Shown: piece after piece, positions 1-64,000 of the stretch | How the letters are laid out: every line of letters begins with the position of its first letter | How positions within the stretch are numbered: position 1 is the first letter of the stretch | DNA from: Sphaerolaimus hirsutus | Lineage: Eukaryota; Nematoda; Chromadorea; Monhysterida; Sphaerolaimidae | DNA length: 64,000 nt | Assembly (NCBI GenBank): GCA_964036195.1 | Contig: OZ038459.1 | Coordinates: 15,621,206 to 15,685,205 of the forward strand | Reading direction: 5' to 3' | Position numbers and translations under genes: made by a program | The notes under the pieces: model-generated | What the model saw: the letters and a program-made list of their open reading frames with translations, nothing else | Databases searched by the model: none | What the model was told of the DNA's origin: nothing

Positions 1-370
1 CAGGGTTAAGATAAAAATGGATTTCTTGGCAGAAATTACCATGCTATCCCATTGCTCTACAGCCACTGTATGACTATATGTAACATCACAAAGTAGTGCT
101 ACTTACGTGATAAACCTGTTTATCTTGACCCATAACGACGTACGTTCCTTAGACATGTAAACCCGCTGGACAAGTAGAACGCGGACATGTAGTGGCGTCG
201 TATTGCTAGAACAAGAAAACTGTTACTTGTTACTTTTCGACATTTTTCACTTTTACTTTTTGAAGTGATGATTAGTTACAAGTAAAGTAAAAAGCATGGC
301 GCCGGGTCTGCATGTCCAGCGGGTTTACATGTCCACGGGTACAGGGTCCACAACACCCTTAATCTTCCAG

Positions 371-3300
371 TCGCCCGACGGGGCGACCCGCTGGGCGAAC
401 TACGTGCGCGGCGCTCTAAGCAACTTCATGATCGCCGGCGGCCATCGGCGGCACGTGCCCGCATTCGAGGCGATCATCTTGTCCAACGTGCCCATGGGCG
501 CCGGCTTGGCCAGCAGCGCCGCGTTGGAAGTGGCCTTTTTCACTTTTCTGGAGGCGCTCACTGATATGGCCGTGCCGTGAGTTGGGTTTTGACGGGATGG
601 CGGGAGGCTTTTTTAAAACGGTTTTTTATAAAAAAATACAAGCAGCGAAGCCGTTTTTTTTTAAAGCTGCAGCCAGAAATTTTGGTGCTTACGCGCTAGT
701 CATTTTGCAATTTTTTTGCGTGCAAGCGCACAGTTTTACACACAAATTACCATTGCTGGTTCTTTTCATTTGTTTTGTGGCATTTTAGTGAAAAAGCTTC
801 CAGGGTAATGATACCAGTCAGTCCCGCAGCGCAGCCTTATAAAATGCCATAAAATGCGAAATGTCAATGTCATGTGAAAAGTCGTGTCAACTGTCGTATT
901 CACAGTAAAAATAAAGAAAATAATGACTAAATTATAAGAATAACATAGAAATAGCATATAAAACATCAATAAATAACCTATAACCCCCGCCCCCACACGG
1001 CAGTCCGCAAGAGAAGGCGCTGCTGTGCCAGAAGGCGGAGCACGAGTGGGCGGGCGTGCCGTGCGGCATCATGGACCAGGTGCCAGCCCCAGACTCTGTA
1101 AAACGCCCTGTAAAATGTCAAATGTCATGCAAAGTGTGAAAAGTCGTGGAAAATGCCCTGCAAAATGGCAACTCGGTTGCCATTTTGCAGAGCATTTTCC
1201 ACGTCTTTTGACACTTTGCATGACACTTGACATTTTCCAGCGCACTTTCCAGGGTCCTGGATAGCCGCCCAGTTCATCTGCTCCATGGGCTCATCCGGGC
1301 ACGCGCTGTTGATCGACTGCCGGTCGATGGGCTGCGAGATGGTGCCCCTCGGTGCCGACGTGTCCGTGCTGGTGACCGACTCGAACGTGAAGCACGAGCT
1401 GTCCGGCTCGGAGTACGGCGACCGGCGGGCCCAGTGCCTGGCGGCCGCGTCGGCCCTTGGCAAGCAGAGCCTTAGACAGTGCGATTTGGACGAGTTGAAT
1501 CGTTGGTGGTGGTTTTCGGGGTGTTTTTTTGGATCCGTTTGGATTTTTGGGGACTGTTTGTTTACGGAGCCCCGCGAGCGGGGGGGGGGGGCTCAGCCCC
1601 CTAACAATTTACCTACAGGGTAACGAAATTACGCCATTATAGTAGGCGCCACGCCATGGCTCATTGGCGTTTGCACTAACTTCATGAAACGCTAAATATA
1701 TAGGTAGGTATGTATGACAAATACAACGAACAGCTCACGGTTGTGTACAGTTAAACAAGTACGAGAATCAGTGGTGGTAAAATGCGCTAAAAATGTGCAA
1801 AATTTGGGGAGTTGTTTTGGATACCCCCCTGGATACGTGCTTGGTGTCATCGACTTCGATTTTTTGATCCTCACCTTTCTCGATACTATTTTTCGCAATT
1901 ATTTCTCAGAGAACGCCGACAAACTGGACGCGGTGAGCCTGCGGCGGGCGCGGCACGTTGTCACCGAAATAAGACGGACCCAATTGGCCGCCGACGCGCT
2001 CGCAAAGGGCGATTTCGCACAGTGCGGACAGCTGATGCGCGAAAGTCACGACTCGCTCAGGTTAGTGTACAGAATGGGACACTTTTCGGTTAGGCGTGCG
2101 TTTGGTTCTACACACTAGTTGACAATGACATCGTGTCAACTGGGTCGACTGGTTTCAATTCAGATTTTTGTTGATGGGCGCTTAACAATGTTGAAATGCA
2201 AATACCAATATAAATTTGAAATGTGTCTTTCGTTGGAAACAGAAAGGTGTCCTGCGATCCGTCGATAAAAGCTGAATTGACATGAAAAAGATCATACATA
2301 GTGTGTGCAGCGCTTTTTGGTACGTGCATCACTATCAAAGCTTTGGCCACCTTGAAAAAATCCTGCTGACCAGTGCTTTTGGACAAAATAAAAATATTTA
2401 AAGAGCTTCGAAAACGACAAACAAATAAACAACAAACCTTTCGAAACTACATTATCCACCAACAGGGGATAGGAAAGGGGGGGCTATCTACCCCGGAGAC
2501 AACCGCCAAGCTATCTACCCCGGAGACTAAATTTTGGGCTACTATCGCCTAACCCCCCCCCCCCCCAAATCGGCCAGCTATCTACCTATCTGGAGCGATT
2601 TTCGAGAAAAACGATCCCAATTTTCGCTCAAAATCGCTATTTTTCATACCCTTTTATGGATTGTCACCTCCAAAATCACTAGTTCATGCGTCTAACTGCC
2701 TATTTTCAGCTCTTTTTAGTAGTGTATGTGCTTATATACCAATTTTTCACCTTTAGCAATTTTTCTCCCTTTTCTTCCTGCTATGCCTATATATTGAACC
2801 CCCGCGAACCTCTCCCCCCCCCAAACCCGCCCCCCCCCCCAGAAAATTTCTCAGCTATCTATCCATCCGGAGATTTGCTATCTATGCGACCCCCAGTAGG
2901 GTCGAAATCTTGAAGACCCCTGTCCACCCAGCCCAAGCCCAACTCGGCCCACTCGCAGAGACGACTTTGAGGTGTCCTGCTCGGAGCTGGACGAGTTGGT
3001 GCGGCTGACGGACGGGTGCGACGGGTGCCACGGGTCGCGCATGACCGGCGGCGGCTTCGGCGGCTGCATCGTGTCCCTGTGCGCCACCGGCAAGGTCGAC
3101 CACGTGAAGGCCGTCATTCAGGTGGGTGTTGGGTTGAGGTTGCGGTTTGCACGGCCTAAAGTAGTTGACAAGGGGGAACTCCCCCTCTGCAAGTAGGGTT
3201 CAAACGGGATTGACTTTTCGGGATCGGGATCGGGATTCACTTTTGAGATTTCGGGATCGGGATCGGGATTGGGGTTTCGGGATCGGGATCGGGATCGGGA

Positions 3301-3912
3301 TTGGTTTTTTGAGATTTCGGGATCGGGATTGGCCGGGATTGGGATCACGGGATCGGGATCGGGATCCCGTTTGAACCCTATCTGCAAGTAAGGTACGCTC
3401 GCTCTACAAGTAGTGGCGGGCTGCAGGTAATTAAATATGACCGCGCTGCAAGTGAGCTCGCCCTGCAAGTATGAAACCCCAGCTAGCATTGAAAGATGGG
3501 TGATTTTGAGAAAATATGATTTCAGAAAATTTGTCAAAATGAAAATATAATCAAATTTATCACACGCATAGCAGGATTATTATTGAAAGAAAAAATCAGG
3601 ATCTTTATATTATTTAAATATCAGAAATTATCAAAAAATCTTATATTTAATTACATTTTATTTATATTTTCTTATATTTTCTCTGGATTTTTTTAGATGG
3701 ATTATATTTTGTTTTAAGTGGTTTTCTGTGATGACTTATATTTTTGTTTTGAGTAATTTTCTTTTCTCAATATCACCAATTGTTTCACGTATTGGTTCGC
3801 TGGTTTCCGATTGTTATATTTATTTCTACAGGAAAACTACAAGGGCACCGCAACGTTTTACGAGTGCCGTCCGGTTGACGGCGCGTATTCGGTAGTTTTT
3901 CACAAAAAATGA
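371..3912 (+). CDS. Galk: Galactokinase, C-terminal six exons (5' end outside window)
   Basis: Galactokinase phosphorylates galactose in the cytosol, the entry step of the Leloir pathway. Phase-consistent exons: 371-576, 1004-1079, 1273-1501, 1910-2060, 2959-3121 and 3832-3912 (TGA at 3910). Exon 1 carries the GHMP-kinase ATP loop ([17 protein letters not shown]). Exon 2 has the family segment [15 protein letters not shown], with the catalytic-base Asp. Exon 3 has [10 protein letters not shown]; exon 4 has RARHVVTEI and MRESHDSLR; exon 5 has the third motif [12 protein letters not shown]; exon 6 is a short tail ending FHKK. The start at 371 is the acceptor cttccag/TCG; N-terminal exons lie upstream of the window. 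AATAAA follows near 3950. Intron 2 (1080-1272) is an introner-like foldback, and intron 3 uses the donor GTTGGT. The family match is very clear; exact ends are inferred from splice consensus. Confidence 0.95.
1080..1272 (+). mobile_element. Introner-like element, family 1, forming galactokinase intron 2
   Basis: The whole 193-bp intron is a foldback. It starts GTGCCAGCCCCAGACTCTG, ends in CAGGGTCCTGG plus GCCGCCCAG, and its centre pairs (GGCAAC/GTTGCC, AAAATGCCCTGCAAAATGG and its complement). The same terminal sequence bounds introns in three other gene models here. The CCAG just before the intron is repeated as its last four bases, consistent with a short target duplication that supplies the AG acceptor. 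Confidence 0.75.
2460..2960 (+). other. Galactokinase intron 4 with CTATCTACC-type repeat
   Basis: No coding content. The stretch carries repeated GCTATCTAYCC / CCGGAGA modules separated by C-rich runs, a pattern echoed at about 19520-19680. It ends at the exon 5 acceptor. Confidence 0.4.
3195..3380. mobile_element. TIR element filled with GGGATC/GGGATT repeats, TA target site
   Basis: The element lies in galactokinase intron 5. Perfect 16-bp terminal repeats (AGGGTTCAAACGGGAT and its complement) enclose a run of GGGATC and GGGATT hexamers with two spacers. TA occurs at both outer edges, fitting a Tc1/mariner-like non-autonomous element. It is itself flanked by CTGCAAGTA-type repeats. Confidence 0.65.
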
Positions 3913-5417
3913 TCTGACATTGATGTCATTATTTTACATAGTATACCGAAATAAATATTTACATTTAGCGTTTTAGCTTACATGTACACTCGGCAGACAT
4001 CACACTTATCTGGAAACCTACCATAACCCATCTGTATAATGAACCTAAAATTATACAGTTTTTTTATCATAATATTTCGTTTTTACAATGAAATAATAAT
4101 TACGAAATTTATCACAAAATGTTATTCATCAAATTATGGTAGAATTCTGCGCATACTTAGCGGTCCGCCGAGTATACATCTCTTTAAATCCAGCCTAGAT
4201 TTTCCATTTCCTTTTGGACGAGCACTGCTGTCGATTTTTTGGACTTCTATTGTCGCACTGATTCATTGCTATGCCTTTTTAACTGCATCTGACCGTATTT
4301 CTGAGTGACCTGGCGATTGACACGATCTATGTGCTATTTATCAATGCATTTCACTGTCGCCAGTAATCCAGAGTTGTTAAAAGTACTGAACTTTTTTCAA
4401 AGTACGTAAACGTATTTACTCAGTACTTTATTATACGCATTTTTCGAGTAAACGTAAATACGTTTTGACAACTATGCAGTAGTCACAGAGTTACGTATGA
4501 ATTTTGTTGTTGGGGTTGACTGCGTGTAAAGTTCGGTTGGGCGCTGTTCGTGGGGGTTGTCATTCCGCGATGATTTCCAAAATGCCTTTTACGTTAGAAA
4601 AAGTTTTTGAAAAACGTTAAACGGCTTCCAACCCTACCTATTCCATAATTTACTGGACCAACTAGGGATCGAAAAATCCATTTTTCGAACTGCTTGATTT
4701 TTAAAATTAAAATTTCATTTTTTTAATGTCTAAAAGTGGGACATTAATAAATACATGGACTAATAAATGAGGTGGGGATTTCTAAAAGTCGATAACTCCA
4801 AAATTCAGAACATTGAGCATGAAACGGTATCTAGTTCCGGTCATGCATCTTTTTCACCACTTTCCAAGTTATTTCACCTTCACATGTCGCTTTTTAAACT
4901 GTCACAATTTGACTCATTTTGAATTGCTCCCTGACGCACCAAAATTGGCAATATGCCGAGTGAACCTTCACAAAAAATTTAAACAATCAAGTGCCATCCC
5001 TAGGACTACTAATTATTTATTCGTTTCTGTCAATTTCGCAAGACTTTTTGTTGGGGAAAATATTTTCAATTGTCATTTTTATTGTATAAATACCACTCAT
5101 TCTCTTTATAAATATCATTTCTACTGTCGGTGCTTTTTGTGCCTATTTGCGTTTTGCATACAATTGTCTGATTTTGTGGAAAACAGTTCGTATAGTAAAA
5201 TTTTAAGAACTTGCGAAATTACTCCCGCGGCAAAACTTTACTTTCCATGCAAATAGACATCCGTAGATCACGCAATCACACGCCAACATTTCAACATCGG
5301 CCGGAAAATATTCTGGCCACAAAAATTGCAATTAGACATCCGTAGATCACTCGCATACACACACGATGAATCCATACCCAACTTCAAAAAGCCGGGAACG
5401 ATAAATTAATTCGCGAA
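3913..5417. other. Intergenic, AT-rich; one small hAT-like element
   Basis: Region between the galactokinase stop and the end of the convergent gene B. No coding sequence with supporting features was seen. It contains the small foldback at 4369-4476 and duplicated CATCCGTAGATCAC words near 5265 and 5335. Confidence 0.5.
4369..4476. mobile_element. Small hAT-like MITE (CAGAGTTGTTAAAA ends)
   Basis: Ends are CAGAGTTGTTAAAAGTACT and its imperfect complement ACGTTTTGACAACTATG. The flanks CAGTAATC and CAGTAGTC match at 7 of 8 bases, fitting an 8-bp target duplication. Longer relatives lie at 17408-17912 and 21719-22220. Confidence 0.6.
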
Positions 5418-8400
5418 TCACGATTTCCCCGCTAAACTGTCTAGCATGGCCTGGGGGCAGTCCCAAGCCCTGCAAAGTGTTAGTAGAGTGTCAAATGTCA
5501 TTTAAAATGTCGTGCAACGTGTCAAATGTAAAGTAATATGTCAATTGTCATGCAAAGTCCAGTAATAAAATCTTTAATTTATTCGTTTCCATTGACATCG
5601 TCCATGACATTTGGCACCCTACTTCACACTTGACAGGGCTCGGCACTGCCACCAGTATATCGATGGGTGGCGAGTGCGCGATGGTCGCGTGCTTGCCCAC
5701 GTCGCCTTTGGTGCCCATGTTGGCGTCGTTGCTGGTGCCCTGCTGTGCGCTCGTGCTGGGGTGCGCCGGTGCCCCGGCCGCGCCGCTGTGGGTGCTGGGC
5801 GCCTGTGTTTGAGAGTGCTTGGGTCGGGTCGGGTGAAACGCGCAATTTGTAGGGTTGTTGGACTAGATTGGGTTTTATTGGCAGTTGGCGCTGATTTGTA
5901 AGTTTTCTATTTGTTTTTCACTTCGTCGATTTGTTGGCTGTCACTCATGGGCGGCGTAAGTGCTTGTACGCTTGTGAATGTCACAAGCGGAATTTTTAGT
6001 GTCACAAGCAGAAATTTCACTGTCACATTGTGACATTCACAAGCGTGTATTGTACAAATGAGAGTGAAAGCTCAAAATTAGCCAAAAATTGCTTAAATTG
6101 TCTCCATTTTGCCAGTTTTCACCTTTATAATCACTATTTTCATCTATATACATGGTTATATATCTATTTTTAGCCAATATTTGTTATGGGCGTGCACTGA
6201 TACGCACACGTGCCCGATACGCACATATGCCCGTTTTTTTCACTTGACACTTTTTCAAGTGATTTTCAGATAAATATGAGTGAAGTGAAAAAGTTTACTA
6301 ATGTCATTGCGCAACTTTTTTTCACTTTACTCATATCTGAAAATCACTTGAAAAAGTGTCAAGTGAAAAAAACGGGCATATGTGCGTATCGGGCACGTGT
6401 GCGTATCAGTGCACGCCCGTTGACGAGCCGACGAACGACGTTCAAACGCAAGCTTTGAATTGGGATCGGAACCAGTTGACATTTGGTGTCGGTGTCAACT
6501 AGCGTGTGTGGGCCCAATGTCACAAGCGCAAATTGGGACCTTGCGCCGCCTGTCACTGGTTTCCTGCGACTGCCTGCCCTTTCTAATCAATTCCAATGCT
6601 CAAGCGAAAAGATGTATCATTTGGATTGGAGGGATTCTGAGTTGCAGATATCCCCTTCACTGGGGATTCGATATTTTACCTGTCACTTGACCAACAATTG
6701 AAAATAGGTCAACAATTGAAAACGCGCCTCCTGGGGCCAGTTCCGCAAATTGAGAAGGAAATTGGCAAAAGCAATAGGGAAATTACTTTTTTTTACTTCG
6801 CTTTTGCCAATTCACTTGCCATTTCACTTCGCCAATTTCTTCCGTTTGCCAATTTCTTCTTAATTCACTTCGCATTTGCCATTTTACGTCTCACTTCTCA
6901 ATGTGCGGAACTGGCACCTGACTTGCCAATTCCGCTGCATCCTCAGCAGCGTCAATTTCATCCGCCCCGCCGTTATTCCCGCCGCCATTGCGGCGCCCAT
7001 TTATGGCGCCATTTTCCGCACTGGCGGACTTTTTTCTCGCGCCAGCGCCATTTTTGCCATATGCATGTTTTTTGGCGCCAGCGCCATGGTTGCCATTGTT
7101 GGTGTTATTGTTGGAACGCGTGAAGTATTTCGGCCGGTAGCAAGCCCCGCCCCCTCGGCCTACGTTTGTTTCGAGGGGTATTTTTTCATGCTCATTTATT
7201 GCTGTTTTATGCCGTGCCATGGCGAGAAACGTACGGAATTCGGCAGATGGGAGTCGCTGTCCATCGGTGACCATCCACTTTGAGCCCTTGTAGCTAGTCT
7301 GCGTTGACGCGCGTTCCAGCGTTTATTTTTGTTATGGACGTTCACAAATCTAGAAACCTGGTGCTGGTTCCGCAAATTGAGAAGTGAGAAGTAAAATGGC
7401 AAGGCGAAGTGAATTGAGAAGAAAATTGGCAAAAGCTAAGTGTAATGGCAAGCAAATTGGCAAAAGCTAAGTAAAACAAGAAGTAATTTCCCTTCGCTTT
7501 TGCCAATATCCTTCTCAATTCACTTCGCATTTGCCATTTTACTTCTCAATTTGCGGAACTGGCAACTGCATTCACTCAACTGAACTCCAACAAACCAACA
7601 TGGTAATTAGTGTTCCTATAGGTGCTGCTGACGCACTGCAGTCGATTAGCGTAGAATCCGCCGTCAGGGCAATCTCTGCCGTCGTGAAAGCCATCCGTGT
7701 ATTGGCTGTCCTGGGCGGCCGGCTCGCACGAGCACCACCAGGGGGCAGTCCCAGACTCTGTAAAGTGTAAAGTAAAGTGTCAAATGTCATGTAAAATGTA
7801 AATCAAACCAAAAAGATTTTTTAGACCCCTTTTACACTTTAAAGTTCAATAAGTCAAGTAAAAATTTCCATCTTCATTAGATAAAATGGCCAAGTATACA
7901 TACAATCTAGGCGTATTTGCATGTCAAATTGCAGATGAATCGTGCTTGTTCAAGAGTTATAGACGTTTGGAAAAAAATTGTGATTGTCGGAGCCCACAGA
8001 TGGCAACAACGGCTTAAAAATTTCAAACGGCTATAACTCTTGAATGACATGCACCATTTATCTGCAATTTGGCATGCATGTACGCCTAGGTGGTATGTAT
8101 ACTTGGCAATTTTATCTTATGAATGTGGAAGCTTTTACTTGAATTATTGAACTTTTTCATGTTGTCGGAGTCACCACAGAAAACGAGGTGTAAAAGGGGC
8201 CTTACTGAACTTTGCATGACAATTGACACTTTACATGACATTTTACATGACATTTAACACTTTACTTTTCATATTACAGGGTTTGGGATTGGCACCAGCT
8301 GTTAGCGTGGCACTGCTGCGTGCCGTTGCAATTTTTTGCCGCGCCAAAATTTTTGCCGCCCGGATTCCCGTGCCACACCTGTTGATCGTGAACGCAGTCG

Positions 8401-10983
8401 CCTGAAAGTGGTTCTCAGGGTTGGATGGGCGATTTTATACCGTTTTCCCGCACTGTGGTTGAGTTTTCACAGTGTTGGCACGTGTGTCAACTGGTCTGTC
8501 AACCCGGATTTCGGCTTCACGTGTCGCAGAGCGGTCATCCAAATGCACATGCGGCATGTTGAAAAATTACTGCAAGTGCATTGGAATATCGCTCTGCGAC
8601 ACGTGAATCCGGAATCTAAAAAATACACTGAGAAATCAAGAGTTTGCTTGAGCAGACCATAGAAGCTCTTTGAGCGGCCATTTGCAGTTGCGGTGGAGAA
8701 TGTCTGATTAGTATCACTCTTGGCAGCGTGCCATCCTTGCTGGTGACACCCTCTGCCCGGCGATCGTTTATCTGCGAGCCATAGTCAAGGTCGTAATCGA
8801 ACATTCTCCACAATTAGCGTTGAAAATTTCACGGGATATTTTTTTATATATCAGAATATGTCAAAAAATCTTGAATTTATTTATATTTTCTCCAGAGAGA
8901 TTTAACTTTATCTTATTCACGAGAAAAAATGTATAAAAAATCTAATTTATATTTCTTATATTTTCTCTGCATTTTTCCAGAGAGATTTCATTATATTTTC
9001 TTTTATAAAAGAAATTTTCGGAGATAATATAAAATTATAAAAAATTTTTCCTCAAAATCACCCATTCTTCAATCCTACTACAACCCCCCCCCCCCCACCC
9101 AAAAAAACCCCCCAAACCAAACACACTGAATCCCCTAAAGTGCGCGCCGCCGGTGCGAGTGCCTGCGGCGGAATTCAGATTGCCGTTGCACACAACCGGC
9201 TGAGGCGTGCGGCAGCACCAGCCCTGCTGCACCTCGGAGGAACGAGTCGACTTTACATCGGCTAGATCGACGTCCGGGTCGACTGGATCGACCATGCCTG
9301 ATGGTGTTTATTGACGGCATTTCCTCGCATTACCCCCAGGGGTTTATTTTTTCAAAGTGCAAATGTTGGGGGGGTTACTCGAGGGAGGGGGTATTTAAAG
9401 GAGATACGGTATTTATTTAGATTTTTAGTTTCTGAATAATTTTGTGGTACGATTGTTTGTTCGATAGTTGACACATATTTGTCAACTGGTCGGTATCAAC
9501 TCAGATTTTTGCTTCAGATGTCGCAGAGCCAATGCCAACTCCAATGCACTCGCCGTAATATTTATTTTTCATTGTTTTCGCATGTGCATTTGGAGATCGC
9601 TCTGCGACACGTGATGCCGAAATCTGAGCTGACACAGTTGACCAGTGTCAACTAGTGTGCGCGCCGCCTATAGATTCGACCGCAAACTGAAATCAGCAGA
9701 CACAGCCACTTCTGCTTCCTACGCACCATCTCGCCTCCTCCAACCAAAATTTATAACATCGAAAATCACTTGACTCACACTCAAAATCCCGCCTCTCATC
9801 TGGCAACTGGTCCAGCGGGTCACGCTCGCTGCAGTCGGCCTCCTCGCTCGGCTCCAGGTCGGTCAAGCGGCGGCTGTCGGCGCTGTTCAACGCAGACTGG
9901 CTGAGTGCGTCGTTTTCGGCCGCGTCAACGTGTCGCCGGGGGTGACCGCACCTGGGGTGGGATTAAATTGACGAGACATTTCTTGTGGGGCTGCAAGATT
10001 GAAGCGGGAGTTTTTCTGTAATTCCGGTCTGCAGCTGAGGTATGGCTTCACAAACTCAGGGCTTGCGACATTTCTCTGCTTATGCAGTCAGTGTAAATAA
10101 ATATACCGTATTTGCTTTTAAACCGTATTTCTTCTAATAGAAATGCGCCCTTCTATTTTTTCGTCAACCTTTTTTACCCGCACTTCTATTGAAGACGCCC
10201 TTCTATTTAATTCGTGGCCCTAATAAAGTCGAAAAAGTGTATCTTCTATTGGAGACGTCCTTCTATTGAAGACCCGCCCTTCTATTAGAAGAAATACGGT
10301 AATCCCCCTTGAATAATTTCCACTATCGAATAATTGCCCCTGTTAGACTAATGTGGAAACAATAACCCCCATGAATAATTCCCCCCTTAATGCATATGAT
10401 CAATTTGTTTCGACGAGGTAATAATCACCCTTGAATAATTCCTCGTCGAATAGTTCCCCCTCAAAAAATTCTGGCGCAATAATAATTCCCCAAAGGAATT
10501 ATTCGAGCAAATACGGTAAATAAAACCTGTTGGTCGCGCAGCAGCACGTCTGCTTGTCGCCGCCGGGCGCGTAGTGCAACTTCGGCTTGGAGCACGGCTG
10601 CGCGGCGCAGTTCGCGTCCGCGTCAGTGGCCAGCGGCGCCAGTAATTCGCGCAGCTCGCTGCAGGTGCAATGGGGTTTGTAGGGGAGGGGGATGAACTTT
10701 GTGCATGAATTTTGGTAGGCTCTGCGATTGTTCCCGCATACGGCGAACCTTTCTTGATTTTTCCTTTCGAAGCACTCTTTCTTTTTCAGAGAAAACGTGA
10801 ACATAATCACTCGGTACTCGAGTAAACGTAAATACGTTTTAACAACCATTATATATTCAGGAAAGCGAACGCACCCAAGCTCGGCCGGTGTAATTCCATT
10901 GGTGTGCCAGACGAAATCGCCACCGGGCAGGCATTCGAACAGTTCACATTTTCCAGGCAGCCGGCCCTCGGCACGAACTGGGC
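5418..10983 (-). CDS. Gene B: cysteine-rich multi-exon protein with Kazal-like segment
   Basis: Not recognised as a named gene. Exons in minus order, phases agreeing except where stated: 10983-10875, 10763-10527, 9951-9779, 9297-9127, 8401-8296, 7738-7600, 7298-6918, 6730-6692, 5802-5653, 5450-5418 (TGA). Exon 2 has a Kazal/follistatin-like core (FAVCGNNRRAYQNSC) and a Cys cluster (KQTCCCATN). Exon 4 has GWCCRTPQPVVC, exon 5 QCHANS, and exon 6 WWCSCEPAAQ and DGRDCPDGGFYANRLQC. Exon 7 is Asn/Gly/Ala-rich, then acidic. The cysteines suggest a secreted protein, but no signal-peptide exon was found. Weak points are a TG acceptor before exon 6 and exon 8, which reads into TGA at 6685 unless the weak donor GTCAAG is used; if it is not used, exons 9-10 are a separate gene. 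Introns 5, 7 and 9 are introner-like. Confidence 0.6.
5451..5652 (-). mobile_element. Introner-like element, family 1, last intron of gene B
   Basis: A 202-bp intron running from GTGGCAGTGCCGAGCCCTG to GGCTTGGGACTGCCCCCAG on the minus strand. The two ends are inverted copies of each other. Exon sequence abuts both sides in phase 0. The left flank is CTG and the right flank is CAG. Confidence 0.7.
6188..6418. mobile_element. Near-perfect 231-bp foldback element
   Basis: The arms are about 110 bases each, beginning GGGCGTGCACTGATACGCAC, and are almost perfectly complementary out to GTGCACGCCC; the loop is short. The element lies between gene B exons 8 and 9. No coding capacity. Confidence 0.8.
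6731..6917 (-). mobile_element. Introner-like element, family 2, gene B intron 7
   Basis: A 187-bp intron whose ends are inverted copies: GTGCCAGTTCCGCACATTG at the donor and CAATTTGCGGAACTGGCCCCAG (22 bases: CAATTTGCGG then AACTGGCCCCAG) at the acceptor. CAG stands on both sides. A second copy of the family lies at 7362-7563 inside gene B intron 6. Confidence 0.75.
7362..7563 (-). mobile_element. Introner-like element, family 2, second copy within an intron
   Basis: On the minus strand it runs from CAG/TTGCCAGTTCCGCAAATTG to TTTGCGGAACCAGCAC/CAG, with CAG on both flanks and TTGCCATT/AATGGCAA arms. Here the first bases are TT, not GT, and the copy lies wholly inside gene B intron 6 (7599-7299), so it cannot be spliced by its own ends. 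Confidence 0.65.
7739..8295 (-). mobile_element. Introner-like element, family 1, with inner foldback; apparent GT-TG intron
   Basis: On the minus strand the intron begins GTGCCAATCCCAAACCCTG directly after codon bases TG, and the matching terminus is GAGTCTGGGACTGCCCCCTG. Inside is a second inverted repeat (about 7800-8210, arms with GGCCAAGTATACAT and ATGTATACTTGG). The terminal dinucleotide is TG rather than AG, and CTG stands on both flanks. Confidence 0.6.
8470..9660 (-). repeat. Two copies of a GTTGACAC / GTCGCAGAGC foldback around gene B exon 4
   Basis: Copies lie at about 8470-8605 and 9468-9655. Each pairs TTCACGTGTCGCAGAGC-like with GCTCTGCGACACGTG-like sequence, with GTTGACAC/GTGTCAAC at the ends. 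Related fragments appear at 2118-2170 and 6474-6505. The stretches 8606-9126 and 9298-9467 are otherwise AT-rich intron. Confidence 0.55.
10101..10518. mobile_element. Nested pair of ACCGTATTT-ended TIR elements
   Basis: The outer element starts ACCGTATTTGCTTTTAA near 10101 and ends GAGCAAATACGGTA at 10517. It is interrupted at about 10120-10303 by a second element with ends ACCGTATTTCTTCTAATAG and CTATTAGAAGAAATACGGTA. The inner one repeats a CCCTTCTATT module and the outer one repeats CTTGAATAATT. The right end is only nine bases from the gene B donor at 10526. Confidence 0.6.
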
Positions 10984-11277
10984 CTGCGGCGATGCCTTTC
11001 GTAAACCGAGGTGATACACCGGTATATTTTTTATATACCTATATATATACTCATAAAGTGTCAAATGTCATGTAAAACGTCAATTAAAATACCAGGTAAG
11101 TTAAAAAATTACTGAACTTTTGAAAACTTGACAAATTTCTGAGCATTTTATAAGACATTTGTCGTTTGACACTCGACTTCATACTTTTCAGGGTGCGGTA
11201 CTGCGGCTCGGACATCAGCAGGAGAATTTTCGTTTCCTATTTCAGTTGCCGGCAGCAAAATTCCCACCCTTTCTTTT
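10790..11277. other. Spacer between genes A and B, with half of a hAT-like element and a family 1 copy
   Basis: Bases 10790-10853 match one end of the CATAGTTGTTAAAACG family. Bases 11048-11205 carry family 1 arms (AAAGTGTCAAATGTCATG and its complement), ending near CAGGGTGCGGTACTGCGGC. Gene B exon 1 (10983-10875) lies between them. No upstream start exon for gene B was identified. Confidence 0.4.
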
Positions 11278-14200
11278 TTACGTTAGGTCCGTTCCGTCGC
11301 CTGCACACGAGCGATATCTATCGAAAAACCTCCAAAACAAACCAGGCAATTCATCCGGATCCACATAATCATCATCATCGTACTCGAAATAATCGAGTTC
11401 ACCCCCGGAACCGTTGTCATCGCACCCGCCGTCCGCGTGATTTTTACTATCAACAACCGTTCTGGGGGCACTCCCAGACCATGTAAAATGCCATGTAAAA
11501 TGTAAAATGTCAAGCAAAGTGTCAAAAGTCACGTAAAATGTCAACTGCTCGTTAGCCATTTTACAGGGCATTTTACATGACTTTTCACACTTTACATGAC
11601 ATTTGACACTTTACAGGGCATTTTACAAGGTTCGGGACTGCGACCTGATTCGATTATCGCCGCCCCGTTTATTGTTGGCGCGGTGATAATTAGCTGCGAA
11701 GTTGCCGCGGCGCGCAAAGTTGCCGCCGGCTTGTTGCTGCCGCTGCTGCGGCGCGTATTGGAAACGGTTGAGGCCTTGCGGCTGGTTGTAGTTGGCGCGG
11801 CCTCGCGCCGACCCTGGGTTTGTGAAGGTGGATATATTTGAGGTGTGAAAATTTACACTGGTGCCAGTCCCAGACCCTGTAAAATGTCATGTAAGTATCA
11901 CGTAAAAGACCCCGTAAAGTGTCAGGTGTCATGTAAAAGACTGTGCTGCATGCCGTGTGTTATGACAAAAATTCTGTATCCCATATAATGTATGTATCCA
12001 AATCTTATTGTAACGTATCCGGAACTTATGTCTTTGTATCCAAATCTTATGTCCAAAAGTAAGATTTTGATACAAAACATAAGATTTAGATACTATTTAT
12101 ACACTCTACAGGCTCTTTAACACTTTACAGGTCTTTTACAGGGTGTGCGACTTCCCCCTACTGGTGAACCCTGCTTCGTTTTTACATTTAAACAACTACG
12201 GTGTTAGAAATGATTGAATTTGAAAAAAACACCCCCGCACCACCTCTGCCAGCAGGGGCCCCTCTGTGCACGAAACTCCTGCCGCCGCGTTGCCCCCTGG
12301 CAAACGGCGGCGCGGTGCGGTCCGGGCGGGCGGCGGCCGACTGCGACTGGTTGTCCATGCTCGCGCTGGACGGCCACATGCCCGTGCCCGTGTCGCTCGA
12401 CTGCGGTGTGGTGGGTCCGGCCTAAATCACAGCAAAAAATAGATCCGTGAAGCGTGTGGAAGCGGGCTGGATGCGCGTGAAGCGGCGCGCTTCCACACGC
12501 TTCCACCAACATCACGAGATTCTGGGTGAAGTGTCTTCCACACGCTTCACCTATCTTCACCGCGCGCTTCACGCGCATCCAAACATGTGGAAGACACTTC
12601 ACGCCGCTGGCGCTTCCACACGCTTCCCCCGCGTATAAATTTGCGTGTATGTGGAAGCGCTGACATGCTTGGTGAAGCGTTCGGGAAGTGTTGGCGTGAA
12701 GACACTTCCCGACGCTTCACCGCGCATCCACACACACATTTTTTGCTGTGAATGGCATCTAATCCGCTTGGCATCTGGACCCGGATAGCATGGATTTCTG
12801 CCTGCTTGGCATCTAGACCTGCTTGGCATCTATCCAATGCTGGATGCCAAGCGGACTGTGGCATAGATGCCAAACGGGCGGGTAGGGCCAGATGCCAAGC
12901 GGGCAGGGGGGGTCTACATGTCCAGTGTATCATGTGCACAAAAAATATGAATTCAAATGTGTAAAAATTTCAATGTTTTTCCCAATTATTGTTTTCAGGT
13001 GTCAAGTGTCTCTGAATTTTTTTATTTAAATGCAAATATGAGTACAATTTGAAATGGGGAAGAAGGGTAGATACATGCATGCCCATGTAAATTCATAAAC
13101 ACAATTCTTTAGTAACCCTGTAAGAGTGGCTACTAGAATAAATTTTTATCAAGCCATTTTTTGGTAGGAATTGCATTTTGGGACACCATGCATGTAAAAA
13201 GCCTCAGTGTTAAGGGGCAACACTCAAATTGATTGATCATTTTTGGAAACAGCTTTGTAAACTTCCATGTGTATTGGGCCACCCTGTTCAAGTGGCTTTC
13301 AACATTGAGTTCCAGCAGTGTTCACATGGAATTTTAACTCATTTACAGGGTGGCCTACATTAGTGTATTCCTAGTTTCCCAGTTTAGTGCTTATGGCTAA
13401 ATTTCAATCAAACACAGTATTTGGATCAACACAACACTAAATATATTGATCAATATTTTATTTCAATTTCATATTTCAAATTGGCTGATTTTGAGAAAAT
13501 TAAATCAAATATGATCCCAGAAAATCTGTGAAAATAATCCAATTTGACCATCTATTTCTAAGCCACCATGTACACAATATTCAATGCATATCTCACCACA
13601 CTACCCAGATCAATTTGAGTGTTGCCCCTTAACACTGAGGCTTTTTTACATGCATGGTGTCCCAAAATGCAATTCCTACCAAAAAATGGCTTGATAAAAA
13701 TTTATTCTAGTAGCCACTCTTACAGGGTTACTAAATAATTGTATGTATGAATTGGCATGGGCATGCATGTATTTATCTACCCTTCTTCCCCATTTCAAAC
13801 AGTACTCATACTTGCATTTAAATAAAAAAATTCAAATTGGGAAAAACATTGGAATTTTTACACATTTTGAATTCATATTTTTTGTGCACATGATACACTG
13901 GACTTGATAAACAGGTGTACTCCTATAAAAAAAAGTTGCAGGGTGACAGGTTCAGCTAGTAATATTTCAGCTGTGCAAGTAAAAGTTCAGCATGAATTTT
14001 TGAAAAAAACAACATTTTTTGTCAGAATTCATTTTGGGACACCATGCATGCACAGGCGCGCAACAGCCCGCCATGAGGCACAGAGCCCATGAGTCTGTCT
14101 CGTGGGTGTGTGGGGGGGGGGGTTCAGCCCGCTTGGCATCTATGGGACAATAGATGCCACGCGGGTCTGGATGCCATGCAGGCAGAAATCCATGCCACGC

Positions 14201-16260
14201 GGGTCCAGATGCCATGCAGGTTTAGATGCCGAGCGGTGCACACTCGGTGTGGTTTGGTTGTCGAATTTGGGGTGTAACTTCGTGACGGTGGATGAGACCC
14301 CAGGGCCCAGGGTTAGGTGGCGTTTGTGTTGGGTCTTTTTTGCAGCCATCAGCGCAACAAAGTTCCAAATTTTTATTATAATGTGTAAAAAAATTTCCGC
14401 CTATGTCCTTAACATTGTTTATTGGAGCAGTGGCTTTCCAAAAAATGCATTTCTCCAATGCAGTCCAATTCTAAAAGTCGACAAGTAGAAAGTATGAAAA
14501 TTTTGAGTTAGACCCGGAAAAGTCATCTGGGGCTACTCCCGCACATTTTTCATAATTTTCCATAAATTTTTTGAGCTCACATGCCCATATGGCAAAGTGC
14601 CAAATTTGAAATTTTTGGGAAAAATGCAAAAAAAATTTGGGCAAGAAGTCGACAAGTCCACTTAGTTTTGGGCAAAAAGTCGACAAGTCCACCTTCCGCG
14701 CCTTTTTTTATGGGAAAAAAACGCAAAAAAATGTGATAAGTCCATCATGGACACCGATTTCTAAAAGTCGACAAGTCCATAAATTTCCCATAAGGCAGGC
14801 GCAACCTGGACGGAAACAAAAATGTTCTCGAGTGCAAGAAGTCGACAAGTGCATTTTCCTCCCCAAAACAGTTTTGTTCGGTCCGAGTAGAATTTTATAG
14901 ACACCCAATTTTTCCATTATACGTTGAGAGCCGGGGGTGAAAATTTGACACTTTATTGTTAACATTTGGAACTTGATGTTGAGCATGAGAGAGCCCCATT
15001 GGACACGCACCTCGGACCTGGAATTGGAAATGAAACTTAAAATGCGATTCACTCAAAATCGCATTTTGTGGACTTGTCGTGTCGACTTTTAGAATTAGAC
15101 GCCTCATTTACATGCATACAAAAACGTTGCATGAAGGAGTCCAGCAAACAAGTGGAGTTATCGACTTCTTGCCGGGACACAACGGTTTTTTTAATAATCG
15201 TCTAAATGTGTCAAAATGGAAAACATTAAGGCCGAGCGACGCAAAAAAGTGGAAAATGGGGGAAAGTGAAGCGTAATTTGAACTTTCAAGCGTAATTTGA
15301 ACTTTCCACTTTCCACCCCTTTTCGACCCCACACGCCGCCAACCTGAAGAGCTTCATCAGTCGCACAGGCGACGTTGTTGCATTGGAGCTGCGCGTCGAC
15401 CAGCTGCTGATTCGAGTGCAGCTGGTTGCCGGTGCTGCGCGCGTCGCGCCGCCGCATGGCGAACTCGTCAGATCGACGGTAGTGTCTGGCCCGCTCTTTC
15501 CAGTCCTGGGGGGGGCGGTTTGGCTTTGGATATTGGGTATTTATAATACATGGAAAGATGTGTAGCGATGATCGGAAATTTTCCGCGGAGATATACCTAC
15601 CTATTTATATTGGATTTTTTGTCGATCTTTGAATGAGTTATTTTTGTTTTCTAATTTCCAAATTTTCTTTTTTTTCAACTGATAAATTCGATAATGGTGA
15701 CGGACATAACGCAAATAGTGTTACCGTATTTCAATGAATAAAGTGGGAAATTGGTGAAATTTTTTCACTGGGATCTCATAGCCATGGCATTGTGATGTGA
15801 TGAGAAAATTTGGCTTTCTATTTAGCTAGGATGTGCTCGATGTCACTTTAAAGTGTGCCGTCTCTGAAATTATACCTACCTACCTAGATGCATAAATACC
15901 TACCTACCAGGCTTTCCCACCTACCCGCTTCTCGTGCTCGCTGAGCATGGCCCAGAAAGGGGCGGCGGCGCGCACCGCGTCCTGCAGCCGGGGCAGCGGC
16001 CGGCCGAGCTTGAGTTCGAGCGCGGGCCGCATCTGCTCGGCGAACACGCTGTACCCGTTGCAGCAGGCGAGCCCGTTGCCCGCCCACGGCCGCCCGCCCG
16101 ACAAGTGCGGCTTGTACGTTCGTTGAATGCCCGCTGTCGGGTCAATGTCGGGCGCTCGCCCGCCCGCACCCGAGTCGACTTGCTCAGCGTGCAGCGCCAA
16201 CTCGGCAAGGTCGCCCGCGCGCTCAGCCGCGTCGCCGTCGGCCTCGCCGCACATCGCCGG
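11278..16260 (-). CDS. Gene A: HMG-box-like, RG-rich protein with acidic C-terminus
   Basis: Exons in minus order with agreeing phases: 16260-15925, 15505-15344, 12421-12244, 11813-11645, 11461-11278 (TAA). Exon 1 holds helices 1-2 of an HMG-box-like domain (NGYSVFAEQMRP, then FWAMLSEHEKR); exon 2 completes helix 3 (DWKERARHYRRSDEF). The spacing of Phe, Pro, Trp and Lys/Arg fits an HMG box, and the split falls at perfect GT...AG sites. Exons 3-4 are low-complexity and RG/Gln/Asn-rich (FARGQRGGRSF, SARGRANYNQ, GGNFARRGNF), as in RNA-binding tails. Exon 5 is acidic (DYFEYDDDDYVDPDE) and ends in a stop. Role inferred: nuclear DNA or RNA binding. A Maelstrom-type protein was considered, but no MAEL domain follows. 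Exon 1 opens at an acceptor, so more 5' exons are likely. Confidence 0.62.
11462..11644 (-). mobile_element. Introner-like element, family 1, gene A intron 4
   Basis: A 183-bp intron from GTCGCAGTCCCGAACCTTG to GGTCTGGGAGTGCCCCCAG, ends inverted, arms of TGTAAAATG/CATTTTACA type. It joins the RG-rich exon (ends ATCAG) to the acidic exon in phase 2. Confidence 0.75.
11862..12168 (-). mobile_element. Family 1 foldback inside gene A intron 3
   Basis: The arms end in CCAGTCCCAGACCCTGTAAA (11869 on) and, at the other side, TTTACAGGGTGTGCGACTTC. The inner loop contains repeats of ATAAGATTTGGATAC. Unlike other copies its ends are not splice sites here: the intron runs 12243-11814. Confidence 0.55.
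12427..12752. mobile_element. Foldback rich in GTGGAAGCG / CGCTTCCAC
   Basis: Outer repeats are CACAGCAAAAAATAGATCC-like at 12427 and CACATTTTTTGCTGTGA at 12735. Between them are many alternately oriented CGCTTCCACACGCTTC modules. It lies in gene A intron 2. Confidence 0.6.
12753..14245. mobile_element. Large foldback flanked by GCTTGGCATCTA repeats
   Basis: The arms (about 12925-13255 and 13612-13900) are nearly exact inverted copies, for example GCCTCAGTGTTAAGGGGCAA and TTGCCCCTTAACACTGAGGC. Both outer sides carry clusters of GATGCCAAGCGG / CCGCTTGGCATC (12753-12912 and 14120-14240). No coding content; the span lies in gene A intron 2. Confidence 0.7.
14466..15106. mobile_element. TIR element with AAAGTCGACAAGTCCAC modules
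   Basis: Ends are TTCTAAAAGTCGACAAGT and its complement near 15085-15104 (GTCGACTTTTAGAATTAGA). AAGTCGACAAGTCCA recurs inside. A truncated second copy in inverted orientation lies at 44905-45001, including the outer GAGGCGTC. Confidence 0.65.
15107..15924 (-). other. Gene A introns around the HMG exon 2
   Basis: Non-coding except for the exon at 15505-15344. A short inverted word GCGTAATTTGAACTTTC is duplicated near 15270-15305. Nothing else was recognised. Confidence 0.4.
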
Positions 16261-16832
16261 CTGAGGTTAATCGTTGTTATTTCAATGTGGCTCCAATTGA
16301 CTGTGACTACGGATGGCAAACAAAACACTCTCGAATTTGCAATAAAACGCTTTTAACTCGATTTTTTAATCGAAAATGAATAAAAATACAGAAAGACACT
16401 TCAATTTCACATGGGTCAATTCGTCGCGGAAAAAATGTGAAAATCCGTCTGGGGCAACAGGTTCGATACACGCAAGAGGTTGAGATGTGTTAAAAATCGT
16501 CCAGAAAATTTTACAAATGAAATGTTTACCTAATGTAGTGGCAAAAAGTTCGAAAATTCGAACACTACTTTGAAGAAACAAATTGTCAAACATTTTTTTT
16601 GAAAAAAGTACTTAAAATAGATGCACTTCTTTCCAAGGGTTTTCAATTTTTAGCTGTGACCAGACTTGACGGGCAACGAATCGGGCAAATGCCGAAAAAT
16701 CCTTGTCGGGCAAATCAAATCTCGCTCAAGATCCCAAACGCACTGAATCGGCAGGCGGTCCACACTCATCTAATTCAATACTCATCGTCCATCTACCTAA
16801 ATCAAGCGCGGGAATAGTTCGGTGGAAAAGAA

Positions 16833-19800
16833 TTAAAGCTTTTTTCTGTTGCCACCAGTGCCGCCGCCCTGGCGGCAGTCTCGAGCCCTGAAAAGTGTGA
16901 AGTCAAGTGTCAAATGTCATGTTAAGTGTCAATCGAAACAAAACAAAATTATTACTGCACTTTGCATGACAATCGACTCATGACAATTTGTGACAAGACA
17001 CCTTGCATGAAATTTTACATGACATTTTATACTTTACTACTCTTTACAGGGCTCGGGGCTGCCACCTGGTAAACTGCCGACTGCGATTTTATTAGCATAT
17101 CGCACCGCGCAGGCGGCGCTGAATGCTGGTTGGCTGGCTGATCGGGGAGAAAATTGTGACTTTTCGTCCATTTTGATGACTTTCGGGCTGTTTTGTGCAT
17201 TTGAAAGAGGAAGTTTGGTCGGTGAAAGTGATCTTGCTGTTACTGTGTGTTAAATGTTTTTGTGTGGTGTTACTTACCGTATTTCCTCGAAATACCCCCG
17301 CCTCGAAATACCCCCGTCTCGAAATGCCCCCCCCCTCGAAATGGCCACTATAGATTTATTAGCCCCCCTCGAAATACCCCCCCCCCCAAATTGAGTGTAC
17401 AGAGAAGCATAGTTGTTAAAACGTATTTACTTCTACTCGATAAATACGTATACTCGAGTAGAGAGTAAATACGTTTACATTTCGTCTGAAAAAAGTTCCA
17501 GTACTCGCATTTACGTATGCTTTTTGAAAGTACTCGAGTACAAAAAACGTATTTCAGATTGTCTTTTATATAGATTTTTAAAGGCATAGAAGGAAAAAAT
17601 GTAGAAAATATGCACACAAAAATTGGAATCTACCTAGTCGAAAATGGGTATGGGAACCAAAAATATATTCAAAAAGTTGCTCGAAATGAGCAAAAAGTTA
17701 CGAAAATGAGTGATTTTGAGCGAACATGTCGGGGACTTTTCTCAAAAGTACTCACGTTTACATTTTCTGAGGGGAAAAGTGGTTTTACTCACGTTTACTC
17801 ATGAGTAAAAGTAAAAAAAATTACTTTACGTTTTCTGTACTCAGGGGGTGAGTAAAAAAATACTTTACGTTTACGTATACTTTGAATAAGTTTAGTACCT
17901 TGAACAACTATGCAGAGAAGTATCGTACATGACAAAACTGCGGTTTGTGATTCAGGCAATGCAAAACAATGAATTGTTACGTTAGAACACTGTTACATAC
18001 TTATATACCGTATTTGCTTGAATAGTCCCCCTTGAATAATTCCCCCTCGAATAACCCCCCCCCTGTAAGACGAGTGAGGAAATAATAATTCCCCCATCGA
18101 ATAATCCCCCCTCAAGATATTTCATCAATCAGTTGTGCCAAATTTTAATAATAATGGCCCGTTTTTGTGTTAAAAATGCACATTTCGTGAAATGATTTGA
18201 TCGAAAGATGCTCGAACATTTTGACAAAAGAATAACCCCCCCCCGTTGAATAATTCCCCCCTCAAATAGTTCCGTCCTCAAAAAAGTCTGGCGAAATAAT
18301 AATCCCCCAGGAGGATTATTCAAGCAAATACGGTAAGTCAATAGACTCTTATATATAGCAGGTTTTTTTTTGCATTTTTCTATGTCTGCGTACGTTTCAA
18401 ACGACAATTTAGTACTGGAATTTCAAAAAAATTCTAGCGAAATACTAAGCCCCCCTCGAAAAGCGGGAATTAGAGCTCAGCGTCGATTCGACGTGAAATG
18501 ATGACGTGAAATGTCGTCGTGAACTTAATTACACGAGTGTGGATCATGCTACGGGTCTACAATTTTCTAAGGATAATATATGAATCAATACCTTAATCGT
18601 GTCCAATACTGAGTGTTATCAGCCACAACTAGAGCAAATTGAAAAATTCAATTTTTATCATTTCACGTCATCATCATTTCACGTCACAGTGTCAGGGAAC
18701 AACTTGACATTTCACGTCAGACTGCTGCTTGCAATAATGTGCTGAATTTATGTGATCCAGATTTCAGAGACTATAAAATGTGTATCGCTGATGGTCAGAT
18801 GTAATCACAATCACAATTGTCATAGTGCCCCAGGGCCACGGTTGGTTGTATAAAAATATTTGTATACAAATTGTATAAATATTGTATTTTATTCTATTCC
18901 AAAAGGTCATTAATAAAGTTAAACAACATCATTTTACCAAAAGGTTTACAAAAAATGTGTAAAATATTTACACAAAAAAGAAATGTTACAAAAAAATACA
19001 CAAAGAGAAGTATGTATGTAATTTCTTTACCTTAACATAATGATTTTGTGACTTTATATTTACTTTGCATACAACAGGGGTATAGAAGGAAAGGGTTTGT
19101 TTGTTACCCCCAAATTGATCAAGCAAAATCATTTGCAAAAAAGTTTGTGCATGGTGATTTTACTGGGTTTTTTTCTTATAATGATTTAAGATGATGTCTA
19201 GCTAGGAGTTGACATTGGTGTCAAAATATAACTAAAACGTTTCTCTACCAACGTACAAAATTTCAGCACCCTAGCTCTACTTTACCCCATTGAGAGCCCC
19301 CAAACAAAAAGTTTGAGTGCAAGAAACTTTTGACTGCCTTTTTCATTTCAGGGGCTCTCAACGGGCGCACAGAAAAGCTAGAGGGCTGAAAGTTTGTAAC
19401 TTTTCAGGGAAACATTTGGGCTATCGTATCTTTTGACACCAATATCACCCCTTAGCTTTACCTCATCTTCAATCGTGATCAAAAACACAATAAAATCACT
19501 CCATATGAACTTTTTGGGCATGATTTATCTATCCATCTAATCTAAATTTTTTTGGCTACTATCCCCCCCAATCTGCCAGCCACCTATCTATCATCAATAA
19601 TTTCTGAGAGACTTTGACGACATTTTTGGCTTGGGTCAGATAGAGAGCTGGTCAATTTGTGGGGGGTTACCCCACAAAACCAACCCCTGTCAAGACCCCT
19701 GACCAGAAGGACATATCATGAAGGCAACAACCAGTTGCTAATACCACAGGTGGACAAGCAGAAATTTGGGAGACAACAGAAACAATGTTGTCAGTTGTAG

Positions 19801-21619
19801 GTAAATGTTAAATTTTCCAAAACTTTACAGAAAATATGCATTTTCATACAATTTTTAAAAATTAAAAAATTCAAATTTTTATACAATTTTTATTTTCATA
19901 TTTTCCATCTTATTCAATTTTACCGTATTTCCTCAAAATGCCACCACGCACCACCCTGAATTACCCCCACCACCTCGAAATACCCCCCCCTTCGAATTCC
20001 CCGTCTGGAATGATGTACATCATGTATACAATACACATGATGTATTTATTACTGTCAGTTTGCATCACAGCTACACATAACTACTAAATAGTTTGTGTAG
20101 CGATGTACGTTGATATAATAAAATGTATCCTATTTGATCACATTTATTACCGGTTTTGGGTACGTAATTGTGTATGAATTTCACAAAAATTTCTGACAAA
20201 ATAATAAACCCCACTCGAATAAGCCCCGCAAAATTTCCACTCTGAAAAAATCAACCCCCTGGCGGTATTTCGAGGATATACGGTATTCGTAAATTTTCCA
20301 TTTTTTAGGTGACCAATTTTCCAATCAGTCCAGCGGCGACCCTAGCAGCGGGGTACACCTAGTAAAAGACCCTGTAAAGTGTCAGGTGTCATGAAAAAGG
20401 ACCTGTAAAGTGTCACATGTCATGTAAAAGACCCCTTTATGTTCCATGCGTATCCAAATCTAATGTTTTGTATCGAAATCTAACTGTTTGACATAAGATT
20501 TGGATACACAAACATAAGATTTGAAAACGAGAAAAATAAAATTTGGATACACATGACACTTTACAGGGTTTTTACATGACATTTGACACTACTTGTGGCT
20601 GTGTTTACACCACATTTAGTGACGACGTGACCATTTTCTTTCAAGTGTCATATCTCAATGGAAATATTCCGTATTTTCGTGAAAAGGCAGTGAACTATAA
20701 ACACTATAGTAATATACATGCATGCAAAGTTTCAAGTGATTTCTTTTTGTCGTTCGTAAGTTATCGGCTTTACAAAAAAATTTGTCGTCACAAACCGCGA
20801 CGGTTAAAAACAATAGGCGTGTTACATTAGAACATGGTTTACAGGCTGTAGACTGTTATTTTATGCGTGGTGGTTTTTGTTGCATTTTTCTACGTCTGCA
20901 TACGTTATTAGTACAAAATATTTCTGGTGAAGTAATAACCCCCCCCTCAAATTACCCCCCTCGAAATACCCCCTCAAAATTTCCACTCTTAAAAAATAAA
21001 GCCCCGGGGGGTATTTCGAGGAAATATGGTATGCACATTGTCAAAAATAATTTAAAATAAGGAATAATTCACATGAATGAGAATGCTTTTGAATTGAAAT
21101 GATTTTAATTTATATTAAAATTAAATGTATAAGAAAAATGGAAAATGCTTGAAACTATGAAAGTGATGTTATTTCAAATGCCCTCATGGTGGGACCACTT
21201 TTTTGTTTTCAAAGGAACGGATCAAATTTTTTTACATTTACGTTTTATTTTATGTTTTCCTAGGTATTTTTAAAATACGTTCTAGTATTTATACTTTCAA
21301 ATTGGAAAAGGTATTTACGTTTACGTTTTCCAAAAATACCAGTATTTTAACAACACTGATATTTACAAAGATAATAAGCAAAAATGACGGGACTGCTATG
21401 CTGATAACACGTAAAACTTGTACCTAACTTCCCCTGGGAACTTATTATAGGATATACGGTAAAATGGTAAATGGAAGGAGGTACCTTCAGTTGCGCGTCC
21501 CGGCCGCACACGGGACATTTGGATGTCAGGATGTCAGCGCAGTCGCCACTCTGCCGGTCTGTTGATTCTGCACTCGCCGCAAACTTCAGCAGACACTTCT
21601 CGCACTTTTTATACTCCGC
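16833..21619 (-). CDS. Gene C: short exons including a CxxC...CxxC zinc-binding candidate
   Basis: Three exons are supported by splice sites. Exon 21619-21485 (45 codons, phase 0 at both ends, acceptor cattttttcag, donor GTACCT) encodes EYKKCEKCLLKF, then SKCPVCGRDAQLK: two CxxC pairs 27 residues apart, as in a zinc ribbon or RING-like fold. Exon 17137-17066 (phase 0) encodes a Ser/Gln-rich piece ending KSQSAVYQ. Exon 16868-16833 encodes GGGTGGNRKKL and stops with TAA. Whether the first exon belongs with the other two is inference from strand, order and phase. The 17137-17066 exon could instead splice to gene A at 16260, also phase 0, making genes C and A one gene. No family was assigned. Confidence 0.42.
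16869..17065 (-). mobile_element. Introner-like element, family 1, gene C intron
   Basis: A 197-bp intron from GTGGCAGCCCCGAGCCCTG to GGGCTCGAGACTGCCGCCAG on the minus strand, with CCAG on both flanks and paired GTCAAATGTCATG / CATGACATTTT arms. Confidence 0.7.
17278..18004. mobile_element. CCTCGAAATA-type TIR element split by a hAT-like insertion
   Basis: The older element begins ACCGTATTTCCTCGAAATAC and contains the family's inner words (AGTGTACAGAGAAG, TACATGACAAA, GCGGTTTGTGAT). It is broken at 17407/17913 by the element described next. Confidence 0.6.
17408..17912. mobile_element. hAT-like non-autonomous element with exact 8-bp target duplication
   Basis: Ends are CATAGTTGTTAAAACGTATT and TACCTTGAACAACTATG. 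CAGAGAAG stands at 17400-17407 and again at 17913-17920. The interior is variations of TACTCGAGTAAACGTAAA with no coding capacity. Confidence 0.8.
18008..18337. mobile_element. TIR element CCGTATTTGCTTGAATA
   Basis: Ends are ACCGTATTTGCTTGAATAG and TTATTCAAGCAAATACGGTA. The inside repeats TTGAATAATTCCCCC / TCGAATAACCCCC. A near copy has inserted in the satellite at 37776-38102. Confidence 0.7.
18400..19920. other. AT-rich non-coding stretch
   Basis: No gene seen. Repeated words ATTTCACGTCA (18480-18720) and an inverted pair GGGGCTCTCAACGGGC / CCCATTGAGAGCCCC (19285-19360) are the only structure noticed. Confidence 0.4.
19922..21033. mobile_element. CCTCGAAATA TIR elements and a family 1 relic
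   Basis: A full element spans 19922-20285 (TACCGTATTTCCTCAAAAT ... ATTTCGAGGATATACGGTA). Bases 20360-20590 carry family 1 arms (GTAAAGTGTCAGGTGTCATG and complement) enclosing ATAAGATTTGGATAC words like those at 11990-12090. A partial CTCGAAATAC end follows at 20938-21033. Confidence 0.5.
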
Positions 21620-21718
21620 CTGAAAAAATGCCCTTTTTTAAATTTACCTAAAAATATCCTATATGATTTTTGCGTTGGAATTTCATCCTTAACTGGGTGG
21701 CAAAAGCTTGTTGTATAC

Positions 21719-22220
21719 AGAGTTGTTAAAAGTACTGGGCTTTTTAGAAAGTAAACGTAAACGTAAAGTATTGATTTTTACTCACAGGTGAGTACAGAAA
21801 ACGTAAAGTATTTATTTTTTTACTTTTACTCATGAGTAAACGTGAGTAAATTAGATTTGTCCCCAGAAAACGTAAAAGTGAGTATTTTTGAAAAAATTTG
21901 CCCCAGTTTTCGCTCAAAAGCTCTAATTTTTGAACTTTTTCACGATAAAGATCACAAGTTAATGTATTTTTGCCTATTTTTATGGTATTTTGGGTATTTT
22001 GTCCCTATTTTTAGCTTTTCTCTCCTTTTGTTTCCTTTTTGCCTTGAAAAAGCCCATTAAAAAGCCTGCTTGAAATACGTTTTCTGTACTCACATACTTT
22101 CAAAAAGTACGCGAGTAAGTTAGTACTGGTATTTTTTTCGAGCGGAAACGTAGATGTATTTACGCAGTACTCAAGTATCCGTATTTATTGAGTAAACGTA
22201 AATACGTTTTAACAACTATG
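21719..22220. mobile_element. hAT-like element, second long copy
   Basis: Ends are CAGAGTTGTTAAAAGTACT and AATACGTTTTAACAACTATG. The flanks GTTGTATA (21711-21718) and GTTGTATG (22221-22228) agree at 7 of 8 positions. A more diverged relative covers about 22270-22745. Confidence 0.65.
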
Positions 22221-22739
22221 GTTGTATGGCACCGTCTTGGCGTCCACACACTGGTTGACACCGCATTGTGTTAGAATTGGTGTTAGAGTTGTTAGAATTA
22301 TTAACTTTTTTAAAAGTATATGTAAATTTAAGTATTTTTTACTCTCCACAATATAAAGAAAATGTAATATACCTATTTTTACTCATACTCATGCGTAAAT
22401 CTTAGTAAAATACTTTTTTCTGAGGAAAATGTAAAAGTGACTACTTTTCCCCTGGAAAACATAAAAACTACTGCTTTCTACATGTGAAAGTGAGTTTTAC
22501 ACAGGAAGACATAATAGATGTCGTTTTTAGTGATTATTTAGTATTTTTTAGAAACATGATATGATTTATTCAAAATTTTCTTATTTAAGCAACAGACAAT
22601 TGTGATTTTAGCAACAAAAATACATTTTATCTCTACGCTTGTACTTTAAAAATGTATGTGTAAAAGTGAGTACATTACTTTAAAAAAAAGTATATGTAAA
22701 TATATTTACCGCGTACTCGCGTATGCATATTTTTCAAGT

Positions 22740-23945
22740 AAATGTATGTAGTGGTGGAATGGCGCCATGGAGCTGGTGCCATTTGAGGGTGCCAATGGGC
22801 GCAACGCCATGGCGCCATGCACACTTGGCACCCTTTTTCCGCAGCGCCCTTGGCGCCTTGCGTCCACTTTTTGAAAGGCGCCGTGGCACCCTTGGCGCTT
22901 GGCCTTTCTTTCCGTGTCACCCCACCCTAAAATGGCGCCAGCATGGTTTCAAGATGGGCGGGCTATTTACAGCAGTCCTTATCGGTGACTGGTCCCCGGC
23001 AAAAAATAAGAATTTTCAAAAGTCAATAATTGATGTGTATGGGTTGTTTGCATGTTAATTAGTTGAATTATCACAAAATTTGCATGCACAAACTTTCTGC
23101 AAGACAGTTACACACACTGATGCATATTCTTCAGGGGGGGGGGGTGTATATTTTTTTTTCAATTTGTCTCAATTTTGGCATGTGTGTACTCCTCTGTTAA
23201 GTGAGTACGCACGCCAAATTTCATCTCAGAACAGTTACTGTATTTCTCCGTGTAAACCACCCCGGTGTTATACAAAACTGAGGCACTTTTCAGCAACCTT
23301 TTTTTAAACTTGTATAAATACGGGAGTTAATTCATCTTGAGGGGGGCAGTATGCACGGATAATTTTCCGATAAATATTTACATATTTTGCATTGTCTTCC
23401 AGTGTGCAGCAAATTCAATGGAAAAAACGTGCATACCATGGAATAACAATGCCTGTGCAAGGCACAACATTCAAATAGTTCAAAACAAGTAGACGTCACC
23501 TTACTGTTCCGCTTGATTTGTCATGTGAAGATTTAAAATTGGCTAACGTTTTTGAAACCATGCATAGCGCCCCGGGGGCGCTATCAAGCTGTATAACGCC
23601 CCGGGCATTGTGCACAGGGGGGGGGGCGGTTTACACAGAGAAATACGGTAGTGGTTCTTATTTTTACACTTTTATTTTTGTTGATCACTGTATTTTTGCA
23701 GAGTGAACGAAATCCCACCGGGGACGGTCCCCAGTGGCAATAGAAATGGCCCTGACAGGGGCCAAACGTCCCCTGTGAGAATTAAACAGAATTTTTGTCC
23801 CCGACAGGGGACGTTGGTTCGCCAGACATCCCCTGTGAGGAAATTTTTAGTCTTGGCTGCACTTGGCGCCATTTGGCGCTTGGCGCCATCTTTCTGTGGC
23901 GCCCCTGGCGCCTGGCACCAACTTTCGCAATGTATACAAATCCTC
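22740..23945. repeat. GGCGCCATGG-type repeats and C-rich TIR relics
   Basis: Bases 22748-22945 and 23850-23915 are dense in GGCGCC/ATGGCGCCA words, also found at 31665-31745 and 34436-34620; each cluster is nearly self-complementary. Bases 23240-23650 carry a CCGTGTAAACC-type end and its complement at TTTACACAGAGAAATACGGTA. No coding evidence. Confidence 0.45.
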
Positions 23946-24155
23946 ATAATATAGGCTATCAACACAGCTCACTGCATAACAAGTAAACAATTTCACCACA
24001 CTTTTGCACGGCAGCGTGAGCTGTGTCAAAGTGCTGTGAACTTGAAAAATACAAACAGCTCATGCTGCCATGCAAAAGTTTGGTGAAATTGTTTCCTTGT
24101 TATGCATTGAGCTGTGTTTATAGCCTATATTATGTGGATTTGTATACATACCCTT
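23925..24155. repeat. Foldback with TATACAAATCC ends
   Basis: Bases 23930-24010 and 24070-24150 are inverted copies (for example ATAATATAGGCTAT and ATAGCCTATATTAT; CTTTTGCACGGCAGC and GCTGCCATGCAAAAG). Confidence 0.65.
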
Positions 24156-24661
24156 GATTTATAACCGTTGTCTCATAAGGGAAATTTGTTCAGGTGAGGT
24201 GCGACTATGTTTGCATGCACGTCACTCCTCAACTGCTGAGCGAAAATATTTGATATTTAAACGTAATGTAATTTTATGTCGGGGCTAACGTGATAATCGA
24301 TGGCATCTTTCTATGACTCCCCTGACCCAAGATATGGTGGGTCTGAAAAAAAGTAAATTTTTCTAAAAAAATTTAGGTGTCGCCCAGAAATAACAAAATT
24401 TGCATGTCAATAACTTGTTCATTTGTCGACCAATTTTTGGCAATCAACTTTTAAAATGATGAAAAATGATTGGAGAGTTCATTTTTGTGGTCAAATCAGT
24501 GATGTAGAATTGTGCATACCTATATCGATTTGGGCCTATGGTTATTGATACGGATGAAAGGCAGAAGTTTGAAGTGCTATAACTTTCGATTGGTAAGAAA
24601 TATCGATCTGATTTTTTTGGTATCGTGTTTCTCTCAATCAATAGTAAAAAAATATATAAAA

Positions 24662-25292
24662 AAGTCGGCAGACATTTCATCCTACAAAATCGGAGAGTTA
24701 AAATTCGCTCGTGAATAGAGCGAACAATGAAACTTGTGTCCCACGCGGGCGCTAGAAATTGAAAAAGAAAATCATATTAAAAGAAAAATGGACATTTCGC
24801 CGCGTGCGTGCGTGCCACGCCCTAGTTATCTACATTTTCCACGTTGCTCGTTGAAAGCAAAAGAATTTGACCGGTCAAACTATCGTTTTACCGTTCAAAC
24901 TACCGTTTTTGTTTTTATTTTATTTTTCCATTCGTTGGCTCTGTTTCAACAGAAGAGAACTTGGCAGCCGGCCAAAATTTTTAAATCCGCTATAAATATG
25001 AATAAAATAGGCTCACAATAGGTATATAACCATGTATATAAACAAAAATAGCGATTATGATGGTGGAAATTGTCAAAGCGAAGCAAATTTTAACAATTTT
25101 AAGCTAACTTTGAGTTTCCACTCTCATTTGTATAATACGCAACTGGTAACTGGGATAAGGGCCAAGTTTTCATACATGACCCAATCTATTCCAATCGTTA
25201 AAATATTGCGTCACAATTCCTAATGCCGCCATGCACTCTCCACTGGAGAGATTGACGCAAATGTTTGTAGGGCGATACGTCTGCCGATTTTA
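24662..25292. mobile_element. About 630-bp TIR element, copy 1 (AAGTCGGCAGAC ends)
   Basis: Ends are AAGTCGGCAGACATTTC and ACGTCTGCCGATTTT. It is near-identical over its length to 25742-26366 in the same orientation. No long ORF is shared convincingly. Confidence 0.75.
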
Positions 25293-25741
25293 AATGATAG
25301 CATGTTCGGAAAAAATTTTTATTTTTGTGTGGAAAAAATGGGTCAAATCAGCATACGATATTTATACATCACTAATCTGACGTCAAAAATGGAATCTTAA
25401 GGTTGTCCCGATCATTGTAAGAGTTGAATGATCCAAGAGTTGTCCCAACTCGGCCCAGAAATGGTAAAGTTATTAAGCTTCAAAGTCAATCACCCAGGTT
25501 GGCCAGATTTTATATATTTTTAATCTAGTGACTGGGGGATTTTTCAAGCAAACAAATTTTTTTAGTCATAGTCCCGACGTGAAACCCCAACATACTCAAA
25601 CAGCATCAAAATTGGGCCAGAGACAAGCGACTGAGAAGCAACAAAAGTGTGGTGGACCCCCAGCCTCCCATTTCTCTATGGTGAAAAGTCTCAACTATTC
25701 TGGCCGCTAGTGTATTATTACTGTTGTGCTTTTACAAGGAT

Positions 25742-26366
25742 AAAGTCGGCGGACATTTCACCCTACAAAATCGGAGAGTTAGAATTCGCTCGTGAATAGA
25801 GCGAACAACGAAACTTGTGTCCCACGCGGACGCTAGAAATTGAAAAAGAAAATCACATTAAACGAAAAATGGACGTTTCGCTGCGTCCGTGCGTGCCGCG
25901 CCCGTGTTATCTACATTTTCAACGTTGCTCGTAAAGAATTTGACCGTTCAAACTACCGTTTTACCGTTCAAACTACCGTTTTTGTTTTTAATTTATTTTT
26001 CATTCGTTGGCTCCGTTCCAACAGAAGAGAACTTGGCAGCTGGCCAAAATTTGTAAATCCGCTATTTATATGAATAAAATAGGCTCACAATAGCTATATA
26101 ACCATGTATATAAACAAAAATAGCGATTATGAAGGTGGAAATTGGCAAAGCGAAGCAAATTTTAACGATTTTTAGCTAACTTTCAGTTTTCACTCTCATT
26201 TGTATAATACGCAACTGGTAACTGGGATAAGGGTTAAGTTTCCATACGTGACCCGATCTATTCCAATCGTTAAAATGTTGCGTCACAATACCTAATGCCG
26301 TCATGCACTCTCCACTGGAGAGATTGACGCAAATGTTTGTAGGGCGATACGTCTGCCGACTTTACA
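25742..26366. mobile_element. About 625-bp TIR element, copy 2, TA target site
   Basis: Ends are AAGTCGGCGGAC and GTCTGCCGACTT, with TA directly outside each end. The 449 bases between the two copies show no such ends, so this looks like two independent insertions rather than LTRs. Confidence 0.75.
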
Positions 26367-26866
26367 CACATTTGGCTGCAACGTCCTCTTTTTGTTGGCT
26401 TTAGCCGTTTATGCCCGACCAGTATAGCAAAAAATAGACCTTAACCAAAAATAGAAATAGTGTTACCATTTTTATGAAAATTGTTATTGTCATGTCATTG
26501 TCATGTCATGCAAATGCTGTACACCACATTCGCTCACTTTGAGACAATGAAATATATTATGAGAAAAAGCTTGTTTGGTTTATCCTGATGAATTATGGTA
26601 GATCTCACCTCACATTTTAATTTTTATCGTTTTTGCCAGGCTCTACATGGTGCCAGTAAAAAAGGGTGCCAAGCGTTAGTGGCGCCACACGGAAAGAGGA
26701 CAACCTTCAAATGGCGGCATGCCATCCATCACTAGTTTGTTTCAAGCGGCAACTAGGACTGGGTTTCACTTTCAACTATCGTGGGTTTCACTTGCCATTG
26801 TGCATTTTTGAGTAGCTATGAAAAGTTGCGACGAGACGAGTGTGGCTGAGTGATATTCAAACATAC

Positions 26867-26935
26867 CTGAGCGGAATCCTGGGGTTTAGCAGCGACAGCC
26901 AGCAAGCAAATTGATGCAAGCAGAATCAGCTTCAT
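26867..26935 (-). CDS. Signal-peptide first exon of an arthropod cuticle-type protein
   Basis: A 23-codon first exon: MKLILLASICLLAVAA then KPQDSAQ, ending at the donor CAG/GTATGT in phase 0. Short Lys-start signal peptides followed by AxPQ-type residues and an intron are typical of arthropod cuticular protein genes (established pattern). Upstream on the same strand are a TATA box and an initiator-like TCAGAT at promoter spacing. No second exon was recognised downstream (26866 to about 22 kb is repeat-rich), so the gene may be a remnant or have a long intron. Function beyond secretion is inference. Confidence 0.6.
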
Positions 26936-26980
26936 GTTGCAAGTTCGGTTCTCTTGTTGTGTTCTTTCTGACTGCGGGCA

Positions 26981-27018
26981 ATCTGATGATATGCCGACAA
27001 AATGCACTCCCTTTTATA
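26981..27018 (-). promoter_or_regulatory. TATA box and initiator of the cuticle-type gene
   Basis: TATAAAAG on the minus strand (27018-27011) with an arthropod-like initiator ATCATCAGAT about 30-35 bases downstream (near 26985), then a roughly 50-base leader to the ATG at 26935. Confidence 0.6.
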
Positions 27019-27290
27019 CCTGCTCATGGCATACAGATGTGCCGCTTTTTAAGACATCAAAAGCGCATGCCGCTTGATTGAAATTGAAATCAGATATGAT
27101 TTATTTTTCAGAATGTTCCCATTGTTGTAATATCATTATTTGCAGTAAATCATTCAAGTACAAGCTTGATCATGAATTACTACGGCATTGGCTATTGTGA
27201 TGATGGAGTTATCTGATAAGCATTCCAAAAATCTCCAGAATTTATTAATTTATAAATATAAGAAAAATAAAAAAATCTTTCTTGATGTAA

Positions 27291-28495
27291 GCAGCGGACA
27301 CGCCAGGTCCGGCACCCAAATTCTGAGTCGGTGCTGGATGCCCTATCTCCAGCTGTAGGGTGGGGGTATTAGAAATTTTGAGGGCATATACTCGAAATCT
27401 CACCCTACAACGGGCTGGGGAAGGTTGGCGACACACCTGAGTGTGGGTTTGCCATATACATGATTTTTTTTGTTGAAAAAATCGCTGTTTGAGCGAGGTC
27501 CGGCACCCTGTGTTTTTTCATACAACGGGCTGCCAAACTAAAACTGTTGGGGGAAATTGATCGAAATTTTGAGGGGGTGTACACGACACCCCCACTACTT
27601 TACACGGAAAATTAACATCACTGGCGACCCCTCTGAAAATGCGCCACTGCAAAATAAACTGATTTTTATTGGAAAATTTGCTGTCCAAGCCAGGATCGTC
27701 ACTGGACAGTGAAAATAAAAATTTCGTCAGAAAAAGTCTCCTAGAGGACATTGTATACCAGCATAAAAGGTGTGCATTTAAAAAAGCATTTAACAATAAA
27801 AATTTCATCTGTTACTTGTATATATTTTTCTCCCCTACACGAGTACCAGATTAAATTTCGATGTTAAGTCAAATTTTTAATAGACACTTTTAATGCTGGT
27901 TTACGATATCCTCTGCGAGACGATTTACAGTAAAAACTGGTGTAAGCAACTTTGCTCCAAAAATGAACCACCATGGAGATTCAATGGTGGTCACTGTAAT
28001 GATGTCTCACAAGCTGAATATTGTTCCTGCAATGATGGCATCGCTGACATTTCAAATTTTTATTTTCACTGTCCAGTGTCGATCCTGGCTTGTACAGCAA
28101 ATTTTTCAATAAAAATCAGTTTATTTTGTAGTGGCCCACTTCCAGGGGGGTCGCCAGTGAGGTTAATTTTCGTGTAAAGTAGTGGGGGTGTCATGTACAC
28201 CGCTCAAGATTTCGATCAATTCCCCCAACAGTTTTAGTTTGTCAGCCGGTTACTTGAAAAAACGAACAAAAAGACACAGGGTGCCGGACCTCGCTCAAAC
28301 AGCGATTTAAAAAAAATAGTCATGTATACGGCAACCCACACTCAGGTGTGTCGCCAACCTTCCCCAGCCCGTATATAGTAGTTGGGGGTAGTATATGCCC
28401 TCAAAATTTCTAATAAATCCCCCCACTACAGCTGGAGATAGGGTGTAAGGCACCCACTCAGAAAGTGGGTGCCGGACCTGGCGTGTCCGCTTTTT
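27291..28495. mobile_element. 1.2-kb foldback element
   Basis: The arms begin GCGGACACGCCAGGTCCGGC (27291) and end in the complement at 28476-28495. Arms of roughly 500 bases match in inverted order (for example ATCTCCAGCTGTAG and CTACAGCTGGAGAT). Apparent ORFs inside are on mirrored arms and are not credible. Confidence 0.75.
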
Positions 28496-28789
28496 GTATT
28501 TACTCCAGGTTCTTACCAGAAAGATTTAATTCTACGTTTTATGAAAAGAAAACATAGCAAAAAACCTCTCATTTACTGTAAATCCACAAATAAGTCCCTG
28601 GGGGAGTTATTTTTCTACAGAATTTTCTGAGGGGGTAATTATTCAGAGGGGAGTTATTCGAGGGGGAGTTATTATTTCGTCAGAATATTCAGGAAGTAGC
28701 ATGATCAATATATTGTTTTAATATGTTTAAATCGGTTCATAATATGTTTAAATCGGTGTAAGACAGTGCAGAAATCATGTAATTCATCC

Positions 28790-30375
28790 AATGAAATCAA
28801 TGCTAGTGTGCATCAACTGCGATCAACGATGGAAAAAACACAGAAATTGAACACAGAAACTCATTGAGTTTCTGTGTTTTTGTTTTACACAGAAACACGG
28901 AAACTCACAAATTTTGAAAAACTCAAAACTCAAATGAGTTTTTTTTTGGAGAACACAGAAACACAGAAACACGGAAACACAGAAAAGTTTTTTGAGTTTT
29001 TGTGTTTTTTTTCAGCAAAGTGGTTGAATGCACATTAATTCAGTTGAACTAAACAAGATAAGATAAGCATCTATAGTATGTAAATATGTACATAATTTAT
29101 TCATATTTTATAATGGTACAAAAAAAGAAATTAAAGATGGCATGCACATCTCATGGTGGATTTGAGAATTTAAGTATCGACATTTAAGTATACCTTATTA
29201 CCTTGAAAACCCCCCCCCCCCCTTGAATTAACTCCCCTCAAAATGGACTGGTGAAATAATAAGCCCCGCCCCACTCGAAATACCCCACTCGAGTTTTTTC
29301 AGCAAAGTGGTTGAACACATTTTCAAAATGCACATGAATTCAGTTAAACTAAACAAGATAAGATATGCATGTATAGCATGTAAATATGTACATAATGTAT
29401 TCATATTTTATGATGGAACAAAAAATAAATTAAAGATGGCATGCACATCTCCTGGTGGACATGTTTTAATATACCGTAAATGCTCTAATAATACAACAGG
29501 TCTCCAATAATATGACATCTCCAATAGTGCGACAGGTTTGGGCATGTTGTGTGAAAATAATCCGACACTCTCCAATAATACGGCACTCTTCAATAGTGCG
29601 ACACCTGAGAAAAAAATAAAAAAACAGCGTAATGATGTCGCAATCTGCGGAAGCCGTGGATTCCGCGCTTTTGGACAATTGTTTTGTTAATGTTGATGTT
29701 TAATGGCGATATAATGGGCGATTGTTGATGTTTATTGCTTTACTCAGTCATGCTCACGTTTGAGTTATGTGGACAATGAAGTTGTTGATTTGATGAAAAC
29801 AATACTGCGACACTCTCTAATAATGCGACATCTCCAATAGTACGACACCTAAAAATGTGCTGAAAAAAATAGTACGACTGTCGTATTATTAGAGCATTTA
29901 CGGTAGTTGTAGTTCAAATCAATTCTGTAGTCTTCCATACAGTGCACATCCATTGAAGAATTTTGGAGTACTGCGTAAATTGTCATTTCTGAGCATTTTG
30001 TTAATGCTGGTGTTGTGATGTGGGTGGATGTCCTCATTGAGGACATTTTTATGTACTTTTTCGAGATATGAATGAATACACATGTTATGTGGGGTTAAAA
30101 CATGTGCAAAACCAATATTTTATAAGAAAACCGCTGTTTCCACATCAAAATGCTGTAAATCAGAATTTAGTGGAGGAAAACTCGAGTTTTTTGGACAAAA
30201 ATTCGAGTTTTTTAGAAAAAAACTAAAAAAACTCGAGTTTTTACAAAAAACACAGAAATAAAAACAGAGTTACTCAAGTTTTTTTCGATAAAAAAACTCA
30301 AAACACAGGTATTCATTTTTGAAAAACTCAAAACACAGAAAGTGTTTTTTTTTGGAGAACTTACCCATCGTTGAC
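28790..30375. repeat. AAACACAGAAAC palindromic repeats and a CTCTAATAATAC TIR element
   Basis: Bases 28830-29015 and 30170-30365 are self-complementary runs of AACACAGAAACTC / GAGTTTCTGTGTTT. Between them a TIR element (29474-29904) starts TACCGTAAATGCTCTAATAA and ends TTATTAGAGCATTTACGGTA, with TCCAATAATRCGACA modules inside. No gene. Confidence 0.55.
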
Positions 30376-30383
30376 TGCGATAA

Positions 30384-31052
30384 ACCGTATTACCTCGAAT
30401 TATCCCCCCTTGAATTAACCCCCCCCCCCCCGCCCTCGAAATTATCCCCCTAAATTTCGGCTGAGGAAATAATAACCCTCCCCCCCTCGAAATACCCCCC
30501 TAAAATTAAGTGTAACGTGAACGTACATGACAAATACCGCAGTTTGTGATCTGTAAAATGCAGAACACACGTTAGAACTGATGATTAAGTGACATTAGGG
30601 GAAGGGTTTTTGTGTACCGTATTACCTCGAAATACCCCCAGAGGGTTTATTATTTCGCCAGCAAAATGTGAGGGGGGGATAATTCGAGGGGGGGGGGGTT
30701 TATTCGAGGGGGGTCTATTATTTCGCCAGAAATTTTCGGAAATTCCCCATACGCAGACGTAGAAAAATCGAACTATCACATAGATTTATATGTGTTTATA
30801 GGCATATATTATTTACTGTATATACACAAAAACCCTTCCCTAACGTCACTTAATCATCAGTTTTAACATGTGTTCTGCATGTTCTTCAGTACAGATCACA
30901 AACTGCGGTATTTGTCGTGTACGTTCACGTTACACTCAATTTTAGGGGGGTATTTCGAGGGGGGGGGTTATTATTTCCTCAGCCGAAATTTAGGGGGGTA
31001 TTTCGAGGGGGGGTTGATTCAAGGGGGGCGATAATTCGAGGTAATACGGTAT
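30384..31052. mobile_element. Compound CCGTATTACCTCGAA TIR elements
   Basis: A half element (30384-30616) abuts a full one (30617-31052) in opposite orientation. The full copy runs ACCGTATTACCTCGAAATA to TTCGAGGTAATACGGTA. A close full copy is at 40943-41370, and a partial one at 32740-32954. Confidence 0.6.
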
Positions 31053-33650
31053 ATAAACTGGTGGAAAATATAAATGGGAAATCAGATACCTCATTTTTCA
31101 TAACTATCTCACAAGGAAACGTGCAGCCCAATACGGCTGCCATTTATTGTGGGGGTGCCCACAACAGTTGCCTACATATATGCCAAGTGGCACCCTCTGG
31201 CACCCCCCCTGTTCTGCTGCTACAGACTGATGAATGTTTTTTTCCAATTTTTTCCCGGCAAATATAAATGGGAATTTTCAAAAAACACACAAAATACAGC
31301 TGCAGTAAAGTGCACAGCCAATTTTTTGTGTGCTGCTAACACAAGTGATGAATACACTTCTGTTGGTGCCTTTTCAAATAAAATAAAAATTACTCATGGC
31401 TTGCCCACAGCCAGGGCCATATCCAGGGGGGGGGGCGGGGGGGGGGGGGGGGGGGCTGCAGCCCCCCCTCCCAGGGCGAGACCTGAAAGTGACCGGAAAA
31501 TTCGATTTTTTCAACGTCAGCTTGAAAAATTTTGCGTGCAAGCGCGCATTCTTCACCAGACATAAGGTATTATCATCCAATTTGCTCCATGTGGCCGCAA
31601 ATCGTTGTATTTTTGTTGTGTTTTTGCTGTTTTGTATGTATATTTACATACATATACAGCGTTCCATGGCGCTGACGCCAACGCCAATGGCGCCATGGCG
31701 TGGCGCGTACTAATGGCGCCAGCGCCATGGTGCCATTCCGCCACTATGTAGCTAAAATGTTAGGGGGGGCTGAGCCCCCCCCCTCGCCGGCCTCTGTAAA
31801 CAAGCAGCCCCCCCCGCTCAAAAATCCTGGATACGTCCCTGCCCACAGCCATTTTTTGACTGCTGGTCAGTTGGGAGTATAATTTGGCACCTGGTCCACT
31901 CACCCCCACAAAACTTGCCTCCAGCAAGCAGGCATGGATTACAAAACCATGACAACAATGATTTTTAACTCTGTGATTATCAAAATTGTGGTTATGATTG
32001 ATAAACTGTTATTTTCAATTTTCTGGGCATGACCTCTTTATTTGTTTGGCCCAGTCACACTAGATACAGGGCACATTGCCCATTGGCCCCTATAGGTTTT
32101 TATCAAATAATTAGTGTCCACATTGAATGGGCACAAGTATTTTGTCATTTGCGTCAAGACACTGCAGGCGCCGGACACGCTGCCAGGCGAGTGCCCCCTT
32201 TACGCAGGGCCATTTTTATTGTTAGCTATAAAAAATACTTGAATGCAAAAACGGGGCCCAGGAGCAGCCATATGTTGCCCCTGACTGCAAACAAGCCAAT
32301 TCTGGCCCCCATGTGCTCCATGAATAGCTTGGGATAGTGGATTGTCCACTTTTTCAAACCTATGTTTTTCTCAAATTTTTTTTCATGTTTGATCAACAAT
32401 GTTGTCATTGTGTGGGTCTTCCGGGGGTTCTGAGTGGGTAGAAAAGATGCACATAATTACAATCTCCCAATGTCAAAAAACTATTTGGTCTTAAATGTCC
32501 AGAAAAAATTGTATCAAAAATGTTAGTTTCATCAGGAACAAAAATTTGTATGGAATTCCCATTTATATTTGCCAGAAGAAAACATGAAAAAAGATTTTTC
32601 TGCATCAAGGTTGGCCTGAGGCGGGTGTCCCCCTGGGTATACATAGTAAATACTTGGGGGCACCTTCACACAAAATGAAAGCCTAACAGCTTGCATGTGT
32701 GATTTGTAAAATACAATTAAGTGATTTTCCCATTTATATTTTCCACCAGTTTACAGTATCATATGCCTATAAACGCAAATAAATCTATGTGATTGTTCGA
32801 TTTTTCTACGTCTGCGTATGGGGAATTTCCGATAATTTCTGGCGAAATAATAGACCCCCCCCTCGAATAACCCCCCCCCCCTCGAATTTTCCCCCTCTCA
32901 AATTTTGCTGGCGAAATAATAAACCCCCTGGGGGTATTTCGAGGTAATACGGTAAATCATTCTTCGAACAAACACACATACATTTTTGTTTACATACATC
33001 TTTCCCATCCATCAAAGATGGGGAGTTTTTGAGGGGGAGTTACTTTTTCCTAAGTCTGCTAGCAGAGGGGAGTTATTCGAGGGAGGGTTTTTTGAGGGGC
33101 GACTTATTCGAGGGGACTTGTTTGGGGATTTATGGTACCTATATATTTTTTCTCTATATATTTCCTCTATATATTTAATCGGTATATTTTCTCTGCATTT
33201 TTCAAAGAGATTTGATCATATACTTTTGAGAGATATTGTGAGATTATATTAAATTATATTTTCTGAAGAACATACATTTTTTGGAATGTTCGATGTGATG
33301 TAAACACTAGGCTGGCAAATAGGGCTTGAAAGGGTTCCAAGGTGAGTGCTGCGTGAATGAATAAAAAAGGAAAAACGGGTCTGTGAATGATCAAAATTCA
33401 CCGGAAAATGCATGAAGTGGTGTGAGTGGATGTATACGTTTCATCCCATTTTTATCAGATACGTGTAACGGATCAGAACCTGAGCATGATAGACCGGTGA
33501 ACTTGCAAACTCGTAAATCAACGGATTGAAATTATCGGAATTCCGCTGTCGTCCGCTTCAAGAAAACATCATTGGAAAACCTATTCGAAGTGCATTCATT
33601 GTTTTGTCGAATGACAATTTTCATAGTGTTTGAATTGATTATCACGTGTG
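31053..33650. other. Non-coding region with repeat fragments
   Basis: Contains G/C homopolymer runs (31420-31460, 31760-31815), a GGCGCC cluster (31665-31745), repeated AAATATAAATGGGAA words (31060, 31260, 32570, 32720) and an inverted CTCGAATAACCCCC half element (32740-32954). No exon was supported. Confidence 0.4.
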
Positions 33651-33654
33651 AGTA

Positions 33655-34282
33655 GGGTGTCAAATTTCCGTTTTCCGTTTTCCGTTTCCGTTTTCCGCAG
33701 GCAAATTTTTTCCGTTTTCCGTTCCATTTTCCGGCTGCTGAACTTTTTTTTCCGTTTTCCGTTCCGTTTTCCGGCTACTAAATTTTCCATTTCTGTTTTT
33801 CCGGCTCATTTTCCGTTTTCCGGCCAAATTTTTAGTTTTTCCGCCTTTTTTCCGTTTTCCGGCTCAATTTCCAGTTTTTCCTCCTTTTTTTCATTTTTCG
33901 CCTCAATTTTCTGTTTTTCCGTCTCATTTTACCGTTTTCTGGCTCAACTTTCTGTTTTCTGTTACAGCCAAACTGGTAAACATTCATGCAGATTGTCAAT
34001 CATGTGAATTTTTTCTGTTTCCAGGAAAATTTACGCAAATTTCTCCCACTTGCGGCAAAATTTCAGCAAATTTTTGTCATTTGCATGCAAATTTCATTTT
34101 TCCGTTTCCGTTTTTCCGGCCCCTTTTTCTGTTTTCCGGCCGCTGAAATTTTTTTTCCGTTTCCGTTTCCGTTTTCCGCCTAGTGCAAATTTTTTTCCGT
34201 TTTCCGTTCCGTTTTCCGGCCGCTGAAATCATTTTTCCGTTTCCGTTTCCGTTTTCCGTAAAAAAATTTTTTTGACACCCTA
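33655..34282. mobile_element. TTTTCCG-rich element with perfect 11-bp TIR and 10-bp target duplication
   Basis: Ends are AGGGTGTCAAA and TTTGACACCCT. ACGTGTGAGT stands immediately outside both ends. The interior is hundreds of bases of TTTTCCGTTTCCG-type repeat with GGC spacers and no coding capacity. Confidence 0.75.
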
Positions 34283-34435
34283 CGTGTGAGTACGATTTTT
34301 GCACAAAAGTTTGTTGCTAGTCTCATTTTTGCTGATTATTTACATCCTGGAGAACATGAATAAAGAAGTTGAATGTGTGCACTTGTGCTGGAGAAGCATT
34401 TTTAGCACACGCAGGGTATTCTACTCGTTTTTTTG

Positions 34436-36690
34436 ATCTGGCGCCATTGGCGCCTGGCGCCCTTCTTTTCAATTAGCGCCATTGGCGCTTCGCGCCCACT
34501 TTCCCAATGGCGCCATGGCGCCCTCGGCGCCTGGCGCTCTTTTTCTGAGGCGCCCTTGGCGCTTGCCGCCTCGTTTCCGTATGGCGCCTGGCGCCCTTTT
34601 TTCTGGCGCTTTTCCATCACTACCTTCTATTAAAAGAAATACAGTATTTAATTTATACCTTTATTTGGTGTATTTTCCTACACTATTTTCCTGACACTAA
34701 TACACCAGCTTGGAAGTGTAAAATAACTAAGCAAATGGTACATAAAACATGCAGCATGGATCAAAATCAAGAGTAGTTTCACTTTACGCAATGTCCATGA
34801 CTTTGGATTATCTGCTCGCATCTGATCATGCTATTCCACATCAAAAATTAATGCATGAATTATTGGTTTCATTTATGTTTGTGAAATTTTGTGTACCGAT
34901 GTAACCAGCAACGATATTCTCAGTGATATTGTTGTTGTAATATTATTAATCCTTACTTCAATAATACATACCATACTTCCTTGAAATACCCCCTTCAAAA
35001 TACCTCCCTGCTCGAAATACCCCCCTCAAAATGGACACTATGGATTTATAAAGCCCCCCTCGAAATACCCACCCCCAAATTTAGTGTATAGAGAACGTAA
35101 ATGACAAAAACTGCAGTTTGAGAGCTGGGTGATGTAGAACACACGTTAAAAACAATTACTTTCTCACGTAAGAACATGGTTTATACCAATTACATGTTTT
35201 ACTTATAAAAGTCTATAGAGTCTTATATTTACATGCTGGTTTTTGTTGCATTTTTCGATGTCCGTATACGTTAAAAACAACAATTTAGTACTGGGATTAA
35301 AAAAAATTTCAGGTGGAATAATAAACTCCCCCTCGTTTACCCCCCCCCCCCCTTCGAAATTTCCACTTTGAAAAAATAAACCACCCTGGGGTGTATTTCA
35401 CGAGAATACGGTATCTAGACTAGTGATGTAAAGGTAAAATACCGGGAACCGCATGGCATTTTGTTAGCATTGCAACTTTCTGGTGGGTTCGTGTTGGCTG
35501 TTTTATACCACATAAACTGCTACAATTGAAAAAATTTCAATCACCTTTTTCCCAGCCCTAATCATTGATAACCTACCGTATTTCCTCGAAATACCCCCTC
35601 GAATAAGCCCCCCTCGAAATACCCCCCTCGAATAAGCCCCCCTCGAAATACCCCCCCCTCAAAATTTCCACTCTGAGAAAATAAACACCCTGGGGGTATT
35701 TCGAGGAAATACGGTATACGAAATGGGATGTGCTGCTTTTGTTTTCTGTAGCCAGTTGAGAATAACCGTTGGGGGATGAATTTTATTCTTCGGTATCAAA
35801 GCGTGAATTTTTTTTCCTGTATTCAACACAAAACCAGGTACCTATAATAAACTGGTGGAAAATTTAAATGGAAAATTCATGAAATTATGTTTTAAAAATC
35901 CCATATGCAAACTGTCAGGCTGTCATCTTGTGTGAGGGTGCCCCCAAGTATCTACTATATAGGTATACCCAATATTTTTTAAATGTTTTTTTCCAGCAAA
36001 TATAAATGGAAAATCCATACAAATTTTTGTTCAGGCTGGAATTTGATTTATAAAATTGGTTGGGGATGGTTTAGGCTACTGATTTTTTTTGACATATGAG
36101 ATGGTAACTTCCTGCAACTTTTCCACCCCCTCACAACCCACACAATCCCCACACCAAAATTTTGCTGAAGATCAAACCTGAAACAAAACATAAATATATT
36201 GGAACTAATATGTCTTACAGAGGCTTATCATACAGCACATGGAGGCCAGGACTGGCTTCCAAAGTGTCATGAGAAACATGTGGCTGGTCCTGCATCACAT
36301 CTACTACCATATTATAAAGCCACTATTTATTCGTGTGGTAAGGATGCTCCAACGTAAAAGATAGGACGTTTCTGCTTCTGCCCGATTCGTGTGTGTTTTT
36401 ACACACAAAGTGGACACTTTTTATCAGCACAAAATGCCCTTTACAATCACGATCCCTTTACAATCTTGACAAACAGGGTTCACATATGGCAGAGTAGCTT
36501 TCCAAGAATGCAATTGCACATGTATAGGGGGTTGACTTGAGTTTTTAAGGGTTGAGTTTACAATTCAGGGTTGAGTTGACAGAAGTTTAAAAATAAGGAG
36601 CTGTGTTGACAAAAGTTTACAAATTAGAGGCTGAGTTTATGGGAGTTGAGTTGATGTGAGTTTACCAAATTAGGGGCTGAGTTTATGGGA
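34436..36690. other. GGCGCC cluster and CCTCGAAATACCCCC TIR elements
   Basis: The GGCGCC cluster lies at 34436-34620. TIR elements of the ACCGTATTTCCTCGAAATA type are at about 34976-35414 and 35578-35717. The remainder is AT-rich with no exon seen; the last 150 bases contain GTTGAGTTTA words leading into the satellite. Confidence 0.45.
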
Positions 36691-36699
36691 GTTGACAAT

Positions 36700-39600
36700 A
36701 ACATTACCATAACCCTTAAGTGAGGCCCCTGGGGCTAAAAAATATAAATTGTGAAATGATGCATTTGTGGGTTACTGATTACAATGATTTGAAATATGCA
36801 CTCCATTCTGACAGTACATTACCATAACCATGAAATTGAACCCCTGGGGCCAAAACATTCAAATTGTGAAGTGATGCATTGTGGGTTTCTAATTGCACTG
36901 ATTTGATATATGCACTCCATTTTGACACTACATTACCATAACCCTGAAAATGAACCCCTGGGGCCAAAAACATTGAATTTGTGAAATAATGCATTTTTGG
37001 GTTTCTGATTGCACTGATTTCAAATATGCACTCCATTTTGACTCTACATTACCATAACCTTTAAGTATAATGCCCAGAGCTAAAAAAATTAGAAATTGCA
37101 CTGATTTGATATATGCAATCCATTTTGACACTACATTACCAGAAAATGAAACCCTGGGGCCAAAAAATTTCAAGTTGTGAAATAATGCATTTTTGGGTTT
37201 CTAATTGCACTGATTTGATGTATGCACTCCATTTTGACACTACATTACCATTACCCTGAAAGAAAATGAACCCCTGGGGCCACAAACTTTCAGTTTGTGA
37301 AATGATGCATTGTGGGTTTCTAATTGCACTGGTTTGATATATGCACTCCATTTTGACACTACATTACCATAACACTTAAAATGAACCCCTGGGCCAAAAA
37401 TTTTCAATTTGTGAAATAATGCATTGTTGGGTTTCTACTTGCACTGATTTGATATATGGACTCCATTTTGACACCACATTACCATAACCCTGAAAATGAA
37501 CCCCTGCGGCCAAAAACTTTGAATTTGTGAAATAATGCATTTTTGGGTTTCTGATTGCCCTGATTTCAAATATGCACTCCATTTTGACTCTACATTGCCA
37601 TAACCTTTAAGTATAATGCCCAGAGTTTAAAAAATCAGAAATTGCACTGATTTGATATATGCAATCCATTTTGACACTACATTACCATAACCCTGAAAAT
37701 GAAACCCTGGGGCCTAAAAATTTCAAATTGTGAAATAATGCATTTTTGGGTTTCTAATTGCACTGATTTGATTTACCGTATTTGCTTGAATAGTTCCCCC
37801 TTGAATAATTCCCCCCTCAAATAATCCCCCCCTGCAAGACGAGTGAGGAAATAATAATTCCCCCCTCCAGTAATCCCCCCATAAAGATATGTTAACAATT
37901 AGTTATGCCAAATTTTAACAAAAATGGCACGTTTTGTGTTAAACCTGTGCATTTTGTAAATTCACTTGATAGAAAAATGCTCAAACATTCTGACGAAAGA
38001 ATAATTCCCCCCCTCAAATAATTCCCACACTTGAATAGTTCCCCCCTCAAAAAAGTCTGGCGAAATAATAATCCCCCAGGGGGATTATTCAAGCAAATAC
38101 AGTATGCACTCCATTTTGACACTACATTACCATAACCCTGAAAATGAACCCCTGGGGCCAAAAACTTTCAATTTGTGAAATGATGCATTTTTGGGTTTCT
38201 ACTTGCACTGATTTGATATATGGACTCCATTTTGACACCACATTCCCATAACCCTGAAAATGAACCCCCAGGGCCAAAAACTTTCAATTTGTGAAATAAT
38301 GCATTTTTGGGTTTCTGATTGCTCCGATTTCAAATATGCACTCCATTTTGACACTACATTACCATAACCCTAAAACTGAACCCCTGGGGCCAAAAACTTT
38401 CAATTTGTGAAATGATGCATTGTGGGTTTCTAATTGCACTGATTTGATATATGCACTCCATTTTGACACTACATTACCATAAACCTGAAAATGAACCCCT
38501 GGGGCCAAAAATTTTCAATTTGTTCAATCATTCATTTTTAAGTTTCTGATTGCACTGATTTCAATTATACACTCCACTCTGACACTACATTACTGTAACC
38601 CTGAAATTTAACCCCTGGGGCCAAAAATTTCAAATAGTGAATTGATGCATTTGTGGGTTTCTAATTGCACTGATTTGAAATATTCACTCCATTTTGACAC
38701 TACATTACCATAACCCTGAAAATGAACCCCTGGGGCCAAACACTTTGAATTTGTGAAATAATGCATTTTTGGGTTTCTGATTGCTCCGATTTCAAATATG
38801 CACTCCATTTTGACACTACATTACCATAACCCTAAAACTGAACCCCTGGGGCCAAAAACTTTCAATTTGTGAAATGATGCATTGTGGGTTTCTAATTGCA
38901 CTGATTTGATATATGCACTCCATTTTGACACTACATTACCATAAACCTGAAAATGAACCCCTGGGGCCAAAAATTTTCAATTTGTTCAATCATTCATTTT
39001 TAAGTTTCTGATTGCACTGATTTCAATTATACACTCCACTCTGACACTACATTACTGTAACCCTGAAATTTAACCCCTGGGGCCAAAAATTTCAAATAGT
39101 GAATTGATGCATTTGTGGGTTTTTAATTGCACTGATTTGAAATATTCACTCCATTTTGACACTACATTACCATAACCCTGAAAATGAACCCCTGGGGCCA
39201 AACACTTTGAATTTGTGAAATAATGCATTTTTGGGTTTCTGATTACAATGATTTGAAATATGCACTCCATTCTGACAGTACATTACCATAACCCTGAAAA
39301 TGAACCCCCAGGGCCAAAAACTTTCAATTTGTGAAATAATGCATTTTTGGGTTTCTGATTGCTCCGATTTCAAATATGCACTCCATTTTGACACTACATT
39401 ACCATAACCCTAAAACTGAACCCCTGGGGCCAAAAACTTTCAATTTGTGAAATAATGCATTTTTGGGTTTCTACTTGCACTGATTTGATATATGCACTCC
39501 ATTTTGACACTACATTACCATAACCCTAAAAATGAACCCCTGGGGCCAAAAACTTTGAATTTGTGAAATAATGCATTTTTGGGTTTCTGATTGCACTGAT

Positions 39601-40430
39601 TTCAAATATGCACTCCATTTTCACTCTACATTACCATAACCTTTAAGTATAATGCCCAGAGCTTAAAAAATTAGAAATTGCACTGATTTGATATATGCAA
39701 TCCATTTTGACACTACATTACCATCACCCTGAAAATGAACCCCTGGGGCCAAAAACTTTCAATTTGTGAAATGATGCATTGTGGGTTTCTAATTGCACTG
39801 ATTTGATATATGCACTCCATTTTGACACTACATTACCATAAACCTGAAAATGAACACCTGGGGCCAAAAATTTTCAATTTGTTCAATCATTCATTTTTAA
39901 GTTTCTGATTGCACTGATTTCAATTATACACTCCACTCTGACACTACATTACTGTAACCCTGAAATTTAACCCCTGGGGCCAAAAATTTCAAATAGTGAA
40001 ATGATGCATTTGTGGGTTTCTAATTGCACTGATTTGAAATATTCACTCCATTTTGACACTACATTACCATAAACCTGAAAATGAACCCCTGGGGCCAAAA
40101 ACTTTCAATTTGTGAAATGATGCATTTGTGAGTATTTTCATGCACTGATTTCAAATATGCATTCCATTCTGACACTACATCACTGTAACCCTGATAATGA
40201 ACCCCTAGGGCCCAAAATTTCAAATTGTGAAATGATGCATTTTGTAGGTTTCTAATTGCACTGATTTAAAATATGCACTCCATTTTGACTCTACATTACT
40301 GTAAGCCTTAAAATAGATCCCTGGGGCTAATAAATTAGAAATTGTGAAATGTTGCATTTGTGGGTGTTTGATTTGAAATATGCACTCCGTTGAATATATG
40401 CATTACACCCTCCACCCTTAAATTAAACAC
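36700..40430. repeat. 115-bp satellite array with four-unit higher-order blocks
   Basis: Roughly 30 head-to-tail units of about 115 bp, each with CACTCCATTTTGACACTACA, TTACCATAACCCTGAAAATG, CCCCTGGGGCCAAAAA and GTGAAATGATGCAT. A shorter variant lacks the last block (for example near 37080 and 37620). A distinctive multi-unit block recurs at about 38476 and 38938 (roughly 460-bp spacing) and again near 39830. The periodic minus-strand frames are by-products of the repeat, not genes. Confidence 0.9.
37776..38102. mobile_element. TIR element inserted in the satellite, TA target duplication
   Basis: Ends are CCGTATTTGCTTGAATAG and TTATTCAAGCAAATACAG. It interrupts a satellite unit between GATTTGATT-TA and TA-TGCACTCC; uninterrupted units read GATTTGATATATGCACTCC, giving the empty site. 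Confidence 0.85.
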
Positions 40431-42935
40431 CTGCATCTAACAAATTTGAAATAATGCTTTTTTGTAGGATTAGAACACTACAAAACCCGACCGAAGGTCG
40501 GAGAGAATCCTGCTAGTTATAGTATAAAGTCTGCATTTCTGGCCATCAGTGACAATGTTTATTCAAAGACAGTATTTCCATTAAAGCGTGACCGGGCTCT
40601 GCACCATCCGGATGCAAATCATTAGATGCTAGTGCCTATTGAATTCAGGCAACAATTACAGGTAAAAGATATACCAGGCACCAACTGCCAATGTGTCCTG
40701 TAGTTTGTGTAAACGGGCCTGACAGATGAAAAGGTCAATCCAATAAAGTGTAAACATGTGATTTTTTGCAATCACAATCCAAAATTTTGCAGTGAGAATA
40801 ATCTCAGCATGTTTCAATGTAATGTAGTGGATTATGTCTGCAATTTGGGGGGATTTTTGTGGGGCAGCAACAGTGAGGGAACTGCACTGGGGTAAAAATT
40901 ACCCTGCAACATTCGTGCAGCTCTGAGCAAGCCATTTGTGATTACCGTATTACCTCGAAATACCCCCAGGGGGTTTATTATTTCGCCAGCAAAATTTTAG
41001 GGGGGGATAATTCGAGGGGGGGTTTATTCGAGGGGGGGGTCTATTATTTCGCCAGAAAATTTCGGAAATTCCCCATACTCAGACGTAGAAAAAACACACA
41101 ATTACATGGATATATATGTGTTTATAGGCATTTATAACTGTATATACACAGTAACCCTTCTCTAACGTCACTTTATCATCAGTTTTAACGTGTGTTCTGC
41201 ATTGTACAGATCACAAACTGCGGTATTTGTCACGCACGTGATCTTTACACTCAACTTTAGGGGGGGTATTTCGAGGGGGGGGTTTATTATTTCCTCAGCC
41301 GAATTTTAGGGGGGGTATTTCGAGGGGGGGGTTTATTCAAGGGGGGGGGTTAATTCGAGGTAATACGGTATATTTTTTCAAAAAACTGCCAGCGCAATCT
41401 ATATCCATTGCTTGTATTGGCAGCACACCAAAAAATGGTTGTGCGTATTCCGCAGCGATATTCTGTGCGGGAGTTCGAAATTTTCCACTTATATTTTCCA
41501 GCAAAAAAATCGGAAAAAAATATATAGAATGCTGTCATTGTTGATAGGGGGCAGGCTGAGGTTTGCCATTTGCGGACAATGTAAACAAATGTTGGCCCCA
41601 CATTGACACCAAATTTCAGCCAAATTGAGCTGACCATTCGTCCATTAGAATACGTTGAAAATTCATGTAACTAATTTTCCATTTATATGTTCCACCAGTT
41701 TACAACGTAAGAAATTGGTAATAGAAAACATCGTTTTTATCAAATATAACACCCGTTGAAAAACACAGCGCTTTAAAACCGTTGTTAAAACCATACTATA
41801 ACTTTACAAGTAAAAAAACCCTATTAAATCCATGCAAATTTTTTGTCAGTGTGAAAACAAATACTAAAAGCAAGTACAGAAATCACTTCGAAGTATTATA
41901 CGTATAAAACGGCATAATACATATCAAACAGGTGAATAAAAGGGATAAAATTGTAAATGCACCGCGCAAAATAAAATGGCTTGCTGAGCTGTCTAAATGT
42001 AGGTAATGCTGAGGCTAACCGCACCAGGTAAACATTTAACGCATTTATCTACCTAGGTAGATTACTTCAAATTAGTCCCCAAGGAAGCAGTTTTTTTTGT
42101 CAGATTATCCATCAGGGGAGACGATTTTCACGTGGGTCGGAATTTGTTGCAGAATCAGGCGAAATTCAGTTGGCGCAAGTTTTCCTTTGAAATTACACTT
42201 CTCGGTTCCACTCCAGCTATTTTCTTTTACTGCGCACACCAATTTCAGCTGCAGAAGTTCTTCAATGGGGGCTTTTTCTAGGTAATGCGTTATATGTTGA
42301 ATAGTAAATCGAATGATTATTTTGATTTTAAAGCACTCATGGCGAGAAAAAGCGCACAAAATACTTTTGAAGGAAGGCAACTAATTAAATATGTATCTAT
42401 TTAGGTATACTCGGATGACATTACGCCGTACATTTTTCCGGGGGAAACACGCGTTCATTCACGGAAACACAGTCATCATGACGTGATCACTTTCGTCGCC
42501 ATCACGTCGTCTTCCTCTTCATGGCGTCATCACTTCGTCGTCACCACGCCTTCCATAAGTTCTCGGCTGGCCGTCTGCCAGCCGAAGACATAACTCCTAT
42601 CTGTTTGTAGAGTATCGTGTCTGCCGAGTATATCTTATTCACGTACCAAAATAAATATTTAGGTACAAGAGGAACGTAAATTTGTACAGGAACGGTTGAG
42701 TTTCTGCGCAGTGGCTAGAATCGCGAAATAATGCTAATAAACAATGGAAACAGACCTGTAATTACTAAAAATAATAATAATAATACTTCAGACTTGTTAA
42801 ACATATTCAATTTAGGTAGATAGGTATTTGTAAAAAGAATCGGGACCCTACCGGCAAGAACGAGTGTTTTCCAAAAAATCACGTTTAAGGTCAAACGCAC
42901 ACAACGCACACATATTCCAGAAAACAAAATAATCT
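40431..42935. other. Non-coding region with a CCTCGAAATA TIR element
   Basis: A full TIR element lies at 40943-41370 (ACCGTATTACCTCGAAATA ... TTCGAGGTAATACGGTA). Words from the 31.2-kb region recur inverted near 41400-41700. Nothing coding was found before the GT31 stop. Confidence 0.4.
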
Positions 42936-44861
42936 TTAAGAACAATGAGGCATCCACGAACGCTCGAATTCCGCCGTCAAACAAAAATGACTAGAAAGAT
43001 AGCAGAATGGATTGTAACACACATCGTTTTGAGACTCAACTACCCGATTCCACAAATTTTCCAACTGTAATGAATTTGCAGCTCGCCTATGGTACATGAA
43101 TTTGTGCCTCGCCCAGCAAGCGTCCGGGTACACACTGAAATGGCAAACTTACATTATGTAAGGGAAAAGTCTATTTGAGCACTGTTTAAACCCCAATTTG
43201 GAAGGAATTTTTGCATAGTTTGATGTCATGTGCCGAAAATTTAGTTTCGCAATTAGTATTCGAAAAAATGAGCGATTTTCTGAAAATATAATGAAAACTT
43301 CATGGGAAAAGCTGAAAAAATATAATTAAATGTAAAAGTTTTTTCATGTTTTCTGCCATTTTTAAAATCTCAGAGAGTGCTTCAAAAACAATACAAATTT
43401 ATATCTCTGAAAAAAACTTGGAAAATATAAATACAAAAAAATGAAAAAACTTTTTTATATTTTCTTGCATTTCCAAAAATATAAATATCCGATAAAAAGA
43501 AAATGTACTCACCAACTACTAAGCTGCGGCCCTCTTCCCGGTTTTTGGAAGTCGACCCGTACAACATCTCCACCATGCGCTAAAATACCAGTCACATAGA
43601 CATCTTCCAATCTGATCATTGGGTACTTTTCACTGGCCGTCAAAATTTTGGACAATGCTGCTTTTGAAATTATGTACCCACCCCCAGATGCATATCGAGG
43701 GTACTTGTCAAGGGGGTACTCAGCATGCGGCACTGACCTGCGAATGGGAATGCAATGGAGGGTGCATACATAAATTTGCACATTTCAAGGACACTGTGCC
43801 CCCACGCATGTAAACCCACCACGCATGTAAACCCGCCACGCATGTAAACCCGCCACGCATGTAAACCCGCCACGCATGTAAACCCGGCATGCATGTCGAG
43901 CCCCTAGTAGGGGATATTAGTAGGGCGTAAAAATTGATAACCAGTCCACACATACTTTCTGTGACAATATAATTCCTGGAGACCTTTGAAAAAGCTTGAT
44001 AGTCAGTAATTTGCAAGTTTAAAAGTAATTAATTTGTTATATTTGGTGTGTGAATCATTCATTTTCAATTCTGTTTGAAGGAATTGCATGTTCTTGCTCA
44101 TAAATCATCTTGTAAAGTGAACATGGATAGATTTGCATTAATTTTTAATATGAAAACACACGTGTTGTGAAAACACATGGTCTACATGCGTGCCGGGTCT
44201 ACATGCGTGGCGGTTCTACATGTGTGGTGGTTATACATGCGTGACGGGTCTACATGCGTGGCAGGTTTACATGCGTAATAGGCCTGACCCCATTTAATAG
44301 TGGAGTTCAATAATTATTGCATGCAAGATCGATGACAAATACGTCAACGTGAAATTGATTTTATGACGGACTACTCTTCATCATATGGTTTTCATTCAAA
44401 TTTGAAAATAGCATCATTCTACGTGAAAATTGAGAAAAATTGATTTTTGAAGACAAATTTCGAATAAAAAGCTCGAAAACATGGAAAATAATTTTACTTT
44501 TGACTTTTATTTGTCATTATGCTGTATTCATGTATGGACTGTGGCTGTGGATCTGTTCTCTCGACTGACTATACTTTTTTAAACAACACAAGTATTAACC
44601 TACAGCACAACCGCTTGAACAGAAAAGGTACTCGTGCACCAACCATCTCCTGCTAGTATTCCTAACAGGTCTGACGTTATTGTGAATCCAGCCAAAAACA
44701 GCCGGCTGCAGCGATGACCCGCCGCCATTCGATCTAATATCGAAGCGCTCAAACAGGTGCTCGTCGATGTAGCGCATGGACGGCACGATGTCGCTGTCGG
44801 TCTTCATGACGAAGTCCGGCAGGCAGCTGGCAGATTGCGACCATGTTAGAGCTGCTAGAAC
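42936..44861 (-). CDS. GT31 beta-1,3-galactosyltransferase-like, C-terminal three exons
   Basis: Glycosyltransferase family 31 enzymes are Golgi type II membrane proteins that add beta-1,3-linked sugars. Exons in minus order: 44861-44644, 43737-43513, 43134-42936 (TAA just beyond), with phases 2 and 2 agreeing. Exon 1 has the metal-binding motif as DFVMKTDSDI (DxD kept) and PVRNTSRRW. Exon 2 has YPLDKYPRYASGGGYIIS and the conserved RLEDVYVTGILA; exon 3 is a Cys-containing tail (VYPDACWARHKF, LENLWNRVVE). Exon 1 ends at donor GTTGGT. The stem, transmembrane segment and N-terminal catalytic part are absent: sequence upstream is a truncated MITE and then the retroelement, so the gene is either interrupted by a very large intron or 5'-truncated. 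Substrate specificity cannot be read from this portion. Confidence 0.88.
43795..44280. mobile_element. Foldback with 17-bp CATGTAAACCCGCCACG tandem ends in a GT31 intron
   Basis: Five copies of the 17-mer at about 43805-43890 face inverted copies (CTACATGCGTGGCGGGT-like) at 44183-44277. Related words occur at 156-195 and 295-335, and at 12908-12925. Confidence 0.65.
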
Positions 44862-44904
44862 CTGTGGTTTGAAAGGCATGCGGTGGGGGATTTGCAATTG
44901 AGGC

Positions 44905-45001
44905 GTCTAATTCTAAAAGTCGACAAGTCCACAAAATGCGATTTTGAGTAAATCGCATTTTAAGTTTCATTTCCAATTCCAGGTCCGAGGTGCGTGTCCT
45001 T
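44905..45001. mobile_element. Truncated copy of the GTCGACAAGTCCAC element
   Basis: Identical over about 95 bases to the inverted end of 14466-15106 (GAGGCGTCTAATTCTAAAAG onward), then stops abruptly at GTGCGTGTCC/TTTAAAG, taken as the retroelement boundary. Confidence 0.7.
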
Positions 45002-45759
45002 TAAAGTACCAACCTAGGGTAGAAGTGCCAACTTCCCAACCCTAGTCTATTTTGAAAAAGAGATTTAATTTAGATGGTTTAATTAGGTATAAGCATAAAG
45101 TTTTGACTGCGGTATTTTAATTACTTCTGGTATTTGTGATTAGTTGTTAAGTTAAGTTGTATTACTGAGTCGAAATTGTTTAAAGAACCAACAAATTTAT
45201 GTAGCAAATCATGAACGAATCCACCAAAGAAAGGCAGTCAAATTGGATGTGAGAAGTGACATTTCGGACATCATGAGCGGTGGCTCAAATGTCCAGGTTG
45301 TGAGTCCTTTGCAGCTTCACTTCCATCTACAGGCCTGGTCTTTTTGGTAATTACCTTTTTATCTCATCGATGTATTTCTCATTCCAAAAGCAAAACTCCA
45401 AGTGACTGCCGTTGTCTGGTAGTCGGCGCAATTAAGTAAAACCTATTCACATGCAGTATTGCCGAGTATACTGCTGGTGATTACAAAGGTTTTGTGGGCG
45501 CGCACGTCTTCAAAATGCCATAACACTCAATCATGTGGAGCGAAAAAGCGTCTCTAAATACTAAATATAATGAGACTATCTCCTAGTTTGCGACAAAAGT
45601 CTACTGTTTGTGTAATGGTAATGACGTAGATTATAATTAAGAAATTCCTACCTGATATTTGCTACTTATAGATAGTGTTTGTGAACTAGTGTTGGGAAAA
45701 TTAAATAAAATGAAAATTTTAGGGTGTTTGCACTTGTTCAGTGCGCCTATGCCCTTACA
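45002..45759 (-). repeat. Candidate 3' LTR
   Basis: Starts TGTAAGGGCATAGG right after a purine-rich tract and runs to the junction with the truncated MITE (45001/45002). The start TG and position fit an LTR. The end reads TACTTTAAA rather than CA, and no matching copy was found upstream of gag in this window, so the call is tentative. Confidence 0.4.
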
Positions 45760-45770
45760 TGCGGCCCCCT
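45760..45770 (-). promoter_or_regulatory. Candidate polypurine tract
   Basis: AGGGGGCCGCA on the minus strand, directly before the candidate LTR start TGTAAGGG and about 170 bases past the pol stop, the expected place for plus-strand priming. Confidence 0.45.
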
Positions 45771-45939
45771 ATGCTGTCACAGGTGGCCTCACCTGTCAAC
45801 TTAAGCACTGTGAATTGTGAATGAGTCTAATAATTACACTACAAGAGAACAGGCGAGATTAACAAATTACCACATTACAAGAGAACTAACAAGCCAATGA
45901 AGCAATAAGCGAGTATGATCTAAGAATAATGGGATAATG

Positions 45940-48900
45940 CTAATTTGTGCTAATTTTTAAAGTTTGATGGGCCTGTAAGCATGCTACTGTATCTTGATCA
46001 CTAAATTCTTTGCTAGTGTCTATCAAATACCAAATGTTGACTACATGTTGTCCGGTTGTATAAGTATGTTCTAAAATCTTAAAATGCACATCATCTTTTC
46101 CATTGATCACTCGAATTGCCATGCCTGGTGGCACTGAAACCTCAATTCCAGTGGTGATCACTTGTTTTCCTTGTGGCACCAGTACCATGGGGCGCCTCGG
46201 CTTGATTTGCAATGTGTTGTTGAAGTGGTTGGTGCACACTGCAAATGTTGTCGATGCCCGTACTGCCAGCTGGTGCGGTCTGTTTGGTGTCACAACTGGA
46301 TGTGTCGTTGGCACCAGTCCCATTGTCCTCTGTCGTGGCTGTTGTTCATTTGCTGTTTCCTGTGTTTCATGGATTTCTGTTTCATACTCCATGGACCCTC
46401 CACTTGGCAGTGGTGTGGCCTTCCATTTTGATGCAGTATGGCCCAGCAATTCACTGTACAATGCACCAATTTCATCATTTTCTGGCCTTTTGTTGGCTCT
46501 GATCATTCCGATCACTTTCTTTTTGGGGTTCAATCGTAGATTGTAGCGCATTGCCCTTGGCTGGCCAGTTGGATATTTGGTCAGTACTGGCAATTCTTCA
46601 TCTTCAGATGCAGATGACTCAAGTCCACCAGTCATCATGAATGGTTTCGATTGTGATGGCACACTTGGATCTGCCTGTTTTCTTGCATTTTCATTTGTTT
46701 TCGTGGCATCCTGACTGACATCATTTGGTGGTGCCACAGCACCAGCTATTTGGTCAGGTTGCTGGGGTACTTGTTCCTCTTGCTGTACTGCTGGGTCCCC
46801 ATGTCCAAATGTTGGAAAGACATCTTCCCGTGGATGCCACATTTTGACCAGCATCATTGGAAACTTGATACTGGGTGAATCCGGTTCATTCCATTTCTGG
46901 AGATACACAGTTTTTGGTGGATCTCCTGTGAGTTTCGTGACCATGTACGGCCCAACCCACACATCTCTTGTTTTTCCAGTTTGGTCTTTGGGAATCGTAA
47001 ATGACTTCTTGAGCACCAGGCAACCCAAATGGATTTTCTGCGTATCTGCGCACTTCTTGTCATGGATTGCCTTGTTGGTGTCATTCTGTTCCTGGTTCTT
47101 GGCATTTGTATAAGCCCATATGCGGCGCATATTCACCAGCAATGTATGCATGTATGTGGGATATTGCATCATAGTCTCAAACTGTTTTGGCTTCAAATCT
47201 GCAGCCAGTGCTGTTCTTGGCAATTGTCCAAACACACACATATATGGAGACACTCCAGTGGCTGAGTGCACTGCCATTCTGTTTGCCATTAGTGCAAAAG
47301 GCAACCAGGTGGGCCAGTCATGGTGATCTAGATCACGCATGCACGCTGCCAAGAGCCCTAGCAAACTGCGGTTGGCTCTTTCCACAATGCCATTGCTTTG
47401 TGGGTGAAATGGGGCTGTTGTGATTTTCCGAATTTGGAACAGCTTTGTGATTTCTGTGAATATTTCACCTGTGAATGAGGCATGGCAATCTGATGTCATA
47501 TATGCTGGCGCACCATATTTGCAAATCCAGTTTTCTACAAGCATCTGGGCTGCTGTCTTTGCATCAGTCCTTTCAACTGCCCAGCCATCTGCCCAACGTG
47601 AGCACCTGTCAACCACCAGAAATACATAGCTGTGGCCAGAATAACTGGTTGGCAGTTCTAAATGGTCAATGTGGATCCACTCAAAAGGCTGAAGTCTTGG
47701 CTGTGTCTCGGGCATAGGCAATCGTGTCTTTGGGACAGGGCAGTTGCGTGTTTGACAGTGTGTACATGTTTTGATGTAATTGTACACATCTCGTTGCATC
47801 TCAGGCCAGTACAGGTGCTGTGCCATTAGTGACAGTACCTTACGCGCATTCAAGTGCCCGCCCACCACTGTGTCGTGATGTTCTGCCATCATTTGCATAC
47901 GCAATGTTTTTGGCACAAACACACGTATACGTTTGGCTTTTTCAGCTGGGTGAGTTGGGTTGCGCACATAAGCCAGCAAATCTGGGTAGGCAAAATGTGG
48001 CCCAAAACACGGTTTTTCGCCTTGTTCCATCTGATGGATAATTCGTTGTGTCTCTTGGTCATGTTTCTGGGCTGCTGACAGCCTGTCTCGCCAGTTGTTC
48101 AACTGAGCTGGTGTGCATTCTCCACTGTCTTGTGGTGAGCGCAGCACTGCCATGACTCTGATTGGCGCCACTTCTGGCTCTGTATTTGTAGTTTTTCTGG
48201 GTCCTTTGTATGGATCAGGAATTTCTTCATTGGGCACGTATGGTGGCAGTTTCTTCCACCATGGTCTTGGCTTTGGAATTTTGCTGTCATCCAACTCAAT
48301 CTCCATTGGTGGATTGTCAATTTTGGTCAGCAATTCGCTATCTCGTCCCGTAGGAGCTCTAGATAGAGCATCGGCCACCACATTGGTTTTCCCTGGTCTG
48401 TGTTTTACATCCAGATCATATCCTGCCAATGTCAGACAGATCCTCGTGATATACTGACTATGGCCTTTTGCGTGCATCAAATACGCTAGTGCCCTGCTGT
48501 CAGTGTACACTGTCACTTTCCTGCCCATGCAATAATGTTTGTACTTTTCCAAAATCCATGCCAATGCTTCTGCTTCTCTGATCATTGCATGAAAGTCATT
48601 GCGGTTGTCAGCAACTTGTGTTGATGCAAAGGCAATTGGTCTGATTTCTCCTGTTTCAGGTTGGCGCTGTTCAAGTACTGCACCATATCCATGTACTGGT
48701 GGACAGGCTGCATCAACTGATATAATCAGTTCCAGTTCTGGCCTGTAAAAAGCCAGCACAGGAGCTGTCACCATGGCTTTCTTGAGTGCTTCAAATGCAT
48801 TCAATCTCTCTTCTGTCCATTCAAATTCAACACTGTCCTTTGTCAGTTCTACCAATGGCTTTGCGATTATTGAATAGTTCTTTATGAATCGCCGGTAAAA

Positions 48901-51900
48901 TCCGCACATTCCGAGGAATGACTTGACACCAGTGCGATTTTGTGGCAGTGGGAAATTTTCAATGGTCTTTGTTTTGCTTTCATCTTGCTCAAGTCCATCT
49001 CCTGACAATTTGAAGCCGAGAAATATGCATTCTCCAACTCCAAATATGCACTTTTTGGCTTTGAATTTCAAGCGGTACATTCTGGCACGTTCCAGCACTG
49101 CTGTCAGATCTTGCAGGTGCTTTTCAAATGTTGGGGATGCAGTTAACAAATCATCCATGTAAGCCAGAACACTCTTGTTGATGATGGGCTCGAAAATGGT
49201 GGTGATTGCTCTTGCATAAGATGCTGGAGCTGTACTGAGTCCAAATGGCATTCTGGTGAAATGGTACAATTGACCATTGGCTACTGCAAATGCCGTCTTT
49301 TCTGCATCGTCAGGGTGCATTGGCAGCTGCCAATATGCTCCCAAGCAGTCCAGGCTACTGAAGAACTTTGGGTTCAGTTCAGCAATGCGGTCAAATATTT
49401 CTGCCTGGTCTGGTGCTGGAAATGCATCTCCTTCTGTGATGAGATTCAATTCGCGGAAGTCTTGGCATAATCTGTGTGTATTGTCCTTTTTCTTGACCAT
49501 GACAATCGCAGCACGCCATGGGCTATTTGATTTCACAATCACGCCTGATCTCAACATTGAATTCAGTTGTTCCTCAACCACCTCCCTCAAATGTGGTGGT
49601 GTTCTTCGTGGAGGCAGCTGGATTGGTCCTTTCTCACCAGTTCTGATTTGGTGATAAATATTCCCTGTGATTGTGGTCAATTCTCCATAATCTAGTGCAA
49701 AACAGTCATGGAACTGCTTCAACAGATTCTTCAATTTCTCTTTTTGTTTGTCAGTAAGCTTGTCACCAAACTCCCACACTGTCTCCAGTTTTTGCAGTCG
49801 TTCTTCCAACTGGTCACCTGTCAGGTGTTGCAGGTCAATTTCATCTGGTTTCTTGTCTGTGTGTGGCTTCTGCACATGGCTTCTGAATTCTTGATTGACA
49901 TTGTTGATTGTATCCACATGTGTGGATCTCACTATTTGTGGTGCCAATGGAATTGCTGTGCCTGCCAGCTCCATGTGACCAATACATGCACCTTTTGGTA
50001 GGCATCGATGTTGCAGTGACATGTTGTATATATCGATGCACAGCATGTCATGCCCTCCTGGCACTCTGAGGTATGGAAGTGACAATCCACGAATTTCTTC
50101 TGCTGGTTTTGGTATAAACACCAGATTTTGCTGTGGGTCACCTGACGTTAGCCCAGCAATCATGACTGAAATTCTCTTTCTGGTGTTGCTTCTGATGAAT
50201 TCCTGGTTTATCAGCTTAACTGGCCATCTGGCTGCTGGTGGTCCTTCTGTTGAAATTGAATCACCTGCTGGTCCAAGTCCAATTTGCCGTGAGCCAACCC
50301 ACACGCGGCAGGTGGCATAACAGATCGTCAGGCGCCTGAAGCGGCGCAGCAAATCACCTCCCAGCAATAGTTCGTCATTGAGGTTTTGCGCCACATAGAA
50401 TTTATGTTGCAAAGATTGTCCTCCAATGATCAGACGCACATAAATTCTTCCTGAGATGACCAGTGAGTGACCAGTGATTGATACCAGTTTGTCATTTTCT
50501 GCTAATGGTATCACTGGTCCCAATCCCAATGCATTGACAATTCTCTCATCAATCAGACTACACTGGGCGCCAGAATCTAGCAATGCTGCCAGAGTTGTGT
50601 TCGCAATGCTTGTAGCCACATACAATAAATTGTGTTTGTTGACCAGCTTCACTGATTTGGTTTGATTGATGTGTTTTTCATAAGATTGTCCATTGGCAGT
50701 TTGTTCTGATGATTCTGCCCAGGTTCTATCCACGTCATAATGGATGGTCAATTTCCCAACAGGCCTCAATATGTCATTTCCAATGATGGCTTGGTCACTC
50801 AATTCATTTGAAATGAACAGTGAATGAGTTCCATGATATCCCATTAACTGAATTTCAGCAGTTGTTATCCCTTCAATAGGAATTTCATGGCCTGTGACTG
50901 ATGTCAGATGTATCTGGGATTTTTCTGGCTCAGGCCGCAAGTCCAATGCGCTTGCTAGCCCTTTCCCAATTACACTGCATTGGGCTCCAGTGTCTAGTAT
51001 GGCATTGATTCGGTGCTTGTTGACAAGCATTGTGGTGCTTGGCATGTTCTCACTCTCTTCAGCCTCTGTGGCCGCAATCATGTTGATTGTTTCTACCGGC
51101 CTCAATTCAATGGTTTTGCCATTGATTGTGATGGTTTTTCCTCTTGTCAAAGCGGCAATAGGCCGTGGGCGGCGATTTGACCGTGTCAGGGCTTCTGAGT
51201 TTTCTGGCATTGTTTCAACAGTCACAGTTGCTGTGGTTGGCACTGGTTGATGTTGCGGGTGTCTGTTTCGGAACCTTTGGACTGCTTGGTAGCACCTTGT
51301 TAGTGTGGTTACTTGTTGCCATAACCAGTAACTGAACCTCATTGCCATGTCAAGAGCATTGTGTGTCAGTCTTGCTCTTATGGCCAATGGTAGACAGCAT
51401 TTCACAGCAATAAAGCACCAGATTGCCATTATTGGAATGACAATCAGACTGATTGCTATCTTCAGCCACTTGTGTGAGTTGGCCTCTGTAGCGCCTGTTA
51501 TCACCATGTTCTGGGCTACAATTCTGGTGTTCTCATCTGCTGTGTTCCCAGGTTGTAAACCAAGGTTTGTCAGCAACTCGTGATGTGTCTGCAGCAAATC
51601 GTTGGTATGCGCTTTCATGCCCCATTGTGGATGCTGTTTGTATGGATGCAAGCCAATTGCTTGGTTTGTTGCTGGCTCCTTTTCATTTTGATGTTGATGA
51701 ACATATGCCAGGGGGAGCCTTGGCAGGCTTTGAACTTGGTGCAGTTCTCCTGTTTTCGCAGCATATTTCACCGTGGTGTTGTGAATGTGAAATATCTGAT
51801 TGTCAACTTCTTGACATGGCACTTCAAAAGTCCATTTGATCACCATCAGGGTTGCTGGGTCTAGGAAGAATGGACCATCTTCCATTGCCGCAAACTGAAT

Positions 51901-53067
51901 GGGAATGTGCCTAGTACATTTGTCATCAGTGACATTCATTGGCAAGATGTAATATGTACCATTTGCCAGTGGCCTGCAATACCAGACATGTATCACATTG
52001 CCGGTTGTTTTGGCAGTGAGATGCTGGTGGTCCAAGATCATTTGCAGCGTTTCTGTTGGGTCAGCTTTCAGTTGGCTAACAGTGACTGCATGAATTGCCT
52101 TCATCATTTTGCAGTGATTCACCATCAGAAACTCAAAGTAGAATCTCTGAGCTTGATCAGCATGCAGCTGCCTCAAGGTGGCTTGGGCTGCAACTACATC
52201 TGATGAGGCTTTTTCTTCAGGTATTATGGTCAAGCCTGTTAGAGATGCAATTGATGTTTCATTGGTCACCACGGTTTCTACTGCGAAACCTTGGTCACTG
52301 ATGTAGAGTTGCTGACCACAATCCATTAATTCTTGTGGATTTGTGAATGTCAATGCCAATGCACCCCCTTCTGCAATCCACTGTCTTTGTAAACTGATCC
52401 CTGGGGCTGTTTTCCATGCTTCATACTGGCATTCCACAGTGGTGTTGGCTTGCCACATCAAAAGTTGATGATCTGGCAATGCACATTGGTTTTCAATGTA
52501 GCGGCACTTAGAAACATCAGTTCCTAATGTGGACCACATTTGTTTTCTGTCTGATCTCTGGTAAACTGTTGTCTGTTGCAGCGCACATTGTGTCACAATG
52601 TGGCTGATCGTTTTGCAGCATCTGAATGCTCCATGAGTTGGTAGTTCTGGTGCTGGGTACCATGTTCGGTACTGGCCATTTCCAGTTCTTTCCATATCCT
52701 TTACTTTCATCCATTGCTGGTAATCGATCATTCTTTTGCATTCTATTGCTGACACTTCCACAGGTATGTACGTCACATCTTTATATGAGGTGTATAAAAA
52801 TGTTGTGTACTTTGTGTGATTTTCTTTCCACTTTGTGCACACATATGCTTTTGTCACATGCTGGTATGTGTTTTTGCGATAAAGTTTCAATGTCAGATGA
52901 CGCGGTGCTGCAAACTCTGCCGTAGATGAGAAGTGGCAGTTGATGTCTGGTGGTATCGCATAGCTGACTGTTGGTGATTGGTCCACAGGGCACACCATTG
53001 GGTCCATGGCACGGGCCCAATGAGTGCCAATCAGGAAGGCGAGTGTTGTCAGGAAACATGATGCCAT
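45940..53067 (-). CDS. pol: Ectodomain-TM-PR-PR-RT-RNase H-integrase polyprotein
   Basis: A single 2375-codon ORF starting at ATG 53067. Residues 1-20 form a signal peptide. About 21-530 is a Cys-rich, N-glycosylation-rich ectodomain; about 534-558 is a hydrophobic membrane segment. Two retropepsin-like domains follow: ILDTGAQCSVIG near 690 and LLDSGAQCSLID near 830. The RT has the catalytic YMDD near 1299; RNase H has SVDAACPPVHGYGAV and TDSRAL. The integrase has an HHCC finger (EHHDTVVGGHLNARK, CTHC) and an intact D,D,E set (IHIDHLEL, TSDCHASF, NGIVERANRS), followed by WVGPYMV. The last 90 residues resemble a degenerate dUTPase-like fold (VPQGKQVITTGIEVSVPPG), which is inference. The ectodomain has some look of mononegavirus/chuvirus-type glycoproteins but was not identified. 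Fusion of such a region in front of protease is unusual. Confidence 0.93.
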   Translation of the reverse strand: MASCFLTTLAFLIGTHWARAMDPMVCPVDQSPTVSYAIPPDINCHFSSTAEFAAPRHLTLKLYRKNTYQHVTKAYVCTKWKENHTKYTTFLYTSYKDVTYIPVEVSAIECKRMIDYQQWMKVKDMERTGNGQYRTWYPAPELPTHGAFRCCKTISHIVTQCALQQTTVYQRSDRKQMWSTLGTDVSKCRYIENQCALPDHQLLMWQANTTVECQYEAWKTAPGISLQRQWIAEGGALALTFTNPQELMDCGQQLYISDQGFAVETVVTNETSIASLTGLTIIPEEKASSDVVAAQATLRQLHADQAQRFYFEFLMVNHCKMMKAIHAVTVSQLKADPTETLQMILDHQHLTAKTTGNVIHVWYCRPLANGTYYILPMNVTDDKCTRHIPIQFAAMEDGPFFLDPATLMVIKWTFEVPCQEVDNQIFHIHNTTVKYAAKTGELHQVQSLPRLPLAYVHQHQNEKEPATNQAIGLHPYKQHPQWGMKAHTNDLLQTHHELLTNLGLQPGNTADENTRIVAQNMVITGATEANSHKWLKIAISLIVIPIMAIWCFIAVKCCLPLAIRARLTHNALDMAMRFSYWLWQQVTTLTRCYQAVQRFRNRHPQHQPVPTTATVTVETMPENSEALTRSNRRPRPIAALTRGKTITINGKTIELRPVETINMIAATEAEESENMPSTTMLVNKHRINAILDTGAQCSVIGKGLASALDLRPEPEKSQIHLTSVTGHEIPIEGITTAEIQLMGYHGTHSLFISNELSDQAIIGNDILRPVGKLTIHYDVDRTWAESSEQTANGQSYEKHINQTKSVKLVNKHNLLYVATSIANTTLAALLDSGAQCSLIDERIVNALGLGPVIPLAENDKLVSITGHSLVISGRIYVRLIIGGQSLQHKFYVAQNLNDELLLGGDLLRRFRRLTICYATCRVWVGSRQIGLGPAGDSISTEGPPAARWPVKLINQEFIRSNTRKRISVMIAGLTSGDPQQNLVFIPKPAEEIRGLSLPYLRVPGGHDMLCIDIYNMSLQHRCLPKGACIGHMELAGTAIPLAPQIVRSTHVDTINNVNQEFRSHVQKPHTDKKPDEIDLQHLTGDQLEERLQKLETVWEFGDKLTDKQKEKLKNLLKQFHDCFALDYGELTTITGNIYHQIRTGEKGPIQLPPRRTPPHLREVVEEQLNSMLRSGVIVKSNSPWRAAIVMVKKKDNTHRLCQDFRELNLITEGDAFPAPDQAEIFDRIAELNPKFFSSLDCLGAYWQLPMHPDDAEKTAFAVANGQLYHFTRMPFGLSTAPASYARAITTIFEPIINKSVLAYMDDLLTASPTFEKHLQDLTAVLERARMYRLKFKAKKCIFGVGECIFLGFKLSGDGLEQDESKTKTIENFPLPQNRTGVKSFLGMCGFYRRFIKNYSIIAKPLVELTKDSVEFEWTEERLNAFEALKKAMVTAPVLAFYRPELELIISVDAACPPVHGYGAVLEQRQPETGEIRPIAFASTQVADNRNDFHAMIREAEALAWILEKYKHYCMGRKVTVYTDSRALAYLMHAKGHSQYITRICLTLAGYDLDVKHRPGKTNVVADALSRAPTGRDSELLTKIDNPPMEIELDDSKIPKPRPWWKKLPPYVPNEEIPDPYKGPRKTTNTEPEVAPIRVMAVLRSPQDSGECTPAQLNNWRDRLSAAQKHDQETQRIIHQMEQGEKPCFGPHFAYPDLLAYVRNPTHPAEKAKRIRVFVPKTLRMQMMAEHHDTVVGGHLNARKVLSLMAQHLYWPEMQRDVYNYIKTCTHCQTRNCPVPKTRLPMPETQPRLQPFEWIHIDHLELPTSYSGHSYVFLVVDRCSRWADGWAVERTDAKTAAQMLVENWICKYGAPAYMTSDCHASFTGEIFTEITKLFQIRKITTAPFHPQSNGIVERANRSLLGLLAACMRDLDHHDWPTWLPFALMANRMAVHSATGVSPYMCVFGQLPRTALAADLKPKQFETMMQYPTYMHTLLVNMRRIWAYTNAKNQEQNDTNKAIHDKKCADTQKIHLGCLVLKKSFTIPKDQTGKTRDVWVGPYMVTKLTGDPPKTVYLQKWNEPDSPSIKFPMMLVKMWHPREDVFPTFGHGDPAVQQEEQVPQQPDQIAGAVAPPNDVSQDATKTNENARKQADPSVPSQSKPFMMTGGLESSASEDEELPVLTKYPTGQPRAMRYNLRLNPKKKVIGMIRANKRPENDEIGALYSELLGHTASKWKATPLPSGGSMEYETEIHETQETANEQQPRQRTMGLVPTTHPVVTPNRPHQLAVRASTTFAVCTNHFNNTLQIKPRRPMVLVPQGKQVITTGIEVSVPPGMAIRVINGKDDVHFKILEHTYTTGQHVVNIWYLIDTSKEFSDQDTVACLQAHQTLKISTN

Positions 53068-53639
53068 TTCGAAGCCTGCGACGACTGATTTACGAAATGA
53101 TGATAGAAAAAGTTCAATAATAAAGTTTAAGACTCATGGCGAGTCCTGGTAAAGTTACCATTACACAATCATGATTAAGTGATACAGATTTATAATTTTA
53201 TTACATTTATTATATTAAGTCTACATAATAAGTAAATAAGTTATTGTATACCCATTTAAGCTATAAGTTCCTAAATTAAGTTGTCATATAATCTATGGGA
53301 TAAAATCTAAAATATACCTAAAATAACATTATCTACTAGCTAAATGTGCAGCTAAATATGCTAATCACAGTATACAAAGAATATTTAAGTGGTTACTAAT
53401 GAAGGAATTATAGTAAGAATAGATTTCAGTTGATTTTTGTTTGAATTGTAAAGATTTTAAAAATTTTATTTTGATTGTTTGATCAAGTGAAGTCTATTCT
53501 AAAGAATCACATTGGATCATTACTTAGAAATTTAAATCTTTGGCCGGACAAAACTGAGGAGAAATTAGAGAGGATATAAAAGTATTAAATAATATTTATG
53601 AATAATATTTCTCCCAGTTTTGTGTATGCACTATTGTGC
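53068..53639 (-). other. Spacer between helicase and pol ORFs with a strong splice acceptor
   Basis: AT-rich and non-coding. On the minus strand, CTCTAATTTCTCCTCAG ends at 53554, a good pyrimidine-AG acceptor placed between the two ORFs. This suggests the downstream ORF is expressed from a spliced mRNA. Confidence 0.45.
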
Positions 53640-56600
53640 CTACTGGCCGATTTCTTGGTTGTTTAATTCGAAAAAGTCAATTGGATTCTCTGCAGCCACA
53701 CACAATGACAGGTCATCCTTGCCCAACAATGCCTTGGCTTCAGCCACTCTGTCTTTTGTCATGATGAATGCTCCAGTTCTGGCCACTTGTTCAAACAGTT
53801 GCTTCCATCCCCTTGCAGTCTTTGTCAATGTGAACATTGGTTTGAAGTCTGTGATGATCACAATGGATCGTCTCTGCCTTGTCAGTGCCACGCACAAGCG
53901 CATCATGTTTGTCAGGTGTGTTAATTGGTTGTATTTGGTATTCATTGTCCATCCTGGGACCAGAATGATGTCTGATTCTTGAGACCCTTGTGCAATGTCA
54001 CATGTGGTCACTCTGTAGTCCAGATTTGGCATGCCCTCCTGGCTGTGGTGTTTGGCCAGCAGGCAACATCCATCTTGGAGGTCCGACTGCAGTTCTTTGT
54101 AATATGCCAGGATCCTGGTCTCAGCCACACCATTCCAGCCAGCAGCCTTGTACCATTCGCTCATGAAAGTGACGAACTGGTCCCTGGTGCGGTCACAGCG
54201 TCTGGTCACTTTGTTTCCATCAGTTGTCTGTACAACCACATCCTCCGTGTTCACATCTAGCCAGTAGATGGGTGCCAGGTACTGCTTTGTGCCATCTGGC
54301 CTTCTCTTGAACAGCAGTGGGAAACCTGGTGGCTTGGCTGCCAGGAATTCTGCTCTGGTCTGGTATTCAATGGGTGCTTCCAGGTGCCCATTGTAAATCA
54401 AATATTTCACCAGGCCTGCATGTTCTACTGAGGCCCGGTACACTTCCTTCAGTCTGAAGCGCCTTCTTCTGCCCACAATTGTGCTCACTCTCTCCAGGCC
54501 ACTTTCATTGAAAACTGATTCCATCACTCTTCTGATTGGAGTCTGCCCCAAATTTGGCTTGCCAAGTTGATATTCATCGCCAAGTAGCAAGACAATGAAG
54601 CGCCTGCTGATCCTGTCTTCACTGGTGCTCAACAAAGTCAGAAGTGCACACAGCTGCAGTTTGGTGATCTTTGTGGACTCGTCCACAACCAGCATTGAAA
54701 ATCTGCATTCTCTGAGTTTGCTCAATGCTGTGCTGGTGGTTGCACTGACAATCTGGTACTGGTTGTGCAGTGTTCTGTCCAGTGTGGCAGTCTCTTCTTC
54801 TTTTTCATCTTTGTGTTTTTTCATTTCTGCTATCCATTCTGGTGGAACTGCCTCACCTCTGTGCAGCCTGCACCCGGTGGGCATTTTGCCTTTGCGGCCC
54901 TGTTCCTGCTGTTCCATTTTGCGAGAGGTTGCCTTCAACCGGGCATGCAACCATGGGACACTGCCTGACCTGATCCATGCATCCAGGTCATCAGCTAACC
55001 GCTCCACTGCCTCATTATCTGTGGCTGTGATCAGAACCTTGGTGGCATATGGTTCTTGCCAGTGTCTGTGGAGGCCAGCTGCCAGGTGCTCCTGTATGGC
55101 CTGTATGGCCACTCTGGACTTGCCTGCACCAGCCGGGGCTCTGACTGTGATGCAGTTAACATTCACTCTCAATGCCTGCAGCACTTCGTACTGTTTTTGA
55201 TTCATGCCTTCAGGTCTTTCTGTTGGATAGTCATATTGTGTCTGGTCAATGTTGGTTGCCAGAATTTGGTTGATTTCTCTCAAGCAATTTGGCAGCAACA
55301 CTTTCATGATGGTCAACTCTGCCGCTGTCTTCCATGGGTTCATCAGTGCATACACTATATATGTGTATGTTTGCTTGTCTTGAGCATCATCTATTCTGTT
55401 GTCTGTTCTGATGCAAACTTCACTTTGGTCCATTTCGATGTGCTTTTTGAGGTAGTGAAGGGCAGTTTTGGCCAGCACTGCCACACTCAATTGCTGTTTC
55501 TTGCCATCCTGGCAGGGTGCCACAGCTGTCAGTGTCCCTGATGATTCCAGGTTTGGCTGCCTGAAATTTACTTTCACTGGTGTGCGGCTGGTCCAGGGGA
55601 TCTGGGTGTCCATTGGAATTTCAGTTCTGAATGTCAGGTATGAGAAATCCTCTGACCTCATTATGGTGAATTTGTTTGTCCATGGGGTTTCTCTGTTCCT
55701 TGGCTGATTCATCTCTTGAGTCATTTTAGCTAGATGGAATTCATCAAACAATGCACCCATTGCTTCATAAATCGACATCTGCTCTTCAAATGACTTGATG
55801 GCAGCTAGTTCATCTGCCCAATGCCAGGCCTGCCAGTACATATATTCTATCCTGGCTTCTTGGTGTTGCTGGGTTGACAACACCTTTCCATCAGCGTTGT
55901 GTTCATATCCAAAGAATGCTAGGCGCTGCAAGTCCCTGAGTCCCTCAGCTGTCCGCAGGAATGGCAGGAAAAACTGTTCTTGCAGCATCAGTGCACTGGT
56001 GGGGAATCTCACAAAGGTGTCTCTGATTGGTGGGGCAGTGTTTCTATTCCTCCAAATCTCAATTGGTGCTGTTGATGCCAAATCTGATGTCTGCCATAAC
56101 TTTTGAATGCCTTTCACGCTCGGGTATATCTGATCTTTATCTGTGATCCCTGGCATCCAAAACAATGGCTGGTTTCTTTGCAATGTGTCTTCAATCACCC
56201 TTGGAATGGTCTTGTCACAGATCCAGACCTCCTGTGTTTTCTTTCTGATCACTCTGCCCTTGCTACCTTGGTGGGCTTCACCCAACTCTCTGATTTTGCG
56301 CAGGGCATCCACAATGGGGATTACTCTTCCATCGATACTCATTTTGCCAATGATGTCTGTCAGCATCAGGATTTCACATCCATTCCACCCTGTGCCTGTG
56401 GCGTACCTGCCAATAGACAGATAATAGGTGGACACATATGTTGCCCACCTTTTCAGCCTTCTCAAAGGCACTTTGATCTGCAGCTGCACCCATTTGCCAT
56501 GTTCTATTGTCACAGTTGCCTCAGTGCCAATCAATAGTTCCCATGCAATCTTCTGCATCAGGTATCGCAGGTCCGCTGTTGCGATGTAATCAGCGTGCAC

Positions 56601-56768
56601 AATTTGCAATTCTGGGTGGATCTTTCCATCTTGCATCATTTCTTGGGCATATATGACACCATTTCTTGTTGGATTTCCATGTGGGATGAGTGCCATTTGT
56701 CGTTTGTTTGTGCCTGGTGGATTTGGATGTAACTGCCTTCTCCTCAGATCTGTCTCAAATCCAGCCAT
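53640..56768 (-). CDS. Superfamily 1 (UPF1/DNA2-like) helicase ORF of the retroelement
   Basis: The first ATG of the frame is at 56768, giving about 1042 residues; the open frame extends to 56843. The N-terminal half is unrecognised. The C-terminal half has the SF1 motif series. Motif I is APAGAGKSRVAIQA (near 55110-55150). Motif II is MLVVDEST (near 54670-54695). Motif III is LLGDEYQLGKP, the arginine-bearing step is LKEVYRASVEHAG, motif V is CDIAQGSQESDIILVP and motif VI is CVALTRQRRS. This fits a 5'-3' NTP-dependent helicase. The ORF lies between gag and pol on the same strand with no stops. Helicases are not standard parts of LTR retroelements; a role in copying or in RNA protection is inference. 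It was probably captured from a cellular or viral gene. Confidence 0.85.
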   Translation of the reverse strand: MAGFETDLRRRQLHPNPPGTNKRQMALIPHGNPTRNGVIYAQEMMQDGKIHPELQIVHADYIATADLRYLMQKIAWELLIGTEATVTIEHGKWVQLQIKVPLRRLKRWATYVSTYYLSIGRYATGTGWNGCEILMLTDIIGKMSIDGRVIPIVDALRKIRELGEAHQGSKGRVIRKKTQEVWICDKTIPRVIEDTLQRNQPLFWMPGITDKDQIYPSVKGIQKLWQTSDLASTAPIEIWRNRNTAPPIRDTFVRFPTSALMLQEQFFLPFLRTAEGLRDLQRLAFFGYEHNADGKVLSTQQHQEARIEYMYWQAWHWADELAAIKSFEEQMSIYEAMGALFDEFHLAKMTQEMNQPRNRETPWTNKFTIMRSEDFSYLTFRTEIPMDTQIPWTSRTPVKVNFRQPNLESSGTLTAVAPCQDGKKQQLSVAVLAKTALHYLKKHIEMDQSEVCIRTDNRIDDAQDKQTYTYIVYALMNPWKTAAELTIMKVLLPNCLREINQILATNIDQTQYDYPTERPEGMNQKQYEVLQALRVNVNCITVRAPAGAGKSRVAIQAIQEHLAAGLHRHWQEPYATKVLITATDNEAVERLADDLDAWIRSGSVPWLHARLKATSRKMEQQEQGRKGKMPTGCRLHRGEAVPPEWIAEMKKHKDEKEEETATLDRTLHNQYQIVSATTSTALSKLRECRFSMLVVDESTKITKLQLCALLTLLSTSEDRISRRFIVLLLGDEYQLGKPNLGQTPIRRVMESVFNESGLERVSTIVGRRRRFRLKEVYRASVEHAGLVKYLIYNGHLEAPIEYQTRAEFLAAKPPGFPLLFKRRPDGTKQYLAPIYWLDVNTEDVVVQTTDGNKVTRRCDRTRDQFVTFMSEWYKAAGWNGVAETRILAYYKELQSDLQDGCCLLAKHHSQEGMPNLDYRVTTCDIAQGSQESDIILVPGWTMNTKYNQLTHLTNMMRLCVALTRQRRSIVIITDFKPMFTLTKTARGWKQLFEQVARTGAFIMTKDRVAEAKALLGKDDLSLCVAAENPIDFFELNNQEIGQ

Positions 56769-56846
56769 GATCAATTTTCCTTCAATTAGCTCTTCAGCAA
56801 CTTGCAACTGTTCTGGGTCTGGTGGATCTGTTCTTTCTGGTGGAAT

Positions 56847-57029
56847 TTATGATTCATCATTTTCCACTGTAGTCAACTGGTCATTTCCTGTTGGGTCGTC
56901 CGTACTGGAGCATAACATATCCATTGAGCCATCAGGTTCACTGTTGTCTGCTTCTGCTGTGTCCATCTGGTCAGATTCTACTGGTACTTCTCTCCATTCA
57001 CCATTTTCTCCCAAGTCCCAATCATACAT
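56847..57029 (-). CDS. Small acidic ORF in frame with, and one stop upstream of, the helicase ORF
   Basis: ATG at 57029; 60 codons beginning MYDWDLGENGEWREVPVE and rich in Asp, Glu, Ser and Thr, ending DES and a TAA at 56846-56844. The helicase frame continues in the same reading frame after this stop. It could be a leader peptide, an N-terminal segment reached by stop readthrough, or a decayed start of the helicase ORF. No homology recognised. Confidence 0.45.
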   Translation of the reverse strand: MYDWDLGENGEWREVPVESDQMDTAEADNSEPDGSMDMLCSSTDDPTGNDQLTTVENDES

Positions 57030-57270
57030 CAGTCTGGTTTCACCACTGTATGTGTCACTTGCTGATGTCTCTGGCTGGTTGTCTGCTTGATTGTGGGATG
57101 TATTTTACTATTGTGAGAATTTGAAATTGAAATATACTAGACTTGGTATATGTTTTATGAAGACATAATTGTTGATTTGTAAATTTTTGTAGAGTTGTGT
57201 GAGAAAAGAAAGCATTTTGCCATTTTGTGACATTGGTCACAAATGGCCCATCACCAGATTGATTCCCATG

Positions 57271-58950
57271 TTACTCTGTTTCATCTGGAATCTCTTCCAG
57301 ACTCAATCCTGGATTAGTTTCTTTCAGGGCTGCCAGTACTGTTGGCAGGTCACTCTTAGCCACTGTCAGGTTGTATTCATCCACTTCAGAGTCAGATTCT
57401 GGCTCAGTGAATTCAGTGGCACACTCATGGCTGACCTGCTGGACCATTCTCGTGGCTTTGTGTTTAGTGGTCAGGTCGGAGCTCATGTCAGTGGCTTTGT
57501 CCAGATACTTATCTCTCTGGCGCCTGTCCATTTTGTCAGCATCACTGGACTGTTTTGCTTTGTCCTTTTGTGCTTCCCTTGGCACAAATCGTGGAGAGCG
57601 CTCCTTGTAACCGAAGCGCTGGTCCCGAGGCCTATTGTTGTTGACCCTGTAATTATTTCCTGGTCTGGCAGGCATTTCTGGTTTTGGTGGCATCAGCCTT
57701 CCAGCAAAATTGACTTGTTGCACATTGCTGGGTACAGGGAAGCGCCATTGGTGTGCTGGTGTTTCATCCAGCTTCACACCATCCCCGTATGTGCCAAAGC
57801 TGTTTACCAGCGCGTTGCTGGGCGCCCAGCCGAGGCCAGAGCTTCTCATTCTGGTTGCACATTCCTCTAATCGTTCAAGCATAGTCATTAGCAACTGGAA
57901 GTCACTTGGTGGCTCCAAGGATTGGAGTGATGCCAGAGCCATCAGCTCATCTGACATGCTGCAGAATATCTTTTCTGCAGTTTTCTGTGTAATTTGCTCT
58001 GCAGGAGCATTTGGGTTCAATGCACGCACCATGCGATGCACATGGTCTGCATACCTAGTGATCGGTAGATGCCCTTGTTTGGCAGCATCCAGTTCCCGCA
58101 ACATTGCATTTCTTTTTGCAGGGCTATTGAACCTGCGTTCCATGGCTTGGCGCAGTTCATGCCAGCTGGTGCGCTGTGCTGGGGACAATTCCTCATAGCA
58201 CTGCAGCGCTGGCCCTGTCAGGAATGGTGGCAGAAAGTCACACATTTCCTCTTCAGTCAGGGCCAAGGATTTTGACAGCGTGACAAAACCCTCCACAAAA
58301 ATAGCCCAGGATTGATCTGCCTGGCCTGTGAACACATTCACCCTGCGTTGCAGGTTTCCAAGGCGCATTTTCCACATCATGGTGTTTACAACATTTTTTC
58401 TGGGATCTGCAGGCGCCCTTTGGCCACCAGTTGGCACATTGGCCTGTTGCCGTTCAAACTCCGCCCTTATTTGGGCGCGAATTTCACGTGCCAAGTTTGG
58501 GGTACCCTGCTGCTGCCCAGTGCCTGTGGGCAGGGCATCACTCACATCAATTGGCTGGCCTTGCCCTGGCATGGTTACTGCATAAGTGGTTATGCCCTGC
58601 TGGCCATCACCATCTTGGTTTGGTGGCTGCTGTTGCATTTCCCTGACAATGTCTTCAGCCGTTTCCTTGACTGCTTGTCCATTCACCTCCAGCGCTTTCA
58701 GCAGCACATCTACTTTCATGTCTGCCATCACTTCTTGCAGTTCCTCTCTGATTGAATCTGTCAATGGGAGTGTCTCAAGGAGCACCACCATTGAGTTGTA
58801 TGACTCTTGCAGTGGTTTCAGATGTCTCTCCTTGTCCCTGTTTGCCTGAGTGATTAGTTTCACTGCCTCAGTCTCAGTATCTCCCTGCGAGCTGTTGGTG
58901 CCAGCCCGTGCCATTGCACCTGGCTGCTGGACAGCCAGTGCCCTCACCAT
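57271..58950 (-). CDS. gag: Retrotransposon Gag-like protein
   Basis: 559 residues from ATG 58950. The N-terminal 160 residues are polar and helical with Gln-rich stretches. About residues 205-360 match the retrotransposon gag fold: QSWAIFVEGFVTL, ALQCYEELSPAQRTSWHELR, MERRFNSPAKR, LPITRYADHVHRMV. The C-terminal third is basic (RPRDQRFGYKERSPRF), then acidic. No CCHC zinc knuckle is present, so nucleic-acid binding probably relies on the basic stretch. It assembles the particle in which reverse transcription occurs (family knowledge). It is the first ORF of the element, followed by a 241-base gap. Confidence 0.88.
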   Translation of the reverse strand: MVRALAVQQPGAMARAGTNSSQGDTETEAVKLITQANRDKERHLKPLQESYNSMVVLLETLPLTDSIREELQEVMADMKVDVLLKALEVNGQAVKETAEDIVREMQQQPPNQDGDGQQGITTYAVTMPGQGQPIDVSDALPTGTGQQQGTPNLAREIRAQIRAEFERQQANVPTGGQRAPADPRKNVVNTMMWKMRLGNLQRRVNVFTGQADQSWAIFVEGFVTLSKSLALTEEEMCDFLPPFLTGPALQCYEELSPAQRTSWHELRQAMERRFNSPAKRNAMLRELDAAKQGHLPITRYADHVHRMVRALNPNAPAEQITQKTAEKIFCSMSDELMALASLQSLEPPSDFQLLMTMLERLEECATRMRSSGLGWAPSNALVNSFGTYGDGVKLDETPAHQWRFPVPSNVQQVNFAGRLMPPKPEMPARPGNNYRVNNNRPRDQRFGYKERSPRFVPREAQKDKAKQSSDADKMDRRQRDKYLDKATDMSSDLTTKHKATRMVQQVSHECATEFTEPESDSEVDEYNLTVAKSDLPTVLAALKETNPGLSLEEIPDETE

Positions 58951-61900
58951 ACATATTAGTAGATTACTGGAAAGCGAGCTAAATTGAAATTATTTCACTA
59001 AGTATTATTGATTAAAAATGTGGGAGTTTTTGCAGTAAGTTATATAGTTTAAATAGAACATAAATAATTGGGATTGCAATTACGATTATGCATAAAAAGC
59101 AAGTGATATCTTTGCAAAACATATACCAAGTTTTGTATTTTTGTGACCAACTTGTTGTAGGGTCAGAAGACATCTTGGAGTGATCACAGATTTGTAATAA
59201 ATTTGTTATTGAAGTGCGGGAAATTTGATAAAATAGGAAATTGTTGGTTTAAATAGGTGATTTTTAGATATTTTAGTGCCTAAAATGTGAATATTTTGTA
59301 TGAAATAGGTCAATTTATTACAATAATAAAATTACAAGGTTGCAAGCCTTACTAATATAAATGCATGCTAGCGCAAATATAAAATTTGTTGAAATTTTGC
59401 TGTAAGGTGAGTGCGAATTTATATAAAATTGACATATGCAAGCCTTAAGCCAGTGCAAAATGTGGTGAAATTTGTCCTAAATTACCTAAATTTATGAGAA
59501 TGTGTTCCTATGTGAGCGCAAATTGGCATTGAATTTAAATGGAAATGATATGTGAAACCCTAAGCTAGCATAAAAGTTGTGAAATTTGGGAAAATTATAC
59601 CTAATGCAAGCATATATTTGAATAGAAATTGTATAATGACCAGGCTAGTTTGCAAATTTTATTACATAATGTGCTTATAGCAATCTATAGCACTCCATCG
59701 CATAGCAGTCTATAGCACTCCATCGCATCCCCTCCCCCAAGGGAAATACCATGCCCCAGGGTATAATGTAGGGAAAAAATGTACAAAAATTGGACATAAG
59801 GGGGAATAAAATACCTAGGAGAGTAAGCATGCAGGGTGAGGGTGTAGGCAAGCAAATAGAGGAACAATAAATCAAGTTAAATTGAAAAGGTCTCTAAATG
59901 AGTGGACAAACCAACTTGGGTCTGGGTGCAATCTGGGTGAAAAGTGGTTGAGGGGGGAAGTTTTGAGACCAAAATACCAAAGGAAATCAATCCAAAATGC
60001 AACAAAACAAAAATACAAAATGAGAAAATATATATAAAAAAATATAGAAATCAAATCAAAAAAATAAATTTAAAAAAGTCACCTAAACCAGAATAAAAAT
60101 TGAAGTGAAAAATCCCAATCCCGAAGTTCTAGATTTGAAGGTTTTTTGAGAAAATTTGGAATTTTTGAATTTTGAGAAAAAGTTAGAGTTGAGTTAAATT
60201 TATTGAATATTTTACATCACTGGATGTTTAATTGTAGTGTAGTATCCTATTTAAACCATAAAAAGTGGTTTAACATGTTTTGTCAGGATGTATCCAAAAC
60301 TTGATTTTCTCCCAAAAAGAAAAGTAATCCCCGGTCAAGCCAGAACTCACTTGTTTCTGAAATCTTGGAAACTCTTCCACATGGGGCCTCCTTTGTTTGC
60401 CTTGGGTGTTCGAGGTGTTTATGGTGTGTTTGAGTGCTGTCCTAACCACTTTTACTACTTTGAATATTTTTGAAAATATTTGTTTCCGCGCAGATTGTTC
60501 TCTGCCCAGTGAAAAAATGGTTGGAAAATTTTGGATCCCAAAAGGTGCTGAAACGAACACAACAGGTTTGTGGGTGTAAGGTGTTTAATTTCGGGTGGTT
60601 TTTACTTATGTTTTTGTTTGTTTTAGTGCCTTTGGCACTCTGCCAAGTTTGGCCGATTTTGAGAAAAATAGTCTTTTCCCGGGGGAATTTTGGTTTTGCT
60701 TATCCCTTCACAATTTTAACCCACTCACAGATCCTTGGACACTGGTTGTTGAGGCTCTCTGGCTAAAACTCCTGTTTTCTGGACTGGACTGGATTCCATT
60801 GCTTGGCTCTGCTGGACGATTTTGTGATTTTTGTTTCTCTTGTGGTTCTGCATTGAAATAAAAAGAATTATTTGTATCTACCTACCTTTTATATGTATGT
60901 CAACTGAAAAAGTTGACACATGCATATCTACACCTTTGCATTTATTTGTTGATTTGTTGCTTGAGCGCGGATGGAAAGTTGAAGGAGGGTTGGTTTTTAC
61001 TTTTGTAGTCAGAGTCAAATGTGAACAAAAAGCTGAAGTTTTAATGCCTAAATTTTGTTATCTAGGAGTGTGTGAGGAAACTAAATCATTTTTGAGGGGT
61101 TTTATTCCCAAAAGAGCACATGCTTTCAAAACTCACCCTAAAATTGGCATTATTCTAAGGTTTTTTGTTTAAAACTAAAGTTTTTACACAATGCTATTGC
61201 ATTTGGTTAGTATTTGAAAGCTGTGGGAGTTGACACAAGCTTTCATGTGTGTGTACCCAATTTCTTACCCATCCTCTCGGGTTAGAGTTGCCAGAAGCTC
61301 TCTGTGGCCTTTACTAGCTTGTATAGGGCTACTGGGTCCTGCCTATTGGCCTTTCACAAGGTGCTAGGGGGTCGACCCTTTAGTTGTGAGTCAATTAAGG
61401 TCAATCCAGCAGAGTGTGGCTTGGTAGTAATAGCTTAGAGAGGGTGGTCAGAAATAGCTATACATACATTTTTAAACTTTTAATTTAGCATTGTGTTAAA
61501 AGCTTTGGGTTTGATTCTGAGTAGTTTTTGAAGCTGATTGGAACGTTGGTTACACACTGGTTGGTTTCCTTTTCTTTGAGTTTGTTTTGTGGGTCTCAAA
61601 AAGGGGTGTACACCTCCCCTCTCGCGTTTTTTCTTCTGGGACCCTGAGGATCAAGGTGATCCGATAGAATTATTCCTTGGGTTTTTAGGTTTAAAATGAG
61701 TGGTTAAGTGTCCCTATAGGACTTACGGTTTTAAAGTTATCGTTAATTGAAGTTTTAATGTTTTGTCAGTTTTTTAGAAAAGTGCGAGTTGCGTTCAAGT
61801 TCCGCTAAAAGTTCGCGTTTAAAATATCGTTTGAAATTTACCCAGTTTTAGTTGAATTTTATTTATGGGGGGTTAATTCAAGCATTCCTTATTGACACAG

Positions 61901-62487
61901 TTCAAATTTGTTAGAATGTGGTGCCAGATAAGCTGGCTTCAAATTGGGGAAATAAGCTACAGATATGTTTAAGATGGGGGGGTCCCAACTTTTAGAATCT
62001 TGTCAATATATTTGACTGGGTTGAAGCTGCATTTCTTATCGCAAATAAACTGTGAAATAAACAGATGTGAATACTTAAGGCACTGTAAAATGTGTTGACA
62101 AATCTGTGCTTATTATGGGTGAATCACATTATTGACTTCGATAAGAATGTGCTTGCTAAATGTGTAACAGTTTTTAGGAAATTGGAGCTTTGTGAATGCT
62201 TCATTGACTGTGTTTTTAATTCGATAAATTTCTGAAAGTTGAACGATTTTGAGATGATTTTGAAAGTTGTTTTGGTGAGTTGAACAGTTTGAAATCGTTT
62301 TGAGAATACTTTTGAGAACTTATAACAGTAAAATGTCTGTAAAATGTGTAGATTTCTTCAAGAATCAAAATATCTAAATAGAAATCGAATATATTTATTT
62401 CAAGATTACCTAGTTTCCTAAAACTGTTCATATTTAAAAATCGCCCCCCCATGCTGAAACTTATCTTGTATCCAATTCCATATCCAG
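58951..62487. other. AT-rich region upstream of gag, no gene supported
   Basis: Presumed leader of the retroelement plus spacer to the + strand gene. Bases 59330-59650 hold degenerate repeats of GCAAGCCTTA and GYGCAAATT words. No copy of the candidate LTR and no clear primer-binding site were seen. Open frames at 60270-61170 lack domains and splice support. Confidence 0.45.
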
Positions 62488-64000
62488 GTTCTGCTGTGCA
62501 GTATCCATCTGGCTGGGTCGGGTTTTCTGGGCGGCCTGTGCAGTTTGGACCGGGCTGATTTGGTCCTAAGGTGTAATGGCACTCGCGAGCAATTGCAGCA
62601 GGCTGCCAAAGTCCCCTGGGCGCGCCACATTCCTGGTGGTCCATTCCTGGTGCTCTGGCATGGTGACCATTGTCCACCCCTGTCTGAGCTGAATCGCTTT
62701 GGGAAGATTACCATGTGTCATGAAGTGAGTATGGGGTGTTTTTGATGTAAAATTGGGGTTGGAATGTGAATTTTACTGGTAAAATAGGTTATTTTGAGAA
62801 AGTATTTGAGTTTTTATAGTAAATTGAATTTGTGGGGGGTGGTAAATATTTTGTTGGAAATAGAAATGCAAATAAATATTTGACAGTTTTTTACCTTTTT
62901 TACAGGATTTCGGCCCAGTGGTGTCCACTTCCAGGCCCTTGTCCACTACCACCTGGCAGAAAACCGAGTTGGTTGGCTTTCGGGATTTGAGTGTTTTGTT
63001 TATGATTTTTGAAATTAAGTTTTTTTGAATTTTACCTGTAAAATGTGTCATTTTACTTAGGGTATTCACTGGTTTTGTACCCAATCTTTCCATGACTTAC
63101 CACTTTTCTAGGCCTTCAACTGCGGTGACTGTTGGCAAGCTGCCAACCTCGGTGGCACCTGGGACTGGATCCAGCAAGTTGGTCGAGTTGGGCGTTGGGC
63201 CCAGGTGAGTGGTGTGGTACAGTGTTTTGGGATTTTCAGTTAGTTCTTGTTATTGGTTTATGTGGTTTGGCTGACAGTGGGTTGTGTAAGTTATGTGTTT
63301 TGTAAATTACTTGGTTCACCATTTTCTGCAAAATTGGAATACCTGGGTGTAGTTTTCTTTTCCTTTTGTAGGTTGACTACTGAGAAAGCTGTGTCCTCCA
63401 CCATCCTGGCACAGGACCTGTTCGATTGGATTCGCGTGACCCTGACTGAAAAGTGGGTTATTTTTTGGGTTATTTGTCATGTTTTAAATGGATGTGTTTC
63501 AAAGCATTTATTTATTAAATATATAACCTAAATTTTTATTTTTTGTTTTAGTTTTGCGCCAACCAAAGCTGAGGTGGCTGTTCCCAGTCCATCTACCGGC
63601 AGCACCACTGTGGCCATAACTACTCCGGTTTTCTTGAAGTGAGTATTTTATTTTGGATATTTGGGTAAATATTAGATGTCTTTGTTGTGGTTTATGTTGG
63701 TTGGTTAGTTGTCAGTGGGTTGAATTCACTACAGCCTTACCGTTTTCACTCACCTCAGGTGTAGAATTCTTACCCTTGACAATTCACAATGGAATAAGTT
63801 ACATAAGTTAATTACAATTTTTATTATGCAGGGTGCAGATTTTCTGCCATGGACTGTGCGCTGGGCAGGTGGCTGAAGTTGCTGTGGAGCCTGACATGAA
63901 GGTCAGGGTGCTGCACGATGTGGCTGTTCATCACTTTGGCCTGGGCGTGGAACCTGTCAGCTTGATGGACAGCCAGCACCGCTATTTGGCACAGCATCGA
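62488..64000 (+). CDS. Unidentified multi-exon gene, possible ubiquitin-like/FERM-like segment (3' end outside window)
   Basis: Six exons with agreeing phases: 62488-62724, 62906-62967, 63112-63204, 63372-63452, 63552-63638, 63832-beyond 64000. All introns are short (99-193 bases) with good sites (GTGAGT four times counting GTGGGT, and GTTGGT once). Exon 1 encodes ARHIPGGPFLVLWHGD and LNRFGKITMCHE; exons 2-3 are Ser/Thr-rich; exon 4 has AQDLFDWIRVTLTE; exon 5 has FAPTKAEVAVPSPSTGSTT. Exon 6 begins KVQIFCHGLCAG and continues EPDMKVRVLHDVAVHHFGL, a strand-helix pattern like ubiquitin-like or FERM F1 folds (weak inference). Earlier exons probably exist, since 62488 follows an acceptor. I do not recognise the family. 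Confidence 0.7.

What the first reader, a model, noticed from the sequence alone, without database searches (positions are those of the whole stretch)
45002..58980. LTR-type retroelement with a helicase gene and a membrane ectodomain fused ahead of pol
All parts are read directly: gag, a separate SF1 helicase ORF with motifs I-VI, and one 2375-codon ORF starting with a signal peptide. Known Ty3/gypsy elements with env place it after pol as a separate ORF, and helicases are not normal cargo. The ORFs have no disabling stops, so this may be an active, undescribed lineage.
Basis: partly seen in the sequence, partly recalled or inferred. Interest (0 to 1): 0.92.

Follow-up and report, generated by a model that had tools for sequence, protein, structure and literature searches.

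The report
Retroelement with helicase and Env-Pol fusion
This is a 23-kb virus-like jumping element, apparently of an animal genome, that carries its own helicase, encodes its envelope protein in one frame with its replication enzymes, and holds host-like genes backwards inside it; much of this layout recurs in related families of the same genome.

Summary
LTRs are identical (760/760), the target duplication is GGACA, and the window holds a paralogous empty site. The ectodomain matches Pfam's chuvirus/mononegavirus fusion glycoprotein and is in frame ahead of two proteases, RT, RNase H and integrase; the helicase is Upf1-like SF1. It is no chimera: of 38 helicase loci counted in this genome, 29 have this env downstream on the same strand, 19 of them in frames of at least 2100 codons. 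Most coding parts show purifying selection. New gene order and content in a known kind. Activity is not shown.

The parts
45000..45759 (-). 3' LTR, 760 bp, 5'-TG...AA-3', identical to the 5' LTR outside the window (equivalent of 67577-68336)
44995..44999 (-). 3' copy of the 5-bp target site duplication GGACA (the 5' copy lies beyond the window)
   Evidence: empty-site paralogue at window 15001-15005
45760..45775 (-). purine-rich stretch just before the 3' LTR, polypurine-tract-like
   Evidence: read; function inferred
45940..53067 (-). env-pol ORF, 2375 codons
   Evidence: open in relatives L021, L023, L034, and in L033 and L025 as far as fetched
51148..53067 (-). env part: signal-like N-terminus, ectodomain (6 N-glycosylation sequons, 15 Cys), TM about residues 533-565, cytoplasmic tail
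   Evidence: Monjiviricetes_fusion PF24664 3.4e-10 at residues 301-439
50335..51033 (-). two tandem aspartic proteases (residues 679-768 and 811-911)
48418..49497 (-). reverse transcriptase and RNase H (residues 1191-1550)
   Evidence: Ty3 is the best solved match, 2.7e-90
47401..47916 (-). integrase H2C2 and catalytic core (residues 1718-1889)
53640..56807 (-). helicase ORF, Upf1-like SF1 core about residues 535-1010, unassigned N-terminal half; cut near its start in this copy by an in-frame stop
57271..58950 (-). gag ORF, 559 aa
59012..59173 (-). 53-aa single-pass membrane ORF directly upstream of gag, conserved in three other families (L029, L030, L031)
58951..64000 (-). 5' leader of the element (8.6 kb in all, continues past the window to the 5' LTR); its first 2 kb before gag are repeated in the genome
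62489..62723 (+). antisense gene 1, exon-like stretch ending at a GTGAGT; protein-level similarity in L029 (67%) and L031 (56%)
   Evidence: borders by eye
62907..63639 (+). antisense gene 1, four small candidate exons (62907-62965, 63113-63205, 63373-63453, 63553-63639); borders by eye
63832..64000 (+). antisense gene 1, exon-like stretch continuing to the equivalent of 64049; further candidate exons incl. a TM exon, and a Ly6/Quiver-like antisense gene 2, lie outside the window (L013)

Best explanation
An endogenous, retrovirus-like Ty3/gypsy-type element of about 23.3 kb, one member of a multi-family lineage in this genome. SHOWN: identical LTRs, 5-bp TSD with an empty-site paralogue, gag, an Upf1-like SF1 helicase ORF, one frame coding signal-env-TM-PR-PR-RT-RH-IN, recurrence, purifying selection on most parts, a conserved 53-aa membrane ORF, antisense exon-like stretches alike at protein level in other families. 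INFERRED: a tRNA (probably Lys) primes reverse transcription; gag, helicase and env-pol are made from spliced mRNAs that skip the 8.6-kb leader. Env-Pol enters the ER as a type I membrane polyprotein, ectodomain outside and PR-RT-RH-IN on the cytosolic side. Pol is thus brought to the budding particle by the Env tail rather than by a Gag-Pol fusion, and the proteases free it. The helicase most likely remodels the unusually long genomic RNA or its RNA:DNA hybrids; blocking of RNA decay or silencing is the alternative. The antisense genes are probably captured host surface-protein genes that keep introns because these read backwards in the genomic RNA.
For: LTRs 760/760 identical, TSD GGACA (50, 100); both flanks match the two halves of one repeat copy at window 15112-14466 and meet with a 5-bp overlap. 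RT best matched by Ty3, 2.7e-90 (9). PF24664 above its curated cutoff, 39 versus 27 bits, also in L021 over 289-597. Helicase profile against PDB: best NAM7/Upf1, 4.1e-6. Of 38 helicase loci, 29 have env within 12 kb, 29 of 29 same strand and downstream, 19 of 38 with env in a frame of at least 2100 codons. The poorly conserved linker between TM and protease stays open in the five aligned env sequences, four families, as expected if it is translated through. Omega within the family: RT-RNaseH and IN 0.03-0.22, env 0.08-0.23, helicase core 0.05-0.10. Ly6-like antisense hit at 26 of 38 helicase loci, opposite strand 26 of 26.
Against: No transcript, protein or particle evidence. Structure models of env and helicase are worthless (pLDDT 34.8 and 34.3; 101, 104). 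PF24664 was not found in L023 or L025 (3 of 5 members match, two of them 98% identical; 72, 122). 9 of 38 helicase loci have no env hit within 12 kb; L024, the 9.9 kb after one of them, has no ORF like env-pol. Four of the 33 env rows entered lie without a helicase hit, and so do five or six more rows that I did not enter there. No Ly6 hit at 12 of 38 helicase loci, 0 of 8 in the 43-46% group. No omega was computed for the antisense exons, and gene 2's exons are not less diverged than its introns. Separate expression of Pol by internal splicing is not excluded. The tRNA was identified by eye and recall. Pfam's Viral_helicase1 also matches 4 of 6 helicases (best 3.7e-5, 73), so a viral source of the helicase is open.
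Confidence: 0.75

Rival explanations
1. Same element, but Env and Pol are separate products: a splice or internal start behind the TM gives Pol alone, and the open frame across the junction is only gene order.
For: Bdelloid LTR elements typically express their ORF3s from spliced messages (PMC5408684 passages); methionines lie between TM and the first protease.
Against: The linker stays in frame in the five aligned env sequences although it is among the least conserved stretches; env sits in frames of at least 2100 codons at 19 of 38 helicase loci.
Confidence: 0.35
2. A chance chimera or assembly misjoin of a helicase gene, an endogenous viral glycoprotein and a Ty3/gypsy element.
For: Only one copy was visible in the window.
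Against: Recurrence on many contigs and in several families, TSD and empty site, purifying selection.
Confidence: 0.02
3. The helicase works against the host (suppressor or decoy of nonsense-mediated decay or RNA silencing) rather than in replication.
For: Among solved structures the core is closest to Upf1; weak silencing suppression was reported for helicases of other retrotransposons (PMC6338049 passages); a long multi-ORF RNA should be a decay target (inference).
Against: No direct evidence; selection on the core fits either role.
Confidence: 0.4
4. The antisense exons are debris of a host gene trapped once, with no function for the element.
For: The gag-only relative L039 shows interrupted remnants, and several Ly6 stretches hold stops; no Ly6 hit in the 43-46% group. 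Gene 2's exons differ by 2.0% from the C16 copy, its introns by 0.7%, and one copy has a 52-base gap in its first exon.
Against: 36-67% alike at protein level in divergent families. In gene 1 exons differ by 2.8-3.4% and introns by 4.3-5.7% from the three sister copies, my sums, with one 1-base gap in the exons against many in the introns.
Confidence: 0.3

Closest known systems
Metaviridae / Ty3-gypsy, incl. Errantivirus with env (ICTV profile PMC7879559, whole text read)
   Same: LTRs, gag, PR-RT-RH-IN order, tRNA-type PBS; RT closest to Ty3 among solved structures
   Different: Env is encoded ahead of the protease and in frame with pol, whereas the profile says Env lies downstream of integrase; helicase; about 23 kb; antisense genes
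Anakin, BEL/Pao elements of mosquitoes with a chuvirus glycoprotein (PMC7642597 passages)
   Same: Envelope from the chuvirus-type glycoprotein family
   Different: Here the pol is closest to Ty3 and env lies ahead of pol in one ORF. PMC10084718 (passages) reports Gypsy fragments beside such glycoproteins and two cases inside complete transposon borders, yet says there is no clear capture by Gypsy or Copia elements
SF1 helicases in insect LINEs and Ty1/Copia fusions (PMC5563155, PMC4686597 passages)
   Same: SF1 helicase carried by a retrotransposon; in a Jockey LINE it is also an ORF of its own beside ORF2
   Different: Those are said to be closest to virga-like and related plus-strand RNA virus helicases and sit in LINE or Copia elements; here the closest solved protein is Upf1, with a long unassigned N-terminal half, in a Ty3-type element with env. 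No direct comparison of the two was made
Bdelloid LTR elements with extra ORF3 (PMC5408684 passages)
   Same: LTR elements that captured a paramyxovirus-type fusion protein or other enzymes
   Different: The extra gene is a third ORF beside gag and pol; 'helicase' occurs once in that text and I did not see the passage
Troyka (PMC12440569, abstract and part 1 of 5 of the text)
   Same: Unusual animal LTR element
   Different: Troyka has CG...CG ends and 3-bp TSD; here TG...AA and 5 bp

Membership tests
Metaviridae / Ty3-gypsy | two LTRs flanking the internal region, TSD of 4-6 bp | tested here: met
   760/760 identical LTRs, 5-bp TSD, empty-site paralogue
Metaviridae / Ty3-gypsy | gag and pol with PR-RT-RH-IN order | tested here: met
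Metaviridae / Ty3-gypsy | RT groups with Ty3/gypsy in a phylogeny | tested here: inconclusive
   best solved match is Ty3; no tree was built
Metaviridae / Ty3-gypsy | LTR ends TG...CA (most LTR elements, PMC12440569) | tested here: not met
   5'-TG...AA-3'; taken as a variant, not as exclusion
Metaviridae with env | env downstream of integrase (PMC7879559) | tested here: not met
   env is residues 1 to about 640, ahead of PR
Metaviridae | PBS complementary to the 3' end of a tRNA | tested here: inconclusive
   TGGCTCCC three bases after the 5' LTR; a longer tRNA-complement-like stretch in the C7 copy; tRNA identity by eye and recall
Troyka | CG...CG ends, 3-bp TSD | tested here: not met
Anakin (BEL/Pao with chuvirus env) | BEL/Pao-type RT | tested here: inconclusive
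   Ty3 is the best solved match; no BEL/Pao sequence was compared
Monjiviricetes (chuvirus-type) fusion glycoprotein | match to PF24664 above the curated cutoff | tested here: met
   39 vs 27 bits; 3 of 5 members, not L023 or L025
Monjiviricetes (chuvirus-type) fusion glycoprotein | class III fusion fold (recalled) | tested here: inconclusive
   model pLDDT 34.8; no solved relative by sequence
Upf1-like SF1 helicase | SF1 core and closest solved match to Upf1-like proteins | tested here: met
   Viral_helicase1 matches 4 of 6 members more weakly
Upf1-like SF1 helicase | helicase activity | not testable with these tools
   -
Ly6/Quiver family (antisense gene 2) | PF17064 above the curated cutoff | tested here: not met
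   20.9 vs 27.3 bits, E 7.5e-4; called Ly6-like from the Cys pattern and this weak match only

The most novel reading that the evidence does not exclude
A retrovirus-like lineage of its own that packages Pol through Env instead of Gag: the polymerase is made as the cytosolic tail of a membrane fusion protein. It affords a genome over 20 kb by encoding an Upf1-like helicase, and carries host-derived surface-protein genes with their introns on the antisense strand. Gag-only and helicase-without-env relatives live beside it.
Probability: 0.35. Interest if true: 0.93.

Novelty: new variant of a known kind. Interest (0 to 1): 0.82.

Why it matters
In the Metaviridae env is said to lie after integrase (PMC7879559). 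An Env-Pol polyprotein would be a different answer to how polymerase gets into particles, and recurrence in several families makes it testable. A helicase kept under selection in a 23-kb retroelement bears on what limits the genome size of retroviruses. Antisense genes that keep introns through retrotransposition would show a route by which retroelements can carry spliced host genes.

Tried and rejected
Chimera or misjoin: rejected by recurrence and the empty site. No LTRs inside the window: true for the window, resolved by fetching the flanks. Troyka: rejected by ends and TSD. Protein searches for helicase relatives gave none (one search drew its words from the first 500 residues, before the helicase core; both scored only the roughly 8000 best candidates). 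The search with env-pol gave 5 hits with 11-24% coverage; I did not map which part they match. Viral contigs gave nothing. tRNA and Rfam scans of the window: none. Structure prediction on single sequences failed. No host name was obtained; 'animal' is an inference. The listings and passages of my paper searches showed me no Ty3/gypsy element with a helicase ORF or with env ahead of pol; I opened only a few of the papers, and the library lacks most subscription journals.

A distant group, 25 of the 71 env stretches at 24-25% identity, 22 of the 25 in open frames of 2162-2178 aa (where 69 of 1511 candidates were scored), was followed only through a 3-kb stretch of one copy (L040): env tail, a weak protease match and the start of RT in one frame, then the rest of RT and RNase H in another frame after a run of seven T. 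What lies upstream of env there could not be fetched; neither helicase query hit these loci.
Full report
What is there. Three long minus-strand ORFs code for gag (57271-58950), a 1055-aa helicase protein (53640-56807) and a 2375-codon protein (45940-53067). Pfam reads the last, from its N-terminus: Monjiviricetes_fusion (302-438, E 2.3e-9), two aspartic proteases (679-768, 811-911), RVT_1 (1191-1354), RNase H (1417-1550), integrase zinc domain (1718-1775) and core (1793-1889). The first 20 residues look like a signal peptide (by eye); the only stretch above the hydropathy cutoff is 533-565. The best solved relative of the RT region is Ty3 (2.7e-90).

True extent. No LTR pair was seen inside the window. 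Flanks of this and three sister copies showed a 760-bp repeat: 3' LTR at 45000-45759, 5' LTR at the equivalent of 67577-68336, outside the window. The two are identical, 760 of 760, begin TG and end AA, and GGACA stands directly outside both. The C4 copy has CAAAG at both ends and one mismatch in 760; the 5' LTR of the C7 copy is incomplete. The 5' and 3' flanks of the window copy match the two halves of one repeat copy in the window (14466-15005 and 15001-15112), overlapping by exactly 5 bases. So this is a precise insertion of 23.3 kb, recent if the LTRs diverge after insertion as usual. Three bases after the 5' LTR comes TGGCTCCC in all four copies; the C7 copy goes on for about 50 bases that read like the complement of a tRNA with anticodon CTT (the tRNA assignment is by eye and recall).

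Recurrence. The helicase query gave 52 stretches, which I grouped into 38 loci: 16 at 96-100%, 6 at 54-57%, 8 at 43-46%, 8 at 38-40% identity; such counts are lower bounds. Env lies within 12 kb at 29 of 38, on the same strand and downstream in 29 of 29, and in an open frame of at least 2100 codons at 19 of 38. By group, env is present at 16 of 16, 5 of 6, 4 of 8 and 4 of 8. In fetched relatives of three other families (L021, L023, L025) the frame env-PR-PR-RT-RH-IN is intact (L025 as far as fetched), with RT-RNaseH 86-92% and env 54-65% identical to the window's; gag is 40-50%. Results against a fixed module: 9 of 38 helicase loci have no env hit nearby; L024, after one of these, has no ORF of 150 aa or more like env-pol. 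Four of 33 env rows entered have no helicase, nor do five or six further rows that I left out there. Relatives L026 and L028 hold an open gag (85-86%), then only patches of helicase and env-pol, then an LTR of 84-85%: internally deleted derivatives.

Selection. By NG86 omega among same-family copies is 0.03-0.22 for RT-RNaseH and IN, 0.08-0.23 for env, 0.19-0.32 for the proteases, 0.05-0.10 for the helicase core, 0.14-0.23 for its N-terminal half except 0.72 in one pair (L002, 7 changes), and 0.17-0.60 for the C-terminal part of pol. Between families it is 0.03-0.26 where dS is not saturated, apart from 0.41 for the 55-codon helicase end against L036; many pairs are saturated.

The helicase. 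Its core (535-987) matches AAA_30, AAA_12 and AAA_11, each in 5 of 6 aligned members; Viral_helicase1 matches 4 of 6 more weakly, best 3.7e-5. A profile of the six finds yeast NAM7/Upf1 best among solved structures (4.1e-6), then human Upf1, and more weakly Sen1, Aquarius, SMUBP-2 and an ORF1ab helicase. No comparison with the virga-like helicases reported in insect retrotransposons was made. The N-terminal half matches nothing in Pfam at the cutoffs used. In this copy an in-frame stop shortens the open frame (1068 codons; 1154 in 11 of 11 other full-length copies).

The envelope. The env part alone scores 39 bits against a cutoff of 27 for Monjiviricetes_fusion; L021 matches colinearly over 289-597 (profile 300-598 of 653). 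L023 and L025 have no such match at E 0.1, though they are 53-54% identical to the window's env. No solved relative was found and the single-sequence model is useless.

A 53-aa single-pass membrane ORF (59012-59173) stands just upstream of gag in the window and in three other families; the two gag-only relatives read appear to lack most of it. In the 8.6-kb leader, on the opposite strand, lie exon-like stretches alike at protein level in L029 and L031 but not found in L030, with GT/AG-type borders read by eye. One candidate gene looks like a type I membrane protein with S/T-rich exons and a TM exon. The other is a short, Cys-rich, Ly6/Quiver-like protein with a hydrophobic tail (PF17064 E 7.5e-4, below the cutoff). 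From the three sister copies, gene 1's exons differ by 2.8-3.4% and its introns by 4.3-5.7% (my sums); gene 2's exons are not less diverged than its introns, and one copy has a 52-base gap in its first exon. No omega was computed. The Ly6-like stretch lies within 30 kb of 26 of 38 helicase loci, on the opposite strand in 26 of 26: 16 of 16, 5 of 6, 0 of 8 and 5 of 8 by group. Of 43 Ly6 loci counted, 17 have no helicase near: 12 of these adjoin leader copies on the opposite strand (two of them the gag-only relatives read), four lie 4-5 kb from env stretches on the opposite strand, one (C3:22474604) is unlinked. That introns survive because they are read backwards in the genomic RNA, and that the genes come from a host, are inferences.

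How it probably works. Spliced messages from the 5' LTR give the small membrane protein or gag, the helicase, and Env-Pol. Env-Pol inserts in the ER; its cytosolic tail is the protease-polymerase part, so Pol reaches the particle with Env. The open frame through a poorly conserved linker in the five aligned sequences is the main argument. The helicase assists copying of the long RNA, or protects it. None of these steps was shown.

Literature. ICTV's Metaviridae profile (whole text) puts Env downstream of integrase and the internal region at 3 to over 15 kb. A study of arthropod genomes (PMC10084718, passages) found Gypsy fragments beside Jingchuvirales glycoproteins and two cases within complete transposon borders, but no clear capture by Gypsy or Copia elements. 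Capture by BEL/Pao is known (PMC7642597, passages). SF1 helicases in insect LINEs and Ty1/Copia fusions are known (PMC5563155 and PMC4686597, passages). The listings and passages of my searches showed no Ty3/gypsy element with this gene order.

Noticed in passing
C6:9335732-9340300 of G000 (partly L040) and 24 similar rows: A distant, more numerous env group (24-25% identity, 25 rows, 22 in frames of 2162-2178 aa) without a helicase hit; in the one copy read, the frame changes inside RT at a run of seven T, perhaps a frameshift site or an error.
   Followed up: partly
L026, L028; further helicase-free leader copies: Two relatives with open gag and LTRs but no intact helicase or env-pol, perhaps a non-autonomous group; antisense remnants in L039 are interrupted.
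   Followed up: partly
L024 and the C13, C551, C1:22.9M and C6:25.97M helicase loci: Helicase loci with no env hit nearby: another derivative, or a family with other partners.
   Followed up: partly
L025, L037 and sister loci of the 38% group: In 7 of 7 such loci the first helicase match breaks off near residue 687 and later parts follow as separate pieces: introns or extra inserts.
   Followed up: no
window 57130-57166 and 59106-59142: A 37-nt inverted repeat (81%) whose one arm lies inside the 53-aa ORF and the other between gag and helicase, so that it encloses gag.
   Followed up: no
window 36692-40464: Large tandem array with a period of about 116 bp.
   Followed up: no
window 43512-43784 and 44598-44906, minus strand: Exon-like ORFs that look like a beta-1,3-galactosyltransferase (recalled, not searched) just beside the element's 3' end, in the same orientation.
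   Followed up: no
window 43782-43913 and 44166-44293: Two arrays of a 17-bp repeat in inverted orientation to each other.
   Followed up: no
window 272-577, plus strand: ORF that looks like a galactokinase exon (recalled, not searched).
   Followed up: no
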